A stretch of 64,000 bases of DNA, taken from positions 6,014,001 through 6,078,000 of the forward strand of contig NC_017093.1 in the NCBI RefSeq assembly GCF_000284295.1, given 5' to 3'. The notes beneath the pieces were generated by a model that searched no databases, was not told where the DNA came from, and saw only the letters and a program-made list of their open reading frames with translations. The stretch comes from Actinoplanes missouriensis 431. GTDB lineage: Bacteria; Actinomycetota; Actinomycetes; Mycobacteriales; Micromonosporaceae. Below are positions 1 through 64,000 of the stretch, in pieces (the first letter of the stretch is position 1; each line of letters opens with the position of its first letter). The position numbers and the translations under genes are program-made.

Positions 1-1
1 G

Positions 2-418
2 TCCGAGCCGATCCGCCGGTACCTCGCCGGCGAACCCGACGACTTCGCCTGGCAGGAACCGTGGCTCGACCTGATCCGCCGGACCACCGCGACCGGGCGC
101 AGCGTGCGGCGGCTCCGCGTGGTCACCGTGCCGCACGGGCTCTACACCCGCTGGCTGCTGAGCGTCTCGCACCTCAACGTGGACGCCGGCGAGCGGATCC
201 GCTGGCTGCCCCGCGACGACCTGAACGGGCTGCCGGTCACCGCCGACGACTTCTGGATCTTCGACGACCGGCGGGTGGTGTTCACGCTCGTCGCGCCGGA
301 CGGCTCGTTCACGGCCGGCGCGGCCACCGAGGACCCGGCGATCGTCGGGCACTGCGCGCGGGTCCGGGACGCGCTCTGGCCGCGCGCCGTCCCGCACGAG
401 GACTACGTCAGGCCTTGA
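2..418 (+). CDS. DUF6879 family protein, C-terminal part (truncated by window edge)
   Basis: The window opens inside this gene; 138 residues are visible in one frame, ending at a TGA at 416-418. The pattern fits the actinobacterial DUF6879 family: an early RRYLAGEP stretch, a Trp-rich segment, VVTVPHGLYTRW, HLNVDAGERIRWLPR, then DFWIFDDRRVVFTL and DGSFTAG. The family has no established biochemical function. In actinomycetes such genes often sit beside XRE regulators and DUF397 genes (family knowledge), but the upstream neighbour is outside the window. The stop overlaps the stop of the convergent helicase gene by 11 nt. The family assignment rests on motif memory and the true start cannot be seen. 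Confidence 0.7.
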   Translation, partial: SEPIRRYLAGEPDDFAWQEPWLDLIRRTTATGRSVRRLRVVTVPHGLYTRWLLSVSHLNVDAGERIRWLPRDDLNGLPVTADDFWIFDDRRVVFTLVAPDGSFTAGAATEDPAIVGHCARVRDALWPRAVPHEDYVRP

Positions 419-3400
419 CGTCCTCCCGGCGGATCGCGTCGGCGCGGTGCGGCAGCGTCGCCACGTCCGGCAGGTCCAGCAGATCCTCCTCCGGCGCGGC
501 GATCAGCCCGCTGCGGTGCGCGATCAGCCGGCCGGCCGAGACCAGGTCGTCGAGCATCGCGGCGAGCCGGGACGCGCCGGCCCGGTTGCCGCTCCACCCG
601 AACAGCCGGCCGGCGGCCGCCAGCAGGTCGTCCCCCTCGACCAGGCCGGCGTCGAGCACGAGGTATTCGAGCGCGAGCTGCAACTCCGGCTCGGCGACCT
701 GGTCCGGTTTCCGGTTCACCCCGTCGGCGGGCACCCGCACGGTCGGGATCGGCGCGTCCGGCGAGGTCACGAACGTCCCGTCGAATCCGACGGCGGACGC
801 CCGGATCGCCGCCTCGATCGCGGTCTTCACGCCCTGGGTGAGCCGGCTGATCCCCCACGCCTCGCGGATCCGGCGGGTCAGGATCTGCAGGTGCACCGGC
901 CCCTCCACCTCGGCGATCCGCTCCACCGCCCGGATCAGCAGGGTCCGGGCCTCGTCGTCGTTGGCCCGCGCGCTGGCCGGCAGCGCGCCGACCGTCGCCC
1001 GCTCGTAGGGCAGCGCCCACTCCGGCCGCGGCGCCGGGCGGACCGCCAGCTGCTCCTCGTCCGGCTCGGCGAAGACGTCCGGCTCGGCCAGGGCGTGCTC
1101 GATCGCGGTGCGCAACCGGGTCTCCTCCGCGGCGCGGTCCCGGTACCACGGGACGCTCCAGATCCGGTGCACGGTCCAGCCGTGGCCGTGCAGCACCTGG
1201 TCGGTGAGGCGGTCCCGGTCCCGGGCGACCGGCGAGGCGTGACCCGGCCCGTCGCAGAGGACGCCCAGGGCATATCCGGCATCGGCGTCGGCCTCGTTCG
1301 ACCGTACCCCCACCGCGACCCGGCCCGGACCCGCGCCGACCTGGCCGCGCGCCGCATAACCCCAGCCCACGATGGTTTCGAGGACGGAGTCCTCGAGAGC
1401 GGTGGCGCCGTGCGCCCGGTCGCCTTCCGCACCCTGGGCGTCACCCGAGGCCGATTGCTCCAGGTACGCGGCCAGTTTGCGCTCGCCCTCGGCGGCCGGC
1501 TCCGCCCGCGCCGGGATCCCGCTGACCACCTCGACCCGCTGGCGGGCCCGGGTGATCGCGACGTTGAGCCGCCGCGCCCCGGTCGGCCCGCCCGCCGCGT
1601 CCAGGCTCGGCCCGGTGGACAGGATGATCACGTCGCGTTCGTCGCCCTGCGCGGTCTCGGCGTCCTTCACGAACACGTCGCCGAGGAACCGTTCCAGGTC
1701 CGGGTCCGCGGCGAGGGTCTGCTCGACGGTGTCGGCGATCGTGTCGGCCTGGGCGGCGGTCAGCGTGACCACGCCGATCGAGAGGCTGGGCCGGTGGTTG
1801 AAGTGGTGGACGACCCGCTCCGCGACGAAGTCGGCCTCGCTCCCGGCCGCGCCGATGGTGAACAACTCCACGCCGACATCCGCTCCCGCGGGCAGCGCGC
1901 CCGGGAACGTGACGAGCCGGTCCTGGTAGAAGTTCTCGTTGGCGAAACTGATCAGCCCCTCGTGGCGACTGCGGTAGTGCCGGGTCAGCCCGATCCGGGT
2001 GAACCCGCCGCAGTCGTTCGCCACCACCAGGACCGACGGCCCGTCACCGGGCGGCGGCAGCTGCGCCGCGTCACCCGCGATGATCAGCGAGGCGCCGCGC
2101 CGGGCGCTGCAGACCGCGGCGGCCGGCGTCATCCGGGACGCCTCGTCGATGATCACCACGTCGAAGCGTGCCTCGTCCGGCAGCAACCGGCCGGCCGCGG
2201 CGGGCGACGCCAGCACGCACGGCTTGAGCGCCGCCGCGATCTCCCAGGTCTCCGCGAGCAGGTCGCGGACCGGCAGGTGACCGCTCTGCTTCTGCCCCTC
2301 GGAACGGATCAGCGCGATCTTCGGCGGGGTCTTCTTCGGGGTCCGCGGACGGCGGCGGTCGGTCGTGCTGATCACCGCGCTGGCGGCGTCCTGGAGCAGC
2401 GCCGTGTCCAGGCGGCGGAACTCCTCGACCAGGTCGCCGCGCTCGGCGGCGGAAAGCGGTTCGAGCCGCTCGTCCGAGGCGATCACGTCGTCCACCCACG
2501 CCCGGTACGCGGCCCGCTCGATCACGTCCGGCACCCGGCGGACGTCCACCGCGTGGTCGGCGCAGAAGTCCACGACCGCGTCCAGGCCGTGCTCGGCGAG
2601 CACCTCCCGGGCCGCCAGGTAGTCGAACCACTCGCGCTGCCCGGTGTCGTCCTCGCGCAGGTCGCGTAGCAGGTCACGGGCCGTCTCGTACCGGTCGAGG
2701 GTGGTGGCGAGCCGCACCTGCCGGGCCGGGCCGAACGCGTCCAGGATCCGCTGCCGGGCCTCCTGCCACGCCTCGATCAGCGGCAGCAGGTCCGCCGGGC
2801 GGGCGCCGCCGGCCGCGAGCGCGTGCACCTGCTCGGTGGTGAGCGCCGCGTCCGTGCCGGTCCGCAGCGTGCGGGCCCGGGCCGCCCACTCGATCGCCGC
2901 GCCGAGCGCCCGCAGATCGGTCCGCCGCCCCTGGTACGCGTCGCCGAGCACGGCCCGGTACCCGGCCGACGCCGCGTTCAGGGCCTCCTCGGCGTCGAGC
3001 ACCGCCTGCCGCGCCTGCAGCACCGTGGCGGCCTCGGCGACGTTCAGGTCCCGTCCGACGGCCCGGCCCAGCTGGTCGAGCAGCCGGGCGGTCTCCTGCA
3101 ACGGGACCACCTGGGCGCGCAGCCAGCCGATGCCGGCCTGCACGCTGCCCTGGCCGAGCTCCGGGCGGGCCGCCGGCTCCGGCTCCGGGCGCAGCGTGGC
3201 CCGCCAGTGCCGGAACACGTCCCGGGCCTCGGTGACCGCGCTGAGCAGCTCCTCCCCGGCGCCGGTGGCCGGCTCGGCCGTCACGAAGCTGATCACGGAT
3301 TGCAGGGCCTCGGCGGGGGCCACCCGCAGCACTTCGGCCGCGGTCTCCAGCGCCCTGCCGATCGCCCGGAAGTCGGTGTCGAGCCGCTTCCAGTACCGGC

Positions 3401-5837
3401 CGAGCAGACCGGCGTGCTGCCGTTCCGCGGCGATCAGGCCCTCGTGGGCGCGCCGCCAGGCGACCGCCAGATCGAGGTGGGTGACGGCCTCGTCGACGGT
3501 CACCTCGGGCTGGGCGAGCCCGGCCACGGCCTCCTTGTCCCGGCGGTGCGGGGCGAGCAGCTTGCGGGCGCCGCGGTGCACGGTGGCGAAGCGTTCGGCC
3601 AGGTCCTCGACGGGCGCGGAGAGCACCGCGTCGGTGAACCAGGGCGTCGCCTCGGTGCGCGCGGCGGACACCGCCTCGACGTGCCGGCGCAGCTGGGCGG
3701 CGGCGCCGTGCACCGCGCTCTGCGCGCCCGGGGAGAACCAGGCCGGCAGCGGCTTGCCCGGCCGCCCGCCCAGGTCGGCGATGAGCGTGACCAGTTCGAC
3801 GTCGGTGAACATCACGACGTCCGGCAGCCGCAGCCGGGTGGTGACCCGGTCCAGCCGCTGCTGCTGGTGCTCCAGCTCGTCGGCGTCCGCGGCGAACCGG
3901 CCGGCCAGCGACTTCGCCTCGGCGGCGGTGAGCGGTTCGAGGCGTACCGCGGGCGGGTCCAGGCGCGGCGGCTCCGGGATGCGGGTGGCATCCAGCGGCG
4001 CGGCCAGGGTCTCCCAGCTCACCCCGGTACGCGACTCGGCCTGCTCGACCGCCCTGGTCACCTCGTCCAGCAGCCGTTCCAGATCCTCGGCGGCCTGGCG
4101 GACCGGGCGCAGCGCCATCGCGGTCAGCCAGGAGTCCTCGACGCCGCGCGGCCGGCGGGCGGCGTGCTCGGCGGCCTCGGCCAGCGCCGGGGCGTCGGAC
4201 GGCAGCCGCAGGTGGAACGCGGTGGCGATGGCCGCGTTCGGAGTGGACGCGCCGGCCAGGTCGTCGAGGGCCATCTGGGCCAGCTCCAGCACCTCGTCCA
4301 GCGGCGCCCGCTCGATCACCTCCCGCCAGCGGTAGCCGCTGCGCTCGTTCGCCGGTCGCCAGGCGTGTTCCAGGCGAGCGGCGGCCCGGCGTACCCGGTC
4401 CAGGGTCTCCTCGGTGATCGCGGCGGGCTGGATACCGGCGGTCGGCGCGTCCGGCACGTCGCTGAGCTGCGCCAGGGTGCCGATCACGTCGTGCAGACTG
4501 CGTCCGAGCGGTTCCCGGATCTCGTTCACGGCCCCGGCGTACGCGTCGAGCCGCTCCCGGATCCCGGCGAGCCGCTCCCGGTCCTCGGCGGTCATGCCGG
4601 GCGCCGGTGCGGCCGGGGCCGCGTCCAGGGCCGCGGCGAGCGCACCCGCCACGTGCCGGCGGGAACCCTTCGCGCCGTGCAGGTCCAGCAGATAGTTGCC
4701 GAGGCCGGCCGCGGAGAGCCGATGCTGGACGGTGTCGAGCGCGGCGGCCTTCTCGGAGACGAACAGGACCCGTTTGCCGGCGTGCGCGAGCGCCCCGATC
4801 AGATTCGCGACGGTCTGCGACTTGCCGGTGCCGGGCGGGCCGTCGATCACGAAACTGCGCCCCTCGAGCCCGGCCGCCACGCAGGAGCGCTGGTCGGCGT
4901 CGGCGTCGAGGACCAGCGTGGTCTGCTCCGGCGGGCTCACCGTGTCGATCTCGGCGGGGCCGGCCGGGGTGAACGTGAGACTGTGCGCGGCGGCGAGGGC
5001 CCGCACCACCGGGTGCCCGGTGATCGTCTCCTCGTTGCGGATCAGGTCGCGGCGGATCTCCTCGGCGGCGACGTCGAACCGGGCCAGGACCACGGTCTCA
5101 TCGGTACGCCATCCCGGCCGTCCCCTGGTCACCGCGGCGATGGCGGCGATCGCGGCGGCCGGATCCGTGCCGGTCAGCGTTCTGCCGGCCGGATCCGTGC
5201 CGGTCAGCGTGATGCCGGCCGGATCCGTGCCGGTCAGCGTGATGCCGTGCTGAGCGAGCCGGGTGACCAGGGCCGGGTTGAGAATCGGGTCGCCGCTGCC
5301 GGCGCGCAGGCGGGGGACGTCGTCCGGGCCGAGGGCGACCAGCTCCACCGGGGCCAGCAGGATCGGGCTGGCGTGACCGGTACCCTCGCCGTCCTGCCAA
5401 TGCAGCACGCCGATCGCGAGATGCAGGACCTCGACGCCGCGGTCGGCCTCCTCCTGCCGGCTGTGCCGGCGCAGGCGGCGCAGCAGCGGATGCAGCACCT
5501 CGTCGGGCACGGCGGCCCGCAGCTCGCCCTTGCCGGTGCCGCCCTTGCCGCTGCCGCCTCTGTCGGCGCCGCCGTTGCCGGTGCCGCCCTTGTCGGTGCC
5601 GCCCTTGTCGGTGCCGCCCTTGTCGGTGCCGAACGCGCAGTCCCGTCCGGCGCGTAACGCCTCCAGGATGGCCGCCGGCTCCGGCGCGCTGATCTCGACC
5701 AGGTCGGCGCCGCCGCGCGGCAGGTTGACGAGGCGGTTGGCCGCATCGGGGTCGGCGATCCCGTCGCGCCAGGCCGCGAGCGCCGCCCGGACGTCCTCGC
5801 CCGGGCCGGTGTGTCTTTCAGCATCATCCGGCCGCAT
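408..5837 (-). CDS. Large SF1 helicase (COG1112/DUF4011-type) with Vsr-like nuclease and DUF3320-like C-terminus, copy 1
   Basis: A 1809-residue protein. The N-terminal DUF4011-like region (about 1-300) includes AAWRDGIADPDAANRLVNLP. Walker A GPPGTGKSQT lies near residue 331, then a long helical insertion, Walker B VVIIDEAS near 1229, motif III GDAAQLPPP, RHYRSRHEGL, and motifs V/VI with QGDERDVIIL and LNVAITRARQRVEV. A REase_MTES_1575 (Vsr-like) domain follows at about 1510-1590 and a DUF3320-like tail (EGPVHLQILTRRIREAWG) at about 1610-1710. ATG 5837 was chosen because it aligns with the start of the paralogue at 44552; an in-frame TTG at 5876 is an alternative. Against the family pattern (IDLAV ... 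GIECDG), this copy has VAVGV and GVLCDG, so two presumed catalytic acids are absent. In-frame minisatellites encode TLTGTDPAGI and GTDKG repeats. Helicase or translocase activity is inferred; a defence or genome-maintenance role is speculative. Confidence 0.85.
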   Translation of the reverse strand: MRPDDAERHTGPGEDVRAALAAWRDGIADPDAANRLVNLPRGGADLVEISAPEPAAILEALRAGRDCAFGTDKGGTDKGGTDKGGTGNGGADRGGSGKGGTGKGELRAAVPDEVLHPLLRRLRRHSRQEEADRGVEVLHLAIGVLHWQDGEGTGHASPILLAPVELVALGPDDVPRLRAGSGDPILNPALVTRLAQHGITLTGTDPAGITLTGTDPAGRTLTGTDPAAAIAAIAAVTRGRPGWRTDETVVLARFDVAAEEIRRDLIRNEETITGHPVVRALAAAHSLTFTPAGPAEIDTVSPPEQTTLVLDADADQRSCVAAGLEGRSFVIDGPPGTGKSQTVANLIGALAHAGKRVLFVSEKAAALDTVQHRLSAAGLGNYLLDLHGAKGSRRHVAGALAAALDAAPAAPAPGMTAEDRERLAGIRERLDAYAGAVNEIREPLGRSLHDVIGTLAQLSDVPDAPTAGIQPAAITEETLDRVRRAAARLEHAWRPANERSGYRWREVIERAPLDEVLELAQMALDDLAGASTPNAAIATAFHLRLPSDAPALAEAAEHAARRPRGVEDSWLTAMALRPVRQAAEDLERLLDEVTRAVEQAESRTGVSWETLAAPLDATRIPEPPRLDPPAVRLEPLTAAEAKSLAGRFAADADELEHQQQRLDRVTTRLRLPDVVMFTDVELVTLIADLGGRPGKPLPAWFSPGAQSAVHGAAAQLRRHVEAVSAARTEATPWFTDAVLSAPVEDLAERFATVHRGARKLLAPHRRDKEAVAGLAQPEVTVDEAVTHLDLAVAWRRAHEGLIAAERQHAGLLGRYWKRLDTDFRAIGRALETAAEVLRVAPAEALQSVISFVTAEPATGAGEELLSAVTEARDVFRHWRATLRPEPEPAARPELGQGSVQAGIGWLRAQVVPLQETARLLDQLGRAVGRDLNVAEAATVLQARQAVLDAEEALNAASAGYRAVLGDAYQGRRTDLRALGAAIEWAARARTLRTGTDAALTTEQVHALAAGGARPADLLPLIEAWQEARQRILDAFGPARQVRLATTLDRYETARDLLRDLREDDTGQREWFDYLAAREVLAEHGLDAVVDFCADHAVDVRRVPDVIERAAYRAWVDDVIASDERLEPLSAAERGDLVEEFRRLDTALLQDAASAVISTTDRRRPRTPKKTPPKIALIRSEGQKQSGHLPVRDLLAETWEIAAALKPCVLASPAAAGRLLPDEARFDVVIIDEASRMTPAAAVCSARRGASLIIAGDAAQLPPPGDGPSVLVVANDCGGFTRIGLTRHYRSRHEGLISFANENFYQDRLVTFPGALPAGADVGVELFTIGAAGSEADFVAERVVHHFNHRPSLSIGVVTLTAAQADTIADTVEQTLAADPDLERFLGDVFVKDAETAQGDERDVIILSTGPSLDAAGGPTGARRLNVAITRARQRVEVVSGIPARAEPAAEGERKLAAYLEQSASGDAQGAEGDRAHGATALEDSVLETIVGWGYAARGQVGAGPGRVAVGVRSNEADADAGYALGVLCDGPGHASPVARDRDRLTDQVLHGHGWTVHRIWSVPWYRDRAAEETRLRTAIEHALAEPDVFAEPDEEQLAVRPAPRPEWALPYERATVGALPASARANDDEARTLLIRAVERIAEVEGPVHLQILTRRIREAWGISRLTQGVKTAIEAAIRASAVGFDGTFVTSPDAPIPTVRVPADGVNRKPDQVAEPELQLALEYLVLDAGLVEGDDLLAAAGRLFGWSGNRAGASRLAAMLDDLVSAGRLIAHRSGLIAAPEEDLLDLPDVATLPHRADAIRREDVKA
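5161..5250 (-). repeat. Three tandem 30-bp units inside the helicase gene
   Basis: Three consecutive 30-bp units at 5161-5190, 5191-5220 and 5221-5250, each beginning GGATCCGTGCCGGTCAGCGT, differ only at two central positions and at the end of the last unit. Thirty is a multiple of three, so the array is read in frame as three ten-residue repeats (LTGTDPAGI type) just ahead of the helicase core. It looks like a recent in-frame minisatellite expansion that the protein tolerates, and its copy number may vary between strains. Confidence 0.9.
5525..5632 (-). repeat. 15-bp minisatellite encoding GTDKG-type pentapeptides
   Basis: About seven tandem 15-bp units, the last three identical (TTGTCGGTGCCGCCC on the plus strand), encode Gly-rich pentapeptides GTDKG, GTGNG, GADRG, GSGKG and GTGKG. 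The array forms a flexible charged linker near residue 70-105 of the helicase. The paralogue at 44552 has no such linker at the equivalent place, so this is a copy-specific insertion. Confidence 0.85.
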
Positions 5838-5949
5838 GTGCTCATTCCAGCAAGGTGACCGTGTCAATGCTGGCAATTCACCCTTTTTGTCAGACGCGAC
5901 CCGACCGGCGCCGCCGCCCCAAGCCCGCTAACACCCCACCGAGCCGGGG

Positions 5950-6191
5950 GCACACGGTGACCCCGCAGGGCGGCGCGGGCACACGATGACCCGGCCACGA
6001 CCGGAGCACACGGTGACCCCACAGGGCAGCGCGGGCACACGATGACCCGGCCACGACCGGAGCACACGGTGACCCCGGACGGCGGCGCAGGCACACGATG
6101 GCCCCACCCCGACGGGAGCACACGGTGACCCCGCAGGGCGGCGGGGGCACACGGAAGCTTTGAGCGGCGTGGACAGGGGCACACCGATGCT
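5950..6191. repeat. Four-fold 56-bp tandem array built from alternating 29- and 27-bp half-units
   Basis: The core GCACACGRTGACC begins at 5950, 5979, 6006, 6035, 6062, 6091, 6118 and 6147, giving spacings of 29, 27, 29, 27, 29, 27, 29; a decayed ninth copy starts at 6179. The A half-unit continues CCGCAGGGCGGCGC and the B half-unit CGGCCACGACCGGA, so the true period is a 56-bp A+B dimer. Fifty-six is not divisible by three, and each minus-strand frame reads the same low-complexity peptide in rotation, so the array is not coding. It lies about 110 bp upstream of the helicase start. It resembles an iteron or protein-binding array more than a CRISPR, because there are no unique spacers. Confidence 0.9.
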
Positions 6192-6350
6192 CTGCGTGTT
6201 CCCTGGTCACGGCTATGGCGTATGCCAGGGTCCACGATGACGGTGCGTGTGCGCTCATCCGGCTCGGCCGCAGCGGGCGGGCTCGCGGGCCGAGCGCCGG
6301 GCGCCGGGCTGGCTCTCAGTGCTAGTGCTGTCGGCTACGCCACCTGACGA

Positions 6351-6390
6351 CACTGGTGACCAGCCGGGCGAGCCGAGCTGGTCACCAGTG
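6351..6390. other. Perfect 14-bp inverted repeat (hairpin or operator) in the long intergenic region
   Basis: CACTGGTGACCAGC (6351-6364) is repeated inverted as GCTGGTCACCAGTG (6377-6390) around a 12-nt loop. It sits about 185 nt downstream of the minus-strand flavoprotein-methyltransferase gene and could act as an intrinsic terminator for it, although no U-tract follows. Each arm itself contains the palindromic GGTGACC/GGTCACC word that also forms the core of the 56-bp array, so a protein-binding role is equally possible. Confidence 0.7.
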
Positions 6391-6467
6391 CTGCTGGACG
6401 TCCGTTTTGTGAACGCTGAGCGCCAGCCGGCATCGAACTTTCCAAGATCCGCAACGGCCGGGCTCAC

Positions 6468-6551
6468 CGGTGACGGGTCAGCGGTGACGGGTCAGCGGCG
6501 GCGAGTCAGCGGCGACGGGTCAGCGACGGCGAGTCAGCGGCGGCGAGTCAG
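6468..6551. repeat. Six tandem 14-bp units, CGGYGRCGRGTCAG type
   Basis: Six consecutive 14-bp units at 6468, 6482, 6496, 6510, 6524 and 6538 follow the pattern CGGTGACGGGTCAG / CGGCGGCGAGTCAG. The period is not a multiple of three and the open frame reading through it encodes only low-complexity SQRRRVSG-like peptide, so it is treated as non-coding. It lies immediately downstream of the flavoprotein-methyltransferase stop. Bases 6192-6350 and 6391-6467 between the repeats hold no gene that I can support. Confidence 0.85.
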
Positions 6552-6574
6552 CGGCAGGGCCCACCGGTGACTGG

Positions 6575-8143
6575 TCAGCGGCGGCGGGCTACGAGCACCG
6601 CGTCGTGAATCGTGATCTCGCGGCCCTCCGGATCCGTCGCCTGCCGGGGCCGCGCCTGCGCCGCCACCACCTCCCACGCCTCCGGCTCGAGCGCCCTCGC
6701 GACCTCCTCAGCCGTGAACAGCATGTCCGGGAAGTGCATCCGCCCCACCGTCGTAGCCAGATCGGACGGGTGATGCCCCACGATCAACAGCGTCCCACCA
6801 GGCGCGACAGCCCCCGCGAGGTGCGCGTAGAGCTCCGCCCGCTCCTGCGGCGGCAGGTGCATGAACTGCGCGGACACGAGATCGTACGATCCCGCGGCCG
6901 GCGCCTCCTGCCGCAGGTCACGGTGACTGAACGTGATCCGCTCGGCGACCCCGGCCGACGCCGCGTGACCGGCTGCCCGGCCGAGCGCCACGGTCGAGAT
7001 GTCCACCGCGTCGACCTGCCAGCCCTGCCGCGCGAGCCACACCGCGTCGGCCCCTTCTCCGCTGCCGACGTCGAGGGCCCGCCCCGGCGTGAGATCCGCC
7101 GCCTCGGTCACGAGTTGGGGGTTGGGCCGCCCGCTCCACACCGCGTCCCGGCCCCGGTACCGCTCCTCCCACGCCTCCTCGGAGAACATCGTGGCGGTCC
7201 GGTGCCGGTACGCGTCCACGGCCTCGCGGGTCTCCTCCGCGATCAGGTCCATGTTGATCATCGCGCCGGTCATCTGCGCGGCGGCGGCGGCGACCGCGAC
7301 GGTGGCGCCCAGGTTCGTCACGTTGCCGGCCACCCAGACGCCGGGCACGGAGGTCGCCCCGTTCGCGTCGGCCGGGATGTGGGTGCCCATCACGGCGCCG
7401 CCCATCTCGAAGTCGACCGGCTTGATCCCGAGGGATTCGAGCACCGCCGACCGCGCCACGAATCGCGGCCCGACGGCGAGGGCGTCCACGTCCACCACGG
7501 CGCCGGTCTCCAGCCGTACCCCGGTGATCTGATCGTCGGTGACCTGGACCGATGCGATGCGCTCGGCCACCACCGGGATGCCTCGCGCAGCGAGCTCCTC
7601 GGCCTGCTCGGCGTCGGGACCGCTGCCGCCGTTGAGCAGGTAGAGCACGTGCGGGCTGAGCTGACGCCACATCTTCGTCGAGTGGAACGCCATCGGGCTG
7701 CTGACGATCACGCCGATCCGCTTGTCGCGCAGTTCCCAGCCGTGGCAGTACGGGCAGTGCGCCACGTCCCGCCCCCACCGCTGCGCCAGCCCGTCGATCT
7801 CCGGCAGCTCGTCCACCAGGCCGGTCGTCACGAGCAGCCGCCGAGCCTTGACCTGGGAACCATCGTCGAGCGTCACGCTGAAGCCCGGCGCGGCGCTCAC
7901 CACGGAACCCGAGCGGAACTCGACGCCGTAGGCCCGCAGTTCCTCGCGCCCGGCGGCGATCAGCTCGGACGGCGCCTTGCCGTCGAAGCCGAGCACGTTG
8001 TGCATGTGGGCGGCCGGCGCGTTGCGCGGCTCCCCGCTGTCCACGACGAGCACGGATCGCCGGGAGCGGGCCAGGACCATCGCCCCGCTCAGGCCGGCCG
8101 CGCCGCCTCCGATCACCACGACGTCGTACGCATCCTGCTGCAT
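6575..8143 (-). CDS. Bifunctional NAD(P)/FAD-dependent oxidoreductase / class I SAM methyltransferase fusion
   Basis: A 522-residue fusion. Residues 1 to about 310 form a thioredoxin-reductase-like flavoprotein: FAD-binding VIGGGAAGLSGAMVLAR at the N-terminus, a redox pair CPYC in AHCPYCHGWELR, and the late FAD motif VPGVWVAGNVTN. Residues from about 330 on form a class I methyltransferase with motif I ALDVGSGEGADAVWLA, motif II-like VDAVDIS and an acidic YDLVSAQFMHLPP. This two-domain fusion is known in actinobacteria, but its substrate is not. ATG 8143 follows a strong GGAGGG Shine-Dalgarno sequence; the frame is open further upstream, but that extension lies in the divergent regulator's region. 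It faces the XRE-cupin gene across 79 nt, suggesting control by that regulator. A peroxide, disulfide or xenobiotic role is only a guess. Confidence 0.9.
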   Translation of the reverse strand: MQQDAYDVVVIGGGAAGLSGAMVLARSRRSVLVVDSGEPRNAPAAHMHNVLGFDGKAPSELIAAGREELRAYGVEFRSGSVVSAAPGFSVTLDDGSQVKARRLLVTTGLVDELPEIDGLAQRWGRDVAHCPYCHGWELRDKRIGVIVSSPMAFHSTKMWRQLSPHVLYLLNGGSGPDAEQAEELAARGIPVVAERIASVQVTDDQITGVRLETGAVVDVDALAVGPRFVARSAVLESLGIKPVDFEMGGAVMGTHIPADANGATSVPGVWVAGNVTNLGATVAVAAAAAQMTGAMINMDLIAEETREAVDAYRHRTATMFSEEAWEERYRGRDAVWSGRPNPQLVTEAADLTPGRALDVGSGEGADAVWLARQGWQVDAVDISTVALGRAAGHAASAGVAERITFSHRDLRQEAPAAGSYDLVSAQFMHLPPQERAELYAHLAGAVAPGGTLLIVGHHPSDLATTVGRMHFPDMLFTAEEVARALEPEAWEVVAAQARPRQATDPEGREITIHDAVLVARRR

Positions 8144-8204
8144 CGTTCTTGTCCCTCCGTTGCCCTGCGTGCCCGCCCACCGTGCACCAGGGTTCCGAAA
8201 GGCG

Positions 8205-8218
8205 GCAACTATTGTTGC
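8205..8218. promoter_or_regulatory. Candidate operator GCAAC-TATT-GTTGC in the divergent promoter region
   Basis: The 5-bp arms GCAAC and GTTGC are separated by TATT, four bases before the XRE-cupin start codon and within the 79-nt gap to the flavoprotein-methyltransferase gene. The position suits autoregulation and control of the divergent gene by the XRE-cupin protein. Evidence is limited to symmetry and position. Confidence 0.45.
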
Positions 8219-8222
8219 TGTT

Positions 8223-8789
8223 ATGGCAAAAGACGTCCTCGCCGCGGTCGGTCCCCGGCTGCGCGAACTCCGCCAGCAGCGGGACCTCACGCTCACCCAG
8301 GTCGCCGAGACCACCGGCATCTCGGTGAGCACGCTGTCCCGCCTCGAGTCGGGCAGCCGCAAACCCACCCTCGAACTGCTGCTGCCGCTCGCCCAGGCGT
8401 ACCACGTGGGCCTCGACGAGCTGGTCGACGCCCCGGAGACCGGTGATCCCCGGGTGCGGGCGCGGCCGATCGTGCGTTTCGGGCGGACGATCGTGCCGCT
8501 GTCCCGCCGGCCCGGCGGCCAGCAGGCGTTCAAGATGATCATCCCGGCCCGGGAGCCGGCGCACACCGAACTGAAGACCCACGAGGGGTATGAGTGGCTC
8601 TACGTGCTCTCCGGGACCGTCCGGTTGCTGCTCGGCGAGCACGATCTGCTGCTGGAGGCGGGTGAGGCAGCCGAGTTCGACACCCGGCTGCCGCACCTCG
8701 TGCTCAACGGCGGAACCGTGCCGGCCGAGGTGATCAGCATCTTCGGCCCGCAGGGTGAACGGGTGCACGTGCGCGCACGGTCAGCGTGA
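8223..8789 (+). CDS. XRE-family transcriptional regulator with C-terminal cupin domain
   Basis: A 188-residue two-domain regulator. The N-terminal helix-turn-helix (about 9-64) shows RLRELRQQRDLTLTQVAETTG and SVSTLSRLESGSRKPTLELL. The C-terminal cupin (about 105-180) shows THEGYEWLYVLSGTVRLLL, a long hydrophobic strand and LPHLVLNG. In this family the cupin senses a small ligand or metal. ATG 8223 gives a complete helix-turn-helix; an in-frame extension upstream would run antisense into the neighbouring gene and is rejected. It is divergent from the flavoprotein-methyltransferase fusion, its likely target. Its 3' end overlaps the convergent dehydrogenase gene by 9 nt. Confidence 0.92.
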   Translation: MAKDVLAAVGPRLRELRQQRDLTLTQVAETTGISVSTLSRLESGSRKPTLELLLPLAQAYHVGLDELVDAPETGDPRVRARPIVRFGRTIVPLSRRPGGQQAFKMIIPAREPAHTELKTHEGYEWLYVLSGTVRLLLGEHDLLLEAGEAAEFDTRLPHLVLNGGTVPAEVISIFGPQGERVHVRARSA

Positions 8790-9710
8790 CACCAGGTTGC
8801 GCAGCGGGCGGCCCTCCCGGTACGCCGCCACGTTCTCCATGATCAGCTGCTCCGCCCCGATCGGCCGGCCGCCCGCCGCGTGCGGGGTGATGATCACGTT
8901 GGGCTCGTCCCAGAGACCCGAGCTCTCGGGCAGCGGCTCGGTGGCGAAGACGTCCAGCGCGGCGCCGGCGAGCCGCCCGGAGCGGATCGCGTTGAGCAGC
9001 GCCACCTCGTCCAGCGTGGCCCCCCGGCCGACGTTCACCACCCAGGCGTGCGGCTGGAGGTAGTTCAGGATGCGGGCGTCGATCGCCCGTACCGTGGCGG
9101 GGGTTGCCGGAAGGATCGAGATCAGCAGATCCGTGGCGGGCAGCAGCCACGGCAGGTCGTCCGCCGTGACCACCGGGAATCCGTGCCGGGTGCCGGCGCT
9201 GCGGGCCACCCCGGTCACCCGGGCGCCGAGCGCGGTCAGCAGCGGCGCCAGGGTCCCGGCGATCCCGCCGAAGCCCCAGATCACCACGTTCGCGTCGCGC
9301 AGCGTACGGAACGCAACCGGCTGGCGCACCGGCTGGATCCCGCCCAGCTCCTCCGCCCAGCGGCGCCCGATCTGGGCCCGGACCAGCAGGTTCAGCCGCC
9401 GCGCCGCGGCCAGGACCATGGCCAGGGTGTGCTCGGTGACGGTGTGGTCGTGCAGGCCGAGACCGGCCGTGACGAGGACGTCCGGCGCGAACCCGGCCTC
9501 CAGCACCATGTCCGGGCCGGCGGCCAGCGACTGCACCCAGCGCAGTTTCGTGAGGCGGCGGGCCGCGTCGGCGAGCGTGCCGGCCGGGTTGCCCCACGTG
9601 ACCAGGACCTCGGCGTCGGTGTGTTCGTCGGGGATGGGCTCGCCGACCGCGTAGACGACGGTGTCCAGCGGGAGGTCGAGCTCGATGGTGTCGGGCAGCA
9701 GAACCTTCAT
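8781..9710 (-). CDS. D-2-hydroxyacid dehydrogenase, NAD(P)-binding (GhrA-like)
   Basis: A 309-residue member of the D-isomer-specific 2-hydroxyacid dehydrogenases, which reversibly reduce 2-keto acids such as glyoxylate, hydroxypyruvate or pyruvate in the cytoplasm. The dinucleotide-binding turn is VVIWGFGGIAG, so the canonical GxGxxG has Ala at its sixth place. The catalytic Arg (VNVGRG), Glu (FATEPLPE) and His (ITPHAAGG) are all present. Length and domain order are normal. It lies 15 nt downstream of the GT39-like gene on the same strand and may be co-transcribed, though no functional link is obvious. The substrate cannot be read from the sequence. Confidence 0.9.
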   Translation of the reverse strand: MKVLLPDTIELDLPLDTVVYAVGEPIPDEHTDAEVLVTWGNPAGTLADAARRLTKLRWVQSLAAGPDMVLEAGFAPDVLVTAGLGLHDHTVTEHTLAMVLAAARRLNLLVRAQIGRRWAEELGGIQPVRQPVAFRTLRDANVVIWGFGGIAGTLAPLLTALGARVTGVARSAGTRHGFPVVTADDLPWLLPATDLLISILPATPATVRAIDARILNYLQPHAWVVNVGRGATLDEVALLNAIRSGRLAGAALDVFATEPLPESSGLWDEPNVIITPHAAGGRPIGAEQLIMENVAAYREGRPLRNLVSR

Positions 9711-9725
9711 CCGGTCAGCTTGCCA

Positions 9726-11219
9726 TCAGCCACGCCGTTCATAGAGCGCCACCGTTGCGCGTTTCGGCTGCCAGAGGCCGATCCGCTGGTATTCGGCGGT
9801 GAGCATCGGGCGCAGCGACGGGCGGCTCGCCACCGGGTCGGCGACCCGGCTGCCGACCACGATCCAGATCCGCCGGTAGCCCTCCGGCAGCTCGGGGTGT
9901 TCCTCGGCGATCAGCCAGCCGGTCTCCGCGGAGGGGACCTTGACCAGCGGATCGGCCGGCCGGGTGGGCAGCCGGTTCAGGTAGTAATCCATCCCGGCCC
10001 GGATGTTGCGGTTCTTCGGCGGGTAGACCAGAACGTCGCCGGGCTGCTGGAACTCGCCGATGATCCGGGCGGCGGCGCGGTAGTCCGGGCCGACCTTCGC
10101 GGCGGGGGTGCGAACGGCGCGCTGCCCGGGCACCGCCACGAAGGCGACCAGCAGCAGGACGGCGACCGCGCGGGTTCTTCCGAATTTATCGTTGTTCGTC
10201 AGGGCGACGGCCGCCAGCATCGCCAGCGGCGCGAGGATCACCAGCAGGTACCGCGCCACCCACATCGGCGAGGCCAGCACGGAGACCACGGCCAGCGTCA
10301 GCGTCGGCCCGAGCACCAGCGCGGCCATCGGGGCGAGCAGGCGCAGCGGCCGCCACGCCGCGAGCACCACCATGCCGATCACCAGCCAGGCGACCTCTCG
10401 GGAGCCGAAGACGGCGGCCGGCATCGCGCGGATCCGGCCCAGCGTGATCGGCTCCACCCAGTGCAGCTGAGTGGACTCCTGGTGGGTGCCGAGATAGGCG
10501 ATCGGCAGCACCGGCAGCAGCGCCACGGCCACCGCGCCGCCCCAGGTCAGCGCGAGCCGTCGGCGCCCGGCGCGCTCCCGCAGCAGCACCAGCCCGACGA
10601 GCACGGCGTGCGCGGTCAGGGTGGTCAGCGCGAGCAGATGGGAGAGGCCCAGGAGCGTGACGCTGAGCCCATAACCCATCCACGGGTACAGGGATGAGCG
10701 CCGCACCGCCACCACCAGCAGCAACATCGCCAGCACCGAGAAGAAGCAGGCGAACGCGTAGGGCCGCGCCTCGGCCGCGTACCGGGAGGTGTTCGGCGCC
10801 AGGCACAGGATCAGCCCGGTGACCAGTCCCACGCGGGCCGAGAACAGCCGCCGTCCCAGCTCGGCGGCGACCGCCACCCCGCCGGCCATGGCCACGATCG
10901 ACGGCAGCCGCAGGGCCACCTCGGAGGTGCCGGCGAGTCCACTCCAGAAGTGCAGGAAGACGTAGTAGCAGCCGAAGACCGCGTCCAGGTTGCGGGCCAG
11001 CTCCACGATCTGGCCGACGGTCCGCTGGGACACCTCGGCCGAGGTCACCTCGTCCCAGCTGAGCACCGGCCGACCGGCCTGGACGAGGCTGATCGCCAGC
11101 ATGAGCAGGCCGGGGATCGCCCACGTCGCGGCGGTCCATCGCCGTGCCGGCGGCATGTCCACGACTGCCGGCAAGTCACTGCTGTGCATCGGCCGCGACT
11201 CGGTCATTGACTCGATCAC
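9726..11219 (-). CDS. GT39/ArnT-like polytopic membrane glycosyltransferase
   Basis: A 497-residue integral membrane protein with about a dozen hydrophobic segments. A short cytoplasmic N-terminus and a first TM helix (about 32-49) are followed by the Asp-Glu pair of the GT-C fold in VLSWDEVTSAEV, where family members bind a polyprenyl-phosphate sugar donor. RLPSIVAMAGGVAVAAELGR and RYAAEARPYAFACFFSVLAM are typical of GT39-like proteins, and the C-terminus carries a soluble extracytoplasmic region (from about 380). The GTG start at 11219 is preceded by GGGGGTGAC; ATG 11207 is an alternative without a ribosome site. The acceptor (cell-wall polymer, lipid or protein) is unknown. Confidence 0.85.
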   Translation of the reverse strand: MIESMTESRPMHSSDLPAVVDMPPARRWTAATWAIPGLLMLAISLVQAGRPVLSWDEVTSAEVSQRTVGQIVELARNLDAVFGCYYVFLHFWSGLAGTSEVALRLPSIVAMAGGVAVAAELGRRLFSARVGLVTGLILCLAPNTSRYAAEARPYAFACFFSVLAMLLLVVAVRRSSLYPWMGYGLSVTLLGLSHLLALTTLTAHAVLVGLVLLRERAGRRRLALTWGGAVAVALLPVLPIAYLGTHQESTQLHWVEPITLGRIRAMPAAVFGSREVAWLVIGMVVLAAWRPLRLLAPMAALVLGPTLTLAVVSVLASPMWVARYLLVILAPLAMLAAVALTNNDKFGRTRAVAVLLLVAFVAVPGQRAVRTPAAKVGPDYRAAARIIGEFQQPGDVLVYPPKNRNIRAGMDYYLNRLPTRPADPLVKVPSAETGWLIAEEHPELPEGYRRIWIVVGSRVADPVASRPSLRPMLTAEYQRIGLWQPKRATVALYERRG

Positions 11220-11327
11220 CTGTCACCCCCACCGTGTCTACGGCTGACCCGGTGGTCCGAGTTCACCGCATTCGCGGGTGGTTGTGGCGGGCTCGGCGGC
11301 CGAAACCACCTGTCCGGTGCACGCGGA

Positions 11328-11357
11328 ACGGCCGCGGCGCTGGTGCGCCGCGGCCGT
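11328..11357 (-). terminator. Strong hairpin terminator downstream of phoX
   Basis: A perfect 13-bp stem, ACGGCCGCGGCGC (11328-11340) with GCGCCGCGGCCGT (11345-11357), closes a TGGT tetraloop 15 nt after the phoX stop codon. There is no U-tract, as is common for actinobacterial intrinsic terminators. It separates phoX from the downstream GT39-like gene. Confidence 0.8.
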
Positions 11358-11371
11358 CCGGTGACGTGACG

Positions 11372-13486
11372 TCAGCTGCCGACGGGGCCGCCGTCGGTGC
11401 GCCAGGTGACGATCACGGCGGGCTTGGCGTAGTCGCCGTCGGGCCAGACCGACGCCGGCTTCTCCACCGAGGCGCCGGTGATCTCACCCGGGTGCTGGAC
11501 GGCGGTGAAGACCGACTTGTCGTCGGAGGTGATGAACGGGCCGCAGGTCTCGGCGCCCTTGGGCACGGTGAGGAACTGCTTGAGGTGGCCCTTCTCCTTA
11601 CCCTCGATCGGCGTCGCGAAGAGGCCGTCGTTGGTGCCGAGGGCGTTGCCGTCCGTCGAGATCCACAGGTTGCCGGCGCTGTCGAAGGCGACGTTGTCCG
11701 GGCAGGAGATCGGGGAGACGGCGCTCTTGTCGTACCCGCCGAAGTAGGTGTCGGCGGCGGCCGGGTCGCCGCAGACGATCGGCAGCGACCAGGTGAACTT
11801 GGTCGCGGTGTGGTCGCCGCAGTCCTCGACGATCTCGAAGATGTGGCCGTGCTTGTTGGCGTTGCGCGGGTTGGCCTCGTCCGCCGGGGCGTTGGCGCCG
11901 ACACCGCGGTTGCTGTTGTTGGTCATCGCCGCGTAGATCTTGCCGGTGCGCAGGCTGGGCTGCACGTCCTCGGGGCGGTCCATCTTGGTCGCGCCGACCG
12001 CGTCACCGGCGAGGCGGGTGTAGGTCAGCACGTCGGCCGCGGTCATGCCCGGGACGAACGAGCGGTTGCCGGAAACCAGCTTGATCCAGACGCCCTTGCC
12101 GTCGAACCTGCCGTCCTTCGGCAGCTTGCCGGTGCCGTCGATCTCGGCAGCCGGGCTGTCGCCGGTGACCTTGGCGACGTAGAGCGTGCCGGACTCCAGG
12201 AGCGAGAGGTTGTGCTTGCGCGCCCACGGCGCGTCGCTCTTGATGTACTTCTTCTCGGAGACGAACTTGTAGAGATAGTCGAACCGCTCGTCGTCACCCA
12301 TGTACGCCACCACGTGCCCGCTGCGCGCGACGATGACGTTGGCGCCCTCGTGCTTGAACCGGCCCATCGCGGTGTGCTTGCGCGGCGGGGCGCCCGGGTT
12401 CAGCGGGTCCACCTCGACGATCCAGCCGAACCGGTTCGCCTCGTTCGGGTGCTTCGCCAGGTCGAAGCGCTCCTGCACCCGGTCCCACTTGCGCGAGCCG
12501 CTCGGGTAACGCGCGGTGGTGGTGATGCCGTACCGGTTGAACTTGGTCTTGGTGGCCGCGTCGACCGCGTCGCCGCCGACGAAGTACTGGTTGAAGTTCT
12601 CCTCGCCGGAGAGCACCGTGCCCCACGGGGTGACGCCACCCGCGCAGTTGTTCAGGGTGCCGATGACGGTGTAGCCCCTGGGGTCCGCCGCGGTCCGCAG
12701 CGCAGCCGACCCCGCCGCCGGGCCGGTGAGCTTGAACTCGGTGGACAGCGCGGTGATGCGCTTGTTGTAGCGCAGCCGGTGCCCCTTGGCGGGCTTCCAC
12801 TGCCCGGTCCTGCCGACCCGCTCGATCTCCACGACGGAGAGGCCGTGGGCCGCGATCGCCGCCTCGATCTGGTCGGAGGTCAGCGCGTCCTGGCTGACGA
12901 AGCCGGGGAACATCAGGTCCTCGTTGGTGTACTCGTGGTTCACCACGAGCAGGGCCCGGTTCTTCTCGCCGGGGAGCGGGATCACGCCGACGAAGTCGTT
13001 GTTGTAGCCGAACTGCTTCGACTGGCTGGCGCCGGTCTGCTGGGTGAGGCTGAACTTCGGGGCGCCGGGGACGACCGGGTCACCCCAGCGCAGCACCACC
13101 GAGGTCTGGTAACCCGGCGGGATGGTGACCGCGTCGGCGGTGTTCGGCGCGACTGCCTGGAAGGTGAGCTTGCCGGCCTTCTGCGGGACCGGCTTGTGGT
13201 GGCCGCCGCCGTGGGCCACCGGGGTGGCCGCCGCGGCCGGGCTCGCGCTCACCAGGCTGCCGCCGAGGCCGAGGACCAGGGCGCTCGCGGCGCTGGCCTG
13301 GACCACGCCGCGGCGGCTCATCCCGGCGCTGACGATGTCGCCGAGGTACGGGTTGGCCGAGCTGTTCGGAGCGGGGTGATCGCACGCGTTGCCACAGCGG
13401 TACAGACAGGTCATCGCGTCGCGCGCGCCGCCACTGTGGCCCGGGTTGCCCAGTAACGGAAGAAGCCGGCGACTCAGGTCGGACAT
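11372..13486 (-). CDS. phoX: PhoX-family alkaline phosphatase (DUF839), Tat-exported
   Basis: A 704-residue secreted phosphatase of the PhoX family, which uses iron and calcium to release phosphate from organic esters outside the cell. As in relatives, the Tat motif SRRGVVQAS comes late (about residue 57), after the family-typical CLYRCGNACDHPAPN leader, and is followed by a hydrophobic stretch and an Ala-rich cleavage region. The NNCAGGVTPWGTVLSGEE block contains the Cys and acidic residues expected to bind metal, and HGHIFEIVED is also conserved. ATG 13486 is chosen because GAGGAG lies 6 nt upstream; a TTG one codon earlier is unlikely. A PHO box stands about 80 bp upstream and a strong terminator follows. 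Phosphate-starvation control by PhoP is a well-supported inference. Confidence 0.95.
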   Translation of the reverse strand: MSDLSRRLLPLLGNPGHSGGARDAMTCLYRCGNACDHPAPNSSANPYLGDIVSAGMSRRGVVQASAASALVLGLGGSLVSASPAAAATPVAHGGGHHKPVPQKAGKLTFQAVAPNTADAVTIPPGYQTSVVLRWGDPVVPGAPKFSLTQQTGASQSKQFGYNNDFVGVIPLPGEKNRALLVVNHEYTNEDLMFPGFVSQDALTSDQIEAAIAAHGLSVVEIERVGRTGQWKPAKGHRLRYNKRITALSTEFKLTGPAAGSAALRTAADPRGYTVIGTLNNCAGGVTPWGTVLSGEENFNQYFVGGDAVDAATKTKFNRYGITTTARYPSGSRKWDRVQERFDLAKHPNEANRFGWIVEVDPLNPGAPPRKHTAMGRFKHEGANVIVARSGHVVAYMGDDERFDYLYKFVSEKKYIKSDAPWARKHNLSLLESGTLYVAKVTGDSPAAEIDGTGKLPKDGRFDGKGVWIKLVSGNRSFVPGMTAADVLTYTRLAGDAVGATKMDRPEDVQPSLRTGKIYAAMTNNSNRGVGANAPADEANPRNANKHGHIFEIVEDCGDHTATKFTWSLPIVCGDPAAADTYFGGYDKSAVSPISCPDNVAFDSAGNLWISTDGNALGTNDGLFATPIEGKEKGHLKQFLTVPKGAETCGPFITSDDKSVFTAVQHPGEITGASVEKPASVWPDGDYAKPAVIVTWRTDGGPVGS

Positions 13487-13500
13487 CAAATCTCCTCGGT

Positions 13501-13529
13501 CATTTCGTCACCGTGCCAGTGACGAGATG
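13501..13529. promoter_or_regulatory. Near-perfect inverted repeat in the phoX 5' leader
   Basis: Arms CATTTCGTCAC (13501-13511) and GTGACGAGATG (13519-13529) match at 10 of 11 positions around a 7-nt centre, ending 15 nt before the phoX ATG and just upstream of its ribosome site. It could be a leader hairpin affecting translation or mRNA stability, or an operator for a second regulator besides PhoP. Confidence 0.55.
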
Positions 13530-13567
13530 CCCGGACGCTAAAAGTCCCGGTCTACGCGACCACCCAG

Positions 13568-13589
13568 GCAAGGTGAACGGCGAGTGAAC
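13568..13589 (-). promoter_or_regulatory. PHO box (PhoP-binding direct repeats) upstream of phoX
   Basis: On the minus strand two contiguous 11-bp direct-repeat units, GTTCACTCGCC and GTTCACCTTGC, match the actinomycete PhoP consensus of GTTCACC-type units at 11-bp spacing. A weaker third unit (GTGAGTGGAC) precedes them. The array lies about 80 bp upstream of the phoX start, the expected place for activation of a phosphatase gene under phosphate limitation. Confidence 0.85.
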
Positions 13590-13629
13590 GTCCACTCACG
13601 TTTGATGGGTGCCGGGCGGGCGCCGACGG

Positions 13630-14499
13630 TCAGACCGCCAGGCAGGCGACCGCGACCAGGGCGCTGAGCACGCCGACCAGATGCACGCGCGGCAGCCGCT
13701 CCCGCAGCACGGCGGTGGTGAGCAGGACCGTCACGGCCGGGTACATCGAGGCGAGGATCGCCGCCGTCCCGATCGTCCCCGCCGCCGCCGCGAACGCGAA
13801 CGCGCCGTCCGCGACCGTGTCGAGCACGCCCACGACCGCCGGCAGCAGCCACACCGACCGGCCGCGCGGCACGCTTGGCGCCGGTGACCGGATCGGCCGG
13901 GCGAGGAGCACCAGCAGGGCGAGGGTCCCGCCGGCGATCCGGACGTACGCGGTGGCCCCGGACGGGTCGCCCGGCGCCGCCTCGTGGAGCAGGACGAAGT
14001 AGAGGCCGAATCCGAGCGCCGCGCCCGCGCCGCAGACCGCCGTCTTCACCGTCGCGGGTGAGTGGTGTCCCCGGAGCGGGTCGCCCGGACGGCTCGGAGT
14101 CACCGGCCAGCTCGCCAGGGTGATACCGGCCAGCGCGGCCACCCCGCCCGCCGCGGCGGCCGGGCCGAAGGTCTCGCCGTGCATCAGGCCCCAGGCGACC
14201 GGGACCAGGGCGGCCACGGCGGCCACCGGAGCGACCACGGCGAGGCTGCCGTCGCGCATGGCCCGGTAGAGCAGACCCATCGCCGGCAGGCCGATCGCCC
14301 CGGCGGCCGCGGCGGTCAGGAACAGCCGGGCGTCCGCGGCGAGCGGCTGCCCGCGCACCGCCAGGAAGGCGACGGCGAAGAGCATGCCGGCCAGCTTGGA
14401 GCCGATCAGGACGGTCCGGATCGGCATCCGCCGGGCGCAGACACCGGCCACGAAGTCCGAGCTTCCCCACGCGAGCGCGGCGATCCCGGCGAGCGTCAT
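13630..14499 (-). CDS. EamA/DMT-family transporter
   Basis: About 289 residues with ten hydrophobic helices in two homologous EamA halves, the normal size for drug/metabolite transporters. The N-terminus MTLAGIAALAWGSSDFVAG is characteristic of EamA proteins, and the second half has VGVLDTVADGAFAFAAA and ASMYPAVTVLLTTAVLRERL. ATG 14499 was chosen because it begins directly at that helix; the frame is open to 14550 and a GTG start a few codons upstream is possible. The substrate is unknown. It is divergent from the arabinan operon, but no shared function is evident. Confidence 0.85.
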   Translation of the reverse strand: MTLAGIAALAWGSSDFVAGVCARRMPIRTVLIGSKLAGMLFAVAFLAVRGQPLAADARLFLTAAAAGAIGLPAMGLLYRAMRDGSLAVVAPVAAVAALVPVAWGLMHGETFGPAAAAGGVAALAGITLASWPVTPSRPGDPLRGHHSPATVKTAVCGAGAALGFGLYFVLLHEAAPGDPSGATAYVRIAGGTLALLVLLARPIRSPAPSVPRGRSVWLLPAVVGVLDTVADGAFAFAAAAGTIGTAAILASMYPAVTVLLTTAVLRERLPRVHLVGVLSALVAVACLAV

Positions 14500-14637
14500 C
14501 GTCCACACCACAGCGTGCTCCCCGCTTGTCCTCTGAGCTCGGCCGACCACGTCAGCTCAGCACGACCCGCCCATGACGGGACAAGTACCTGGACAAGGGA
14601 TTGACAGCACAAAACGCCCACCGTGGGGAATCCGCGT

Positions 14638-14682
14638 AGTGAGCGTTAACAACACTCCTTCGCCGTCACTGTAAACGCTCCT
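14638..14682. promoter_or_regulatory. Two LacI-type operator-like sites upstream of the arabinan operon
   Basis: GAGCGTTAACA (14641-14651) and, on the opposite strand, GAGCGTTTACA (complement of 14670-14680) are near-identical words carrying the central CG and GTTAACA half-site typical of LacI-family sugar regulators. They lie 30-75 bp upstream of the putative -35 element of the GH51 gene. No LacI gene is in the window, so the regulator would be encoded elsewhere. Confidence 0.5.
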
Positions 14683-14710
14683 GCCCAGGAAATACATCGA
14701 CGAGACGCTC

Positions 14711-14740
14711 TTGACACCGCCATCGATGTTTGCGTACACA
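14711..14740 (+). promoter_or_regulatory. Candidate sigma70-type promoter for the GH51-GH43 operon
   Basis: A perfect TTGACA -35 (14711-14716) is followed after 18 nt by TACACA (14735-14740), 52 nt before the GH51 ATG at 14793. The surrounding sequence is clearly less GC-rich than the neighbourhood, as expected for a promoter. Confidence 0.55.
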
Positions 14741-14792
14741 TTTCAAAAGCCCGTCCACCGGAAACATCCCCGACACACCGGAGGGCCCCTCC

Positions 14793-17294
14793 ATGCCTCG
14801 ATTCACCCCGACCCGGATAGCGGGCGCGGCCGCCGTCCTGGTCTCGATCCCGCTCGCTGTCTCACCGCCGGTGGCCGCCTCCGCCGTCGAGCCCGACTAC
14901 ACGATCACGGCCGGCCCGCAGCCGACCGGCGCCACGATTCCGAAGTCGATGTACGGCGTCTTCTTCGAGGACATCAACTACGCGGCCGACGGCGGCCTCT
15001 ACGCCGAGCTGGTCCGCAACCGCTCGTTCGAGTTCAACGGCACCGACGCCGCCGGCTGGAACGGGCTCACCGGCTGGACGGTCGCCGGCCCGGCCGCGGT
15101 GACCAACGACGACCAGCGGCTGAACGAGCGCAACCGCAACTACCTCACGGTCAGTGGCGCCGCCACGCTCACCAACGCCGGCTTCCCGAGCCCGAGCACC
15201 GGCAGCGCCATCGCCGTGAAGAAGGGCGACCGCTACGTCTTCTCGGTGTGGGCGCGTGCCCAGGCGACGCTGACCATCGAGATGCACACCGCGGACGGCG
15301 CCGCCCTCAGCGCGCCCCTGACGATCGCGACGAGGACCGACACCTGGTCGAAGTACACCGGCACGCTCACGGCGACGGCGACCAGCGACGCCGCCCGGCT
15401 GAGCGTGAAGACCAGCGGCGCGGTGAAGCTCGACGAGATCTCGCTGTTCCCGAGGGACACCTACAAGGGCCGCGCCAACGGCCTGCGCAAGGACCTGGCC
15501 CAGAAGGTCGCCGACCTCAAGCCGGGCTTCGTCCGGTTCCCCGGCGGCTGCCTGGTCAACACCGGGAGCATGTACGCCTACGACGCCGCGAACAATTACC
15601 CGCGGGCCCGGTCCTACCAGTGGAAGGACACGGTCGGCCCGGTCGAGACGCGCGCGACGAACAAGAACTTCTGGGGCTACAACCAGACCTACGGCCTCGG
15701 CTACTACGAGTACTTCCAGTTCTCCGAGGACATCGGCGCCATGCCGCTGCCGGTGCTGCCGGCCCTGGTCACCGGCTGCGGCCAGAACCGGGCCACGGTG
15801 GACGAGGCGCTGCTGCAGCGGCACATCCAGGACGCCCTCGACCTGATCGAGTACGCCAACGGCCCGGTCACCAGCACCTGGGGCAAGCTGCGCGCGCAGA
15901 GCGGGCACCCGAAGCCGTTCGGGATGACCACGATCGCGGTCGGCAACGAGGAGAATCTGCCGAACGAGTACTGGGCGAACTTCCTCAAGTTCGAGTCGGC
16001 GATCAAGGCGAAGTACCCGGACATCACCGTGGTCAGCAACTCCGGCCCGGACGACACCGGCGCCACGTTCGACAACCTGTGGGCGAAGAACCGTGAGCAC
16101 GGCTCGGACATGGTCGACGAGCACTACTACAACAGCCCGTCCTGGTTCCTGCAGAACAACGCGCGCTACGACTCCTACGACCGCAACGGTCCGAAGGTGT
16201 TCCTCGGCGAGTACGCGTCGCTCGACAACAAGCTGTTCAACTCGCTGGCCGAGGCCGCGTACATGACCGGTCTGGAGCGCAACGCCGACGTCGTGAAGAT
16301 GGCGTCCTACGCGCCGCTGCTGGCCCACGTGGACAACGTCCAGTGGAAGCCGGACATGATCTGGTTCGACAATGACGAGTCGTGGGGCTCCACCAGCTAC
16401 CAGGTGCAGAAGCTGTTCATGAACAACGTCGGTGACCGCGTGGTGCCGACCAGCGTGTCCGGCGCGGTGGTCCAGCCGAAGCCGATCACCGGCGCGATCG
16501 GGCTCTCCACCTGGCGGACCGCCGCGGTCTACGACGACGTCAAGGTCACCCGCCCGGACGGGACGGTGCTCTACAGCGACGACTTCACCGACGGCAACGC
16601 GGACGGCTGGACCGCGGTGCAGCCGCGCGGCACGTGGACGGTCACGAACGGCGGTTACGCGCAGACCACCACGGACACCGAGGACACCATGGTGAAGGCG
16701 GCCACGATCGGCGAGTCCGATTACGACTACACCTTGAAGGCCACCAAGACGGCCGGCGCCGAGGGCTTCCTGGTCGCGTTCGGCATCCAGGAGACCGGCC
16801 AGTTCTACTGGTGGAACCTGGGCGGCTGGAACAACACGCAGGGCGCCGTGGAGAAGGGCGTGACGAGCGCCAAGGAGCAGATCCTCACCAAGCCGAACAC
16901 GGTGACGACCGGAAAGACCTACGACCTCAAGATCCAGGTACGGGGTACAAAGGTCACCCTGTTCCTCGACGGCGTCGAGTGGGGCGGGTTCGACGACAAC
17001 CAGGTCACCGAGCCGTTCGCGCAGGTCGTCACGGAGGACACGAAGTCCGGCGAGCTGATCGTCAAGGTCGTCAACGCGCAGGACACCCCGGCCGTCACCA
17101 AGGTCGACCTGGGGAACCGCAAGGTCGCGCGGACCGGCCGGCTCACCGTGATCACCGGCGACCCGGGCGAGCAGAACACCCGCTCCGCCGAGCCGATCCT
17201 CCCGCGGACCTCCACGGTCAGCGGCCTCGGATCGTCGTTCACCCGGGAGTTCCCGGCGAACTCGGTCAGCTTCCTCCGCATCAAGACTCGATAA
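14793..17294 (+). CDS. Secreted GH51 alpha-L-arabinofuranosidase with inserted lectin-like domain
   Basis: An 833-residue exported enzyme that would release terminal arabinofuranose from arabinan or arabinoxylan. A signal peptide (about 1-31) is followed by an N-terminal region with a CBM4/9-like segment (about 75-215). The GH51 barrel carries acid/base Glu386 in VGNEE and nucleophile Glu473 in FLGEYAS. A LamG/DUF1080-like beta-sandwich (about 570-755, SDDFTDGNADGW) is inserted between the barrel and the C-terminal beta domain, which resumes at VTEDTKSGELIVKVVNA and ends NSVSFLRIKTR. ATG 14793 follows GGAGGG by 7 nt; the frame is open upstream but lacks a signal peptide there. It forms a two-gene operon with the GH43 gene 10 nt downstream. 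Confidence 0.92.
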   Translation: MPRFTPTRIAGAAAVLVSIPLAVSPPVAASAVEPDYTITAGPQPTGATIPKSMYGVFFEDINYAADGGLYAELVRNRSFEFNGTDAAGWNGLTGWTVAGPAAVTNDDQRLNERNRNYLTVSGAATLTNAGFPSPSTGSAIAVKKGDRYVFSVWARAQATLTIEMHTADGAALSAPLTIATRTDTWSKYTGTLTATATSDAARLSVKTSGAVKLDEISLFPRDTYKGRANGLRKDLAQKVADLKPGFVRFPGGCLVNTGSMYAYDAANNYPRARSYQWKDTVGPVETRATNKNFWGYNQTYGLGYYEYFQFSEDIGAMPLPVLPALVTGCGQNRATVDEALLQRHIQDALDLIEYANGPVTSTWGKLRAQSGHPKPFGMTTIAVGNEENLPNEYWANFLKFESAIKAKYPDITVVSNSGPDDTGATFDNLWAKNREHGSDMVDEHYYNSPSWFLQNNARYDSYDRNGPKVFLGEYASLDNKLFNSLAEAAYMTGLERNADVVKMASYAPLLAHVDNVQWKPDMIWFDNDESWGSTSYQVQKLFMNNVGDRVVPTSVSGAVVQPKPITGAIGLSTWRTAAVYDDVKVTRPDGTVLYSDDFTDGNADGWTAVQPRGTWTVTNGGYAQTTTDTEDTMVKAATIGESDYDYTLKATKTAGAEGFLVAFGIQETGQFYWWNLGGWNNTQGAVEKGVTSAKEQILTKPNTVTTGKTYDLKIQVRGTKVTLFLDGVEWGGFDDNQVTEPFAQVVTEDTKSGELIVKVVNAQDTPAVTKVDLGNRKVARTGRLTVITGDPGEQNTRSAEPILPRTSTVSGLGSSFTREFPANSVSFLRIKTR

Positions 17295-17304
17295 GGAGCC
17301 CACG

Positions 17305-18726
17305 ATGACGTACGCGATGAGTCGCCGTACCCTGCTGCGGGGTTCCCTCGGGGTGACCACCGCCGGAGCCCTCGCCGGGCTCGGCGCGGCGAGCGCCGAA
17401 GGCAACCCGCGGCCCGGAACCCCGCCCACCGATGCTGAGATCTACGGTGTGACCACCAAGGATCCGCTGATCAGCCAGCGCGCCGACCCCTGGATCACCC
17501 GTCCGGTGAACGGCACCTACTACTTCACCGGCTCGGTCCCGGAGTACGACCGCCTGGTGATCCGCGGCGCGAGCACCCTGGACGGCCTGTCCACCGCCGA
17601 GGAGTCGGTGATCTGGCGCCGGCCTGCCGGCGGCACGATGGGCGGGCACATCTGGGCGCCGGAGCTGCACCGGATCGGCGGCAAGTGGTACATCTACTTC
17701 GCCGCCGGTGACGCCGGCGACGTCTTCCGGATCCGGACCTACGTGATGGAGTCGGCCCTCGACGACCCGCGCGACCCGGCCGGCTGGACGCTCAAGGGCC
17801 AGCTGAGGACCGAGTGGGACGGCTTCACCCTGGACGCCACCAGCTTCAGCCACCGCGGCAAGCAGTACCTGGTGTGGGCGCAGAGCGAGCCGGAGATCGC
17901 GGTGAACTCCAGCCTCTACATCGCCCGGATGGCGAACCCGTGGACGTTCGCCACCAAGCCCACCCGGATCGCGACGCCCACGCTGAGCTGGGAGATCCTC
18001 GGGTACCGGGTGAACGAGGGCCCGGCCGTCCTGATCCGCAACGGCCGGGTGTTCCTCACCTTCTCGGCCAGCGCGACCGACGCCCGGTACGCCATGGGTC
18101 TGCTCACCGCGGACGCGGACGCCGACCTGCTCAAGCGGGAGAGCTGGGTGAAGACGCCGGATCCGATCTTCGTGACGAACGAGAAGACCAAGCGGTACGG
18201 CCCGGGCCACAACTCGTTCACGGTGGCCGAGGACGGGAAGACCGACGTGCTGGTCTACCACGCCCGCGACTACCGGGACATCACCGGCGACCCGCTCTAC
18301 GACCCGAACCGGCACACCCGCGTGCAGAAGCTCTACTGGCATGAGGACGGGACGCCGCTGTTCGGCATCCCGGTCGGCGACGGCGGCCCGATCGTCCGCC
18401 TCTCCCCCGCCGACGCGCCGCGCTGGTTCGTCCGGCACACCGGCGACGAGGTGAAGACCGAGAAGGCGCCGCGTGACCTGGAGAAGACCCAGTTCCGGTT
18501 CGTCGCGGCGGCCGACGGCACCGAGACGATCCAGTCGGTCGACGAGCCCGGCCGGTTCGTCACGGTCACCGGCACGACGGTGTCGCTCTCGGCGACCGGC
18601 ACGCCTGTCACCCGGGTCGCGTCCCGCCAGGGCGTGACGATCCGGGTCGCTCCGGGCCGGTACCTGCGGCACGTGAACGGCGCTCTCACGGTCTCCGACA
18701 AGGCGACCGCGTTCCGGCTCAGCTGA
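17305..18726 (+). CDS. Tat-exported GH43 family glycosidase with C-terminal CBM42 (AbfB-like) domain
   Basis: A 473-residue enzyme with a Tat signal (SRRTLLRGSLG, cleavage near residue 31). The five-bladed GH43 propeller has the expected acids: base Asp in RADPWITR, pKa-modulating Asp in FTLDATSF and acid Glu in RVNEGPAV. From about residue 362 the fold changes to a beta-trefoil AbfB/CBM42-like arabinofuranose-binding domain. The protein is likely an exo-arabinanase or alpha-L-arabinofuranosidase acting outside the cell together with the upstream GH51 enzyme. Start ATG 17305 follows TAAGGAG, where the GH51 stop codon supplies part of the ribosome site. A strong hairpin follows the stop. Confidence 0.9.
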   Translation: MTYAMSRRTLLRGSLGVTTAGALAGLGAASAEGNPRPGTPPTDAEIYGVTTKDPLISQRADPWITRPVNGTYYFTGSVPEYDRLVIRGASTLDGLSTAEESVIWRRPAGGTMGGHIWAPELHRIGGKWYIYFAAGDAGDVFRIRTYVMESALDDPRDPAGWTLKGQLRTEWDGFTLDATSFSHRGKQYLVWAQSEPEIAVNSSLYIARMANPWTFATKPTRIATPTLSWEILGYRVNEGPAVLIRNGRVFLTFSASATDARYAMGLLTADADADLLKRESWVKTPDPIFVTNEKTKRYGPGHNSFTVAEDGKTDVLVYHARDYRDITGDPLYDPNRHTRVQKLYWHEDGTPLFGIPVGDGGPIVRLSPADAPRWFVRHTGDEVKTEKAPRDLEKTQFRFVAAADGTETIQSVDEPGRFVTVTGTTVSLSATGTPVTRVASRQGVTIRVAPGRYLRHVNGALTVSDKATAFRLS

Positions 18727-18733
18727 TCATCGG

Positions 18734-18762
18734 GGGACGTCCGGCCCAGGGCCGGACGTCCC
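18734..18762 (+). terminator. Intrinsic terminator of the arabinan operon
   Basis: GGGACGTCCGGCCC (18734-18747) and GGGCCGGACGTCCC (18749-18762) are perfect inverted repeats separated by one base, followed by TACTTTCC. The stem begins 8 nt after the GH43 stop and isolates the operon from nsrR. Confidence 0.85.
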
Positions 18763-18800
18763 TACTTTCCGGTGATCCTTCTCGCGGCCCGGAAACAGGA

Positions 18801-18822
18801 CTTTCGTACTCCTCTTTTCGTA
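18801..18822. promoter_or_regulatory. Candidate nsrR promoter/operator with repeated TTTCGTA words
   Basis: CTTTCGTA (18801-18808) and CTTTTCGTA (18814-18822) are repeated 13-14 bp apart, ending 10 nt before the nsrR GTG start, in a short AT-rich island. Position and repetition suggest a regulatory site for autorepression by NsrR. The match to the published 11-1-11 NsrR inverted repeat is poor, so the assignment is tentative. Confidence 0.4.
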
Positions 18823-18832
18823 GGGTCGACGC

Positions 18833-19270
18833 GTGCGACTGAACCGCTCCACCGACATCGGTCTGCGGATCCTGATGCTGGCGGCCACCCGCGACGACCT
18901 GCTCACCATCGACGAGCTCGCCGACTCGCTGGCCGTTCCGCGCAGCCACCTCGCCAAGGTGGTCCAGCGCCTGCAGCACCGGGGCCTGCTCGACACCGTC
19001 CGGGGCCGGGGCGGTGGCGTCCGCCTCGCCGCCGCGGCCGCCGACGCGCCGGTGGGGCGCCTGGTCCGCGACCTCGAGGGCGAGACCGAGGTGGTGGACT
19101 GCCAGGGTGAGCCGGCCTGCCCGCTCAGCGGCGGCTGCCGGCTCCGGGGTGCGCTCCGCGTCGCGCAGGAGGCGTTCTACGCCTCCCTCGACCCCCTCAC
19201 GATCGGCGATCTGGCCGCCCCACCGGTCCGCCAGACGCTGCTGACCCTCGGCCGCTATCGCGGCGATTGA
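18833..19270 (+). CDS. nsrR: NsrR, Rrf2-family nitric-oxide-sensing [Fe-S] repressor
   Basis: A 145-residue Rrf2-family winged-helix repressor. The helix-turn-helix comes first (RSTDIGLRILMLAA, PRSHLAKVVQRLQHRGLLDTVRGRGGGVRLA). Cys90, Cys96 and Cys102 have the C-x5-C-x5-C spacing of the 4Fe-4S ligands of Streptomyces coelicolor NsrR, and Asp8, the fourth ligand given by the partner subunit there, is also present. It therefore very likely senses nitric oxide through cluster nitrosylation. It starts at GTG 18833 and is followed 13 nt later by hmp, its expected target. Confidence 0.95.
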   Translation: MRLNRSTDIGLRILMLAATRDDLLTIDELADSLAVPRSHLAKVVQRLQHRGLLDTVRGRGGGVRLAAAAADAPVGRLVRDLEGETEVVDCQGEPACPLSGGCRLRGALRVAQEAFYASLDPLTIGDLAAPPVRQTLLTLGRYRGD

Positions 19271-19283
19271 GAGGAACCACCCC

Positions 19284-20459
19284 ATGCTGTCCGCATCCAG
19301 CGCCCCGGTCATCGAGGCCACGCTTCCCGTCGTCGGCGAGCACCTCGAAGCGATCTCCGGCGTGTTCTACGAGACGATGATCGGGGAGAACCCCGAACTG
19401 CTGAACCTCTTCAGCCGCAGCGCCCAGGCCACCGGCGAGCAGCGCAGCGCTCTCTCCGGCGCGGTGGCCGCCTATGCCGCCCACCTGATCGGGCAGGGAC
19501 CGCGGGGCGCCGCCTTCGAGCACGTCGTGGACCGCATCGCGCACCGGCACTGCGCCCTCGGCATCCGCCCCGAGCAGTACACGATGGTCGGCAGGTACCT
19601 GCTGCGCGCGGTCGGCACGGTCCTCGGCGACGCGGTCACGCCGGAGGTCGGCGCTGCCTGGGACGAGGTCTACTGGCTGTTCGCGGCGCAGCTGATCGGC
19701 CGCGAGGCCCGGCTCTACGCCGAGGCCGGGGTGGACGGCGTGGACCCCTGGCGGGAGTACGTCGTCGCCAACACGATCGCCGAGGCGCACGACACCGTCT
19801 CGTTCGTCCTCACTCCCGCGGACGGCGGCCCGGCGCCCGACTTCATGCCGGGACAATATGTCACCGTAAATGCGGAACTGCCGGGGGACGGGCGGCAGCT
19901 GCGCCAGTACTCCCTCTCCCAGGCCGCCACCGGCGGCACCCTGCGGATCACCGTGCGCCGGGTCCCCGGCGGGGCCGTCTCCGGCCTCCTGCACGACCAC
20001 GTGAAGCCGGGTGACACGCTGCGGCTCAGCCAGCCGTACGGCGACCTCGTCCTGCGCCCCGGCGACGCGCCGTTGCTGCTGATCAGCGCCGGTGTCGGGA
20101 TCACCCCGATGGCCGCCATCCTGGAACACGTCGCGCGCACCCAGCCGACCCGCGAGGTCGTCGCCGCGCACGCCGACCGCAGCCGGGACCGGCACGCGCT
20201 GCGCGCCGACATGAGCGCGAGCGGCGCGCGGCTGCGGAACTTCACCAGCCTTCACTGGTACGAGGACACCGACGGCCGCATCGACGTCGACCAGCTGCCC
20301 GTGCACCCCGAGGCGGACGTCTACCTCTGCGGGCCGGTCCCGTTCATGCAGGCCGTCCGGGCCGGCCTGCACCTGCGCGGCGTCCCGGACGAGCGGATCC
20401 GCTACGAGGTGTTCGGTTCCGAGCAGTGGCGCCCGGCCCCCGTGCCCGCGGCGGCCTGA
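19284..20459 (+). CDS. hmp: Flavohemoprotein Hmp, nitric oxide dioxygenase
   Basis: A 391-residue flavohemoglobin that converts nitric oxide to nitrate using oxygen, NAD(P)H, FAD and haem. The globin domain (about 1-140) has B10 Tyr29 (GVFYETM) and proximal His89 in IAHRHCALGIRPEQY. The reductase domain has the FAD motif RQYSLSQA, NAD-binding LLISAGVGITPMAAIL and the C-terminal VYLCGPVPFM. Length is normal. ATG 19284 follows GAGAGGAACC. The nsrR-hmp arrangement means nitric oxide would derepress its own detoxification. Confidence 0.96.
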   Translation: MLSASSAPVIEATLPVVGEHLEAISGVFYETMIGENPELLNLFSRSAQATGEQRSALSGAVAAYAAHLIGQGPRGAAFEHVVDRIAHRHCALGIRPEQYTMVGRYLLRAVGTVLGDAVTPEVGAAWDEVYWLFAAQLIGREARLYAEAGVDGVDPWREYVVANTIAEAHDTVSFVLTPADGGPAPDFMPGQYVTVNAELPGDGRQLRQYSLSQAATGGTLRITVRRVPGGAVSGLLHDHVKPGDTLRLSQPYGDLVLRPGDAPLLLISAGVGITPMAAILEHVARTQPTREVVAAHADRSRDRHALRADMSASGARLRNFTSLHWYEDTDGRIDVDQLPVHPEADVYLCGPVPFMQAVRAGLHLRGVPDERIRYEVFGSEQWRPAPVPAAA

Positions 20460-20498
20460 GCCCTCGCGCCGGAGAACAACGGGATCCGGGGAAGCTGG

Positions 20499-21926
20499 TC
20501 ATCGGAAGTCGGAGCGGTCCACCCGGGCCGCCCGGCGCCGGTACTCCTGCGCCTTGCCGGGCCAGTTCGTGACCACCCGCCCGGAGGCGGTGCGGTACCA
20601 GCTCTGACAACCCGTCCAGACGCTTCCGGCGAGACGGGACTGGATCTCGGCGTCGTAGCCGGCGGCGCGCTCCGCCCGTACCTCCAATGGTTTGTCGCCG
20701 TGGGCGACCAGACGCACCGCCTGCGCGATGTATCGGGCCTGGACCTCGTGGAAGTAGATCACCGAGGTGTTGCCGGTGTTCGTGTTCGGGCCGTAGACCA
20801 GGAACATGTTCGGGAAGCCGGGCACCGTCATGCCGAGGTACGCGTGCGCGCCCGCCCGCCACGCCTCGGCCAGCTCGGCGCCGTCGCGGCCGGTGATCCG
20901 CATCGGCACCAGGAACTCGGTGGCCGCGAACCCGGTGCCGTAGACCAGCACGTCACACGGATGATCGACGCCGTCGGCGGTCCGGATCCCGTCCTCGGTC
21001 ACCGCGATGATCTTCTCGGTCACCAGGTCGACGTCCGGGCGGGCCAGCGCCGGGTACCACGCGTTGGTGAACAGGATCCGCTTGCAGCCCATCGGCTCGT
21101 CCGGAGTGACCTGGGCGCGCAGCCGCGGGTCACGCACCTGGATCCGGCGCTGGAGGTGCGAGGCGGCCCGCACCAGCGGCGCGGTGACCCGGTTGCCGGT
21201 CACCGCGGCGCCGGCCACCAGGGTGAGCAGCCAGGTACCGGCGCGCGAGGCCCGCATGAGCGGCGGCACCCGCCGGTACGCGCCGTGGCGCAGCCGGCCG
21301 TACCGGCGGTCCGGCTTCGGCAGCGTCCACGGCGGGGTCCGCTGGAAGACGGTGACGTGCGCGGCCCGCCCGGCGATCGCCGGCACCAGCTGGATGGCGC
21401 TGGCCCCGGTGCCGATCACCGCGATCCGCCGCCCGTCGACGGGCACGTCCGGGCGCCAGTGCGCGGTGTGCAGGGCGACGCCGCGGAAGTCCGCGGCGCC
21501 CGGCAGCGACGGGATCGACGGCCGGGACAGCTGGCCGACCGCCGGGATCAGCACGTCGGCCACGATCCGCTCGCCGCCGGCGAGAGTGACCGTCCAGCGG
21601 CGGCCGTCCCAGTCCGCGCCGGTGACCTCGGTGCCGAACCGGATCCGCCCCATGATCCCGTGCCGGGTGGCGCAGCGCTCCAGGTAGTCGAGGATCTCCC
21701 GGTGCGGCGGGTACCGGCGGCTCCAGGCGGGGTTCTGCGCGAACGAGTACGAGTAGAGCGGCGCCGGGATGTCGCAGGCACACCCCGGATAGGTGTTGTC
21801 CCGCCACACCCCGCCGATCCGGTCCGCCTTCTCCAGGATCGTCACGTCGTGGCGACTGTCCTTGATCAGCTCGATCGCGGCCGCGATGCCGCCGAATCCG
21901 GCGCCGATGATGACGATTCTGGTCAT
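20499..21926 (-). CDS. Baeyer-Villiger-type flavin monooxygenase
   Basis: A 475-residue FAD/NADPH monooxygenase. FAD-binding VIIGAGFGGIAAAIEL opens the protein, GGVWRDNTYPGCACDIPAP follows, and the Baeyer-Villiger fingerprint FRGVALHTAHW fits FxGxxxHxxxW. The NADPH-binding motif is VIGTGASAIQLVPAIA, and the C-terminal region has VYGTGFAATEFL and YGPNTNTG. Family members insert oxygen beside a ketone to give an ester or lactone. ATG 21926 overlaps the stop of the upstream GMC gene (ATGA), so the pair is translationally coupled; the longer open frame extending over the GMC gene is spurious. With the GMC oxidoreductase and divergent hydrolase it suggests a degradation route for a cyclic or steroid-like alcohol; the substrate is unknown. 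Confidence 0.88.
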   Translation of the reverse strand: MTRIVIIGAGFGGIAAAIELIKDSRHDVTILEKADRIGGVWRDNTYPGCACDIPAPLYSYSFAQNPAWSRRYPPHREILDYLERCATRHGIMGRIRFGTEVTGADWDGRRWTVTLAGGERIVADVLIPAVGQLSRPSIPSLPGAADFRGVALHTAHWRPDVPVDGRRIAVIGTGASAIQLVPAIAGRAAHVTVFQRTPPWTLPKPDRRYGRLRHGAYRRVPPLMRASRAGTWLLTLVAGAAVTGNRVTAPLVRAASHLQRRIQVRDPRLRAQVTPDEPMGCKRILFTNAWYPALARPDVDLVTEKIIAVTEDGIRTADGVDHPCDVLVYGTGFAATEFLVPMRITGRDGAELAEAWRAGAHAYLGMTVPGFPNMFLVYGPNTNTGNTSVIYFHEVQARYIAQAVRLVAHGDKPLEVRAERAAGYDAEIQSRLAGSVWTGCQSWYRTASGRVVTNWPGKAQEYRRRAARVDRSDFR

Positions 21927-23593
21927 GGCCGTGGTCCGATGGTCAGGGTGAGCGCGGCAGGGGCGTGCGCGGGGACGACGGGGTGACGCGGCTTCACCGG
22001 ATTCAGGGCGACATATCCGTTCCTGGGTCGTGGGTCCTCGTCGCCCTTGTTCGGCCACAGCGCGACCGCCCGCTCGGCCAGCGCCGTGATCGTCAGCGAC
22101 GGGTTCACCCCGAGATTGGCCGCCACCACCGAACCGTCGATCACATGCAGCCCCTCGTGGCCGAACAACCGCTGATAGGGATCCACCACCCCGGTCTCCG
22201 GGTCGGCGCCGATCGCGCAGCCGCCGATGAAGTGCCCGGTCACCGGCCGCCCGGCCAGCTCGGTCATCGCGCCGGTCGGCACACCGTCCACCTTCTCGGC
22301 GACCCGCCGGGCGACGTCGTGGGCGGCCGGCACCCAGACCGGGTTCGGCTCGCCGATCCCCGGCCGGCTGGTCAGCCGGCCGCGCTTGGTGAAAACGGTG
22401 ATCGAGTTGTCGAGTGGCTGCATCGCGAGCAGCACGATCGTCTCCCGGGACCAGTTCTTCGGCGAGACGTAGAGCCGGATGTCCCGCCCGGCTCGCGCGA
22501 GCTGCTTGGCGGCGGCCCACCAGCGCGGGGTGCGGCCGGTGTCGTCGACCAGGACCGTGGCCAGCAGCGCGAGGAGGTTGCTCCCCGGACCGTACCGGAC
22601 CGGTTCGACATGTGTCACCGGGTCGGGGTGGATCGACGAGGTGATCGCGACGCCGTGGCTGAAGTCGCGGTCCCTGCGGCGGGTGCGGGCGCCCAGGATG
22701 GACTCGGAGTTGGTGCGGCTCAGCTCGCCGAGCCGCGCCGAGACGAGGGGCAGCAGGCCCCGGTCGCGCATCCGGTGCAGCAGCCGCTGGGTGCCGAGCG
22801 CGCCACCGGCGAAGACCACCTGCCGCGCCGTGAACGTCCTCCTGCGACGCCCGCCGGTCCGCCGCGTCTGGACCGCGTAGCCCTGAGCGTGCGGCCGGAC
22901 CGCGCGCACGGTGGTGAGTTCGTGCACCACCGCGCCCGCCTTCTCGGCCAGGTAGAGATAGTTCTTGACCAGGGTGTTCTTCGCGTTGGACCGGCAGCCG
23001 GTCATGCACGACCCGCAGAGCGTGCAGCTCCTGCGCGCCGGGCCCACCCCGCCGAAGAAGGGGTCCGGGACTTCAGCGCCGGGCCGTTCGCCGCCTCCGG
23101 CGAAGAGCACACCCACCGGGGTACGGGTATAGGTGCCGCCCACACCGAGATCCTCGGCGACCTCCCGGAGCGCGTCGTCGGACGCCGTGGTGACCGGGTT
23201 GACGGTCACTCCGAGCATGCGTTTGGCCTGCTCGTAATAGGGGGCGAGCTCGGCCTTCCAGTCCGTGATCGCGGACCACTGCGGGTCGGCGTAGAACGCG
23301 TCGGGCGGCTCGTAGAGCGTGCACGCGTACCCCAGCGAGCCGCCGCCCACTCCCGCCCCCGACATGATCATCACGTCCTTGAGCAGGGTGAGGCGCAGGA
23401 TGCCGTAGCAGCCGAGCGCGGGCGCGTAGAGGTAGTCCCGCAGCCGCCAGGAGGTCTTGGCGAACTGCTCGTCGGCGAACCTGCGGCCCGCCTCCAGCAC
23501 GCCGACGCGATAGCCCTTCTCGGTCAGGCGCAGCGCTGTCACGCTGCCACCGAACCCGGAGCCGATCACGAGGACGTCGTAGTCGTCCGACAT
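21923..23593 (-). CDS. GMC oxidoreductase, cholesterol-oxidase-like, with four-Cys cluster
   Basis: A 556-residue FAD oxidoreductase. The N-terminal VLVIGSGFGGSVTALRLTEKG and LEAGRRF bind FAD, GAGVGGGSLGYACTLY is the GMC signature-like region, and the C-terminal FIGGCAIGADPETGVVDPY plus HVIDGSVVAANLGVNPSLTITALAER are typical of the cholesterol-oxidase branch. A C-x2-C-x2-C-x3-C motif (CTLCGSCMTGC, about 187-197) has ferredoxin-like spacing; such Cys motifs occur in this subgroup, but cluster binding is unproven. It likely oxidises a secondary alcohol to a ketone. It is the first gene of a coupled pair with the monooxygenase. A possible promoter with TTGACA lies 31-36 bp upstream. Confidence 0.88.
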   Translation of the reverse strand: MSDDYDVLVIGSGFGGSVTALRLTEKGYRVGVLEAGRRFADEQFAKTSWRLRDYLYAPALGCYGILRLTLLKDVMIMSGAGVGGGSLGYACTLYEPPDAFYADPQWSAITDWKAELAPYYEQAKRMLGVTVNPVTTASDDALREVAEDLGVGGTYTRTPVGVLFAGGGERPGAEVPDPFFGGVGPARRSCTLCGSCMTGCRSNAKNTLVKNYLYLAEKAGAVVHELTTVRAVRPHAQGYAVQTRRTGGRRRRTFTARQVVFAGGALGTQRLLHRMRDRGLLPLVSARLGELSRTNSESILGARTRRRDRDFSHGVAITSSIHPDPVTHVEPVRYGPGSNLLALLATVLVDDTGRTPRWWAAAKQLARAGRDIRLYVSPKNWSRETIVLLAMQPLDNSITVFTKRGRLTSRPGIGEPNPVWVPAAHDVARRVAEKVDGVPTGAMTELAGRPVTGHFIGGCAIGADPETGVVDPYQRLFGHEGLHVIDGSVVAANLGVNPSLTITALAERAVALWPNKGDEDPRPRNGYVALNPVKPRHPVVPAHAPAALTLTIGPRP

Positions 23594-23600
23594 CGCCGTA

Positions 23601-23629
23601 CCATCACACCGCTATTGGCAACATGTCAA
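23601..23629 (-). promoter_or_regulatory. Weak candidate promoter for the GMC-monooxygenase operon
   Basis: On the minus strand a consensus TTGACA (23629-23624) is followed after 17 nt by the poor -10 match TGATGG (23606-23601), a few bases before the GMC start codon. The lower-GC stretch 23605-23645 supports a promoter here, but the exact elements are uncertain. Confidence 0.3.
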
Positions 23630-23713
23630 CAAGCGGTCTCCGGTTGTGGCTCGCTCCGCCGATTCGGTACCGGCCGGCGCCTACGGTGATCGCCGATCGT
23701 GCAGGGTGGAGCG

Positions 23714-24589
23714 ATGGCAGAGCTCTCCTACGACAGGCGCGGCGCCGGGCCGCCCCTCGTGCTGATCCACGGCATCGGCAGCCACTGGCAGGTGTGGTCG
23801 CCCCTCCTGGACGAGGTGTCCCGCCACCGCGACGTGATAGCCCTCGACCTGCCCGGCTTCGGCGCCTCCCCGCCCTTCCCCGCGCCCGCGGCGGCACCGC
23901 CCGCCGGGTCCTCGCCCGCCGGGTCCTCGTCCGCCGGGTCCTCACCCGCGCCTTCACCGGCCCCGCCCGCTGAGCCGGCCGCCGGGTCGGTGGCCTGGTT
24001 CGCTGATCAGGTCGTCGCGTTTCTGCGCGGCCTCGGCATCGAGTCCTTCGAGGCGGGCGGCAACTCGCTCGGCGGCGGCATCGCCCTGGAGCTGGGCCGG
24101 CGCGGCGCGGCGAGCCGGGTCACCGCGTTCTCCCCGGTCGGTTTCTGGAACACGCCGGGCCGCCTCTGGTGCCAGGCCGTGGTGACCGCGGCCCGCACCG
24201 GCGCGACCCGCCTCGCGCCCGCCCTGCCCGGCATCATGAACTCCCGCGCCGGCCGTTCCGCGTTCTGCGCCCCGTTCTACGGCCGTCCCGCGAACCTGCC
24301 CGCCGGCGACGCCCTCTCCGGCGCCCGGGCTCTGGCCGCGGCGCCCGGGTTCCCTCGGACCCGGGACGCGTTCAGCGGACTGCGCCCGTGGACCTACGCC
24401 GGCATGGGCGAGCTGTCCCGCATCCCGGTGACCATCGCCTGGGGCACCCGCGACGCCGTCCTGCCCTATCGCACGCAGGCCCGCCGCGCCCGCATGATCC
24501 TCCCGGCCGCCCGCCACGTCCCGCTCCCCGGCTGCGGCCATCTCCCGTTCGCCGACGACCCGTCCCGCTGCGCCGCCCTGCTCCTCTAG
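23714..24589 (+). CDS. Alpha/beta hydrolase with Pro/Ser-rich insertion
   Basis: A 291-residue alpha/beta hydrolase. The oxyanion HGIGSHWQVW, nucleophile Ser in GGNSLGGGIALEL, acid Asp in IAWGTRDAVLPY and base His in PGCGHLPFADDP form a complete triad. Between the oxyanion loop and the nucleophile there is a low-complexity segment (PAGSSPAGSSSAGSSPAP) encoded by 15-bp repeats, probably a recent expansion. ATG 23714 follows GGGTGGAG; an earlier in-frame start lacks a ribosome site. It is divergent from the GMC/monooxygenase operon, so it could hydrolyse an ester or lactone made by the Baeyer-Villiger enzyme; that link is inference. Confidence 0.85.
   Translation: MAELSYDRRGAGPPLVLIHGIGSHWQVWSPLLDEVSRHRDVIALDLPGFGASPPFPAPAAAPPAGSSPAGSSSAGSSPAPSPAPPAEPAAGSVAWFADQVVAFLRGLGIESFEAGGNSLGGGIALELGRRGAASRVTAFSPVGFWNTPGRLWCQAVVTAARTGATRLAPALPGIMNSRAGRSAFCAPFYGRPANLPAGDALSGARALAAAPGFPRTRDAFSGLRPWTYAGMGELSRIPVTIAWGTRDAVLPYRTQARRARMILPAARHVPLPGCGHLPFADDPSRCAALLL
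23902..23946 (+). repeat. Three tandem 15-bp units in the hydrolase gene
   Basis: Units at 23902, 23917 and 23932 follow CGCCGGGTCCTCGCC with one change each and encode AGSSP-type pentapeptides. The array is in frame and lies in a surface-loop position between the oxyanion hole and the nucleophile elbow. Confidence 0.85.
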
Positions 24590-24641
24590 CAGCGTGTCGA
24601 CTCCGGGCGCGCTCCGCACCCGGAATCCACACGCGGCGGGG
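24590..24641. repeat. Dispersed 52-bp hairpin element, copy A
   Basis: This 52-nt segment matches 44419-44470 at 43 of 52 positions. Its core CCGGGCGCG-CTC-CGCACCCGG can fold into a stem of about nine pairs with one mismatch and a 3-nt loop. Here it exactly fills the gap between two convergent genes, where it may end transcription from both sides. It resembles a REP-type extragenic element. Confidence 0.75.
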
Positions 24642-24812
24642 TCAGGACTTGGCCAGCCAGGTGATCATCATGATCAGCAGGAAGAGGGCGCCCGCCGCCA
24701 GCGTCACCACCGCGACGAGCGTGCTCACCTCGGACTCGGAGCGCTCGGGTCGCGTCCCCGGCGCGGTCAGATCCTCCACCGCGGAGAACACCCGCGCGCC
24801 GGCCACCCGCAT
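24642..24812 (-). CDS. Small single-span membrane protein, hypothetical
   Basis: A 56-residue protein: a polar, acidic N-terminal half (SAVEDLTAPGTRPERSESEVS) followed by one strongly hydrophobic segment TLVAVVTLAAGALFLLIMM at about residues 33-51 and a short ITWLAKS tail. ATG 24812 is preceded by GGAAG at a suitable distance; the frame is open further upstream (to 24920), but that part has no membrane-protein character. The clear membrane span in this GC-rich background makes a shadow frame less likely. I recognise no family. It converges on the hydrolase across the 52-bp repeat and diverges from the sirtuin gene. Confidence 0.5.
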   Translation of the reverse strand: MRVAGARVFSAVEDLTAPGTRPERSESEVSTLVAVVTLAAGALFLLIMMITWLAKS

Positions 24813-25010
24813 CCGCCGCTTCCAGTGACGCCGGTGATGTGTGGACCGGACAGGCGTCAACGGCACTCCACTCCGGACATATGACCACACCTCCACGCAC
24901 CACCTCACTCGTCCGGTCAACGACCCATGTGCGGATCAGTGATGCGGGCCGCCGTGTCGCGCTGCGACACTTCCGGGCGGAGATACGAACTCGGGGGGAA
25001 AGAGGATCGG

Positions 25011-25802
25011 ATGGCCGACATCGTTCAGGCCGCGAAACTGCTGGGCGACGCCCGGCGGGTGGTGGTCTTCACCGGCGCCGGCATCTCGGCGGAGAGCGGC
25101 GTACCCACCTTCCGGGACGCGCTCACCGGCCTGTGGGAACGCTTCGACGCCCAGTCGCTCGCCACGCCACAGGCGTTCCAGGACCAGCCCGACCTGGTCT
25201 GGGGCTGGTACGAGTGGCGCCGCCACCGGGTCAGCACCGTGTCCCCGAACCCCGGGCACCGGGCCGTGGCCGCGATCGAGAGCCGCGTCCCGAGCACCGT
25301 GGTGATCACTCAGAACGTCGATGACCTGCATGAACGTGCCGGATCACGGGATCCGGTGCATCTGCACGGCAGCCTGTTCGCACCCCGCTGCTCGGGTTGC
25401 GGCGAAGCCGTCGCATTGCCGCCCGCCACGGCGGAGCCGGACGCCGGCCGAAGGGTGCAGCCGCCGGCGTGCGTACGGTGCCATGGTCTTGTTCGTCCGG
25501 GTGTGGTGTGGTTCGGCGAGGCGCTGCCGGAGGCGGCGCTCGAAGCCGCGGCCCGCGCCGCCTCCGCGTGCGACGTGCTGCTGACCGTCGGCACATCCGG
25601 GATGGTCTATCCGGCGGCCGAGATCCCACGCATCGCGGCCCGGGCCGGCGCCGCCGTCATCCAGGTCAACCCGCATGCCACGCCGATGGATTCGGTGGCC
25701 CTGGTCAACCTTCGCGGCAGCGCCGGCCGGATCCTGCCCGAGCTTGTCACGAAGGCGTGGCCCGACGCGGCAACGGCCGATCCCGCAGCGGCGCCTTCCT
25801 GA
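25011..25802 (+). CDS. cobB: SIR2-family NAD-dependent protein deacylase, class III (SIRT5/CobB-like)
   Basis: A 263-residue sirtuin removing acyl groups from protein lysines with NAD. Motifs in order: FTGAGISAESGVPTFR (NAD site), Tyr67-x-x-Arg70 in GWYEWRR (the class III signature that binds succinyl or malonyl groups), TQNVDDLHERAG, catalytic His119 in VHLHG, zinc ligands Cys127/Cys130 and Cys154/Cys157, VWFGE, and late NAD motifs VGTSGMVYPAA and QVNPHATPM. ATG 25011 has AGAGGA upstream. The 3' end overlaps the convergent acyl-CoA synthetase gene by 56 nt. Sirtuins of this kind reactivate AMP-forming acyl-CoA synthetases by deacylating their catalytic lysine in other bacteria. Confidence 0.93.
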   Translation: MADIVQAAKLLGDARRVVVFTGAGISAESGVPTFRDALTGLWERFDAQSLATPQAFQDQPDLVWGWYEWRRHRVSTVSPNPGHRAVAAIESRVPSTVVITQNVDDLHERAGSRDPVHLHGSLFAPRCSGCGEAVALPPATAEPDAGRRVQPPACVRCHGLVRPGVVWFGEALPEAALEAAARAASACDVLLTVGTSGMVYPAAEIPRIAARAGAAVIQVNPHATPMDSVALVNLRGSAGRILPELVTKAWPDAATADPAAAPS

Positions 25803-27219
25803 CCTTGTTCGACCCGGTGCGCGGCAGGTCATCGACGATGTCCACATAGACCGGGATCTTGTATTTCGCCAGCCGCCCGGCCAGAAACGCCGGCACATCC
25901 GCAGGCGCAAGATCGAAACCCGCGCCGGGTACGACGAAAGCCCTCCCCACCTCGCCCCACTTCTCGTCCGGAACGCCGATCACGGCCGCCTCCGCCACAC
26001 CGGGATGCTCGAAGATCGCCGCCTCCACCTCGGCCGGATAGACGTTCTCCCCGCCCGAGATGTACATGTCCTTGGTCCGGTCGACGATCCGGAAGTGCCC
26101 CCGCTCGTCGACGACCGCCAGGTCCCCGGACCGAAACCAACCACCCGGCTCGAACGCGGCGGCCGTCGCCACCGGATCGTTCCAGTAACCGGGCGTCACG
26201 TTGGGCCCGCGCACCAGCACCTCACCCGGCTCACCGGGCGGCGCGGCGCACCGGACGTCCGCGAAGAACACCGGCAGCCCCGCCGAACCGGCGTGCTCCC
26301 GGCTCTCCCGCGCTTCCAGGAACGTCGCTCCGGGTGCGGTCTCGGTCATCCCGTACCCCTGACAGAAGGCCAGGCCCCGCTCCTGATAGGCCCGGATCAG
26401 CGCCTCCGGAACGGAGGCGCCGCCGGTCATCAGGCTGCGCACCGACGACAGGTCGGCGGTCGGCCAGCGGGGTGATCTGCTGAGCCCGGCGTACATCGTG
26501 GAGACGCCGAACATCCAGGTCACGCGGTGACGGGCGATCAGGTCGAAGCAGCCGTCCACGTCCCAGCCCGGCATGATCACCGAGGTGCCGCCCTTGAGGA
26601 ACGTCGGCAGCAGGCATTGGTTGAGCGCCGCCACGTGGAACAGCGGCGCGCTGACCAGCGTCACCTCGTCGGCCGCCACGTCGACGCCGACCAGCAGGTT
26701 GTAGCAGTTCCAGACGATGTTGCCGTGGGTGAGGGTGGCGCCCTTCGGGTGGCCGGTGGTGCCGGAGGTGTAGAGGATGCAGGCCACGTCGCCGAGGTCG
26801 ACGGGTTCGTCCATCGGGTCCGGCGTCCCCGCCGCGACGTACCCGTCATAGCCTGATAAATCCATCTGAATCGGCGTTCTCGCCGTCGTCGGCGCCGCGT
26901 GGATCAGCGCCACCGCGCCGCTGTGCTCCAGCTGGTAGGCGATCTCCGGCTCGGTGAGCCGCACGTTCAGCGGTACGAAGATCGCGCCGAGCATGTGCGT
27001 CGCGAACATCGTCTCCACGAAGGACGGGTGGTTGGGCCCGAGATAGGCGACCCGGTCACCGCGTTTCACCCCGTCCCGGCGCAGCGCCGAGGCGAGCCGG
27101 CAGATCCGCTCGTACAGGGCGGCGAACGTGACGGGCCGATCCTCGAAGATGAGTGCCGTGCGGCCGGGCGACATCGCCGCCCGGCGCCCCGGCCACGACC
27201 CGAGTCCGTGGTCGTTCAC
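25747..27219 (-). CDS. AMP-forming acyl-CoA synthetase (FadD-like)
   Basis: A 490-residue adenylate-forming enzyme that activates a carboxylic acid to its CoA thioester. P-loop-like YTSGTTGHPKGATLTH, the MFGVSTMYAGL acid-binding region, QGYGMTETAP, GWFRSGDLAV, the hinge region IVDRTKDMYISGGENVYPAEVE and catalytic Lys472 in PRTGSNKVRKAPL are all in order. The GTG start at 27219 keeps the usual N-terminal LGSWPGRRAA segment; ATG 27174 would remove it. It is the last gene of the SDR-amidohydrolase-MaoC-FadD operon, 6 nt after MaoC. The codon for Lys472 (25804-25806) lies immediately beyond the stop codon of the overlapping sirtuin gene. Confidence 0.93.
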   Translation of the reverse strand: MNDHGLGSWPGRRAAMSPGRTALIFEDRPVTFAALYERICRLASALRRDGVKRGDRVAYLGPNHPSFVETMFATHMLGAIFVPLNVRLTEPEIAYQLEHSGAVALIHAAPTTARTPIQMDLSGYDGYVAAGTPDPMDEPVDLGDVACILYTSGTTGHPKGATLTHGNIVWNCYNLLVGVDVAADEVTLVSAPLFHVAALNQCLLPTFLKGGTSVIMPGWDVDGCFDLIARHRVTWMFGVSTMYAGLSRSPRWPTADLSSVRSLMTGGASVPEALIRAYQERGLAFCQGYGMTETAPGATFLEARESREHAGSAGLPVFFADVRCAAPPGEPGEVLVRGPNVTPGYWNDPVATAAAFEPGGWFRSGDLAVVDERGHFRIVDRTKDMYISGGENVYPAEVEAAIFEHPGVAEAAVIGVPDEKWGEVGRAFVVPGAGFDLAPADVPAFLAGRLAKYKIPVYVDIVDDLPRTGSNKVRKAPLRDRPLPRRATPS

Positions 27220-27225
27220 GGTGGG

Positions 27226-27684
27226 TCAGACGTAGTGCCGGAAGACCGGCTGGGCCACGCACGCCGGCTTCGACGAGCCGTCCACCTCGACGGTGAAGTC
27301 GAACGTGCTCTGCACCCCGTTGCCCGCCACCTCCTCGACCTTGAGCACCGTGGCGGTCAGGCGGATCTTGGAACCGACCTTGACCGGGCTCGGGAAGCGC
27401 ACCTTCTCCAGGCCGTAGTTCAGGCCCATCGTGACGCCCTCGACCGTCAGCATCGAGCTGAACAGCGGGATCACCAGCGACAGCGTGAGGTAGCCGTGGG
27501 CGATCGGCCCGCCGAACGGTCCCTGGCCGGCCCGTTCCACGTCGACGTGGATCCACTGGTGGTCGTCGGTGGCGTCGGCGAATGTGTTCACCCGCTCCTG
27601 GGTGATCTCCAGCCACTCGGACGAGCCGAGCGACTGGCCGACGAGCGCCTTCAGTCCGTCGAGGCCGTTCACTGTCGTGGTCAT
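27226..27684 (-). CDS. MaoC-family (R)-specific enoyl-CoA hydratase
   Basis: A 152-residue single hot-dog domain. The hydratase-2 motif is clear: ATDDHQWIHVDVERA followed by GPFGGPIAHGYLTLSL, with the catalytic Asp/His pair in DDHQWIHVD. It would hydrate enoyl-CoA intermediates produced after acid activation by the FadD-like enzyme encoded 6 nt downstream. ATG 27684 overlaps the amidohydrolase stop by 4 nt. Normal length for a stand-alone MaoC protein. Confidence 0.93.
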   Translation of the reverse strand: MTTTVNGLDGLKALVGQSLGSSEWLEITQERVNTFADATDDHQWIHVDVERAGQGPFGGPIAHGYLTLSLVIPLFSSMLTVEGVTMGLNYGLEKVRFPSPVKVGSKIRLTATVLKVEEVAGNGVQSTFDFTVEVDGSSKPACVAQPVFRHYV

Positions 27685-28622
27685 TTCTCGTTCTCCGTTC
27701 TCATTGCGGGAAAGAGCAGCCGGGCGGCGTTCGTCTTGAGAATCTTGGGCTTCACGGCGGGCTTGATGTCGAGCTTCTCGAAGTCGGCCAGCCAGCGGTC
27801 CGGGGTGAGGACCGGATAGTCGGAGCCGAACAGCACCTTGTCCTGCAGCAGGCTGTTCGCGTACCGGACCAGCTGCGGCGGAAAGTACTTGGGCGACCAG
27901 CCGGACAGGTCGATGTGAACGTGTTCCTTGTGGGTGGCGACGGCGAGCGCCTCGTCCTGCCAGGGGAACGACGGGTGAGCCAGGATGATCCGCAGGTCCG
28001 GGAAGTCCACCGCGACGTCGTCGACGAGCATCGGATTCGAGTACTTCAACCGGATCCCGCCGCCCCCGCGGACCCCGGCGCCGATCCCGGTCTGTCCGGT
28101 GTGGAAGAGCGCGACCGCGCCGAGCTCCTCGATCGCCTGGTAGAGCGGGTAGGCGAGCCGGTCATCCGGCGCGAAGCCCTGGATGCTCGGGTGGAACTTG
28201 AAACCGCGGACGCCGTACTCCTCGACCAGGCGGCGCGCTTCACGAACACCGGCACGGCCCTTGTACGGGTCGACGCTCGCGAACGGGATGAGCACGTCGG
28301 CGTGCTCCGCGCAGTCCTCGGCGATCTCCTCGTTCGAGATCCGCGGGTGCCCGGTGGCGTGCTCGGCGTCGACCGTGAAGACCACCGCGGCCATCCGGCG
28401 TGACCGGTAGTAGGCGGCGGTCTCGGCGATCGTGGGCTGCCGGTGGCCGTGCGCCGCGAAGTAGTCCTCGGACGCGCCGAGCAGGGCCGGACTCAGTGAC
28501 CCGCGGCCGTCGCGGCTGACCTCGGCGTGCGTGTGCACGTCGAGGGCGACGAGGTCGTCCAGGTTGACGGCGTGTTCGTGCGCGCTCGTCGTGGTCGCCG
28601 GGGTGCCGTTCTCGGGGCTCAT
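27681..28622 (-). CDS. Amidohydrolase-2 family metal-dependent hydrolase or decarboxylase
   Basis: A 313-residue TIM-barrel protein of the amidohydrolase-2/ACMSD-like group. The N-terminal metal motif is DVHTHAE; RGFKFHPSIQGF and IILAHPSFPWQDE supply further metal-site His residues, and LFGSDYPVLTPDRW carries the late Asp. Family members hydrolyse or decarboxylate cyclic or unsaturated acids; which is not visible here. It overlaps both neighbours by 4 nt, which places it in the coupled CoA-thioester operon. Confidence 0.88.
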   Translation of the reverse strand: MSPENGTPATTTSAHEHAVNLDDLVALDVHTHAEVSRDGRGSLSPALLGASEDYFAAHGHRQPTIAETAAYYRSRRMAAVVFTVDAEHATGHPRISNEEIAEDCAEHADVLIPFASVDPYKGRAGVREARRLVEEYGVRGFKFHPSIQGFAPDDRLAYPLYQAIEELGAVALFHTGQTGIGAGVRGGGGIRLKYSNPMLVDDVAVDFPDLRIILAHPSFPWQDEALAVATHKEHVHIDLSGWSPKYFPPQLVRYANSLLQDKVLFGSDYPVLTPDRWLADFEKLDIKPAVKPKILKTNAARLLFPAMRTENEK

Positions 28623-29530
28623 TGCGGGGCCTTCGGCGCCGGGATGCCGTAGGTCTCCGGGGTCGCGCCGACGCCGGTGGCCCAGCTGTCGGCGATGGCC
28701 GCGGCGCTCCAGCCGCCGTCCGCGAACGCGACGTTCTTCTCCGCCGGGTGCGACCAGAGCGCCAGCCGGTCCCCGCCGATGCCGATGGCCTGGCCGGTGA
28801 CGCCCTTCGACGCCTCCGAGGCGAGGAAGACGATCAGCCCGGTGACGTCCTCGACCGTGCCGAGCCCTTCGTCACGGCGCAGCCAGGCCGGGAACGGCGC
28901 GCCGGTCCGCTCGGCCTCCTCGATCACCGGCGCGAACGCCGGGATGGTCTTGGTCATCTCGGTGGCGGCAACCGGCACGACCGCGTTGACGGTGATGCCC
29001 GCGCGACCGAGTTCGAGCGCCCACGTCCGGGCCATCGCGGCGATGCCCGCCTTCGCCGCCGCGTAGTTGGTCTGACCGAAATTGCCCCGCTGCCCGGCCG
29101 GCGACGAGATCAGGATGAGCCGCCCGCCGTCCCCCTGCTCGCGCATCCGGATCGCGGCGGCGCGGGCACACGTGAACGTGCCGCGCAGGTGCACGCCGAT
29201 CACCGCGTCGAAGTCCTCGTCGGACATCTTCCAGAGGACCCGGTCGCGCAGGATCCCGGCGTTCGTGATCAGCACGTCCAGCCGCCCGAACGCGTCGACC
29301 GCGGCGCCGACCAGCCGGTCCGCGGTCTCCGCGCTGCCCACCGCGGCGGCCACCCCGACCGATCCGGGCACCTCGGCGACCGCGGCGTCCACCACCGCGG
29401 GGTCCACGTCGTTGATCACAACGGACGCGCCGGCAGCCGCGAGCGCCTTGGCGTAGGCGAGGCCGAGACCGCGCCCGCTCCCGGTGACGACCGCGACCCG
29501 GCCACCCAGATCGATGCCGTTCAGATCCAT
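28619..29530 (-). CDS. Short-chain dehydrogenase/reductase
   Basis: About 303 residues. The cofactor motif VVTGSGRGLGLAYAKAL and INDVDP (NAD preference) are followed by NAG in LITNAGILRD and the catalytic Ser (LISSPAGQ), Tyr and Lys (NYAAAKAG). The C-terminal extension (DRLALWSHPAEK) is typical of SDRs acting on hydroxyacyl-CoA or steroid-like substrates. GAGAGG fits ATG 29530 best (9-nt spacing); ATG 29536 is only 3 nt away. It is the first gene of the operon, divergent from the MarR regulator. Confidence 0.9.
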   Translation of the reverse strand: MDLNGIDLGGRVAVVTGSGRGLGLAYAKALAAAGASVVINDVDPAVVDAAVAEVPGSVGVAAAVGSAETADRLVGAAVDAFGRLDVLITNAGILRDRVLWKMSDEDFDAVIGVHLRGTFTCARAAAIRMREQGDGGRLILISSPAGQRGNFGQTNYAAAKAGIAAMARTWALELGRAGITVNAVVPVAATEMTKTIPAFAPVIEEAERTGAPFPAWLRRDEGLGTVEDVTGLIVFLASEASKGVTGQAIGIGGDRLALWSHPAEKNVAFADGGWSAAAIADSWATGVGATPETYGIPAPKAPQ

Positions 29531-29575
29531 ACTCATCAACCTCTCGTACGGACGGGCGACGCGCCAGCCCTTTCA

Positions 29576-29621
29576 ACAGGAATCCTGTCGATCCGAGTCT
29601 TGATGACGATCAGGTTTCCTG
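29576..29621. promoter_or_regulatory. Two MarR-type operator palindromes in the divergent promoter region
   Basis: ACAGGAATCCTGT (29576-29588) is a perfect 6-1-6 palindrome and CAGGTTTCCTG (29611-29621) is a related 4-3-4 palindrome, their centres 34 bp apart between the SDR operon and the MarR gene. On the minus strand TTGACA (29624-29619) overlaps the second site. Occupancy by the MarR protein would block the operon and probably its own gene. Confidence 0.7.
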
Positions 29622-29668
29622 TCAATGGGGTAATCTGACGGTCCGTGCACGAACAAGGGGTGACCGCC

Positions 29669-30079
29669 ATGCCGTCGATGCTCTACCTCGTCAAACAGCT
29701 TGAGCTGGCAGTCCGCGCCCGGCTCGACGAGGTGGTCCGGTCGTCCGGCATCACCGCGTTGCAGTACACGGCGCTGACCGTCCTCGAACGCCACGACGGC
29801 CTGTCCGCCGCCCAGCTGGCCCGCGACTCGTTCGTCACCGCCCAGTCGATGGCCGACATGGTCAGGGCCCTCGAGTCCCGAGGCCTGATCCGCCGCGAAC
29901 GCAACACCGGCAACCGCAGAGAACTCCTCATCCGCCTCACGCCGGAGGGCCGAGCCCTGCTGGCAGCGGTCAGCGAGCCGGTGTCCGAGCTGGAGAGCCG
30001 CATGACCAGCACCATGACCCCCGCCCGGACAGCCGACTTCCGCCAGTCCCTGATCACCGCCTGGCAGTCCCTGACCTGA
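29669..30079 (+). CDS. MarR-family transcriptional regulator
   Basis: A 136-residue winged-helix repressor: an N-terminal dimerisation helix (MLYLVKQLELAVRARLDEVV), helix-turn-helix with LSAAQLARDSFVTAQSMADMVRALESRGLIRR, the wing NTGNRRELLIRLTPEGRALL and a C-terminal helix. ATG 29669 follows AAGGGG by 8 nt; a GTG at 29645 would add eight residues without a ribosome site. It is divergent from the SDR operon and most likely responds to an acid or CoA-thioester intermediate of that route. Confidence 0.9.
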   Translation: MPSMLYLVKQLELAVRARLDEVVRSSGITALQYTALTVLERHDGLSAAQLARDSFVTAQSMADMVRALESRGLIRRERNTGNRRELLIRLTPEGRALLAAVSEPVSELESRMTSTMTPARTADFRQSLITAWQSLT

Positions 30080-30204
30080 CCGCCCACCACCGCGCCGTCG
30101 CCGCGGACCGCACCTGAGCCTCGCACCGCGCCATGCCCGGCGCTACCGCGCAAATCGCCAGTGCCACGGCACGAGGCCGGCGCCGACGGCGGGTGGCTCG
30201 GCGG

Positions 30205-31689
30205 TCAGGACGGGTTGATCGGGGTCACCGCGGGAAACGCCGCCTCGATGTCCCGGGCCGCCGCCAGCGCCACATGCTCACCGTTCAGCCCGGCGATCAC
30301 CTGCACCCCCAGCGGCCTCCGCCCGCCCGGACCGGCCGTCCCGGCGGCCGCGGCGGTCCCGGCGGGCGCGGCCACACCGGACATCTCGGCCGCCCCGGGC
30401 AGCTCGGCCACCCCCGTCGGGACGGCGACGGCCGGGAGGCCCAGGAAGTTGGCGGTGACCAGCAAGCGGTGGGAGCGCCAGAGCTCGGTCGCCGCGGCCG
30501 GGCCGCTCAGGTCGTACCCGATCGGGGGCATGGCCTGCGTCGTGACCGGACCGACCACGACGGGGTACCGGGCGTGGAACGCCCGCCACGCCGCCGCGTG
30601 CACGAAACGCTCCGCCCAGGCCCCCTGGTACGCCGCGGACGTGTCGAGCAGCTCCACCCCGGCGATGTTGTCCCGGAAGTACCGGACCGTCCCCTCGGAG
30701 AGCGGCCCGGGGAACACCCCCGGCGTGAGCAGCATCGGCGCGTTCTCGGTGGAGGAGAGCTGCCGCCACAGGGTGGCGCACCTGTCGACGGCGGGCGGCG
30801 ACACCTCCTCGACCTCCCACCCGGCGGCGGCGAGGGCGTCGGCCGCCGACCGCACGGCGCCGGCGACGACGGGGTCGACGCCCCAGCCCGCCGGATCCAC
30901 CGTCACCGCCGCCCGACGAATACCGTTATATTCCGACAAGTGCGGCACCGTCACGGACAGCGGGTCACCGTCGTCCGCCCCGTGCATCACCCCGAACAGC
31001 AGATCCAGATCGTCCACACTGCGAGCCAGCGGCCCGTTCACCGCCATCTGCTGCAGCGACATCGGCAACGGCTCCACGATCCGCGACGGCCCCGCCACCC
31101 GTCCCGCCGACGGCCGCAGCGCCACGATCCCGGCCGCGTGCGCCGGCAACCGCAGCGACCCGCCGTAATCGTTGCCGATCCCGGCCGCGGCCATCCCGGT
31201 GGCGACGGCGACCGCGTCCCCGCCGCTGGACCCGCCCGGCACGCGCGCCGGGTCCCACGGGTTGATCGTCCGTCCGAAGAGGTCGTTGTCGGTGTCCCAG
31301 CGCAGCCCGATGTCCGGCATGTTCCCCCGGCCGACCGGGATCGCCCCGGCCGCGAGCAGCCGGTCGACGAACGTGGCGTTGGCCGCGGGGACAGCGCCGG
31401 CGGCGAACGGCAGCCCGGAGGTGGTCGCCGACCAGGTGAGGTCGATGTTCTCCTTCACGGTGATCGGCACACCGCCGAGCGGTCCCGCCTCGTGACCGGA
31501 CGCGATCCGGTCGTCCAGGGCGGCCGCGCACGAGCGGGCGCGGGCGTCGAGGGTCACGGTGACCGCGTTGACCGAGGGGTTCACGGCGGCGATCCGGGTC
31601 AGGTGCGCCTCGACCACGGCGGACGCGGTGAATCGCCCGGCACGCACGCCGGCCGCGATCTCAGATGCCGGCATTTCCGTAAAAGTCAT
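30205..31689 (-). CDS. Amidase signature family hydrolase
   Basis: A 494-residue amidase. The Ser-cisSer-Lys triad is intact: Lys in PITVKENIDLT, the cis-Ser in PGGSSGGDAVAVA and nucleophile Ser in DYGGSLRLPAHAAG. The loop AELPGAAEMSGVAAPAGTAAAAGTAGPGG near the C-terminus is low-complexity and probably surface-exposed. ATG 31689 shares one base with the CocE stop (TGATG) and has GGAGG five bases upstream. It is the last gene of the DUF3237-CocE-amidase operon, which would hydrolyse an ester and an amide bond, perhaps of one compound. The downstream gap 30080-30204 to the MarR gene shows no clear terminator. Confidence 0.93.
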   Translation of the reverse strand: MTFTEMPASEIAAGVRAGRFTASAVVEAHLTRIAAVNPSVNAVTVTLDARARSCAAALDDRIASGHEAGPLGGVPITVKENIDLTWSATTSGLPFAAGAVPAANATFVDRLLAAGAIPVGRGNMPDIGLRWDTDNDLFGRTINPWDPARVPGGSSGGDAVAVATGMAAAGIGNDYGGSLRLPAHAAGIVALRPSAGRVAGPSRIVEPLPMSLQQMAVNGPLARSVDDLDLLFGVMHGADDGDPLSVTVPHLSEYNGIRRAAVTVDPAGWGVDPVVAGAVRSAADALAAAGWEVEEVSPPAVDRCATLWRQLSSTENAPMLLTPGVFPGPLSEGTVRYFRDNIAGVELLDTSAAYQGAWAERFVHAAAWRAFHARYPVVVGPVTTQAMPPIGYDLSGPAAATELWRSHRLLVTANFLGLPAVAVPTGVAELPGAAEMSGVAAPAGTAAAAGTAGPGGRRPLGVQVIAGLNGEHVALAAARDIEAAFPAVTPINPS

Positions 31690-33386
31690 CAATCCTCCAG
31701 CACACTAACAGTCAAGGACGTCGACCCGAGGTGCAACCACTGCCGGTTGGGAACCGTCTTGCCGGCCAGCCACCGGTGCTCCCCCGTCCCCGGCGCCGGC
31801 ACGAACTCCGGCGCGTCACTGGACGCCACCGTCAGCCGCAGCGCATGCCCTGCCGCGAGCCGATAGCCGAGATGACCCATGTCGATCGTGACGGCGAAGG
31901 CCGTACCGGGATCGATGATGGTTTGTTGTCCGCGAGCGATCAGCCGAGCGGACCCGTCCGGCGCCACGTCGAGCAGCCGGGCGAAGAGGTCCATCTCCGG
32001 ACCGTCCGACCGTGCCACCGCGTCGAGACGCACCGGTCCGACGAGATCGAGCGGCGCCGTGACCGCCTCCGACGAGAACACCAGCACGTCCGGGCGCGCG
32101 GCGAGGTCCCGCTCGTCGGGGCGCTCGGCGAGGTACGCGAACGCGTCCCGGACCGGCGACGGCACCGGATCCGCCGCGTCATGCGTCCAGGCGACCACGT
32201 CCGGCTCCGGCTCCGGCGAACCCGACGGCCGACCCGACGGCGGACCCGACGGCGAACCCGAGGGCGAGGGCGAGGGTCCGAGGGTTCCGCCGGGTGCGTC
32301 ACCCACGGCCGCTTCCCCGCCGGCCAGGCGCCACTTCCGGGGGTACGCCCGAGCAGGCGGCCACTGGGAGCCGGTGCGGAACGACGCGTCCCCGGACCCG
32401 GCCAGCTGCCACCGGACGCGAGGCAGTTCCCGGTCCTCCCCGCGCAGGAACACGTCGAAGAACTCCACCGCCGGGTCGAGATAGCGGGGCAGGAACGACG
32501 GGTCGGTGTTCGGGACGCCGGGTGCGAAGTGGCTGTTGTTCTCGTGGTCGATCGCCTCCAGGAGCAGGTATGCGGTGCGCGCCCAGGCGGGCCGCGCCGC
32601 GATCTCCCGGTGGTCGGACCACTGCCACGGCGCGCAGTTGTCCCACCAGCCGATCGTCATGAGCACCGGCACGGCGGGCGCGTCGAACGGGCTGCCGGCC
32701 GGGAACCGCCGCAGGCTGACCGGGTAGGGGAACCACAGGTCGTACGAGGCGGACCGGCTGCCGACCGCGGTGAAGAACTCCTCGACCTGCGCCGCGAGGG
32801 GCCGCCGCGACCAGTCGATCTCCCAGTCCAGGATGTCCCGGTCGTGGAACATCGACAGCGGGTAGAACCGGTGCACCGACATCTCCACGTCGTGGGCGCG
32901 CCGGCCGGGCTCGAGGACCGGCAGCTCGCCGAGCCGGGTGCCGGTGACCCGCGGGACCATCGCCCGCAGCGCCGGATGCCCGGTCGACGCCGCCGCCCAC
33001 TGGGTGAACCCGTAGTACGAGTCGCCCCACATCCCGACCTTGCCGTCCGACCAGTCCTGGGCGGCCACCCAGTCCAGGGTGTCGTACCCGTCGTAGGCCT
33101 CGTTGACGAAGAGCAGCGTCTCGCCCTCGGACCGGAACTTGCCGCGCACGTCCTGCACCACGAAGCGGTAGCCACGAGCCGTGAAGTAGGCGGCGATCCG
33201 CGGCATGAACGTGTACTCGCCGGATTTGTCATAGGGAAGCCGGGTGAGGATCGCCGGACCGGGACGAGCAGAAGAGGGCTGGTAGACGTCGGTCGCCAGC
33301 CGCACCCCGTCGCGCATCCGGACCATGTGCTGGGTGGCGTCCGGCGAGATCGGGCCGGGACCGGTCCGGGTGAACGAGACGCTCAT
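31689..33386 (-). CDS. CocE/NonD-family hydrolase (X-Pro dipeptidyl-peptidase-like)
   Basis: A 565-residue serine hydrolase. The N-terminal alpha/beta-hydrolase domain has PAILTRLPYDKSG, VVQDVRGKFRSEGE and nucleophile Ser in MWGDSYYGFTQW, and the C-terminal jelly-roll domain is recognisable from LDLVGPVRLDAVARSD to NRQWLHLGSTSLTVSV. Relatives cleave cocaine, cephalosporin esters or X-Pro peptides. A Pro/Ser/Gly-rich linker (about 370-395) separates parts of the protein. The start ATG 33386 overlaps the DUF3237 stop by one base. No signal peptide is seen, so it acts in the cytoplasm. Confidence 0.9.
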   Translation of the reverse strand: MSVSFTRTGPGPISPDATQHMVRMRDGVRLATDVYQPSSARPGPAILTRLPYDKSGEYTFMPRIAAYFTARGYRFVVQDVRGKFRSEGETLLFVNEAYDGYDTLDWVAAQDWSDGKVGMWGDSYYGFTQWAAASTGHPALRAMVPRVTGTRLGELPVLEPGRRAHDVEMSVHRFYPLSMFHDRDILDWEIDWSRRPLAAQVEEFFTAVGSRSASYDLWFPYPVSLRRFPAGSPFDAPAVPVLMTIGWWDNCAPWQWSDHREIAARPAWARTAYLLLEAIDHENNSHFAPGVPNTDPSFLPRYLDPAVEFFDVFLRGEDRELPRVRWQLAGSGDASFRTGSQWPPARAYPRKWRLAGGEAAVGDAPGGTLGPSPSPSGSPSGPPSGRPSGSPEPEPDVVAWTHDAADPVPSPVRDAFAYLAERPDERDLAARPDVLVFSSEAVTAPLDLVGPVRLDAVARSDGPEMDLFARLLDVAPDGSARLIARGQQTIIDPGTAFAVTIDMGHLGYRLAAGHALRLTVASSDAPEFVPAPGTGEHRWLAGKTVPNRQWLHLGSTSLTVSVLED

Positions 33387-33838
33387 CAGAGCACCTCGAA
33401 GAAGCGGATGCAGACCTGGCCGCGTTCCCCGCGGGCCAGCCCGACGAACACCGTCGACGCGAGCCAGGCATGGTCGGGCGCAGAAGTCGAGAAAACCGGA
33501 GAAGTCCGATAATAATAGTGCGTTTCCGGCAGATCCTCACCCGCCTCCACCCGCGCCTCCACCTCAGGGGACGCCCGCCAGAAGCCGCGGTTCCGGATGT
33601 CGATCACCGCGCCGTCGTCAGCCTCCAGCAGGTAATGCGCGTCCAGGGCGGTGACCTGGCCCCTCGTCGTGGACCAGTCGCCACCACCGGCCAGCACACG
33701 CCCGGACAGGCGGGGGCCGGACACCGTACCGCCGGTGATCGGGGTGAACTGCAGGCCGTCACCGATGTCCAGCGACGCGGCGACGTCGACCCGCGCCTCG
33801 AAGGCGAGGGCCAGCCGGGGATCGGGGAGCTCGAGCAT
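33386..33838 (-). CDS. DUF3237 domain-containing protein
   Basis: A 150-residue beta-barrel-like protein. The family pattern is present: GGTVSGPRLSGRVLAGGGDW, then GQVTALDAHYLLEADDGAVIDIRNRGF and THYYYRTSPVFST. Its biochemical role is unknown; DUF3237 genes often accompany hydrolases and catabolic enzymes. ATG 33838 is preceded by GAGGAC at 6 nt and is preferred over a TTG at 33874. It is the first gene of the three-gene operon and lies next to the TetR operator. Confidence 0.85.
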   Translation of the reverse strand: MLELPDPRLALAFEARVDVAASLDIGDGLQFTPITGGTVSGPRLSGRVLAGGGDWSTTRGQVTALDAHYLLEADDGAVIDIRNRGFWRASPEVEARVEAGEDLPETHYYYRTSPVFSTSAPDHAWLASTVFVGLARGERGQVCIRFFEVL

Positions 33839-33877
33839 CAACGTCCTCGTTTTCTTTTCGGAAATGACAATCAACTA

Positions 33878-33894
33878 AGCTGGTCACACCAGCT
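33878..33894. promoter_or_regulatory. Perfect TetR-type operator AGCTGGT-CAC-ACCAGCT
   Basis: A perfect 7-3-7 inverted repeat occupies most of the 72-nt gap between the DUF3237 operon and the TetR gene, 16 nt before the TetR ATG. Symmetry and location make it the likely binding site of that regulator for both directions. Confidence 0.75.
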
Positions 33895-33910
33895 GACGGA
33901 GGGAGCCGGG

Positions 33911-34543
33911 ATGGGACGCCCGAGCATGGCGGCCGAACGGACCGAACAGATCATGCAGGCCACCGGCCGGTGCCTGCGGAAGAGCGGCCTGGCCGGCACC
34001 ACGCTCGAACGGGTCGCGGAGGAGTCCGGGCTGAGCCGCAGCCACGTCCGGCACTACGTCGGCAACCGGGACGACCTGCTGCGCGGCTTCGCGGGCTGGC
34101 TCTACACCGGCTACCAGGCGGAGTTCATCGACCGGATCGCCGCCGCCCCCGACCGGGAGAAGCTGGCGATCATGATGGATTACCTGTTCAGCAGCGGGTT
34201 CCTGCCGATCAGCGACGACGACACGGTGATCCGCGAGCTGATCACGGCGGGTATCGCCGACGCGGGCATCCGGTCCACCATGCAGGGTCACTACACGCGG
34301 GCGATCCAGGCCGTCGAGGACGCGATCGCCGCCGAGCATCCGGACGTGGCGTCCGGGGCGCGGCGCACCGTCGCCTACGGACTGTGGTGCCTGGCGATGG
34401 GCAACTCGATGATGGCCGAGCTCCAGCTCCCGGTCGCGTCCGGCGGCCTGGTCCGGACCGCCGCCGAGGCGCTCCTGGAGAAGGTCAGTCACACCTCACC
34501 GCCCGGGACGGCGTCCAGCCCGGCCGCGGCACCGATGCGATGA
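33911..34543 (+). CDS. TetR/AcrR-family transcriptional regulator
   Basis: A 210-residue TetR protein with an N-terminal helix-turn-helix (RTEQIMQATGRCLRKSGLAGTTLERVAEESGLSRSHVRHYV; the recognition helix is SRSHVRHYV) and a ligand-binding C-terminal domain ending in a Pro/Ala-rich tail. ATG 33911 follows GGAGGGAGCC. It is divergent from the DUF3237-CocE-amidase operon and convergent with the ABC importer, whose last gene it overlaps by 59 nt. The regulator probably controls the hydrolase operon, and possibly the importer. Confidence 0.9.
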   Translation: MGRPSMAAERTEQIMQATGRCLRKSGLAGTTLERVAEESGLSRSHVRHYVGNRDDLLRGFAGWLYTGYQAEFIDRIAAAPDREKLAIMMDYLFSSGFLPISDDDTVIRELITAGIADAGIRSTMQGHYTRAIQAVEDAIAAEHPDVASGARRTVAYGLWCLAMGNSMMAELQLPVASGGLVRTAAEALLEKVSHTSPPGTASSPAAAPMR

Positions 34544-35261
34544 GCCGCCGGGTGTACTCGTCGGACGGCGTGTCGAGCACCGCGCCGACCGGGCCGGACT
34601 CGACCACCCGGCCCCCGCGCATCACCACCACGTCCTCGCAGACGTGCCGCACCACCGACAGGTCGTGGGTGATGAACAGGTAGGCCACCCCGGTCGCCGC
34701 CCGGGCGTCGACGAGCAGGTTCAGGATCTGCGCCTGGATCGACACGTCCAGCGCGGCGACCGCCTCGTCGAGCACGAGCAGCTTCGGGTTCGCGGCGAGG
34801 GCCCGGGCGATCGCCACCCGCTGCCGCTGCCCGCCGGAGAGGTGCCGCGGCAGCGCCGTCCCGAGCCGCTGGTCGAGCCCGACCAGCTCGAGCAGCTCGG
34901 CGATCCGGGCGGCCCGGCGGCGCCGGTCCACAGCGCGATCATGGTGGGCCAGGACCTCGCCGAGGCAGTCACGCACCACCTGCCGCCGATCCAGGGAGAG
35001 GTACGGGTCCTGGAACACCATCTGCACCACCGACGCTCGCCGCCGCCGGTCCGTCACCACCTCGCCGTTCAGCAGGACCGCGCCGGAGGTGGCCCGTTCC
35101 AGCCCGGTGACGATCCGGGCGCACGTGGTCTTCCCGGAACCCGACTCCCCCACCACGGCGAGCGAGCCGCCGGCCGGGACGGTGAAGCTCACGCGATCGA
35201 CCGCCACGAACTCGGCGAAGACCTTCCGCAGGTCACGGACTTCCAGCAGAGGCGTGCTCAC
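34485..35261 (-). CDS. ABC transporter ATP-binding protein, oligopeptide type (OppF-like)
   Basis: A 258-residue ATPase with Walker A VVGESGSGKTTCAR, Q-loop MVFQDPYLSLD, signature HLSGGQRQRVAIARAL, Walker B LLVLDEAVAALD and the switch His in FITHDLSVVRHV. It lacks the Cys-containing oligopeptide C-terminal extension found in its partner. It is the last gene of the five-gene importer operon and overlaps the OppD-like gene by 4 nt. The end of the gene overlaps the convergent TetR gene by 59 nt. Confidence 0.93.
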   Translation of the reverse strand: MSTPLLEVRDLRKVFAEFVAVDRVSFTVPAGGSLAVVGESGSGKTTCARIVTGLERATSGAVLLNGEVVTDRRRRASVVQMVFQDPYLSLDRRQVVRDCLGEVLAHHDRAVDRRRRAARIAELLELVGLDQRLGTALPRHLSGGQRQRVAIARALAANPKLLVLDEAVAALDVSIQAQILNLLVDARAATGVAYLFITHDLSVVRHVCEDVVVMRGGRVVESGPVGAVLDTPSDEYTRRLIASVPRPGWTPSRAVRCD

Positions 35262-36205
35262 GAGTCCTCCCGGACCAGGTGACAGGCGGCGCGTCCGGCG
35301 CCGATCGGCAGCAGCTCCGGCCGCCGGTCCCGGCAGCCGTCGGTGACGAGCGGGCAGCGGTCGGCGAAGACGCAGCCGGCCGGGGCGGTCAGCGCGGACT
35401 GCGGGACTCCGGGCACGGTCCGCAGGCGGTCGCCCGGTGGCACGGCGCCGGGCCGGGAGTCCAGCAGCGCCCGCGTGTACGGGTGACGCGCCCCCTCGTG
35501 CAGCAGGCCGGCCGGCAGGATCTCCACGATCTCGCCGGCGTACATCACCGCGATCCGGTCGCAGACCGCCGCCGCCAGCTCCAGGTCATGGGTGATGAAC
35601 AGCAGGGCCGCCGAGCGCCGGCGCCGCTGCTCGGTGAGGATGGCCACCACCTCCTCCTGGGTGGTGACGTCGAGCGCGGTGGTCGGCTCGTCGGCGAGGA
35701 TCAGCTTCGGTTCGGTCAGCAGGGCGGCGGCGATCACCACCCGCTGCAGGAGGCCGCCGCTCAGCTCGTACGGACGCTGGTTGAGCCTGCGCCCGGCGTC
35801 GCCGACCCCGACCTCGGAGAGCAACCCGGCAGCGCGCCGCGTCGCCTCGGACCTGCCGATCCCCTGGTCGCGCAGGACCTCGGTGAGGAAGTCGCCGACG
35901 GTCCGCACCGGGTTCACCGTGGCGCGCGGGTCCTGGAAGACCATGGCGACGTCCCGGGACCGGAATCGCCGCAGCTCGGCGGCGTTCATCGCGGGGACGT
36001 CGATCCCGTCGAACCGCACCGAGCCGTCCACGGTCGCCCCGGCCGGCAGCAGCCGTACCACGCTCTTGACCGTCATCGACTTGCCCGATCCGGACTCGCC
36101 GACGAGACCGACTGCCTCACCGGCGTGCACCGAGAACGTCACATCGCGCAGGATCGGCCGCTCGCCGAGCCGGACGCCGAGGTGGGTGAAGTCCAGCAAC
36201 GTCAT
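35258..36205 (-). CDS. ABC transporter ATP-binding protein, oligopeptide type (OppD-like)
   Basis: A 315-residue ATPase with Walker A LVGESGSGKSMTVKS, Q-loop MVFQDPRATVNP, signature ELSGGLLQRVVIAAAL, Walker B LILADEPTTALDV and FITHDLELAAAV. The C-terminal oligopeptide extension (VPGVPQSALTAPAGCVFADRCPLVTDGC) carries the family Cys cluster. It pairs with the OppF-like protein to drive the two permeases. Four-nt overlaps join it to both neighbouring genes. Confidence 0.94.
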   Translation of the reverse strand: MTLLDFTHLGVRLGERPILRDVTFSVHAGEAVGLVGESGSGKSMTVKSVVRLLPAGATVDGSVRFDGIDVPAMNAAELRRFRSRDVAMVFQDPRATVNPVRTVGDFLTEVLRDQGIGRSEATRRAAGLLSEVGVGDAGRRLNQRPYELSGGLLQRVVIAAALLTEPKLILADEPTTALDVTTQEEVVAILTEQRRRRSAALLFITHDLELAAAVCDRIAVMYAGEIVEILPAGLLHEGARHPYTRALLDSRPGAVPPGDRLRTVPGVPQSALTAPAGCVFADRCPLVTDGCRDRRPELLPIGAGRAACHLVREDS

Positions 36206-37068
36206 CGCACGTCACCGCCGAACCGCAGGGCCAGCCGTTCGGCGACGGCGGTGAACGCCACCACCGTGATCACCACGGCGACCGCGGCGTAGAGGGACTG
36301 CTGCGGGAATCCGGCAAGGATCGACGGCTGACCGTTCGCGATCATCAGTCCCCAGTCCGCGGCCGGTGGTTGCAGCCCGAGGCCGAGGAACGAGATCGAG
36401 GCGAGGTCGATCATCGCGTACCCGAAGCCGATCGCGGCCTGGACCAGCAGCAGCGGCGCGAGGTTCGGCAGCAGGTGCCGCCGGCAGATGTGCCAGCCGG
36501 AGAAGCCCTGCACGCGCAGCGCCTCGATGTACGGCAGGGACCGCTCGCGCAGCGCCGCCGCCCGCATCACCCGGGCGATGACCGGCACGAACGCGAGCGA
36601 CAACGCCACCACCGGGGTGACGAACCCGGCGCCGAAGAGCGCGGCCACGGTGATCGCCAGCACCAGCCCGGGGAACGCGAACAGCACGTCGAGCGCCCGG
36701 GAGACCAGGTTGTCGAACCAGCCGCCGAACCAGGCGGCGGCGACCGCGAGGGCGGTGCCGGCCGTCCCCGCGGCGAGCACCACGACGAGCGGACCGAACA
36801 GGCTGGTCCGGGCGCCGGCGACGAGCCGGGAGAACAGGTCGCGGCCGAGGTCGTCGGTGCCGAGCGGATGCGCGGCGGAGATCGGCGCGTAGGCGTTGAG
36901 CGGGTCGACCGCGTTCGGGTCGTGCGGCACGATCCAGGGCGCGAACAGCGCCATCAGCGTGACCACCCCGCAGACCGTCACGGCGAACGCCGTCACCCAG
37001 CGCACCCGTGCGAGCCGGCCGGTCCATCGGCGCACCGGCGCGCCGAGTGAGAAAGCGGTCGCCGTCAT
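36202..37068 (-). CDS. ABC transporter permease, DppC/OppC-like
   Basis: A 288-residue inner-membrane permease with six hydrophobic segments. FAPWIVPHDPNAVDPLNAYAPISAAHPLGTDDLGRDLFSR is diagnostic of the OppC/DppC N-terminal loop, and the ATPase-coupling EAA loop appears at RSLPYIEALRVQGFSGW. It forms the translocation pore with the DppB-like permease encoded upstream, which it overlaps by 4 nt. Confidence 0.93.
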   Translation of the reverse strand: MTATAFSLGAPVRRWTGRLARVRWVTAFAVTVCGVVTLMALFAPWIVPHDPNAVDPLNAYAPISAAHPLGTDDLGRDLFSRLVAGARTSLFGPLVVVLAAGTAGTALAVAAAWFGGWFDNLVSRALDVLFAFPGLVLAITVAALFGAGFVTPVVALSLAFVPVIARVMRAAALRERSLPYIEALRVQGFSGWHICRRHLLPNLAPLLLVQAAIGFGYAMIDLASISFLGLGLQPPAADWGLMIANGQPSILAGFPQQSLYAAVAVVITVVAFTAVAERLALRFGGDVR

Positions 37069-38006
37069 GCCGGCCTCTCCTTCAGCAGCCGCGGGTCGAG
37101 CACCGCGTTGAGCACGTCGACAAGCGTGTTGACCAGGACGAAGACGGCGACCAGCAGCAGCGCGAGGGCCTGCACCACGACCATGTCCTGCCGCGCGGCG
37201 CTCTGCACCAGCAGCGAGCCGAGCCCGCTCACCCCGAACGCCTGCTCGGCCACGGCGGTGCCGGCGAAGAGCCCGGCCACCGTGACGCCGGAGACCGCGA
37301 GGATCGGCGGCGCCGCGTTGCGCAGCACGTGCCGCCCCAGCACATGACCGCGGGGCAGGCCGCGGGCGCGGGCCGCGGCCACGTGATCGGAGCCGAGCTC
37401 GGCGCGCACCTCGGTCCGGGTGATCCGGCTGACGTAGGCCAGGTAGCCGCCGCTCAGCGCGAGCGCCGGCAGCGTGAGGTGGTGGATCCGGCCGGCGAAA
37501 CCGGTCCCCGAGCCGTAGACCGGGAACCAGGCCAGCTTCGTCGCGAACACCCAGATCAGCAGGATCGCCGCGACGAACGCGGGCGCCGCCATCAGCACCG
37601 TCGTGGTCACCGTGAGCGCGCCGTCCACCCGCCGGCCGGCCACGCCCGCGACGATCCCGGAGGAGACACCCAGGATCAAGATCAAGAGACTGGCGTACGC
37701 CACCAGCAGCGCCGTGGTCGGCATGCGTGCCGCGATCAGAGCCGTCACCGGCTCCTTCAGCACCATCGAGTCACCCGGGTAACCGCTGAGCAGCCCGGAG
37801 AGCCAGTGCCAGTACTGCGCGAGGAACGGGTCGTCGAGGTGGTACCGGGCCCGGATCTCGGCCAGCGCCGCCGGGTTGGGCTGGTGCCCGCCGGCGAGCA
37901 GCGCGGCCGGGTCGCCGGGTGCCAGGTACAGCGCCCCGAAGATGACCAGGCTGGCCACCGCCACGGTCGCGACGAGCGCGGCCAGCTTCCGCCCGAGGAA
38001 CCCCAT
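37065..38006 (-). CDS. ABC transporter permease, DppB/OppB-like
   Basis: A 313-residue permease with six membrane spans. LYLAPGDPAALLAGG near residue 30 and the region YLAYVSRITRTEVRAELGSDHVAAARARGLPR (EAA loop) are typical of the DppB family. ATG 38006 shares one base with the stop of the binding-protein gene (TGATG), which fixes the start; an open extension into that gene is rejected. It partners with the DppC-like permease. Confidence 0.93.
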   Translation of the reverse strand: MGFLGRKLAALVATVAVASLVIFGALYLAPGDPAALLAGGHQPNPAALAEIRARYHLDDPFLAQYWHWLSGLLSGYPGDSMVLKEPVTALIAARMPTTALLVAYASLLILILGVSSGIVAGVAGRRVDGALTVTTTVLMAAPAFVAAILLIWVFATKLAWFPVYGSGTGFAGRIHHLTLPALALSGGYLAYVSRITRTEVRAELGSDHVAAARARGLPRGHVLGRHVLRNAAPPILAVSGVTVAGLFAGTAVAEQAFGVSGLGSLLVQSAARQDMVVVQALALLLVAVFVLVNTLVDVLNAVLDPRLLKERPA

Positions 38007-39640
38007 CACGGCGCCCCCACGAGCGCCGCCCACGGCGAGCTGATGTAGGAGAAGCTGGCCGGCGCGCCGGTGATCCGCTTGTTCAGGTAGAGCCGGTTGT
38101 AGGAGCCGGCCAGCGTGATCTGCAGCTTCGCCGGCCCGTAGATCGCCTGCGCGGCCACGAACCGCTGCGCCGACACCACCGGGTCGGTCGCCGAGACGGC
38201 CGCCTCGATGTTCGCGGTGACCTCGGGGTTCTGGTAGTTCGTCCAGTTGAACGTCTCGCCCTTGAGCACGAAACCCGGCGCGTAGTAGAGCGCGCCAGGA
38301 ACTTCGAGATACCCGGTGGTCGCGATCAGGTCGATACCGGCCCGCAGCGACGGGTCGTAGAACATCCCGGCGTACTCGGCCGGCTGCAACTGCTTGATGG
38401 TGACCGTCAGGCCGATCTCCCGCGCCGCGGCCTGCGCGATCGTGGCCGTCTGGAGCAGCGACTGGTCACCGGCGGCGGTCGCGATCACCAGGTCGGTGCG
38501 GCTCGGGGCGGCCTCGGCGACGAGCTTCCGCGCGGCGGCCAGGTCGGCCACGGTGGTGTCCGGCAGGGCCGCGTACCCGGCGTCGTAGACGTCCCGCGCC
38601 GGGCTGCCGTGCCAGGAGAGCGGCGGGGTGAAGGTCTTCAGCGGCGCGCCGGCGCCCTTGAGCACGCTGGTGATGAAGCTGGACTTGTCGATCGCCAGGT
38701 CGAGGGCCTGCCGGATCCTCGGGTCGGCGGCCGGCCCGTCGGCGGCGACCGCGCCGAGGCTGAACGATTCGGTGCTCGGCCCGAAGTACAGCGTGCCGTT
38801 TTCGGAACGACGCAGCGCCGCGATGCTGCCGCCCGGCGCGCCGTAGACGCCGTCCACCTCGCCGGCGAGCAACGCGCTGGTCAGCGTGCTGCTGTCGGTG
38901 AGCGGGACGAACGCGAACGTGGCGGCCTTCGCCCTGCGGGCGGTGTCCCAGTACCCGTCGTACCGGGTCAGCGTGATCTTCTGCCCGCTGCTCCAGTCGC
39001 CGAGCCGGTAGGGCCCGGTGCACATCAGGCCGCCCGCGGCGGTGCCGAACGCGGCGCCGGCCCTGACCGCGAACCTCTCCTGGACGATCGCGCCGGGCAC
39101 GCCCGCCATGTCCGGGACGAACTGCACGTCCGGCTTGCGGAACGTGACGGTGACCTGCTGCGGTCCGGTCGCGGCGATGGTGGCGACGTTGGCGTAGACG
39201 TGGGCCGCGTAGGAGCCGACCTCCGGATCCATGTTGCGCTTCAGGCTGTAGACGACGTCGGCGGCGGTGAGCGGCGAGCCGTCCCAGAACGTCACGCCGT
39301 CGCGCACCGTGATGATCACGGTGGTCGGGTTCTTCTGAGTGACCGCGCTGGCCAGGCCGGGCGCGGTGGAGAAGTCCGGCTCCAGGCGCAGCAGACTCTC
39401 GCAGAGGTTCGTGCCGACCGTGTTCGCCGAGTAGTCGCCGGTGTGCGCCGGGTCGAGCGAGGACGGCTCGCCGGACGGCAGCGCCCAGGTGACCGTGCCG
39501 ACCTCGCCGGTCGCGGCCGGGGTGGTCTCGACCAGGTCGATCGCGCCCGCTCCGGTCGAGGGCGCCTCGCCGCTGCCCGAGCAGGCGGTCAGAGTCAGGC
39601 CGAGGAGCAGGGCGATACCGCTTCTGTGTACACGTCTCAA
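38006..39640 (-). CDS. Solute-binding lipoprotein, family 5 (oligopeptide type)
   Basis: A 544-residue extracytoplasmic lipoprotein. The signal peptide ends in the lipobox LTACSGSG, so the mature protein is anchored at Cys20. The SBP-5 fold follows: SGEPSSLDPAHTGDY, VTFWDGSPLTAADVVYSLKR, MCTGPYRLGDW and DPRIRQALDLAIDK. TTG 39640 is supported by GGGAG five bases upstream; a GTG three codons later is the alternative. It is the first gene of the importer operon. The ligand is unknown, but the adjacent amidase and CocE hydrolase suggest an imported amide- or ester-containing compound or peptide. Confidence 0.93.
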   Translation of the reverse strand: MRRVHRSGIALLLGLTLTACSGSGEAPSTGAGAIDLVETTPAATGEVGTVTWALPSGEPSSLDPAHTGDYSANTVGTNLCESLLRLEPDFSTAPGLASAVTQKNPTTVIITVRDGVTFWDGSPLTAADVVYSLKRNMDPEVGSYAAHVYANVATIAATGPQQVTVTFRKPDVQFVPDMAGVPGAIVQERFAVRAGAAFGTAAGGLMCTGPYRLGDWSSGQKITLTRYDGYWDTARRAKAATFAFVPLTDSSTLTSALLAGEVDGVYGAPGGSIAALRRSENGTLYFGPSTESFSLGAVAADGPAADPRIRQALDLAIDKSSFITSVLKGAGAPLKTFTPPLSWHGSPARDVYDAGYAALPDTTVADLAAARKLVAEAAPSRTDLVIATAAGDQSLLQTATIAQAAAREIGLTVTIKQLQPAEYAGMFYDPSLRAGIDLIATTGYLEVPGALYYAPGFVLKGETFNWTNYQNPEVTANIEAAVSATDPVVSAQRFVAAQAIYGPAKLQITLAGSYNRLYLNKRITGAPASFSYISSPWAALVGAP

Positions 39641-39692
39641 GGCAACTCCCGGAACGAATGCGCGGCGTTGACCGCCTCAGGCTTCCGCCCCG

Positions 39693-39720
39693 GCTATAGA
39701 TTGTCAATCCTGGAAATCAA
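39693..39720 (-). promoter_or_regulatory. Candidate promoter of the ABC importer operon
   Basis: On the minus strand TTGATT (39720-39715) and TATAGC (39698-39693) are separated by 16 nt, about 55 bp upstream of the binding-protein start, within a short AT-rich island (39690-39730). Half-consensus elements only. Confidence 0.4.
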
Positions 39721-39820
39721 CTATTAACTGCTGCTGTCCTGGCAGCGACAACGGGGTAGTCTGCGCTGACGAATAACTCCTGACCCTCCGGGCGTCGGCG
39801 CGGCGGCCGATCAGAACGGC

Positions 39821-42067
39821 ATGGGTGCGACGCAGGCCGCCGGACTGGTCAGGCATCTGTGGTGGATCTACCTGGCCGTCACGTCGGTGGCCGCTGCCGC
39901 GTACCTGATGGCCCCGGTCGACGCCGCCACCCGGTGGATCTACGTGGCGGTGAACAGCACCGCCCCGATCGCCACCTGGTACGGCCTGGTCCGGCACGCG
40001 CCGCGCCGGCGGCTCGGCTGGCAGCTCATCGCGACCGGACTGGCCGCCTCCGCCCTCGGCGACGTGCTCTTCGCGAGCTACACCTCCCGCGGGCTGACCG
40101 CGCCCTTCCCCTCCGTCGCGGACGCGCTCTACCTGCTCGGGCACCTCGCGATCGCCGCCGGGACAGCGGCCCTCGCGGCCCGCGCCGGCCGGACCGCGTT
40201 CATCGACGCGGCGATCATCGTGGCGCCGCTGGCCGGCCTCGCCTGGCTCGTCGTGCTGGACCCGATCCACACGCTCGGCGGCACCCCGCTCGCCCAGTTC
40301 GTCGCGATATCCGCCCCGGCCAGCACGCTCTTCGTGGTGTACTGCGCGCTCGCCCTGGCGCTCGGCATCCACCTGCGCACCATCGGCGCCCGGGCCCTGC
40401 TCCTCGGCCTGTTCGCCTGGTTCGTCTCGGACACGCTCTACACCCAGCAGAGCCTGGCCGGCACCTACGCCGAGGGCAGCGCGATTGACCTCGGCTGGAT
40501 GGCGATGCCGATCCTGATCGCCACGGCCGCCCTGCACCCGTCCATGGTCGTCACCACCCCGCGCCGGTCCGCGCTGGTCATGCTCACCGTGCCGCGCGCG
40601 GTCACCCTCTTCAGCGCCTCGCTCGTGCTGCCCACCGTGCACCTGTTCTGGGGGCCCGAGCCGGACACCCCGCTGATCATCGGCGCCGCGGTCGCGATGT
40701 CGCTGGTCGCGATCCGGCTCATCGCACCGATCCACGAGCTGGCCCGGCGCGCCGCGCACGACCCGCTCACCGGCCTGGCCAACCGCAGCCTGCTGATGGA
40801 CCGGCTGGCCCTGGCCCTCGGCGCGCTGCCGGTCGGCGGGAGCACCCGGACCGGCCTGCTCTTCTGCGACCTGGACCACTTCAAGATGGTCAACGACAGC
40901 CTCGGTCACGACGCCGGCGACAAGCTGCTGGTCGCCATCGCCGACCGGCTCCGGGACACGGTCCGCGGTGGTGACCTGGTCTGCCGGCTCGGCGGCGACG
41001 AGTTCGTCGTCCTGATGCCGGCGGTCACCGAGGCCGACGCCGACGCCGTCGCCGCGCGGATCGCCGAGCGGCTGGCCGAGCCGCTGCGCCTCGCCGACGG
41101 CAGCGAGTTCTTCGCGTCGCTCTCGATCGGGCTGCGCACCACCGGCGACGGCAGCGACGACCCGGACGCGCTGCTGCAGGACGCCGACATCGCGATGTAC
41201 CAGGCGAAGTCCACCGGCCGGGGCCGGACCGTCCGCTTCGACGCGCAGAGCCGCGCGGAGGCGGCGCAGCGGCTGCGCCGGGACGCCGACTTCCGCCGGG
41301 CGCTGCACCACCCCGGCGAGCTGTTCTGCGTCTACCAGCCGGTCTACCGGGTCGACGACGGCAGCCTCAGCTCGGTGGAGGCGCTGGCCCGCTGGCGTCA
41401 CCCCCGGGACGGGATCCTGCTGCCGGCCGCGTTCGTGCCGATGGCCGAGGCGACCGGGATGGTGGCCGCGCTCTTCGCGGCCGTGCTGGAGCAGGCCCTG
41501 CACGAGCAGCGCACCTGGTACAACCGGACCGGCGGCTGGATACCGATCGCGGTGAACCTCTCGCCCCGCCAGCTCGACGCCACCACGACCGAGGCGGTGC
41601 TGACCGCGCTGCGGCGGGCCGGAACGCCGGCAGCCGCGCTCACCCTGGAGCTCACCGAGACCGGTCTGGCCGAGCCGGAGACCGTGGAGGCGGCGCTCGG
41701 CCCGCTGCGCCGCGCCGGGGTCAAGCTCGCGGTCGACGACTTCGGCACCGGGTACTCCTCGATGGCCCGCGTCGCCGACCACGGCTGGGACATCGTGAAG
41801 ATCGACCGCACCTTCGTCTCCGGCATCGCCGCCGACCCGGCCCGCCGCTCGCTCGCCGACGCGATGGTCGGGATGGCGCACGCCCTCGGCATGGTCTCGG
41901 TCGCCGAGGGGGTCGAGGATCCGGCGGACATGGCGGTGCTGCGGGAGCTCGGCTGCGAGTACGCCCAGGGGTTCCTGCTGGCCCACCCGCTGGACGCCAC
42001 CGAGATCCTCGACCACATCGCCGCCGCCGAACAGAACCGCCTGGCCCTGGTCCCGCCCCGCGGGTGA
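39821..42067 (+). CDS. Membrane-anchored bifunctional diguanylate cyclase/phosphodiesterase (GGDEF-EAL)
   Basis: A 748-residue cyclic-di-GMP enzyme. An N-terminal membrane sensor of about eight helices (1-305) precedes a GGDEF domain with intact RLGGDEF (near 391) and an RxxD inhibitory site (RGGD) five residues before it. The EAL domain keeps EAL (near 520), Asn in AVNLSPRQ, Glu in LELTETG, the pair in VDDFGTGYSS, Lys in IVKIDRTFV, Glu in AEGVED and Gln in YAQGFLLAHP. Both activities are therefore predicted. The start ATG 39821 has only a weak ribosome site. The 3' end stops 1 nt from the stop of the convergent TetR gene. Confidence 0.93.
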   Translation: MGATQAAGLVRHLWWIYLAVTSVAAAAYLMAPVDAATRWIYVAVNSTAPIATWYGLVRHAPRRRLGWQLIATGLAASALGDVLFASYTSRGLTAPFPSVADALYLLGHLAIAAGTAALAARAGRTAFIDAAIIVAPLAGLAWLVVLDPIHTLGGTPLAQFVAISAPASTLFVVYCALALALGIHLRTIGARALLLGLFAWFVSDTLYTQQSLAGTYAEGSAIDLGWMAMPILIATAALHPSMVVTTPRRSALVMLTVPRAVTLFSASLVLPTVHLFWGPEPDTPLIIGAAVAMSLVAIRLIAPIHELARRAAHDPLTGLANRSLLMDRLALALGALPVGGSTRTGLLFCDLDHFKMVNDSLGHDAGDKLLVAIADRLRDTVRGGDLVCRLGGDEFVVLMPAVTEADADAVAARIAERLAEPLRLADGSEFFASLSIGLRTTGDGSDDPDALLQDADIAMYQAKSTGRGRTVRFDAQSRAEAAQRLRRDADFRRALHHPGELFCVYQPVYRVDDGSLSSVEALARWRHPRDGILLPAAFVPMAEATGMVAALFAAVLEQALHEQRTWYNRTGGWIPIAVNLSPRQLDATTTEAVLTALRRAGTPAAALTLELTETGLAEPETVEAALGPLRRAGVKLAVDDFGTGYSSMARVADHGWDIVKIDRTFVSGIAADPARRSLADAMVGMAHALGMVSVAEGVEDPADMAVLRELGCEYAQGFLLAHPLDATEILDHIAAAEQNRLALVPPRG

Positions 42068-42068
42068 C

Positions 42069-42686
42069 TCAGGAGGCGACAGCCCCGCGCAGCACCGCGT
42101 CCACCAGCTTCTCCGCGAACCCCTCGTCCGGCACCAGGTGCTGCAGGCGCAGCATCGACTGGATCATCGAGGGGGCGGAGAGCATCAGCGCGGTCATCTC
42201 CACGTCCAGATCGGCGCGGAGCTCGCCGGTCGCGACGCCGCGTCGCAGCACCTCCCGCATCACCTCACGCCGCGGCTCGATGACCGCCTGGTGCATCCGG
42301 GCCAGCTCGTCGTCCTTGATCAGGTCGGGGAGCAGGCAGGCGGTGACCTTGCCGTAGCGCTGGGCGCGCGGCGTGCGGTTCGCCTGGATCAGGGCGATCA
42401 GATCCTCCCGCACCGACTGCCCGGCCAGCTCCGGCAGCGGGCCTTTCATGGCGCGGACCGCGTCGGCGATCAGCGCCTCCTTGTTCGGCCAGCGGCGGTA
42501 GATGGTGGCCTTGCCGACGCCGGCTCGCGCCGCCACCGCCTCGATCGAGACGGCGGCGGCACTCTGCCCGTCGCTGATCAGCGCCAGCACCGCGTCGAGG
42601 ATGGCCTCGTCGGCCTGGGCGTTACGGGGCCGGCCAGGAGCCTTACGCTCCTGGCCGGCGTCGGTGCTGGTGCTCATGGCGTTCAT
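42069..42686 (-). CDS. TetR-family repressor of the adjacent MFS exporter
   Basis: A 205-residue TetR protein: a charged N-terminal arm (GQERKAPGRPRNAQ), helix-turn-helix VSIEAVAARAGVGKATIYRRWPNKEALIADAV and a C-terminal domain of the TetR_C type. The start at ATG 42686 is 2 nt downstream of the MFS stop, so it is co-transcribed with the exporter; ATG 42677 is an alternative. The two 21-bp operators upstream of the exporter are its likely targets, giving autoregulation of the exporter-regulator operon. Confidence 0.92.
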   Translation of the reverse strand: MNAMSTSTDAGQERKAPGRPRNAQADEAILDAVLALISDGQSAAAVSIEAVAARAGVGKATIYRRWPNKEALIADAVRAMKGPLPELAGQSVREDLIALIQANRTPRAQRYGKVTACLLPDLIKDDELARMHQAVIEPRREVMREVLRRGVATGELRADLDVEMTALMLSAPSMIQSMLRLQHLVPDEGFAEKLVDAVLRGAVAS

Positions 42687-42688
42687 TG

Positions 42689-44287
42689 TTACCGAGTGGT
42701 TTCCGCGTCGGCCAGTTCCCTGCCCTGCTCCTGCGCGGGACTCTCAGCAACGGCCGGCGCCGGCGCGGCGGCGGGGCGCTTACCGGGCAGCCAGAGGGCC
42801 GCGACCAGGGCGCCGAGCAGCGCGAACACGGTCGAGCCGACGGACGCGTAGTGCATCGCCGTGACGAACGCCTCGTTGGCGCCGGTCAGCAGCGCGGGCG
42901 CGGCGGATCCGGCCTGCCCGGCCACCGCGTAGGCGCCGGCGATCGACTCGCGGGCCAGGTCGGCGGCGGCGTCCGGCAGCCCGGCCGGAGCCTCGAGGTT
43001 GCTGCGGTAGACCGAGGAGACCACCGCGCCGAGGACCGCGACGCCGAGCGCGCCACCGAGCTGGCGGATCGTGTTGCTGACCGCCGAGCCGACACCGGCT
43101 TTCTCCCGCGGCAGCGCCGACATGATCGCCTCGGTGGCCGGCGGCATCACGTTGGCCATGCCGACGCCCTGCACGAAGAAGGTCACCGCGACGATCCAGA
43201 TCGGGGTCTCGGCGCCGATGAACACCCAGAGGGCGAGCGCGCCGGCGACCAGGACCAGGCCGACCGTGCTGACCGCCTTCGGGCCGAACCTCTTGACCAT
43301 GCCGGCGCTGAGCGGCGCGAAGATCATCTGACCGAGCGCGAACGGGACGAAGAGCGCGCCGGACGCGAGCGGGCCGTAACCGCGGACCATCTGCAGGTAG
43401 AACGCGCCGAAGAACATCGAGCCCATGGCCGCGAAGAAGACCAGGCCGATGATGCCGGTCGACGCCGAGAACTGGCGGTTCGTGAAGAGCCGCACGTCGA
43501 GCGAGGGGAACGTGATCCGCTTCTCGTAGAGCACGAACGCCACCATGATCAGCAGCCCTGCGGTGAGCGTGCCCCAGGCGAGCGGCTCGCCGAACCCGTC
43601 CTCGCCGCCCTTGATCACGCCGTACGTGATGAGGGTGAGGCCGACGATCGAGAGCAGCACGCCGATCACGTCGATCCGGTTCGGCTTCGGGTCCTTGGAC
43701 TCCGGCACCAGCACGAACACCAGCGCCACGCCGATCACCACGATCGGCACGTTGATCAGGAAGACCGAGCCCCACCAGAAGTGCTCCAGCAGCACGCCGC
43801 CGAGCACCGGGCCGATCGCCACGGCCAGGCCGACCGCGCCGGCCCAGACGCCGATGGCGCGCGGGCGCTCCTTCGGGTCGAAGACGTTCGCGATGATCGA
43901 GAGGGTGGCCGGCATGACGGCCGCGGCGCCCAGGCCCATCACGGCACGCGCCGCGATCAGCATGTCGGGGCTCGTGGCGTACGCCGAGAACAGCGACGCC
44001 AGACCGAAGACGATCAGGCCGAACACGAGCGAGATCCGGCGCCCCAGCCGGTCCGCCAGAATGCCGGCGGTGAACAGCAACCCGGCGAAGACCAGGGTGT
44101 ACGAGTTGATCGCCCATTCCAGCTCACTCTGGCTGGCGCCCAGCCCCTGCTCCGGGTCGGCGATCGTGCGCATGGCGACGTTCAGCACGGTGTTGTCGAG
44201 AACGACCACCAGCAGGCTGATCACCAGCACGCCGAGAATCGCCCAGCGCCGGGGATGCCCGGCCTGTGGTTGAACGTGGGTACTCAT
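42689..44287 (-). CDS. MFS exporter, DHA2 (EmrB/QacA) family
   Basis: A 532-residue, 14-helix drug/proton antiporter. The start helix has LVVVLDNTVLNVAMRTI (motif D1), then FTAGILADRLGRRISLVFGL (motif A), ARAVMGLGAAAVMPATLSII (motif B) and GPVLGGVLLEHFWWGSVFLINVP (motif C), with a repeat of such features in the second half. ATG 44287 begins directly before the first helix; the open frame upstream crosses the operators and is rejected. Probably exports a cationic or amphipathic toxic compound under control of the downstream TetR repressor. Confidence 0.94.
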   Translation of the reverse strand: MSTHVQPQAGHPRRWAILGVLVISLLVVVLDNTVLNVAMRTIADPEQGLGASQSELEWAINSYTLVFAGLLFTAGILADRLGRRISLVFGLIVFGLASLFSAYATSPDMLIAARAVMGLGAAAVMPATLSIIANVFDPKERPRAIGVWAGAVGLAVAIGPVLGGVLLEHFWWGSVFLINVPIVVIGVALVFVLVPESKDPKPNRIDVIGVLLSIVGLTLITYGVIKGGEDGFGEPLAWGTLTAGLLIMVAFVLYEKRITFPSLDVRLFTNRQFSASTGIIGLVFFAAMGSMFFGAFYLQMVRGYGPLASGALFVPFALGQMIFAPLSAGMVKRFGPKAVSTVGLVLVAGALALWVFIGAETPIWIVAVTFFVQGVGMANVMPPATEAIMSALPREKAGVGSAVSNTIRQLGGALGVAVLGAVVSSVYRSNLEAPAGLPDAAADLARESIAGAYAVAGQAGSAAPALLTGANEAFVTAMHYASVGSTVFALLGALVAALWLPGKRPAAAPAPAVAESPAQEQGRELADAETTR

Positions 44288-44314
44288 GGACTGGCGCCCC
44301 CGAAGACCATTTCC

Positions 44315-44383
44315 GATACGGAACGGTTCCGTATCACAAAGCAACCTAACGACCCCGGATGTGAAACGGAACGGTCTCGTATC
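44315..44383. promoter_or_regulatory. Two 21-bp TetR operators upstream of the MFS exporter
   Basis: The first site (44315-44335) is a perfect palindrome with 10-bp arms GATACGGAAC and GTTCCGTATC around one base. The second (44363-44383) matches it at 19 of 21 positions (arms GAAACGGAAC and GTCTCGTATC). Centres are 48 bp apart. Each resembles the ACGGAACGGTTCCGT-type operators of TetR-controlled DHA2 exporters. The sites lie 28-96 bp upstream of the MFS start. Confidence 0.88.
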
Positions 44384-44418
44384 GAAAGTAACCCCCGTCA
44401 CAGAGGTACGCCTCGAGA

Positions 44419-44470
44419 CAGCGTGGTGGCTCCGGGCGCGATCCGCACCCGGATTTCACCCGCGGGGGGA
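44419..44470. repeat. Dispersed 52-bp hairpin element, copy B
   Basis: Matches 24590-24641 at 43 of 52 positions, with the CCGGGCGCG-ATC-CGCACCCGG stem-loop conserved. Unlike copy A it lies between divergent genes, upstream of the second helicase, so it cannot simply be a bidirectional terminator. The following GCGAGCGAAGCGAGG run (44488-44502) is a separate low-complexity tract. Confidence 0.75.
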
Positions 44471-44551
44471 CGGCTCCGCGACGGGAGCGAGCGAAGCGAG
44501 GAAATACTGATTCGCCAGCGAAAACGGGTTCACTTACGTTGCAATCGGGAC

Positions 44552-47500
44552 ATGAGAGATGACCCGTCCGAATCCGCACAGGCTCGGACCGAGGTTCGGG
44601 CGGCGCTGCACGCGTGGCGGGACAGCCTCGTCGACCTCGGCGACACCAACCGGCTGATCAACTTCCCGACCGACAACCCCGACCTCGTGGAGATCGTCGG
44701 CCCGGAGCCGGAGAGCCTGGTCCGATCGCTGCACGCCGGCGCCGAGTGCCCGCTGGCCGGCACCGGCGCCGACCCGCAGCAGCACGCCGCCACCGACGAC
44801 CTGCTGCGCACCGAGATGCCGGACCCGGTTCTCGACGCCGCGCTGCGCCGGATGCTGAAGAAGTCCCGGCAGGAGTACCTGGACCGGGGCGTGTCCGTGC
44901 TGCACCTGGTGCTCGGCCTGCTGCGCTGGCGGGACGAGGAGGAGAACCCGTTCGCCAGCCCGATCCTGCTGATGCCGGTGGAGCTGGTCACCGCCGGTCC
45001 CGGCGACCCGCCCCGGCTGCGGCTGCGCGACGACGAGACGGTGCTCAACCCGGCGCTCGCGATCCGCCTGCGCCGCCTCGGCATGGAGGCCCCGGCCGTG
45101 GACGGGCACGCCGAACCGGACGTGTCCCGGATCTGGTCCGGGCTGCAGAGCGCCGTCGCCCGGCGCCGGGGCTGGCACGTGGAACGCACCGTGCTGCTCT
45201 CCTGCCTGACGTTCCACAAGGAGGCGATCTACCGGGACCTGCTGGTCAACGAGGACCGGATCCTGTCGCACCCGGTGGTGCAGGCGCTGGCCACCACGAG
45301 CGGGAAGCAGACCGGCACGTTCCGGTTCGCCCCGGTCCCGCCCGCGGTCGTCGACCGGGTCGCCCCGCCGGAGCACGTGCCGCTGGTGCTGGACGCCGAC
45401 GCCTCGCAGCGGGCCTGCATCGCGGCCGCCGTCGCCGGGCACAGCTTCGTGATGGACGGGCCGCCCGGCACCGGCAAGTCGCAGACCATCGCCAACATGA
45501 TCGGGTGCCTGCTGCACGCCGGCAAACGGGTGCTGTTCGTCTCCGAGAAGGCCGCCGCGCTGGACGTGGTGCACCATCGGCTCGTCGAGGCCGGGCTGGA
45601 CCGGTACGTCCTGGAGCTGCACGGGCACAAGGCCGGCCGCAAGGAGGTGGCGACCGCCCTCGCGGCCGCCCTGGACGACGGTCCCGCCCCGGTGGACGGC
45701 CCGGACCCGGCCGACCGGCGGGGCACCCGGGAACGGCGGGAGCAGCTCAGCGCGTACGCGACGGCGATGAACGAGACCCGGGCGCCGCTCGGCCGCAGCC
45801 TGCACAACGTGCTCGGGCTCTGCGCCCGCCTCCAGGACGCCCCGGCCGCGCCGGTCCCGGTGATCCAGCCGGACGCGGTGACCCCGGAGTCGGTGCGCCG
45901 GGTCATGCAGGCCACCGGCCGGCTCGCCACCGCCTGGCGGACCGTCGTCGACCGCGACGCCCTGCCCTGGCGTGACGTCGTCACCCGGGAGCCGCTCGAT
46001 CCGGCGCTGTCGGCGGCGGAGAGCGCGCTGGCCGGGCTGACCCGCGCGGTGCTCGCCGACCGGGCGCCGGTGGAGGCGTTCGGGCTGAGCGGCACCGAGG
46101 ACGCCGGGACCCTCGCCCGGCTCGCCGCGCACGCCGCCGCGCGGCCGCCGCACGTCAGCGACGCGTGGCTGACCGCGCCCGCCCTGGACGACCTGCGGCA
46201 GGCCGCCGAGGCGCTGGGCCGGGACCTGACCACGGTCCGGGCGGCCCGCGAGGCGGCCACCCGGCGGGCCGGCGCCTCCTGGTCGGCGCTGCCGGACGCG
46301 GCCGGGCTGCCCGAGGTGCCGGATCTGAGCGGGCTCACCCCACCGGCGGTCGAACTGGATCCGCTGACCGCCGCCGAGGCCGACCGGCAGGCCCGGCTCT
46401 GCACCGAGGCCGCCGACACCCTGGAACGCCACCGGGCCGTCGTGGACCGGGTCACCGCGAAGCTGGGTTTGCCGAACGCGGTGAAGGTCGCCGACATCGG
46501 CCGGGTGGCGACGATCGCCGAGCTCGGCGGCCGCCCGCACCGGCCCGAGCCGTTCTGGTTCTCACCGGGCGTGGCAGGCACCGTCGCGGCCGGGGCGCCG
46601 GCGCTGCGCCGGGCCCTGGAGAACCTGGTCGCCGCCGAGATGCGGGCCCGGCCGTTCTTCGCCGAGGCGATCCTCACCCAGCCGGTCGAGGAGCTCGCCG
46701 ACCGGTTCGCCCGGGTGCACCGGGGGTGGCGCAAGCTGCTCGGGGCGTACCGGAAGGATCGGCGGATCATCGCGGCGTTCGTGATGCCCACGGCCGCGGT
46801 GCGCGACGCGCTGCCCCGGCTGGAGACGGCGGTGGCCTGGCAGCGGGCCCGGCAGGACCTGACCGCGGCGGAGAGCGCGTACGGCGCCGCGCTGGGCCGG
46901 TACTGGCAGGGACCGGGCACCGACTTCACGGCGATCGACGAGGCGCTGGGCGTGGTGGAGACGGCGCTGCGGGCCGCGCCACCGGCCTCGGTGCCGGCGG
47001 TGGCCGCGTACGTCTGCGCCCCCGACCCGGACCCGGAGCTGATCCGTCTCGCGACCGGTGCCCGGGACGCCGTGCTGGCGAAACAGGCCGGCCTGCCGGA
47101 CCTCTCCCAGGGCCCGATCGACGCCGCGATCGAGTGGCTGCGGGAGAACGCCACGGCCCTCGCCGCGATCGCCGCGACGGTGCACGCCTACGACGTGGCG
47201 ACCGGGCGGACCCTGGACTACGCCGAGGTGCAGCGGCTGGGCCGGCTCCGGCGGGAGGTCGCCGAGGCGGAGGCGTCGATCGCCGGGAACGCCGGCACCT
47301 ACGCGGCGGTGTTCGGTGACGCGTACCGGGGTGGCGAGACCGACGAGGCGGCGCTCGCCGCCGCGGTGCGGTGGACGGCCGGCACCCGTACCCTGCTCAC
47401 CGGCGCCGACCAGCCGCTCACGGTGGCGCAGGCGAAGGCGCTGCACGACCTGCGGCCGGTGACCGGGCTGGACAGGCTGGCCGAGCAGTGGGCGCGGGCC

Positions 47501-49375
47501 CGGCAGGCGGTGCTCGACGCGTTCGGACCGGCACGGCGCGCGGAGCTCACCGCCGAGCTCGGCGATCCGGACCGGGCGGCGGCGTTCCTGCGGCGGATCC
47601 GCGGGGACGCGGACGGCCAGGAGGAGTGGTTCGCCGCGCTGGACGCCCGGGCCGTGCTCAGCGGGCACGGCCTGGACACGGTGGTGGAGTTCTGCGCGGA
47701 CCGCCGGCTCGACGCCGAGCAGGTGCGCCCGGCCGTGGAACGCGCGCTCTTCCGCGCCTGGGCGGACGCGGTGATCCAGGCCGACCACCGGCTGCGCCCG
47801 TGGCGGTCGGGCGACCGGGACCGCCTGGTCGCCGAGTTCCGGGCGCTGGACAGCCGGCTCGCCGCGGCGGCCGTCGGCGACATCGCCGAGTCCGTCGCCG
47901 CGCGCCGCCCGGACGGCGACGGCCCGGCCGCCGGCCTGCTGCGCCGCGAGGCCGTGAAGGCCAGCCGCCACCTGCCGGTCCGGGAGCTGATCGGCCAGGC
48001 CCGGGAGCTGGTCCTCGGCCTGCGGCCGTGCTTCCTGATGTCGCCGCTCACGGTCAGCCAGTCGCTGCCCGCGGACATCCGCTTCGACGTGGTGATCTTC
48101 GACGAAGCGTCCCAGGTCACCCCGGCCGACGCGATCAACTGCATCTACCGGGGCGCCGCGCTGATCACCGCGGGCGACGACCGGCAGCTGCCGCCGACCA
48201 GCTTCTTCGACCGGACGCTGGGTGGCGGCGACGAGCCCGAGCAGGAGCTCGCGGTCCTCGACTTCGAGTCGGTGCTGGAGCTGGCGAAGGGCTGCGGCGC
48301 GTTCGCCAGCCTGGGCCTGAACTGGCACTACCGCAGCCGGCACGAGGCGCTCATCGCGTTCTCCAACCACGCGTTCTACCAGGGCCGGCTCAGCGTCTTC
48401 CCGAGCGCGAACACCGGCGGGCCGGACACCGGGGTCACGCTGCTGCCGGCCGGCGGGGTCTACCGGCGCAGCACCACGCGGGACAACCCGGTCGAGGCCG
48501 AACGGGTGGCCGAGCGGATCGTGCACCACTTCACCACCCGGCCCGGCCTGTCGCTCGGCGTCGTCACGTTCTCGGTGGCGCAGGCCGAGGCGATCGAGCG
48601 GGCCGTCGAGGTGGTCGCGGCGGGCCGCCCGGAGCTGGAACGCATCCTCGACGACGACCGGCTGCACGGCTTCTTCGTGAAGAGCCTGGAGGCGGTGCAG
48701 GGCGACGAGCGGGACGTGATGATCTTCTCGATCGGGTACGGCTACGACGAGGCCGGCAAGATCAGTGCCAACTTCGGGGCGCTGAACCGGCCGAACGGCT
48801 GGCGGCGGCTCAATGTGGCGATCACCCGGGCCCGGTACCGGGTGGAGATCGTCACGTCGATCCTGGCGCGGGACGTGCCGGAGACCGACAACGAGGGTGT
48901 CCGGCTGCTCGCGGAATACCTGGAGTACGCCGAGCGCGGGCCGGCCGCACTGGACGTCGCGGTCCCGGCGGCGCAGGCCGACGGCGCGGACGGCCCGTTC
49001 CAGGAGTCGGTCATGGACACCCTGCGGTCCTGGGGCTACCCGGTGCAGGCGAACCTGGGCTGGGCCGGCGGCCGGGTCGATCTCGGCGTCCGGCGGCCGG
49101 ACCGGCCGGACAACGGGTACCTGCTCGGGATCCGGTGCGACGGTGGCGCGTACGGCGGGTGCACCGCCGCCCGCGACCGGGACCGGCTCAGTGAGCAGGT
49201 GCTCCTCGGGCTCGGCTGGAACCTGCACCGGATCTGGTCGATCGCCTGGTACCGCGACCGGGCCGGTGAGGAGGCCCGGCTGCGCGCGGCGCTGGAGGTG
49301 GCCGCCGGCAGCCCGCGCGCCAAGCTCACCGAACGGCGGAATCTGGTCGCGGTGCCGTCACCGGCCGGCTCGTGA
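44552..49375 (+). CDS. Large SF1 helicase (COG1112/DUF4011-type) with Vsr-like nuclease domain, copy 2
   Basis: A 1607-residue paralogue of the protein encoded at 408-5837, collinear from the N-terminus (ALHAWRDSLVDLGDTNRLINFP) to the nuclease domain. Walker A GPPGTGKSQT lies near residue 303, Walker B VVIFDEASQVTPAD near 1184, then GDDRQLPPTSFFD, LNWHYRSRHEALI, QGDERDVMIFSIGYGYD and LNVAITRARYRVEIV. The terminal MTES_1575-like domain (about 1475-1570) keeps the first catalytic Asp (GRVDLGV) but has GIRCDGGAYGG where the family has GIECDG..YH, so the catalytic Glu is Arg and the following His is Gly. Unlike copy 1 it lacks the DUF3320-like tail and the minisatellites. ATG 44552 was chosen by alignment with copy 1; the huge open extension upstream is an antisense shadow of the MFS gene. 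The end overlaps the convergent dehydratase gene by 50 nt. Confidence 0.88.
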   Translation: MRDDPSESAQARTEVRAALHAWRDSLVDLGDTNRLINFPTDNPDLVEIVGPEPESLVRSLHAGAECPLAGTGADPQQHAATDDLLRTEMPDPVLDAALRRMLKKSRQEYLDRGVSVLHLVLGLLRWRDEEENPFASPILLMPVELVTAGPGDPPRLRLRDDETVLNPALAIRLRRLGMEAPAVDGHAEPDVSRIWSGLQSAVARRRGWHVERTVLLSCLTFHKEAIYRDLLVNEDRILSHPVVQALATTSGKQTGTFRFAPVPPAVVDRVAPPEHVPLVLDADASQRACIAAAVAGHSFVMDGPPGTGKSQTIANMIGCLLHAGKRVLFVSEKAAALDVVHHRLVEAGLDRYVLELHGHKAGRKEVATALAAALDDGPAPVDGPDPADRRGTRERREQLSAYATAMNETRAPLGRSLHNVLGLCARLQDAPAAPVPVIQPDAVTPESVRRVMQATGRLATAWRTVVDRDALPWRDVVTREPLDPALSAAESALAGLTRAVLADRAPVEAFGLSGTEDAGTLARLAAHAAARPPHVSDAWLTAPALDDLRQAAEALGRDLTTVRAAREAATRRAGASWSALPDAAGLPEVPDLSGLTPPAVELDPLTAAEADRQARLCTEAADTLERHRAVVDRVTAKLGLPNAVKVADIGRVATIAELGGRPHRPEPFWFSPGVAGTVAAGAPALRRALENLVAAEMRARPFFAEAILTQPVEELADRFARVHRGWRKLLGAYRKDRRIIAAFVMPTAAVRDALPRLETAVAWQRARQDLTAAESAYGAALGRYWQGPGTDFTAIDEALGVVETALRAAPPASVPAVAAYVCAPDPDPELIRLATGARDAVLAKQAGLPDLSQGPIDAAIEWLRENATALAAIAATVHAYDVATGRTLDYAEVQRLGRLRREVAEAEASIAGNAGTYAAVFGDAYRGGETDEAALAAAVRWTAGTRTLLTGADQPLTVAQAKALHDLRPVTGLDRLAEQWARARQAVLDAFGPARRAELTAELGDPDRAAAFLRRIRGDADGQEEWFAALDARAVLSGHGLDTVVEFCADRRLDAEQVRPAVERALFRAWADAVIQADHRLRPWRSGDRDRLVAEFRALDSRLAAAAVGDIAESVAARRPDGDGPAAGLLRREAVKASRHLPVRELIGQARELVLGLRPCFLMSPLTVSQSLPADIRFDVVIFDEASQVTPADAINCIYRGAALITAGDDRQLPPTSFFDRTLGGGDEPEQELAVLDFESVLELAKGCGAFASLGLNWHYRSRHEALIAFSNHAFYQGRLSVFPSANTGGPDTGVTLLPAGGVYRRSTTRDNPVEAERVAERIVHHFTTRPGLSLGVVTFSVAQAEAIERAVEVVAAGRPELERILDDDRLHGFFVKSLEAVQGDERDVMIFSIGYGYDEAGKISANFGALNRPNGWRRLNVAITRARYRVEIVTSILARDVPETDNEGVRLLAEYLEYAERGPAALDVAVPAAQADGADGPFQESVMDTLRSWGYPVQANLGWAGGRVDLGVRRPDRPDNGYLLGIRCDGGAYGGCTAARDRDRLSEQVLLGLGWNLHRIWSIAWYRDRAGEEARLRAALEVAAGSPRAKLTERRNLVAVPSPAGS

Positions 49376-51134
49376 GCTCGTCGAGCTGGGCGATCAGCTG
49401 GTCCGGACCGGCCGCCGGGTCGATCCGGAACAGCTGCGCGGCGTCCAGCGGCGGCACCGCGACGTGCGAGATCAGCGGGTGGAACGGGCGGTCGTCCCGC
49501 TCCCCCGCGCCGAAGAGGGTCTCGGCCAGCTTCTCCCCCGGCCGCAGCCCCGTGTAACGGATCTCCACCGGGCTGCGGGCCAGCTGGACCATCTGCCGGG
49601 CCACCTCGGCGATCCGGACCGGGTCGCCCATCTCCAGCACCAGTGCCTCGCCGTCGCGCCCGATCGCGGCGGCCTGGATGACCAGGTGCACCGCCTCCTG
49701 GGTGGTCATGAAGTACCGGGTCACGTCGGGGTGGGTGACGGTCACCGGCCCGCCGTCGGCGATCTGCGCGCTGAATGTGGTGAAGACCGAGCCGCGGCTG
49801 CCGAGCACGTTGCCGAACCGGACACTGAGGAACATCCCGGGCCGCCGGCTCGCGGTCCACGCGGTGAGCCGCTCGGTGATCCGCTTGGAGTACCCCAGGA
49901 CGCTCGTCGGGTCGGCGGCCTTGTCGGTGGAGATGTTGACGAACCGTTCCACCTCGCCCGCCGCGTCCAGCACGTTGAGCGTGCCGAGCACGTTGGTCTT
50001 GAGCGCCTCGCCGGGATGGCGCTGCAGCAGCGCGAGGTGCTTGAGCGCGGCGGCGTGGAACACCACCTGCGGCCTGCGGGTCCGGAAGATCGTCCGGATC
50101 CGCTCGGCGTCGCGCAGGTCGGCCAGGATCACCGCCGGGTCGTCGAGCCGCCCGAGCGGGTCCAGCGACAGCTGCACGGCCTGCAGCGCGCTCTCGTCCC
50201 GGTCCAGCATCATCAGCTCGGCCGGCTGGAAACGGTGGATCTGCCGGCACAGCTCGGAACCGATCGAGCCGCCGGCGCCGGTCACCAGCACCCGCTTGCC
50301 GGTCAGGTAGCCGGCGATCGCCGTCAGGTCGGTCTCGATCTGGTGCCGTCCGAGCAGGTCGGTGACCTGCACGTCGCGGATGTCGTCGACGGCGACCGGG
50401 TGGTCCATCAGCTCACTCATCGACGGCACCACCTTGAAGGTGGCGCCCGCCGCGACGGTCCGGTCCCGGACCGCGCGGACCAGCTCGGCCTCGGCGTTGG
50501 CGACGGCGAAGACCACCAACCCCGCTCCGGTACGGGTGAGCACGGCCGGGAGGTCGTCGCGGGCGCCGAGCACCGGCACCCCGGAGATGTGCAGGCGGCG
50601 CTTGCGCGGGTCGTCGTCGATCAGCCCGACCGGCAGATACCGGCTGTTCGGATCGTGCAGCATGCTGCGCACCAGCAGCGTGCCGGCCTCACCGGCGCCG
50701 AAGAGCAGGACCGGCGCCGCGGTGCGCTGGTCCGGCCGGCGCCGGCGCTGCCGCCGTGCGCGCTGCGCGTACCGGACGGCCAGCATGAGCACCAGGGCGA
50801 CCGCCCCGCCGGCGAGCGGCGCGAGCGGTGGCACCGGCCGCCGGGAGAGCAGCATGTCGAGCGCGAGCAGGACCGCGGCGGTGCTGCCGGTGGTGATCGC
50901 GGCGGCACGGACCTCTTCGAAGCTCGCGTAGGGGTACCGGCCGCGGTACAGATGCCGGGTGTGCCCGATGGCGAGCTGCAGGACGACCGCGAGCGCGGCG
51001 GCCAGCAGGTACCCGGTGAGCCGCCGCCGGTCCAGGTCGGTGCCGTAACGGGTGAGGATCGCGGCGAACAGGCCGGCGATCCAGGCGGCCGCGTCGGTGG
51101 CGGCCGCTCGGAGGTTCCAGGCACGTACCGGCAT
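49326..51134 (-). CDS. Membrane-bound nucleoside-diphosphate-sugar 4,6-dehydratase (CapD/WbpM/PglF-like)
   Basis: A 602-residue protein: four N-terminal membrane helices (about 8-125), a first Rossmann domain (VLLFGAGEAGTLLVRSML, about 143) and a second SDR domain (VLVTGAGGSIGSELCRQI, about 283). Homologues convert UDP-GlcNAc to a 4-keto-6-deoxy sugar. The SDR active-site block is STDKAADPTSVLGYSKR: Thr/Asp and Lys are present, but the Tyr or Met expected four residues before Lys is Leu, with a Tyr two residues later; I recall this form as common in actinobacteria. ATG 51134 follows GGGGAGGAC. It is divergent from the polysaccharide operon and probably supplies the keto sugar for the aminotransferases there. 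Confidence 0.92.
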   Translation of the reverse strand: MPVRAWNLRAAATDAAAWIAGLFAAILTRYGTDLDRRRLTGYLLAAALAVVLQLAIGHTRHLYRGRYPYASFEEVRAAAITTGSTAAVLLALDMLLSRRPVPPLAPLAGGAVALVLMLAVRYAQRARRQRRRRPDQRTAAPVLLFGAGEAGTLLVRSMLHDPNSRYLPVGLIDDDPRKRRLHISGVPVLGARDDLPAVLTRTGAGLVVFAVANAEAELVRAVRDRTVAAGATFKVVPSMSELMDHPVAVDDIRDVQVTDLLGRHQIETDLTAIAGYLTGKRVLVTGAGGSIGSELCRQIHRFQPAELMMLDRDESALQAVQLSLDPLGRLDDPAVILADLRDAERIRTIFRTRRPQVVFHAAALKHLALLQRHPGEALKTNVLGTLNVLDAAGEVERFVNISTDKAADPTSVLGYSKRITERLTAWTASRRPGMFLSVRFGNVLGSRGSVFTTFSAQIADGGPVTVTHPDVTRYFMTTQEAVHLVIQAAAIGRDGEALVLEMGDPVRIAEVARQMVQLARSPVEIRYTGLRPGEKLAETLFGAGERDDRPFHPLISHVAVPPLDAAQLFRIDPAAGPDQLIAQLDELTSRPVTAPRPDSAVR

Positions 51135-51280
51135 GGTCGTCCTCCCCGCGCGGCAAACGACCGGTCCCCGAGACTTTATCACCATATTTAGGCTAAAAAG
51201 CGGACTTTCTTGATACCACCTCTTCCGGAGGAAGTCCGGATCTATCGTCACAGACAGCCAGCGGGACGGGGAGGTCTGCC
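51135..51280. promoter_or_regulatory. Divergent promoter region of the polysaccharide locus
   Basis: The 146-nt gap contains one of the most AT-rich stretches of the window (51172-51222, with TTTATC, ATATTTAG and CTTTCTTGATA words), followed by the inverted pair CTTCCGGAGGAAG (51225-51237). The strong Shine-Dalgarno sequences GGGGAGG (for 51281) and GGGGAGGAC (for 51134) flank it. Exact -35 and -10 boxes are ambiguous in both directions. Confidence 0.55.
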
Positions 51281-52678
51281 ATGGGCCTGCGCGACTACCT
51301 CGGCGTCGCCAAAAGACACTGGTGGCTGGTGACGGCCTGGGTCCTCGTCGCGCTCGGCGCCGCCACGGTCGTCACCTTCAACACCACCCCGGTGTACGCG
51401 GCCCGCGTCACCTTCTTCTTCACCGCCCCGATGGCCGCCGCCGCCGAGCTCTACCCCGCCAGCATGTTCAGCACCAGCCGCCTCGCCACGTACGCCGCCC
51501 TGCTCACCAGCGACGAGATAGCCGCCCCGCTCGCCGCCATGCCGGAAGTGGGCCTGAGCGCCACCGAGCTGGCCGAGCGGATCAGCTCGGAGACGATCGC
51601 CGACACGGTCCTGATGGAGGTCACGGTGGAAGACCCGTCGCGGCGACGTGCCCTGTTCGTCACCGAGAAGCTGTCGGTGCTCTTCAAGGACGCCGTGGAG
51701 AACCTGGAACGGCAGCAGACCGCCTCGGCGATCCGGGTCGAGGTGGTCGACGGGCCGCACCTGGAACCGGACCCGGTCGAGCCGCAGCCGCTGAACAACC
51801 TCGCCCTCGCGCTGATGGGCGGCCTGATCATGGGGGCCGGATCGGCGGTGCTCCGCGAGATCGCCGACAGCACGGTGCGCAGCGCGGACGCCCTGCAGAC
51901 GCTCACCAGCGTGCCGGTGCTGGCCCGGATCCCGCTCGACGGCCGGGTCCCGTCCCAGGCCGGCCCGTTCGTGTCGGCGCACGACTCGCCCCGCACCGAG
52001 GCGCTGCGCCAGGTCCGCACCCTGCTGCAGTCGGCCGCCGCCGAGCAGTCGCTCAAGACGCTCGCCGTCACCAGCGCGGTCCCCGGCGAGGGCCGGTCGT
52101 CGACCACGTGCAGCCTGGCCCTGCTCTTCGCCGAGACCGGTCAGCGCGTCCTGGTGGTCGACGCCGAGCTGCGCCGGCCCCGGCTGGCCCGGTTCCTCGG
52201 CCGGGAGACGGCGACCGGCCTGAGCACGGTGCTCAGCGGGAGCGCCACCGTGGAGCAGGTGATCCAGCCGTGGGGCGCCGGGCTCTGGCTGCTCGCCGGC
52301 GGGCAGAGCCCGCCGAACCCGAGCGAGCTGCTCAGCTCGCCGCGGATGACCGAGGTGGTGGACGAGGTGCGCCGCCGCTTCGACGTGGTGATCTTCGACT
52401 GCCCGCCGCTGCTGCCGGTCACCGACGGCGAGGTCATCGCCGCCCGCGCCGACGGCACGCTGCTGGTGGTCCGTTACGCCGGCACCTCCGGCGCGGAGGT
52501 CACCGGCGCGGTCCGGGCGCTGCGCGGGGTGAACGCGACGCTGCTCGGTTGCGTGCTGAACATGGTGCCGCTCAAGGGCCCGGACGCGTTCCCGCGCTTC
52601 GAGCAGTACACCGCGACGCCGAAGACCCGCCGGGGTGGCCGCCGCCGGGCACCCCGCCTGCTGGAGATGGCGGCATGA
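51281..52678 (+). CDS. Wzz-type chain-length determinant fused to BY-kinase-like domain
   Basis: A 465-residue polysaccharide co-polymerase. TM1 (about 14-34) and TM2 (about 174-190) bracket an extracytoplasmic Wzz domain. The cytoplasmic BY-kinase-like domain (from about 245) has Walker A SAVPGEGRSSTT, Walker A' VLVVDAELRRP and Walker B VVIFDCPPLLPVTD. The Walker A lysine is replaced by Arg, A' has DAE instead of DxD, and the tail has only one Tyr and no Tyr cluster, so kinase activity is doubtful. It heads the operon: ATG 51281 follows GGGGAGG, and its stop overlaps the next start by 4 nt. Probable role: control of polymer length by the Wzy system. Confidence 0.9.
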   Translation: MGLRDYLGVAKRHWWLVTAWVLVALGAATVVTFNTTPVYAARVTFFFTAPMAAAAELYPASMFSTSRLATYAALLTSDEIAAPLAAMPEVGLSATELAERISSETIADTVLMEVTVEDPSRRRALFVTEKLSVLFKDAVENLERQQTASAIRVEVVDGPHLEPDPVEPQPLNNLALALMGGLIMGAGSAVLREIADSTVRSADALQTLTSVPVLARIPLDGRVPSQAGPFVSAHDSPRTEALRQVRTLLQSAAAEQSLKTLAVTSAVPGEGRSSTTCSLALLFAETGQRVLVVDAELRRPRLARFLGRETATGLSTVLSGSATVEQVIQPWGAGLWLLAGGQSPPNPSELLSSPRMTEVVDEVRRRFDVVIFDCPPLLPVTDGEVIAARADGTLLVVRYAGTSGAEVTGAVRALRGVNATLLGCVLNMVPLKGPDAFPRFEQYTATPKTRRGGRRRAPRLLEMAA

Positions 52679-53433
52679 GCGCGGACCGTCCCGTCGCGGC
52701 GCCGGGCGGCCTGAGCACCCCCGCCGAGCGGCAGGTGCCCGGGCGGATCGCGGAGATCTTCGACAGCAGCCCGGACGACCTGCCCACCCGGCTGGCGAAC
52801 CTGACCCGGTACGCCCGGCGCGCCCAGGTGACCCGCTTCGCCGCGCTGTACGAGCTGTTCAAACTGGCGCTGCCGGTCAAGGGCTCGATCGTCGAGTGCG
52901 GCGTCTTCCGTGGTGCCAGCTTCATGACGTTCGCCCAGCTCAGCGCGGCGCTGGAGCCGACCAACCTGACCCGGCGGATCTACGGGTTCGACTCGTTCGG
53001 CGGCTTCCCGCAGGTTTCCGAGGCGGACCGGCCGGAGACCACCGAGGTGCGTGCCGGTGACCTCGCCGCGGACAGCTACGACGAGTTGAACCGGCTGCTG
53101 GAGGTCTACGACACCGACCGTTTCCTGGGTCATCTGCCGAAGGCGCGGCTGATCCGCGGCGACGTCACCGAGACGATCCCGGCGTTCGTGGCGGAGAACC
53201 CGCACCTGGTGATCAGCCTGCTCTTCCTCGACCTGGACCTGTACGAGCCGACCCGGGTGGCGCTGAAGGAGTTCCTGCCCCGGCTGCCCCGCGGCGCGGT
53301 GCTCGCCTTCGACGAGCTGGACAACCCGCTCTGGCCGGGCGAGACGTCGGCGGTCCTGGACGAGGTCGGGCTGAACCGCCTGGAGCTGCGGCGGTTCGAT
53401 TTCGACCCGTACATCGGATATGCGGTGATGTGA
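52675..53433 (+). CDS. TylF/MycF-family SAM-dependent O-methyltransferase
   Basis: A 252-residue methyltransferase. SAM-binding GSIVECGVFRGASFMTFAQL, YGFDSFGGFPQV and the family motif LLFLDLDLYEPTRVALKEFLPRL with AFDELDNPLWPGET are characteristic of TylF/MycF, which methylate sugar hydroxyls with Mg. It is encoded by the second gene of the operon and starts within the previous stop (ATGA). Most likely it O-methylates a sugar of the polysaccharide repeat or a cap. Confidence 0.9.
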   Translation: MSADRPVAAPGGLSTPAERQVPGRIAEIFDSSPDDLPTRLANLTRYARRAQVTRFAALYELFKLALPVKGSIVECGVFRGASFMTFAQLSAALEPTNLTRRIYGFDSFGGFPQVSEADRPETTEVRAGDLAADSYDELNRLLEVYDTDRFLGHLPKARLIRGDVTETIPAFVAENPHLVISLLFLDLDLYEPTRVALKEFLPRLPRGAVLAFDELDNPLWPGETSAVLDEVGLNRLELRRFDFDPYIGYAVM

Positions 53434-53434
53434 C

Positions 53435-54244
53435 GTGGACTCCCTGTCGCTCGCCCGCGCGGTCCGCGCCCACGTGCTCCGGATGACGAGCACCGGCCGC
53501 AGCTCGCACGTCGGCTCCGCGCTCTCCTGCGCCGACCTGCTGGCCGTCCTCTACGCCGGCGTGTTGCGGGTCGACCCGGAGCACCCGGAGTGGCCGGACC
53601 GGGATCGCGTGATCATGAGCAAGGGGCACGCCGGCGCCGCCCTCTACGCGGTCCTCGCCGAGTCCGGTTTCTTCGACGCGGCGGTGCTGCACCGGCACTA
53701 CCAGAACGGCTCGTTCCTCTCCGGGCACGTCAGCCACGTCGGCATCCCGGGCGTCGAGTTCTCCACCGGCTCGCTCGGCCACGGCCTGCCGGTCGGCGCC
53801 GGGTTGGCCTGGCGGGCCCGGCAGACCGGCCGCGAGTGGCGCACCTACGTGCTGCTCGGCGACGGCGAGTGCGACGAGGGGAGTGTCTGGGAGGCGGCCA
53901 TGTTCGCCGGGCACCACGAGCTGGCGACCCTTGTCGCGATCGTCGACTACAACCGCATGCAGTCGCTCGGCACGACCGACGAGACGCTGCGGCTGGAGCC
54001 GTTCGCCGACAAGTGGCGCTCGTTCGGCTGGGACGTCGTGGAGGCCGACGGGCACCACCACGCCGAACTGCTCCCGGCGCTGCGGGTGCCGCGGACCACC
54101 GAGCGGGCCCGGCCGCGCTGCGTGCTCGCGCACACGGTCAAGGGCAAGGGCGTCTCGTTCATGGAGAACCAGGTGCTCTGGCACTACCGGCCGCCGTCGG
54201 CCGAGGAGCTGGAACGGGCGCTGGCGGAGGTGGGCGCCGGATGA
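53435..54244 (+). CDS. Transketolase-like TPP enzyme, N-terminal subunit
   Basis: A 269-residue protein equal to the pyrophosphate-binding half of transketolase. RSSHVGSALSCADLLAVLYAGVL, DRVIMSKGHAGAALYAVLAE and the TPP motif LLGDGECDEGSVWEAAMFA followed by VDYNRMQS are intact. GTG 53435 begins 1 nt after the methyltransferase stop. The second half is the next gene, so the active enzyme should be a heteromer carrying TPP at the subunit interface. In glycan clusters such enzymes can transfer or add a two-carbon ketol unit; the actual substrate is unknown. Confidence 0.92.
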   Translation: MDSLSLARAVRAHVLRMTSTGRSSHVGSALSCADLLAVLYAGVLRVDPEHPEWPDRDRVIMSKGHAGAALYAVLAESGFFDAAVLHRHYQNGSFLSGHVSHVGIPGVEFSTGSLGHGLPVGAGLAWRARQTGREWRTYVLLGDGECDEGSVWEAAMFAGHHELATLVAIVDYNRMQSLGTTDETLRLEPFADKWRSFGWDVVEADGHHHAELLPALRVPRTTERARPRCVLAHTVKGKGVSFMENQVLWHYRPPSAEELERALAEVGAG

Positions 54245-55191
54245 GGAACCGGTTCTTCAGCGGCCTGCTGACCGCCGCGCTGGTCGACCCGGACCTGGTG
54301 CTGATCACCGCGGATCTGGGGTTCGGCGCGGTCGACGACTTCGCCGCGGCGCGGCCCGGGCAGTTCGTCAACGCCGGGGTGGCCGAGCAGAACATGGCCG
54401 GGCTGGCCGCCGGGATCGCCCTGGCCGGCGGCCGGGTGTTCACCTACTCGATCGCGAACTTCCCGACCCTGCGCTGCCTGGAGCAGATCCGCAACGACAT
54501 CTGCTACCACCACGCGGACGTGACGGTGGTGGCGGTGGGCGGCGGGCTGGCGTACGGGGCGCTCGGCATGTCCCACCACGCCACCGAGGATCTGGCGATC
54601 ATGCGGGCGCTGCCCGGGATGGCGGTCGCGGCGCCCGGCGACCCGGCCGAGGTGGACGCCGTGCTGTCCGACCTGCTGGCCGGGGGCGGGCCGGCGTACC
54701 TGCGGCTCGGCAAGACCGGTGAGCGCATGCTGCACACCGGCGGGGTGTCCGCGCCGCGCGGCACGTCGATCCCGCTGGGCGGCACCGGCGGCGAGGTGCT
54801 GCTCTGTTCGACGGGAGCGATCCTCGACGCCACCTGCGACGCCGCGCAGCTGTTACGGGCCAAGGGGATCCGCGCCGACGTGCGCTCGTTCCCCTGGCTC
54901 GACCCGTTCGACGCCGTCGCGGTCCGGCAGGCGGCCGGCGAGTACGAGGCGCTGATCACCGTCGAGGAGCACTCGATCGTCGGCGGCCTGGGCAGCGCCG
55001 TCGCCGAGGTGCTCGCCGAGTCGGCCGGCGGCACGCCGCTGATCCGGATCGCCCTGCCACCGACCTCGTCCTCGGTCGTCGGGGACCAGCAGTACCTGCG
55101 CGCCGCGTTCGAGCTGGACGCCGAGTCGATCAGCCGGCGCGTCCGCAACCACCTGGAGGCGAACCGTGGACTGGCGAGTCAGATTCGTTGA
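54241..55191 (+). CDS. Transketolase-like TPP enzyme, C-terminal subunit
   Basis: A 316-residue partner carrying the pyrimidine-binding and C-terminal domains: LITADLGFGAVDDF, FVNAGVAEQNMAGLAAGIALAGG with the catalytic Glu of the family (GVAEQNM), FTYSIANFPTLRCLEQIRND, and the C-terminal ITVEEHSIVGGLGSAVAEVLAE. ATG 54241 overlaps the N-subunit stop by 4 nt, favouring equal synthesis of both subunits. It makes a second, split transketolase-like enzyme separate from any pentose-phosphate transketolase. Confidence 0.92.
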   Translation: MRNRFFSGLLTAALVDPDLVLITADLGFGAVDDFAAARPGQFVNAGVAEQNMAGLAAGIALAGGRVFTYSIANFPTLRCLEQIRNDICYHHADVTVVAVGGGLAYGALGMSHHATEDLAIMRALPGMAVAAPGDPAEVDAVLSDLLAGGGPAYLRLGKTGERMLHTGGVSAPRGTSIPLGGTGGEVLLCSTGAILDATCDAAQLLRAKGIRADVRSFPWLDPFDAVAVRQAAGEYEALITVEEHSIVGGLGSAVAEVLAESAGGTPLIRIALPPTSSSVVGDQQYLRAAFELDAESISRRVRNHLEANRGLASQIR

Positions 55192-56281
55192 CTACCCCGA
55201 GCAGTGGCGGCGGCAGCGGGCCGAGCTGCTGCCGATCATCGAGGACACCATCGCGCGGGGCGACCTCATGCTCCGCCGGCAGCTGCACGACTTCGAGGAG
55301 CATCTGGCCGCGTTCAACCACTCGGCCCGCGCGGTCGGGGTGAGCAACTGCACCGACGGGCTGCGGCTGCTCGCGCACGCGCTGGACATCGGGCCGGGCG
55401 ACGAGGTGGTCACGGTGGCGCACACCTTCATCGCCACGGTGTCGCCGTTCGTGCTGCGCGGCGCGAAACCGGTCTTCGTCGACATCGGGACGGACCACCT
55501 GATGGACACGACCCAGCTGGCCGCGGCGATCACCGAGCGGACCCGGGTGGTCATCCCGGTGCACCTCAACGGCCGTACCGTCGACATGCACGCGGTCGGC
55601 AAAGCCGCCGCGTCCGCCGGGGCGGTCGTCCTGGAGGACGCCGCGCAGGCCCTGGGCGCCACGTTCGACGGCCGGACCGCCGGGACGTTCGGGCTGGCCA
55701 GCACGTATTCGTTCTACCCGGCGAAGATGCTCGGCGCGCTCGGTGACGCCGGCGCGGTGCTCACCGACGACCAGGAGCTGGCGAACCGGCTGCTGCGGCT
55801 GCGCGACCACGGCCGGGTGCAGAAGGCCGAGATCGACGGCTGGGGTTACAACTGCCGGCTGGACAACCTGCAGGCCGCGATCCTGGACTACCGGCTGGGC
55901 AGGCTGCCCGGGTGGATCGAGCGGCGGCGCGAGCTGGCCCGCCGGTACGACGAACGCCTGCGCGACATCGACGGCCTGCGCATCCCGGTCGGGCCGGACG
56001 CCGACCCGCTGCGCCGCGACGTCTACCAGAACTACCCGGTCACCACCGAGCACCGGGACCGGCTCGCCGAGCACCTGCGCGCGGACGGCATCGAGACGCT
56101 GGTCTCCTGGCCGATCCCGCTGCACCACCAGCGCGGGCTGGGCCTGGACCACTGGAAGCTGCCGCGCACCGAGGAGCTCTGCCGCCAGGTGCTGTCGCTG
56201 CCGATGCAGGTCGAGCTGGAGGACTGGCAGATCGACCACGTGGCGGACAGCATCCACCGGTTCTTCGGGAGACCGGCATGA
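55166..56281 (+). CDS. DegT/DnrJ/EryC1/StrS-family sugar aminotransferase 1
   Basis: A 371-residue PLP enzyme. The PLP-binding region has GVSNCTDGLRLLAHAL, VVTVAHTFIATVSPFVLRGAKPVFVDI, VLEDAAQALGA and the Schiff-base Lys in STYSFYPAKMLGALGDAGAVL. Family members transaminate nucleotide-linked 3- or 4-keto sugars. The GTG start at 55166 lies 26 nt inside the transketolase gene and is supported by GGAGGCGAACC. It is closest in pattern to FdtB/QdtB/PglE-like enzymes and would use the keto sugar made by the divergent dehydratase. Confidence 0.93.
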   Translation: MDWRVRFVDYPEQWRRQRAELLPIIEDTIARGDLMLRRQLHDFEEHLAAFNHSARAVGVSNCTDGLRLLAHALDIGPGDEVVTVAHTFIATVSPFVLRGAKPVFVDIGTDHLMDTTQLAAAITERTRVVIPVHLNGRTVDMHAVGKAAASAGAVVLEDAAQALGATFDGRTAGTFGLASTYSFYPAKMLGALGDAGAVLTDDQELANRLLRLRDHGRVQKAEIDGWGYNCRLDNLQAAILDYRLGRLPGWIERRRELARRYDERLRDIDGLRIPVGPDADPLRRDVYQNYPVTTEHRDRLAEHLRADGIETLVSWPIPLHHQRGLGLDHWKLPRTEELCRQVLSLPMQVELEDWQIDHVADSIHRFFGRPA

Positions 56282-57273
56282 CCCTGCCCTTCCTCAGCGT
56301 GGTCATCCCCTGCTGGAACGAGGCCCGTTTCGTGGCCGCGTTCCTCGACTCGGTGTTCGCCACCACCTACCCGGCGGACCGGATGGAGGTGCTGCTCGTC
56401 GACGGGATGAGCGACGACGGCACCCGCGAGATCGTCCGCCACTACGCGCTGCGCGACCCGCGGCTGGTCCTGGTCGACAACCCGGGACACAGCAAACCCG
56501 CCGCCCTCAACCTCGGCATCCGGCAGGCCAGGGGCGACGTCGTGGTCCGTCTCGACGTGCACGCCGAGTACCCGCCGGACTATCTGGAGAGCTGCGTCCG
56601 GGGCCTGGTCGAGCACCCGCGGGCGGACAACGTCGGCGGGATCCGGATCTCCCGGGCCCGCGACGACACGCTGCTGGGCCGGGCCATCGCGCTCTCCACC
56701 ACCAGCGTGTTCGGTGCCGGGAACTCGAAGTACCGGGTCGGCGCCTCCGGGCCGCAGTGGGTCGACACGGTGTTCGGCGGCTGCTACCGCAAGTCCGTCT
56801 TCGACCGGATCGGCCTCTTCGACGAGCAGCTCACCCGTGCCCAGGACCGGGAGTTCAACCATCGGCTGCGGGCGTCCGGCGGCAGCATCCTGCTGCTTCC
56901 GGAGATCACCTGTACGTACTACGCGCGCAGCGACTTCCGGGAGTTCTGCTCGTGGACGTTCGAGGCCGGGTACTGGCCGTTCCGGGCCAGCCGCACGGTG
57001 GGCCGCTGGATCGGGTCGTGGCGCAACGTCGTACCCATGGGATTCGTCCTCGCCCTCGCGGCCGGCGCCGCGGCAGCCCCCCGCAGCCGGACGGCCCGGC
57101 GTGCGACCGCCGTGGTGCTCGCCACCTACGGGCTCACCGCGCTCACCTTCGCCGCCCGCCTGGCCCGGCAGCACCGGGACCCCGGCCTGGTCGTGGCGCT
57201 GCCGCCGGTCTTCCTCGCCACTCACGTGATCTACGGAGCCGGCTCACTCAAAGGGGCCCTGGAGCGGACATGA
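56278..57273 (+). CDS. GT2-family glycosyltransferase, ExoA-like
   Basis: A 331-residue membrane-associated glycosyltransferase. LSVVIPCWNEARFVAAFLDSV, VLLVDGMSDDGTREIV and the acidic VVVRLDVHAEYPPDYLESCV (DxH in place of the classical DxD, as in ExoA-like proteins) are followed by the acceptor-side RAQDREFNHRLRASGG. Two or three C-terminal hydrophobic helices (about 245-325) anchor it. It is the only obvious sugar-adding glycosyltransferase in the operon besides the initiating phosphoglycosyl transferase. ATGA overlaps occur at both ends. Confidence 0.92.
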   Translation: MTLPFLSVVIPCWNEARFVAAFLDSVFATTYPADRMEVLLVDGMSDDGTREIVRHYALRDPRLVLVDNPGHSKPAALNLGIRQARGDVVVRLDVHAEYPPDYLESCVRGLVEHPRADNVGGIRISRARDDTLLGRAIALSTTSVFGAGNSKYRVGASGPQWVDTVFGGCYRKSVFDRIGLFDEQLTRAQDREFNHRLRASGGSILLLPEITCTYYARSDFREFCSWTFEAGYWPFRASRTVGRWIGSWRNVVPMGFVLALAAGAAAAPRSRTARRATAVVLATYGLTALTFAARLARQHRDPGLVVALPPVFLATHVIYGAGSLKGALERT

Positions 57274-58307
57274 GCGACATCCTGCACTACTACCGGGGCC
57301 GGGTCGCCCTGCACGCGATCCTCGAGGGCCTGGGCGCCGGTCCGGGCGACGAGGTCGTCGTCCAGGCCTACACCTGCGCCGCCGTGGTCGAGCCGCTGCT
57401 GCGCCTCGGGGTGCAGCCGGTCTACGCGGACATCTCCCGGGACACCTTCGGCCTCGACCCGCAGCGGCTCCCGGCGCTGCTCACCCGGCGTACCCGGGCG
57501 ATCGTCGCGCAGCACACGTTCGGCATCCCGGCCCCGATGGCGGCGATCACCGCGATCGGCCGGGAGCGCGGCATCCCGGTGATCGAGGACAGCGCGCACA
57601 TGACGCCCGGCACCGTGGCCCGCGCCGACTCGGTCGCCTCGTTCTGGTCGTTCGAGTGGGGCAAGCCGGTGGTGGCCGGCGTCGGCGGGACGGCCGTCGT
57701 GCACGATCCGGGGCTGGCCGCCGAGATGCGCCGCGGCTACCACCGGTACACCTCACCGCCGCCGCTGCGGGAGGCGATGATGGCCGCCGAGTACCTCGCG
57801 TACCGGATGGCGGCCGGCACCGGCATGCTCTGGCGGCTGCGCACCCTGTACCGCCGCCTGTCCCACGCCGGCGTGGTCACCGGCTCCTACTCCCCCGACC
57901 CGCTGACCAGCCCGGAGTACGGCTGGCGGATGAGCCGCAGCGTCCGCTGGCGGCTGCCGTCCCGGATCGTCACGGGTCACGCCGAGGCGGCCCGGCGCCG
58001 GCACGCCACCGGCCGGGACCTCGGTTACGTGCCGCACCGGATCCCGGTGGTCGTCGGCGACAAGGACCGGGTGCTGCGCGAGGCGGCCGCGGCCGGGCTC
58101 GAGGTCGGCGACTGGTTCACCACGCCGGTCCACCCGCTCGCCGGAGGTGACCTGGCCGCCGTGGGCTACCGGCCCGGCAGCTGTCCGAACGCCGAGTGGG
58201 CCGCTGCCCACGTGGTCACCCTCCCGGTACGCGCCGGCACCCGTCCCGCCGACCTCGACCGGGCCCTGGCCCGCCTCGCCCGGATCGAGGCGAGCGTCCA
58301 TGCCTGA
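57270..58307 (+). CDS. DegT/StrS-family aminotransferase 2
   Basis: A 345-residue PLP enzyme of the DegT fold, shorter and more divergent than the first: ILEGLGAGPGDEVVVQAYTCAAVVEPLLRLGVQPVYADI, RAIVAQHTFGIPAP, PVIEDSAHMTPG and Schiff-base Lys in SFWSFEWGKPVVAGVGGTAV. The C-terminal domain has VGDWFTTPVHPLAG. A role in making an amino sugar is likely, but the unusual SFEWGK context might mean a different keto-sugar or a non-aminating function. It overlaps the GT2 stop by 4 nt and the next gene by 8 nt. Confidence 0.85.
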   Translation: MSDILHYYRGRVALHAILEGLGAGPGDEVVVQAYTCAAVVEPLLRLGVQPVYADISRDTFGLDPQRLPALLTRRTRAIVAQHTFGIPAPMAAITAIGRERGIPVIEDSAHMTPGTVARADSVASFWSFEWGKPVVAGVGGTAVVHDPGLAAEMRRGYHRYTSPPPLREAMMAAEYLAYRMAAGTGMLWRLRTLYRRLSHAGVVTGSYSPDPLTSPEYGWRMSRSVRWRLPSRIVTGHAEAARRRHATGRDLGYVPHRIPVVVGDKDRVLREAAAAGLEVGDWFTTPVHPLAGGDLAAVGYRPGSCPNAEWAAAHVVTLPVRAGTRPADLDRALARLARIEASVHA

Positions 58308-59604
58308 GCGTTTTCGTGTCGTCAGCGGGCCGTTCACCGACCGGCAGATCGCCGCGGTGGCCCGGTTGCACGCCGCCGAGGTGCCGGAGGGATTCCTCTC
58401 CTCGCTGGGCGAGCCGGTGCTGCGGCTGCTCTACCGGCACGTGGCGAACAGCCGGCTGGGCGTGGTGCTGCTCGCCGAGAGCGCCGACACCGGTGAGCCG
58501 CTCGGCTACATCTGCGGCGCGATCGACACGTCGGCGCTCTTCGCGGAGTTCGCGCGGCGGCGGTGGGCGTCGGCCGTACCCCTGCTGGTGCCGCGGCTGA
58601 TGCACCCGGCCCGCGCCCGGCGGATGCTGGAGACGCTCGCCTATCCCGGATCCTCGGATCCGGGCCTGCCCCGTGCCGAGATCCTGAACTTCGTGGTGAC
58701 GCCGGCGATGCGCGGCCGGGGGGTGGCGGCGCTGCTCTTCGAGAACCTGATGGGCTGGTTCCGGCACCACGGCGTGCCGGCGGTGAAGGTGGTGACCGGG
58801 GAGCAGCAGCGGCGGGCGCAGGGCTTCTACGAGAAGTCGGGGAGCGCGCTGCACGGGCACACCGCGATCCACCGCGGTTCGCAAAGCCGGATTTATGTTC
58901 ATAAGCTGGTAGAAGGTGGTTACGCTCCGAGAGTGACCCCACGCTACGACGCGATCAAGCGGGCCATGGATGTCGCCGTCGCCGCGGTCGTGCTCACCGC
59001 CACCGGCCCGGCCGCCGCCGCGGTGGCCTGGCGGATCAAGCGGGAGGACGGCGGCCCGGTCCTCTACCGGGGCACCCGTATCGGCAGGTACGGCAAACCG
59101 TTCGCGATGCTCAAGTTCCGCAGCATGGTGGTCGACGCGTCCCGGCTCGGCGGGCCGTCCACCGCCGACGACGATCCGCGCCTCACCCGTACCGGGAAGT
59201 TCCTGCGCCGGTGGAAGCTCGACGAGCTGCCGCAGCTGGTCAACGTGCTGATCGGCGACATGAGCCTGGTCGGCCCGCGCCCGCAGGTCGCCTCCGACGT
59301 GCAGCGCTACACCGCCGAGGAGATGCGGCTGCTGGACGTGCGGCCGGGCATCACCGACTGGGCGTCGATCGTCTTCCACGACGAGGGCGCGATCCTGGCC
59401 GGGCACGAGGACGTCGACCGCGCCTACGACGAGCTGATCCGGCCCGGCAAGATCGCGCTCGGTCTCGCGTATGTGGAGAACCGCGGTCTCGGCACCGACC
59501 TGCGGATCATCGCGCTCACCGCGCTGGCCCTGCTCGGGTACCGCCGCACCACCGAACTGCTGCAGCGCGAGGTTCCGCTCGACCTGGCGCGCATCCGGCG
59601 TTGA
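58300..59604 (+). CDS. GNAT acetyltransferase fused to PglC/WcaJ-like phosphoglycosyl transferase
   Basis: A 434-residue open frame without interruption. Residues 1-205 form a GNAT acyltransferase: acetyl-CoA loop TPAMRGRGVAALLFENL, then QQRRAQGFYEKSGSALHGH. Residues from about 212 form a small monotopic phosphoglycosyl transferase: YDAIKRAMDVAVAAVVL (re-entrant helix), GPVLYRGTRIGRYGKPFAMLKFRSM, the catalytic DE in WKLDELPQLVNV, and IGDMSLVGPRPQ. Such enzymes start glycan assembly by moving a phospho-sugar to undecaprenyl phosphate. The linker (nt 58882-58932) uses A/T-ending and rare codons (ATT, TAT, GTT, CAT, GTA, AGA), quite unlike the rest, and an in-frame GTG at 58933 could start a separate 223-residue transferase. 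Either a true fusion or two genes merged by loss of a stop. Confidence 0.9.
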   Translation: MPERFRVVSGPFTDRQIAAVARLHAAEVPEGFLSSLGEPVLRLLYRHVANSRLGVVLLAESADTGEPLGYICGAIDTSALFAEFARRRWASAVPLLVPRLMHPARARRMLETLAYPGSSDPGLPRAEILNFVVTPAMRGRGVAALLFENLMGWFRHHGVPAVKVVTGEQQRRAQGFYEKSGSALHGHTAIHRGSQSRIYVHKLVEGGYAPRVTPRYDAIKRAMDVAVAAVVLTATGPAAAAVAWRIKREDGGPVLYRGTRIGRYGKPFAMLKFRSMVVDASRLGGPSTADDDPRLTRTGKFLRRWKLDELPQLVNVLIGDMSLVGPRPQVASDVQRYTAEEMRLLDVRPGITDWASIVFHDEGAILAGHEDVDRAYDELIRPGKIALGLAYVENRGLGTDLRIIALTALALLGYRRTTELLQREVPLDLARIRR

Positions 59605-60875
59605 GACTGCTCCGGGCGGTTCCCCGCGCGGTGCGGCGTGACTACGCCGCCAGCCTGCTGTCGCAGTGGTTCGTGCTCGGCATCGGCTTGTTCCTCTTCT
59701 ACGTCGTGGCCCGGCGCGGCGGCGCGGCGGGGTTCGCCTACTACCAGATCGCGCGCGGGGTGGTCAGCTCGTTCCAGCCGCTTGCGATGATCGGTCTCGG
59801 TCAGGGCCTGCACCGCTACCTGCCCCGGACCAGCACCGGCACGGAACGGCTCGCCCGTCAGGCCTTCGGCATCCAGGCCGCCGTCACGGTCGGGCTCATG
59901 CTGCTCGGCATCGCGCTCGGACCGCAGGTCAGCCGCCTGCTCGGACTGCACGGCGGCACGCTCGCGGTCGCCGCCATCATGGTCATGTTGATCGGCAACT
60001 GCCTTTGCTCGACGGCCGTAGCCGCGCTGCGCGGCAGCCATCAGGTCGCCCGGGCAAACACCATCTCCGCTGTCGGATTCGGACTCACCCCGATCCTCGC
60101 GGTCCCCGCGGCAGGCCCGGTCGAGCACTTCCTCCTGGCACAGGGCGCAGGCATGATCCTGGTCGCCGCCTGGGGGACGTTCACCGTCCGTCACCGCTCG
60201 CCGGCACCGCCGGCTCCCGCGTGGTCCAGGTCCGAGCCCACCTTGCGCACCTTGATGGGGTACGGGCTGAGACGCCTCCCCGGAGACATGGCGCTGCCGG
60301 CGCTCTTCACCTACCCCACCTTCGCCGTCGCGGTGGCGCTGCCCGGCGGCCCGGAGGCGGGTTTCGTCGGTTTCGCCTCCTCCGCCGTGACGCTGATCTG
60401 CTCGCTCTTCGGCACCCTGACGCCGGTCCTGCTGCCCCGGCTCAGCCGCCTCTTCCAGCACGGCGCCGTGGCCGACGGCCCGGACCCCACCCGGTCCATG
60501 CTGCTCCGGCTGCCGCTCTACGCCGCCCTGCTCGCCGCCGTCGCCGCCGCGTTCGTCGCCTCGGTCGCGCCCACCCTGGTCACCGGCTTCCTCGGGCCGG
60601 AGTTCACCGGAGCGATCGGCGTCCTGCGGCTCGGTGTGCTCTCGGCGATCCCGCTCGCCGTCTTCTACGCGGCCCGCCCCACCCTGGACGCGCTGCTCGA
60701 CCGCCCGGTGATCAGCCGGCTGCTGCTCGCCTGCCTCGCCCTCCAGGTCACCGTCACGCACGTGGCACAGCTGACGCTCCCCGCTCCGCACGCCGCGGTC
60801 CTCGCGCTCTGCGTCGCCGCCACCGTCCTCGGCGCCGGCGCGCACCACCTCGTCGTCCGGGCGCTGCGGCCATGA
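59601..60875 (+). CDS. Wzx-type polysaccharide flippase (MATE/MVF-like)
   Basis: A 424-residue membrane protein with about 12-14 hydrophobic helices in the arrangement of Wzx/oligosaccharide flippases (SQWFVLGIGLFLFYVVARRGG, GFAYYQIARGVVSSFQPLAMIGLGQGLHRYLPR). It would move the lipid-linked repeat unit across the membrane. TTG 59601 overlaps the previous stop as TTGA; GTG 59631 is an alternative. It is placed directly before the polymerase, as expected in a Wzx/Wzy locus. Confidence 0.88.
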   Translation: MRLLRAVPRAVRRDYAASLLSQWFVLGIGLFLFYVVARRGGAAGFAYYQIARGVVSSFQPLAMIGLGQGLHRYLPRTSTGTERLARQAFGIQAAVTVGLMLLGIALGPQVSRLLGLHGGTLAVAAIMVMLIGNCLCSTAVAALRGSHQVARANTISAVGFGLTPILAVPAAGPVEHFLLAQGAGMILVAAWGTFTVRHRSPAPPAPAWSRSEPTLRTLMGYGLRRLPGDMALPALFTYPTFAVAVALPGGPEAGFVGFASSAVTLICSLFGTLTPVLLPRLSRLFQHGAVADGPDPTRSMLLRLPLYAALLAAVAAAFVASVAPTLVTGFLGPEFTGAIGVLRLGVLSAIPLAVFYAARPTLDALLDRPVISRLLLACLALQVTVTHVAQLTLPAPHAAVLALCVAATVLGAGAHHLVVRALRP

Positions 60876-62119
60876 CGCCCCCGGCTCTCGCCTCCCCCAC
60901 TGAGCGCCCCCGTCCCGGCGGGGTGGTGGTCCTCGCGTTCATCGCCACGCTCGCCGGCCGGTTCGTGCTGACCCGTCTCGGCCTCGAGGTCCCGATCCTC
61001 AACGACGTACGGGTCCTGCTCTACCTCTGCCTGATCCTGTGCCTGCTGCTGGAGTCGCACCGGATCGGCCGGACCGCGGCGGCCGGCGGGTACTGCCTGC
61101 TGCCCATCTTCGGCCTGCTCGGATACCAGATCCTGTCGGCCTCCTGGGCACCGTCGAACGCGGTCACCGGCCCGATGATCGGCGACCTGGCCGCGACCGC
61201 GTTCCTCATCCTGGTCTACTACTTCCTGGCCCGCTGGGACCGCGACCACGTCACCCGGATGACCCTGCACCTGTTCCACATCGCCGCCTGGCTCTACTTC
61301 CTGGCCGCAGCGTCCGGGCGCGGCCACGCCTCGAACGGCCGGTGGGCGGCGCTCGGCGGCGGCCCCAACGTCTTCGTCCGCGTCATGATCCTCGGCTGCA
61401 TCACGTCGCTGTACCTCTACGCCCGGAGCGGCCAGAAGCTGTACTGGCTGGCGCCCATCCCGGCCTTCCTGTTCGGCGCCCTCGCCTCCGGCTCGCGCGG
61501 CGGCATGGCGGCGCTCGGCATCACCGCCGTCGTCGCCGTCCTCGCGATCCGGCCCAGCCTGCGCTGGAACAAGATAGCGAAACCCCTCGGCTTCCTCGTC
61601 GTCCTCTCGATCATGGTGGCGCTGACCGCCGGGCGGGTGATCGCCGACTTCGTGCAGACCCGGTTCGTCGAGGCCACTGTCGGGCAGGGCTACACCTCCG
61701 ACCGTGACGTGCTGTTCTCCTGGGCGCTGCGGCTCTTCTGGCAGCGCCCACTGCTCGGCACCGGCATCAACGGCTTCCACGCCATCGCGAACCTCGGCGA
61801 AGGCGAGCGGTACGTTCACAACCTCCCGCTCTCGGTCGCCGCCGAGGGCGGTTTCGTGGGGCTGTCGCTGCTGGGGCTCGCGTGGTTCGGGTTGTGGCAC
61901 GCGTACATCCGGACGCCCCGCACCGAACGCAGCCTGGAGGCCCGCGCGTCCGCCTACTGCGGCATCTACATCGGCGGGACGTCGCTCTTCTCCGGCGACT
62001 ACTTCGACGCCCGCATCATGTGGATCATGCTGGTGCTGGCCGCGGTCCGCCCGGCCCGCCGCCGAGGAGCCCGAGCCCCGGCCGACGTGAGCCACCCCTG
62101 GTCCCGGGTCTCAACGTGA
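60872..62119 (+). CDS. Wzy-type O-antigen polymerase/ligase family membrane protein
   Basis: A 415-residue protein with about ten membrane helices and a Wzy_C-like segment: ALASGSRGGMAALGITAVVAVLAI followed by SDRDVLFSWALRLFWQRPLLGTGINGFHAIA and YVHNLPLSVAAEGGFVGLSLL, the loop pattern of O-antigen polymerases and ligases with the HN pair. It probably polymerises the flipped repeat or transfers it to an acceptor. It is the last gene of the ten-gene operon; ATG 60872 overlaps the flippase stop by 4 nt. Confidence 0.88.
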   Translation: MTPPALASPTERPRPGGVVVLAFIATLAGRFVLTRLGLEVPILNDVRVLLYLCLILCLLLESHRIGRTAAAGGYCLLPIFGLLGYQILSASWAPSNAVTGPMIGDLAATAFLILVYYFLARWDRDHVTRMTLHLFHIAAWLYFLAAASGRGHASNGRWAALGGGPNVFVRVMILGCITSLYLYARSGQKLYWLAPIPAFLFGALASGSRGGMAALGITAVVAVLAIRPSLRWNKIAKPLGFLVVLSIMVALTAGRVIADFVQTRFVEATVGQGYTSDRDVLFSWALRLFWQRPLLGTGINGFHAIANLGEGERYVHNLPLSVAAEGGFVGLSLLGLAWFGLWHAYIRTPRTERSLEARASAYCGIYIGGTSLFSGDYFDARIMWIMLVLAAVRPARRRGARAPADVSHPWSRVST

Positions 62120-62142
62120 CCCCTCACCCACCCCAGCCCCGG

Positions 62143-62155
62143 GCACACGGTGACC
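62143..62155. repeat. Solitary copy of the GCACACGGTGACC word
   Basis: The 13-bp core of the 56-bp array at 5950-6191 recurs exactly once here, in the 76-nt gap between the convergent polymerase and lexA genes, followed by AGGGCCGCCGCCC. A second intergenic occurrence 56 kb away hints that the word is a dispersed element of this genome. Confidence 0.6.
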
Positions 62156-62195
62156 AGGGCCGCCGCCCGTCCGCAACCGCGCACCGCGCAACCGG

Positions 62196-62819
62196 CTACA
62201 ACCGGCGGATCACGCACACCACCTTGCCCAGCACCACTGCCTCATCACCCGGGATGATCTGGAACAGCGGGTTCCGCGGCACCAGCTCCACCCGGCTCCC
62301 TCGCCGCCGGAGCACCTTCACCGTCGCCTCGCCCTCGATCATCGCCGCGACGATGTCGCCGTTCTCCGCGACCGGCTGCTGGCGCACCACCACCACGTCC
62401 CCGTCACAGATAGCCGCGTCGATCATCGAGTCGCCCTTGACGTTGAGGGCGAAGAACGTGCCGTGCCCCACCATCCCGGCGGAGACGGTGAGGTGGTCCT
62501 CGACGTTCTGCTCGGCGAGGATCGGTGTGCCGGCCGCGATGTCGCCGAGCACCGGCACGCTGATCGTCCGGTCGGCCGAGGGGCTGCGCACGTCGACGGC
62601 GCGCGACCCGTGCGGCTGTCGCCGGAGGAGACCGTGCCGTTCGAGAACCTTGAGGTGGTGGGTCACCGAGGAGGGCGACACGAGCCCGACGGCGGCGCCG
62701 ATCTCGCGGACGGTCGGAGGGTACCCCCGGTCGCGGATCGACTCGTGGATCACGGCGAGGATGCGCTCCTGCTTCGCGGTGATGGGGCGCTTCGGCCCGT
62801 CACCACTGTCGATGCTCAT
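62196..62819 (-). CDS. lexA: LexA-family repressor/autoprotease
   Basis: A 207-residue LexA homologue. The winged helix-turn-helix ([53 protein letters not shown]) is followed by the S24 domain with Ala-Gly cleavage site in [13 protein letters not shown], catalytic Ser in [11 protein letters not shown] and Lys in EATVKVLRR. It would self-cleave when RecA is activated. ATG 62819 has AAGGTG at 6 nt; a GTG at 62828 is an alternative. No canonical actinobacterial SOS box is visible upstream, and the protein is at the short end for actinobacterial LexA, so it may be a second, specialised paralogue. Confidence 0.92.
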
Positions 62820-62837
62820 GTGCCGCACCTTACCCGA

Positions 62838-62858
62838 ATATTAGATCAGATGTACTAA
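62838..62858 (-). promoter_or_regulatory. Candidate lexA promoter with overlapping palindrome
   Basis: On the minus strand a good -10 element TAATAT (62843-62838) lies 18 nt before the lexA ATG. It overlaps an 18-bp palindromic pattern TTAGnnCAnnTGnnCTAA (62841-62858), which also covers the stop codon of the upstream MFS gene. No clear -35 is visible. The palindrome could be an autoregulatory site different from the standard SOS box. Confidence 0.4.
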
Positions 62859-64000
62859 CCGTGACCGAAAGTGCTCGTTCGGGGGACGGCCAGGGTGGCG
62901 GGGAGAGCAGGCGCGCTCCGGATCGCCGGGCTGAGGGTTGCCGCGGTCGCCGCGCCGAGCATCACCGCGGCGAGCCCTCCGATCACCGCGACCGGGCTCA
63001 GGACGGTGAGCAGCAGACCCGCGCCGAGCGACGCGACGGGCATGACTCCCCAGGTCAGCGTCGCCCCGGCGCTCATCACCCGGCCCAGCAGGTCGTTCGG
63101 GACGACGAGCGTGGCGTAGCTGAGAATGACCACGTTCCACATCGGGCCGACGAAGGCGCAGAGCGCTCCGACGATCCCGAGCCCGATCGGTCCGGGCGCG
63201 ACGGTGAAGAGTGGGAGCAGCGCGGCCCACACCCAGTTCATGCCGATGATCACGGTGCGCGGGGTGAACAGCCGGTGCAGCCGGGCCGCGGCGAGCGCGC
63301 CGGCCAGCCCTCCGGCGCTGTAGATCCCGAGCATCAGCCCGATCTCGCCGGGCCGGGCGCCGTCCCGCTGGGCGAGCACCACGAGGACCAGCACGAGCGC
63401 CTGGAACACCAGGTTGCTGACCGCGAGCAACCCGAGTGCCGCGCGCACGAACGGGTGCCGCCACGTCCACCGCAGACCGGTCAGCGCGGCCCGCCAGAGG
63501 GGCTCGGCGGGAGCGACGGGCCGGTCCTGCAGGTCGCGCCGGAGGAAGAGCAGGCTCACCGCGGCGATCAGGTAGGAGACCCCGTCGACCAGGAACGGCA
63601 GCGCGCGGTCGACGCCGAAGAGCATTCCGCCGAGCGGCGGGCCGGCCAGGGAGCTGCCGCGGCTGCGGGCTTCGTTGTGGGCGATGGCGGTGGGTACGTC
63701 GGAACCCGTCACGACCCGGGGCAGCGCCGCCCGTTCCGCCAGCCCGAAGAAGACGAAGCAGAGTCCCTGGACGAACACGACGACGCAGAGCTGCGCCGTG
63801 GTCAGCCACCCGGACCAGATCGCGATCGGCACCGTGAGCAGCGTCAGCCCGGCCACGATCTCGCTGATCAGCAGGATGCGCCACCGGTCCCAGCGGTCGA
63901 CGAGCGGCCCGGCCGGCAGGTTGGCGAGCAGGTGCGGCAGCGCACCGGCGGCCCCGACCAGCCCGGCGTCGGCGGGCGAGCCGGTGGTGGTGAGCACGAG
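62855..64000 (-). CDS. MFS transporter, partial (N-terminus beyond window)
   Basis: At least 381 residues of a major facilitator protein; the frame runs off the window, so the first one or two helices are missing. Seen are DAGLVGAAGALPHLLANLPAGPLVDRWDRWRILLISE (motif A region), RSRGSSLAGPPLGGMLFG, LLMLGIYSAGGLAGALAAARL-like spans, FVGPMWNVVILSYATLVVPNDLLGRVMSAG and about ten hydrophobic helices. These features fit the MFS_3/EntS-like group of exporters, often linked to siderophores or macrolides. It lies 35 nt upstream of lexA on the same strand, so read-through into lexA is possible. The substrate is unknown. Confidence 0.88.
   Translation of the reverse strand, partial: LVLTTTGSPADAGLVGAAGALPHLLANLPAGPLVDRWDRWRILLISEIVAGLTLLTVPIAIWSGWLTTAQLCVVVFVQGLCFVFFGLAERAALPRVVTGSDVPTAIAHNEARSRGSSLAGPPLGGMLFGVDRALPFLVDGVSYLIAAVSLLFLRRDLQDRPVAPAEPLWRAALTGLRWTWRHPFVRAALGLLAVSNLVFQALVLVLVVLAQRDGARPGEIGLMLGIYSAGGLAGALAAARLHRLFTPRTVIIGMNWVWAALLPLFTVAPGPIGLGIVGALCAFVGPMWNVVILSYATLVVPNDLLGRVMSAGATLTWGVMPVASLGAGLLLTVLSPVAVIGGLAAVMLGAATAATLSPAIRSAPALPATLAVPRTSTFGHG

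What the first reader, a model, noticed from the sequence alone, without database searches (positions are those of the whole stretch)
58300..59604. GNAT acetyltransferase fused to a phosphoglycosyl transferase
One uninterrupted frame encodes an N-terminal GNAT domain and a C-terminal PglC/WcaJ-like transferase. Neisseria PglB also joins an acetyltransferase to a phosphoglycosyl transferase, but with a left-handed beta-helix domain in the reverse order. This looks like a convergent solution that acetylates the amino sugar on the enzyme that loads it onto lipid.
Basis: partly seen in the sequence, partly recalled or inferred. Interest (0 to 1): 0.65.

Follow-up and report, generated by a model that had tools for sequence, protein, structure and literature searches.

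The report
Acetyltransferase fused to sugar-loading membrane enzyme
A soil bacterium joins, in one protein, an enzyme that probably acetylates an amino sugar and the enzyme that loads the first sugar of a polysaccharide onto its membrane carrier; some relatives still keep the two as separate neighbouring genes, so the fusion looks recent.

Summary
In detail: window 58300-59604 is one open frame of 434 aa, an N-terminal GNAT domain (Pfam hit 116-181) followed by a monotopic phosphoglycosyl transferase (PGT, 220-412). The protein is evidently AMIS_56760 of Actinoplanes missouriensis; both domains are already annotated in print (PMC13390465), and deleting its cluster gave no phenotype. All seven fused linkers are multiples of three without a stop. 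In the window's clade the junction keeps a promoter-like low-GC stretch and an in-frame start codon, so a separate PGT may also be made. Gene context supports the acetylation reading: this GNAT subfamily sits near the initiating PGT, usually of the polytopic kind, in other actinobacterial classes (30 of 30 loci examined in one class) and on one Rhodobacteraceae plasmid. In Actinoplanes it comes with a six-gene set, and the PGT tracks that set. The sugar, the acetyl position and both activities are untested. New variant of a known kind (bifunctional PGTs such as Neisseria PglB).

The parts
58300..59604 (+). GNAT-PGT fusion gene (evidently AMIS_56760), 434 aa
   Evidence: ORF and Pfam; domain boundaries and gene order as in PMC13390465
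58300..58914 (+). GNAT acetyltransferase domain; R138, G139 and A143 invariant and G141 at least 90% in orthologues; H24, F32, L33, L36, G37, L44, Y45, R108, E111, E127, H191, S196 invariant in the wider subfamily alignment
   Evidence: PF00583; alignments A1 and A5; GNAT matches in Foldseek
58881..58932 (+). AT-rich stretch at the junction with rare ATT and TAT codons and TACGCT at 58921-58926, six bases before an in-frame GTG; proposed remnant promoter of the PGT
   Evidence: the window's junction holds the lowest-GC 50-bp window of 5252 scanned; codon counts; inference, no transcript data
58933..58935 (+). in-frame GTG (V212), candidate internal start for a separate PGT of 223 aa
   Evidence: sequence; an in-frame ATG or GTG stands at linker codon 12 or 13 in five of seven fused loci (window, G076, G143, G140, G186), at codon 8 in G204, none in G206
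58933..59604 (+). monotopic phosphoglycosyl transferase domain with Asp308-Glu309 (LDELPQ)
   Evidence: PF02397; Foldseek best hits PglC 8g1n and 8e37, WbaP 8t53; alignment A2
57270..58307 (+). DegT2, short DegT/DnrJ/EryC1/StrS aminotransferase; overlaps the fusion gene by 8 nt (start chosen by eye)
   Evidence: PF01041; found only in GNAT+ stretches
56278..57273 (+). GT2 glycosyltransferase
   Evidence: PF00535
55166..56281 (+). DegT1 sugar aminotransferase; closest solved relatives 7b0d, 2oga, QdtB 3frk, WbpE
   Evidence: PF01041; phmmer; found only in GNAT+ stretches
54241..55191 (+). transketolase C-terminal half as a separate gene
   Evidence: PF02779 and PF02780; found only in GNAT+ stretches
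53435..54244 (+). transketolase N-terminal half as a separate gene
   Evidence: PF00456; found only in GNAT+ stretches
52675..53433 (+). TylF-like methyltransferase
   Evidence: PF05711; found only in GNAT+ stretches
51281..52678 (+). Wzz joined to a tyrosine-autokinase-like domain
   Evidence: PF02706, TIGR01007
59601..60875 (+). Wzx-like flippase; TTG start overlaps the fusion gene's stop
   Evidence: PF01943 below its cut-off; expected to be Wzx in PMC13390465
60872..62119 (+). Wzy-like polymerase (start chosen by eye)
   Evidence: PF04932

Best explanation
A bifunctional initiator of a Wzx/Wzy exopolysaccharide pathway. The cluster's aminotransferases make an amino sugar; the GNAT domain N-acetylates it from acetyl-CoA; the PGT domain then transfers the acetylated sugar-1-phosphate to undecaprenyl phosphate; GT2 extends it and Wzx/Wzy export and polymerise it. 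The fusion arose within the genus by loss of the stop between two neighbouring genes. In the window's clade the old PGT promoter and start codon probably survive inside the fused gene, so both the fusion and a free PGT may be made; in G206 the linker holds no ATG, GTG or TTG in frame, so a whole separate PGT could not start at a usual codon. Shown: the fused frame, its conservation, the split relatives, the gene associations. Inferred: both activities, their order, the sugar, the internal start.
For: Domains well above cut-offs with motifs conserved; the model's PGT part matches PglC and WbaP, its GNAT part aminoglycoside acetyltransferases and other GNATs. Seven fused linkers, all multiples of three, no stop. 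In stretches of 17-20 kb, 11 of 11 GNAT+ loci also have TylF, both transketolase halves, DegT1 and DegT2, and 0 of 5 GNAT- loci have any of them. PGT is the shared gene that tracks this set most: mean identity to the window's group is 0.712 for the GNAT+ outliers and 0.576 for GNAT- loci, a drop of 0.136, against 0.057 (GT2), 0.035 (Wzx), 0.026 (Wzy, G219 missing) and -0.004 (Wzz). GNAT subfamily near a PGT elsewhere. Precedent: PseH, a GNAT, acetylates N4 of a UDP-4-amino sugar (passages of PMC7910423). Single fusion favoured by a tree of eight other cluster genes, support 81/83.
Against: No activity measured; deletion of the whole cluster gave no visible phenotype (PMC13390465). The cluster has no recognised 4,6-dehydratase, so the amino sugar's origin is unknown. 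The same PGT family stands without the GNAT in five clusters. The single-gene GNAT and PGT trees put split A. rectilineatus beside or among fused members with modest support, which would need a second change. The promoter scan found no sigma-70-like site at the junction, and the TACGCT motif was chosen after seeing it. In the broad sample the GNAT, where fused, is fused to GT4, not to the PGT.
Confidence: 0.58

Rival explanations
1. The GNAT acts after the PGT, on the lipid-linked amino sugar, not on the nucleotide sugar.
For: The same GNAT subfamily shares an open frame with a GT4 glycosyltransferase in other Actinomycetota (three clear cases; six plus one cut case of 30), which would suit a membrane-side substrate between PGT and GT4.
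Against: Known acetyltransferases of this step act on nucleotide sugars (PseH; PglD recalled).
Confidence: 0.2
2. The GNAT acetylates a different sugar of the repeat unit, and the fusion only secures equal expression.
For: PGT of the same family stands in five clusters without the GNAT; two aminotransferases and a transketolase suggest an unusual sugar; no dehydratase among the cluster proteins scanned.
Against: GNAT near a PGT of either fold in distant genomes; the PGT gene diverges with the presence of the set more than the other shared genes do.
Confidence: 0.15
3. The fused frame is incidental: the cell mainly makes GNAT and PGT separately from the internal start, the fusion being a by-product. 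(Overlaps in part with the best explanation, which allows two products.)
For: In-frame ATG/GTG at the old PGT start in the window, G076, G143, G140 and G186; TACGCT plus six bases before it in three of them; low GC at the junction; rare codons. Weaker activation of the two genes downstream on day 6 (PMC13390465) is compatible.
Against: G206 has no in-frame start in its linker; all seven linkers keep frame; internal initiation would not remove the upstream read-through product.
Confidence: 0.12

Closest known systems
Neisseria PglB (bifunctional acetyltransferase/PGT; passages of PMC11130364)
   Same: One protein joins an acetyltransferase to a PGT that starts a glycan on undecaprenyl phosphate
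   Different: Domain order reversed (PGT is N-terminal in PglB); acetyltransferase is GNAT here, left-handed beta-helix in PglB (recalled); no bacillosamine dehydratase found in this cluster
Bifunctional monoPGTs (Bi-PGT class; passages of PMC10942596)
   Same: Functional domain fused to an end of the monoPGT catalytic domain
   Different: GNAT partner; I could not read the survey that defines the class (O'Toole 2021, not held), so GNAT partners may be listed there
PseH (GNAT, UDP-4-amino sugar N4-acetyltransferase; passages of PMC7910423)
   Same: GNAT proposed for the same kind of chemistry
   Different: PseH is a separate enzyme of pseudaminic acid synthesis; no sequence comparison with it was made here
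AMIS_56760 in the wps-2 cluster (PMC13390465)
   Same: Evidently this very protein; GNAT and sugar-transferase domains reported by InterPro
   Different: The passages and sections that I read do not discuss the fusion, split relatives, the six-gene set or an internal start
GT4-GNAT open frames with a polytopic PGT alongside, in other Actinomycetota
   Same: Same GNAT subfamily, near the initiating PGT
   Different: PGT is of family PF00953 (WecA/MraY type, recalled) and the GNAT is joined to GT4, not to the PGT

Membership tests
Monotopic PGT superfamily (PF02397) | Bac_transf domain with Asp-Glu dyad | tested here: met
   181.8 bits against 27; D97-E98 of the domain invariant in the 11 rows of alignment A2; role of the dyad recalled
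Monotopic PGT superfamily (PF02397) | Fold of PglC/WbaP | tested here: met
   Foldseek ranks 1-4 are PglC and WbaP chains, E 4.8e-11 to 1.0e-10; model pTM only 0.55
Monotopic PGT superfamily (PF02397) | Transfer of sugar-1-phosphate to undecaprenyl phosphate | not testable with these tools
   no assay
Bifunctional monoPGT (Bi-PGT) | Functional domain fused to N- or C-terminus of the PGT | tested here: met
   single open frame in the window and six orthologues; definition from passages of PMC10942596
Bifunctional monoPGT (Bi-PGT) | Second domain enzymatically active | not testable with these tools
   only motif conservation
Neisseria PglB | PGT domain N-terminal | tested here: not met
   PGT is C-terminal here; PglB order
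Neisseria PglB | Left-handed beta-helix acetyltransferase | tested here: not met
   Pfam and Foldseek give GNAT; PglB fold recalled
Large monoPGT (WbaP/WcaJ type) | N-terminal four-helix bundle and extra domain; full-length TIGR03025/03023/03022 | tested here: not met
   scores under the cut-offs and only the C-terminal part of each profile matched
GNAT superfamily | Pfam Acetyltransf_1 and R/Q-x-x-G-x-G/A motif | tested here: met
   40.4 bits against 20.7; R138, G139, A143 invariant, G141 at least 90% in 11 orthologues; motif rule recalled
Nucleotide-amino-sugar N-acetyltransferase (PseH/WecD-like function) | Acetyl transfer to a nucleotide-linked amino sugar | not testable with these tools
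   context only

The most novel reading that the evidence does not exclude
A gene fusion caught in stages within one genus: two separate genes (G149, G201, G219, A. rectilineatus), a fused frame that still holds the second gene's promoter and start codon and makes two products (the window's clade), and an obligate fusion without that start (G206); and, more widely, a GNAT subfamily that is drawn to the initiation step of glycan assembly and has been joined separately to a monotopic PGT and to a GT4 that stands next to a polytopic PGT.
Probability: 0.4. Interest if true: 0.62.

Novelty: new variant of a known kind. Interest (0 to 1): 0.47.

Why it matters
It gives the acetylation-plus-loading step a second, structurally unrelated acetyltransferase, next to Neisseria PglB, and ties one GNAT subfamily to glycan initiation by both PGT folds, which would let function be predicted for many unnamed GNAT genes. 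The split, intermediate and fused states within one genus make the path from operon to fusion testable with ordinary methods in a harmless soil bacterium.

Tried and rejected
Rejected: artefact or frameshift error (six other genomes agree). No fusion seen outside the genus: in 200 genomes of the family the only matches over both domains in one frame are those of the genus (whose list of weaker matches is cut), and of 1006 plasmid records matched none has a place covering 80% of the query. The match over residues 126-412 in L015 (G024) I judged by eye to be spurious before residue 217: another frame there reads as an unrelated protein that stops at the PGT's ATG; itself gives only 216-412. The A1 profile found three stand-alone GNATs, all in one genus, among 393 other genomes of the class (the eight best candidates of each genome scored), with no PGT or cluster gene in 19 kb. 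DegT2 had no relative at E <= 1e-40 in 147 other genomes of the class.

Led nowhere: sigma-70 scan at the junction, none found, mean 0.2 in shuffles; one terminator-like hit at 58875-58889 was not followed. The structure model is weak at 166-210 and in domain placement, so no interface is claimed. PDB sequence searches gave no GNAT named as a sugar-nucleotide enzyme. Of ten phylum-level GNAT relatives the four weakest (L114-L117) have no PGT nearby. In the class of G644 (five genomes) only G644 itself matched; in the class of G778 six of 27 matched, three already known and three weak partial ones not examined. Four literature searches looked for the GNAT-PGT fusion itself. Of their listings I opened PMC13390465, which describes one, and PMC10942596, which names the class; the rest were seen as listings only and may hold more.

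Full report
What is there. The frame 58300-59604 encodes 434 residues without a stop. Pfam places Acetyltransf_1 at 116-181 and Bac_transf at 220-412, both above their cut-offs. The model from a 15-row alignment has mean pLDDT 73.7 and pTM 0.55, with 166-210 poor; Foldseek finds PglC and WbaP first and then GNATs, aminoglycoside acetyltransferases among them. The gene begins inside the end of DegT2 and its stop overlaps a TTG start of the flippase gene.

Already in print. A 2026 paper (PMC13390465; abstract, passages, section 15 and part 1 of 2 of section 17 read) describes the wps-2 cluster AMIS_56690-AMIS_56780 of Actinoplanes missouriensis. The cluster's transcription rises on day 6, weakly for the last two genes, and deleting it changed neither sporangia nor spore release. 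What I read of the paper does not discuss the fusion further.

Fused and split relatives. Of 67 genomes searched in the genus, the own one included, 10 hold the GNAT (E <= 1e-10) and 15 hold a close PGT (E <= 1e-50). A. rectilineatus was added from genome contigs, giving 11 GNAT+ and 5 GNAT- loci; the other three genus loci are G186 (A. utahensis), G149 (P. deccanensis) and G201 (P. atraurantiacus), judged by equal contig lengths. Seven are fused: window, G076, G143, G140, G206, G204, G186. Four are split: A. rectilineatus, G149, G201, G219. The distance from SR[IV]Y of the GNAT to KR of the PGT is 60, 66, 102, 66, 81, 48 and 63 nt in the fused ones, all multiples of three and stop-free; in the split ones it is 86, 133, 101 and 108 nt, each with a stop in the GNAT's frame. 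A tree of eight other cluster genes puts A. rectilineatus outside the fused seven (81/83); the GNAT tree puts it beside, and the PGT tree among, the four of the window's clade with modest support, which would mean two changes. One fusion is the simplest reading, not a certain one.

A possible second product. In the window the bases TACGCT (58921-58926) stand six bases before an in-frame GTG (58933). G143 and G140 have TACGCT and six bases before ATG; split G219 has it eight bases before GTG; split G149 and G201 have it upstream of an ATG with a Shine-Dalgarno-like stretch between; G076, G206, G204, G186 and A. rectilineatus lack it. The pattern TANNNT, 5-8 bases, then ATG/GTG precedes 64 of 18,542 ATG/GTG triplets on both strands of the window and 15 loci. 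The junction holds the lowest-GC 50-bp window of about 5.2 kb in the window, G143, G140, G204 and G149; a few windows are lower in G076 (3), G219 (4) and G201 (19), more in G206 (36) and A. rectilineatus (50), and 1559 in G186. ATA or ATT is used for 3 of 126, 2 of 141, 2 of 125 and 4 of 126 isoleucines in ten other cluster regions of window, G076, G143 and G140, yet for the isoleucine of SRIY in all four. These facts fit a retained promoter, perhaps with a leaderless transcript. They were noticed before they were counted, the genomes are related, and the general promoter scan found nothing. G206 has no ATG, GTG or TTG in its linker, so there a whole separate PGT could not start at a usual codon.

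The gene set. In stretches of 17-20 kb, all 11 GNAT+ loci carry TylF-like methyltransferase, both transketolase halves, DegT1, GT2, DegT2, GNAT, PGT and Wzx in one order (Wzy not found in G219's stretch); none of the five GNAT- loci has TylF, the transketolase halves, DegT1, DegT2 or GNAT there, while Wzz, GT2, PGT, Wzx and Wzy remain. The rest of those genomes was searched for the GNAT, not for the other genes. Among shared genes the PGT follows the set most closely: Wzz of the split outgroup (G149, G201, G219) is even nearer to the GNAT- loci (0.654) than to the window's group (0.538), whereas its PGT is nearer to the window's group (0.712 against 0.566). This suggests that the PGT belongs to the exchanged block and takes its product, or something near it; identities are not a rooted tree.

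The GNAT elsewhere. A Rhodobacteraceae plasmid (CP081164) holds LegC-type aminotransferase, UDP-GlcNAc 4,6-dehydratase, sugar transferase and a GNAT side by side; this GNAT is 32% identical to the window's over 190 residues. With it as query, 10 of 395 other Actinomycetota genomes matched. The six best (L108-L113) lie beside a polytopic PGT, PF00953 (in L108 on the opposite strand). In L110, L111 and L112 the GNAT is in one open frame with a GT4 glycosyltransferase (L109 is cut); Pfam shows both domains in L110 and L112, while in L111 the GNAT rests on tblastn. The four weakest have no PGT nearby. With a wider profile, A5, 36 of 228 genomes in the class of G636 matched. I examined the 30 matches that were given loci, out of 39 listed; the six genomes left out are mostly the weakest. 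By tblastn, 30 of 30 have a polytopic PGT in the fetched flank (in L143 about 0.9 kb away), 29 of 30 a GT4 (L148 is cut), 13 of 30 a DegT aminotransferase; the GT4 shares the GNAT's open frame in six plus one cut case; none has a monotopic PGT. Two of the 30 are the genomes of L112 and L113 again, the profile was built from GNATs already known to lie near a PGT, and much of this is one conserved operon, so these are not 30 independent events. Still, the subfamily is tied to glycan initiation with PGTs of both folds.

Mechanism. PseH is a GNAT that acetylates N4 of a UDP-4-amino sugar (passages of PMC7910423), so the chemistry has precedent. In Actinoplanes the amino sugar is unknown: DegT1's nearest solved relatives include C3 aminotransferases (2oga, QdtB and WbpE; positions recalled), no dehydratase was recognised in the cluster, and the split transketolase is unexplained. 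I therefore commit to 'acetylates the amino sugar that the PGT loads' and leave the position open. Two results speak against too simple a view: the PGT family stands without the GNAT in five clusters, and distant GNATs are fused to GT4 instead.

Verdict. The fusion is derived, seen only in part of one genus in my searches, belongs to the known class of bifunctional PGTs, and its two domains were reported in 2026. New here, as far as four literature searches on the fusion show (most of their listings not opened), are the split-to-fused series, the six-gene set, and the tie of this GNAT subfamily to both PGT folds.

Noticed in passing
window 52675-56281: A transketolase split into two genes with a TylF-like methyltransferase and a sugar aminotransferase, present in all 11 GNAT+ and none of the 5 GNAT- stretches compared. 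A split transketolase that moves a two-carbon unit onto another molecule is known from rifamycin tailoring (recalled), so a branched amino sugar is conceivable.
   Followed up: partly
L110, L111, L112, L119-L148: A recurring arrangement GT4 - GNAT - polytopic PGT, often with DegT, in other Actinomycetota, with GT4 and GNAT sometimes in one open frame.
   Followed up: yes
L094:7527-11167: A bacillosamine-type gene set on a Rhodobacteraceae plasmid in which a GNAT stands where a PglD-type acetyltransferase would be expected.
   Followed up: partly
window 51281-52678: Wzz and a tyrosine-autokinase-like domain are one protein.
   Followed up: no
window 42686-49375: A 2229-aa open frame with coding-like codon bias outside the cluster.
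   Followed up: no
window 62196-62828 (-): The ORF beyond the cluster reads like a LexA repressor (by eye, no search made).
   Followed up: no
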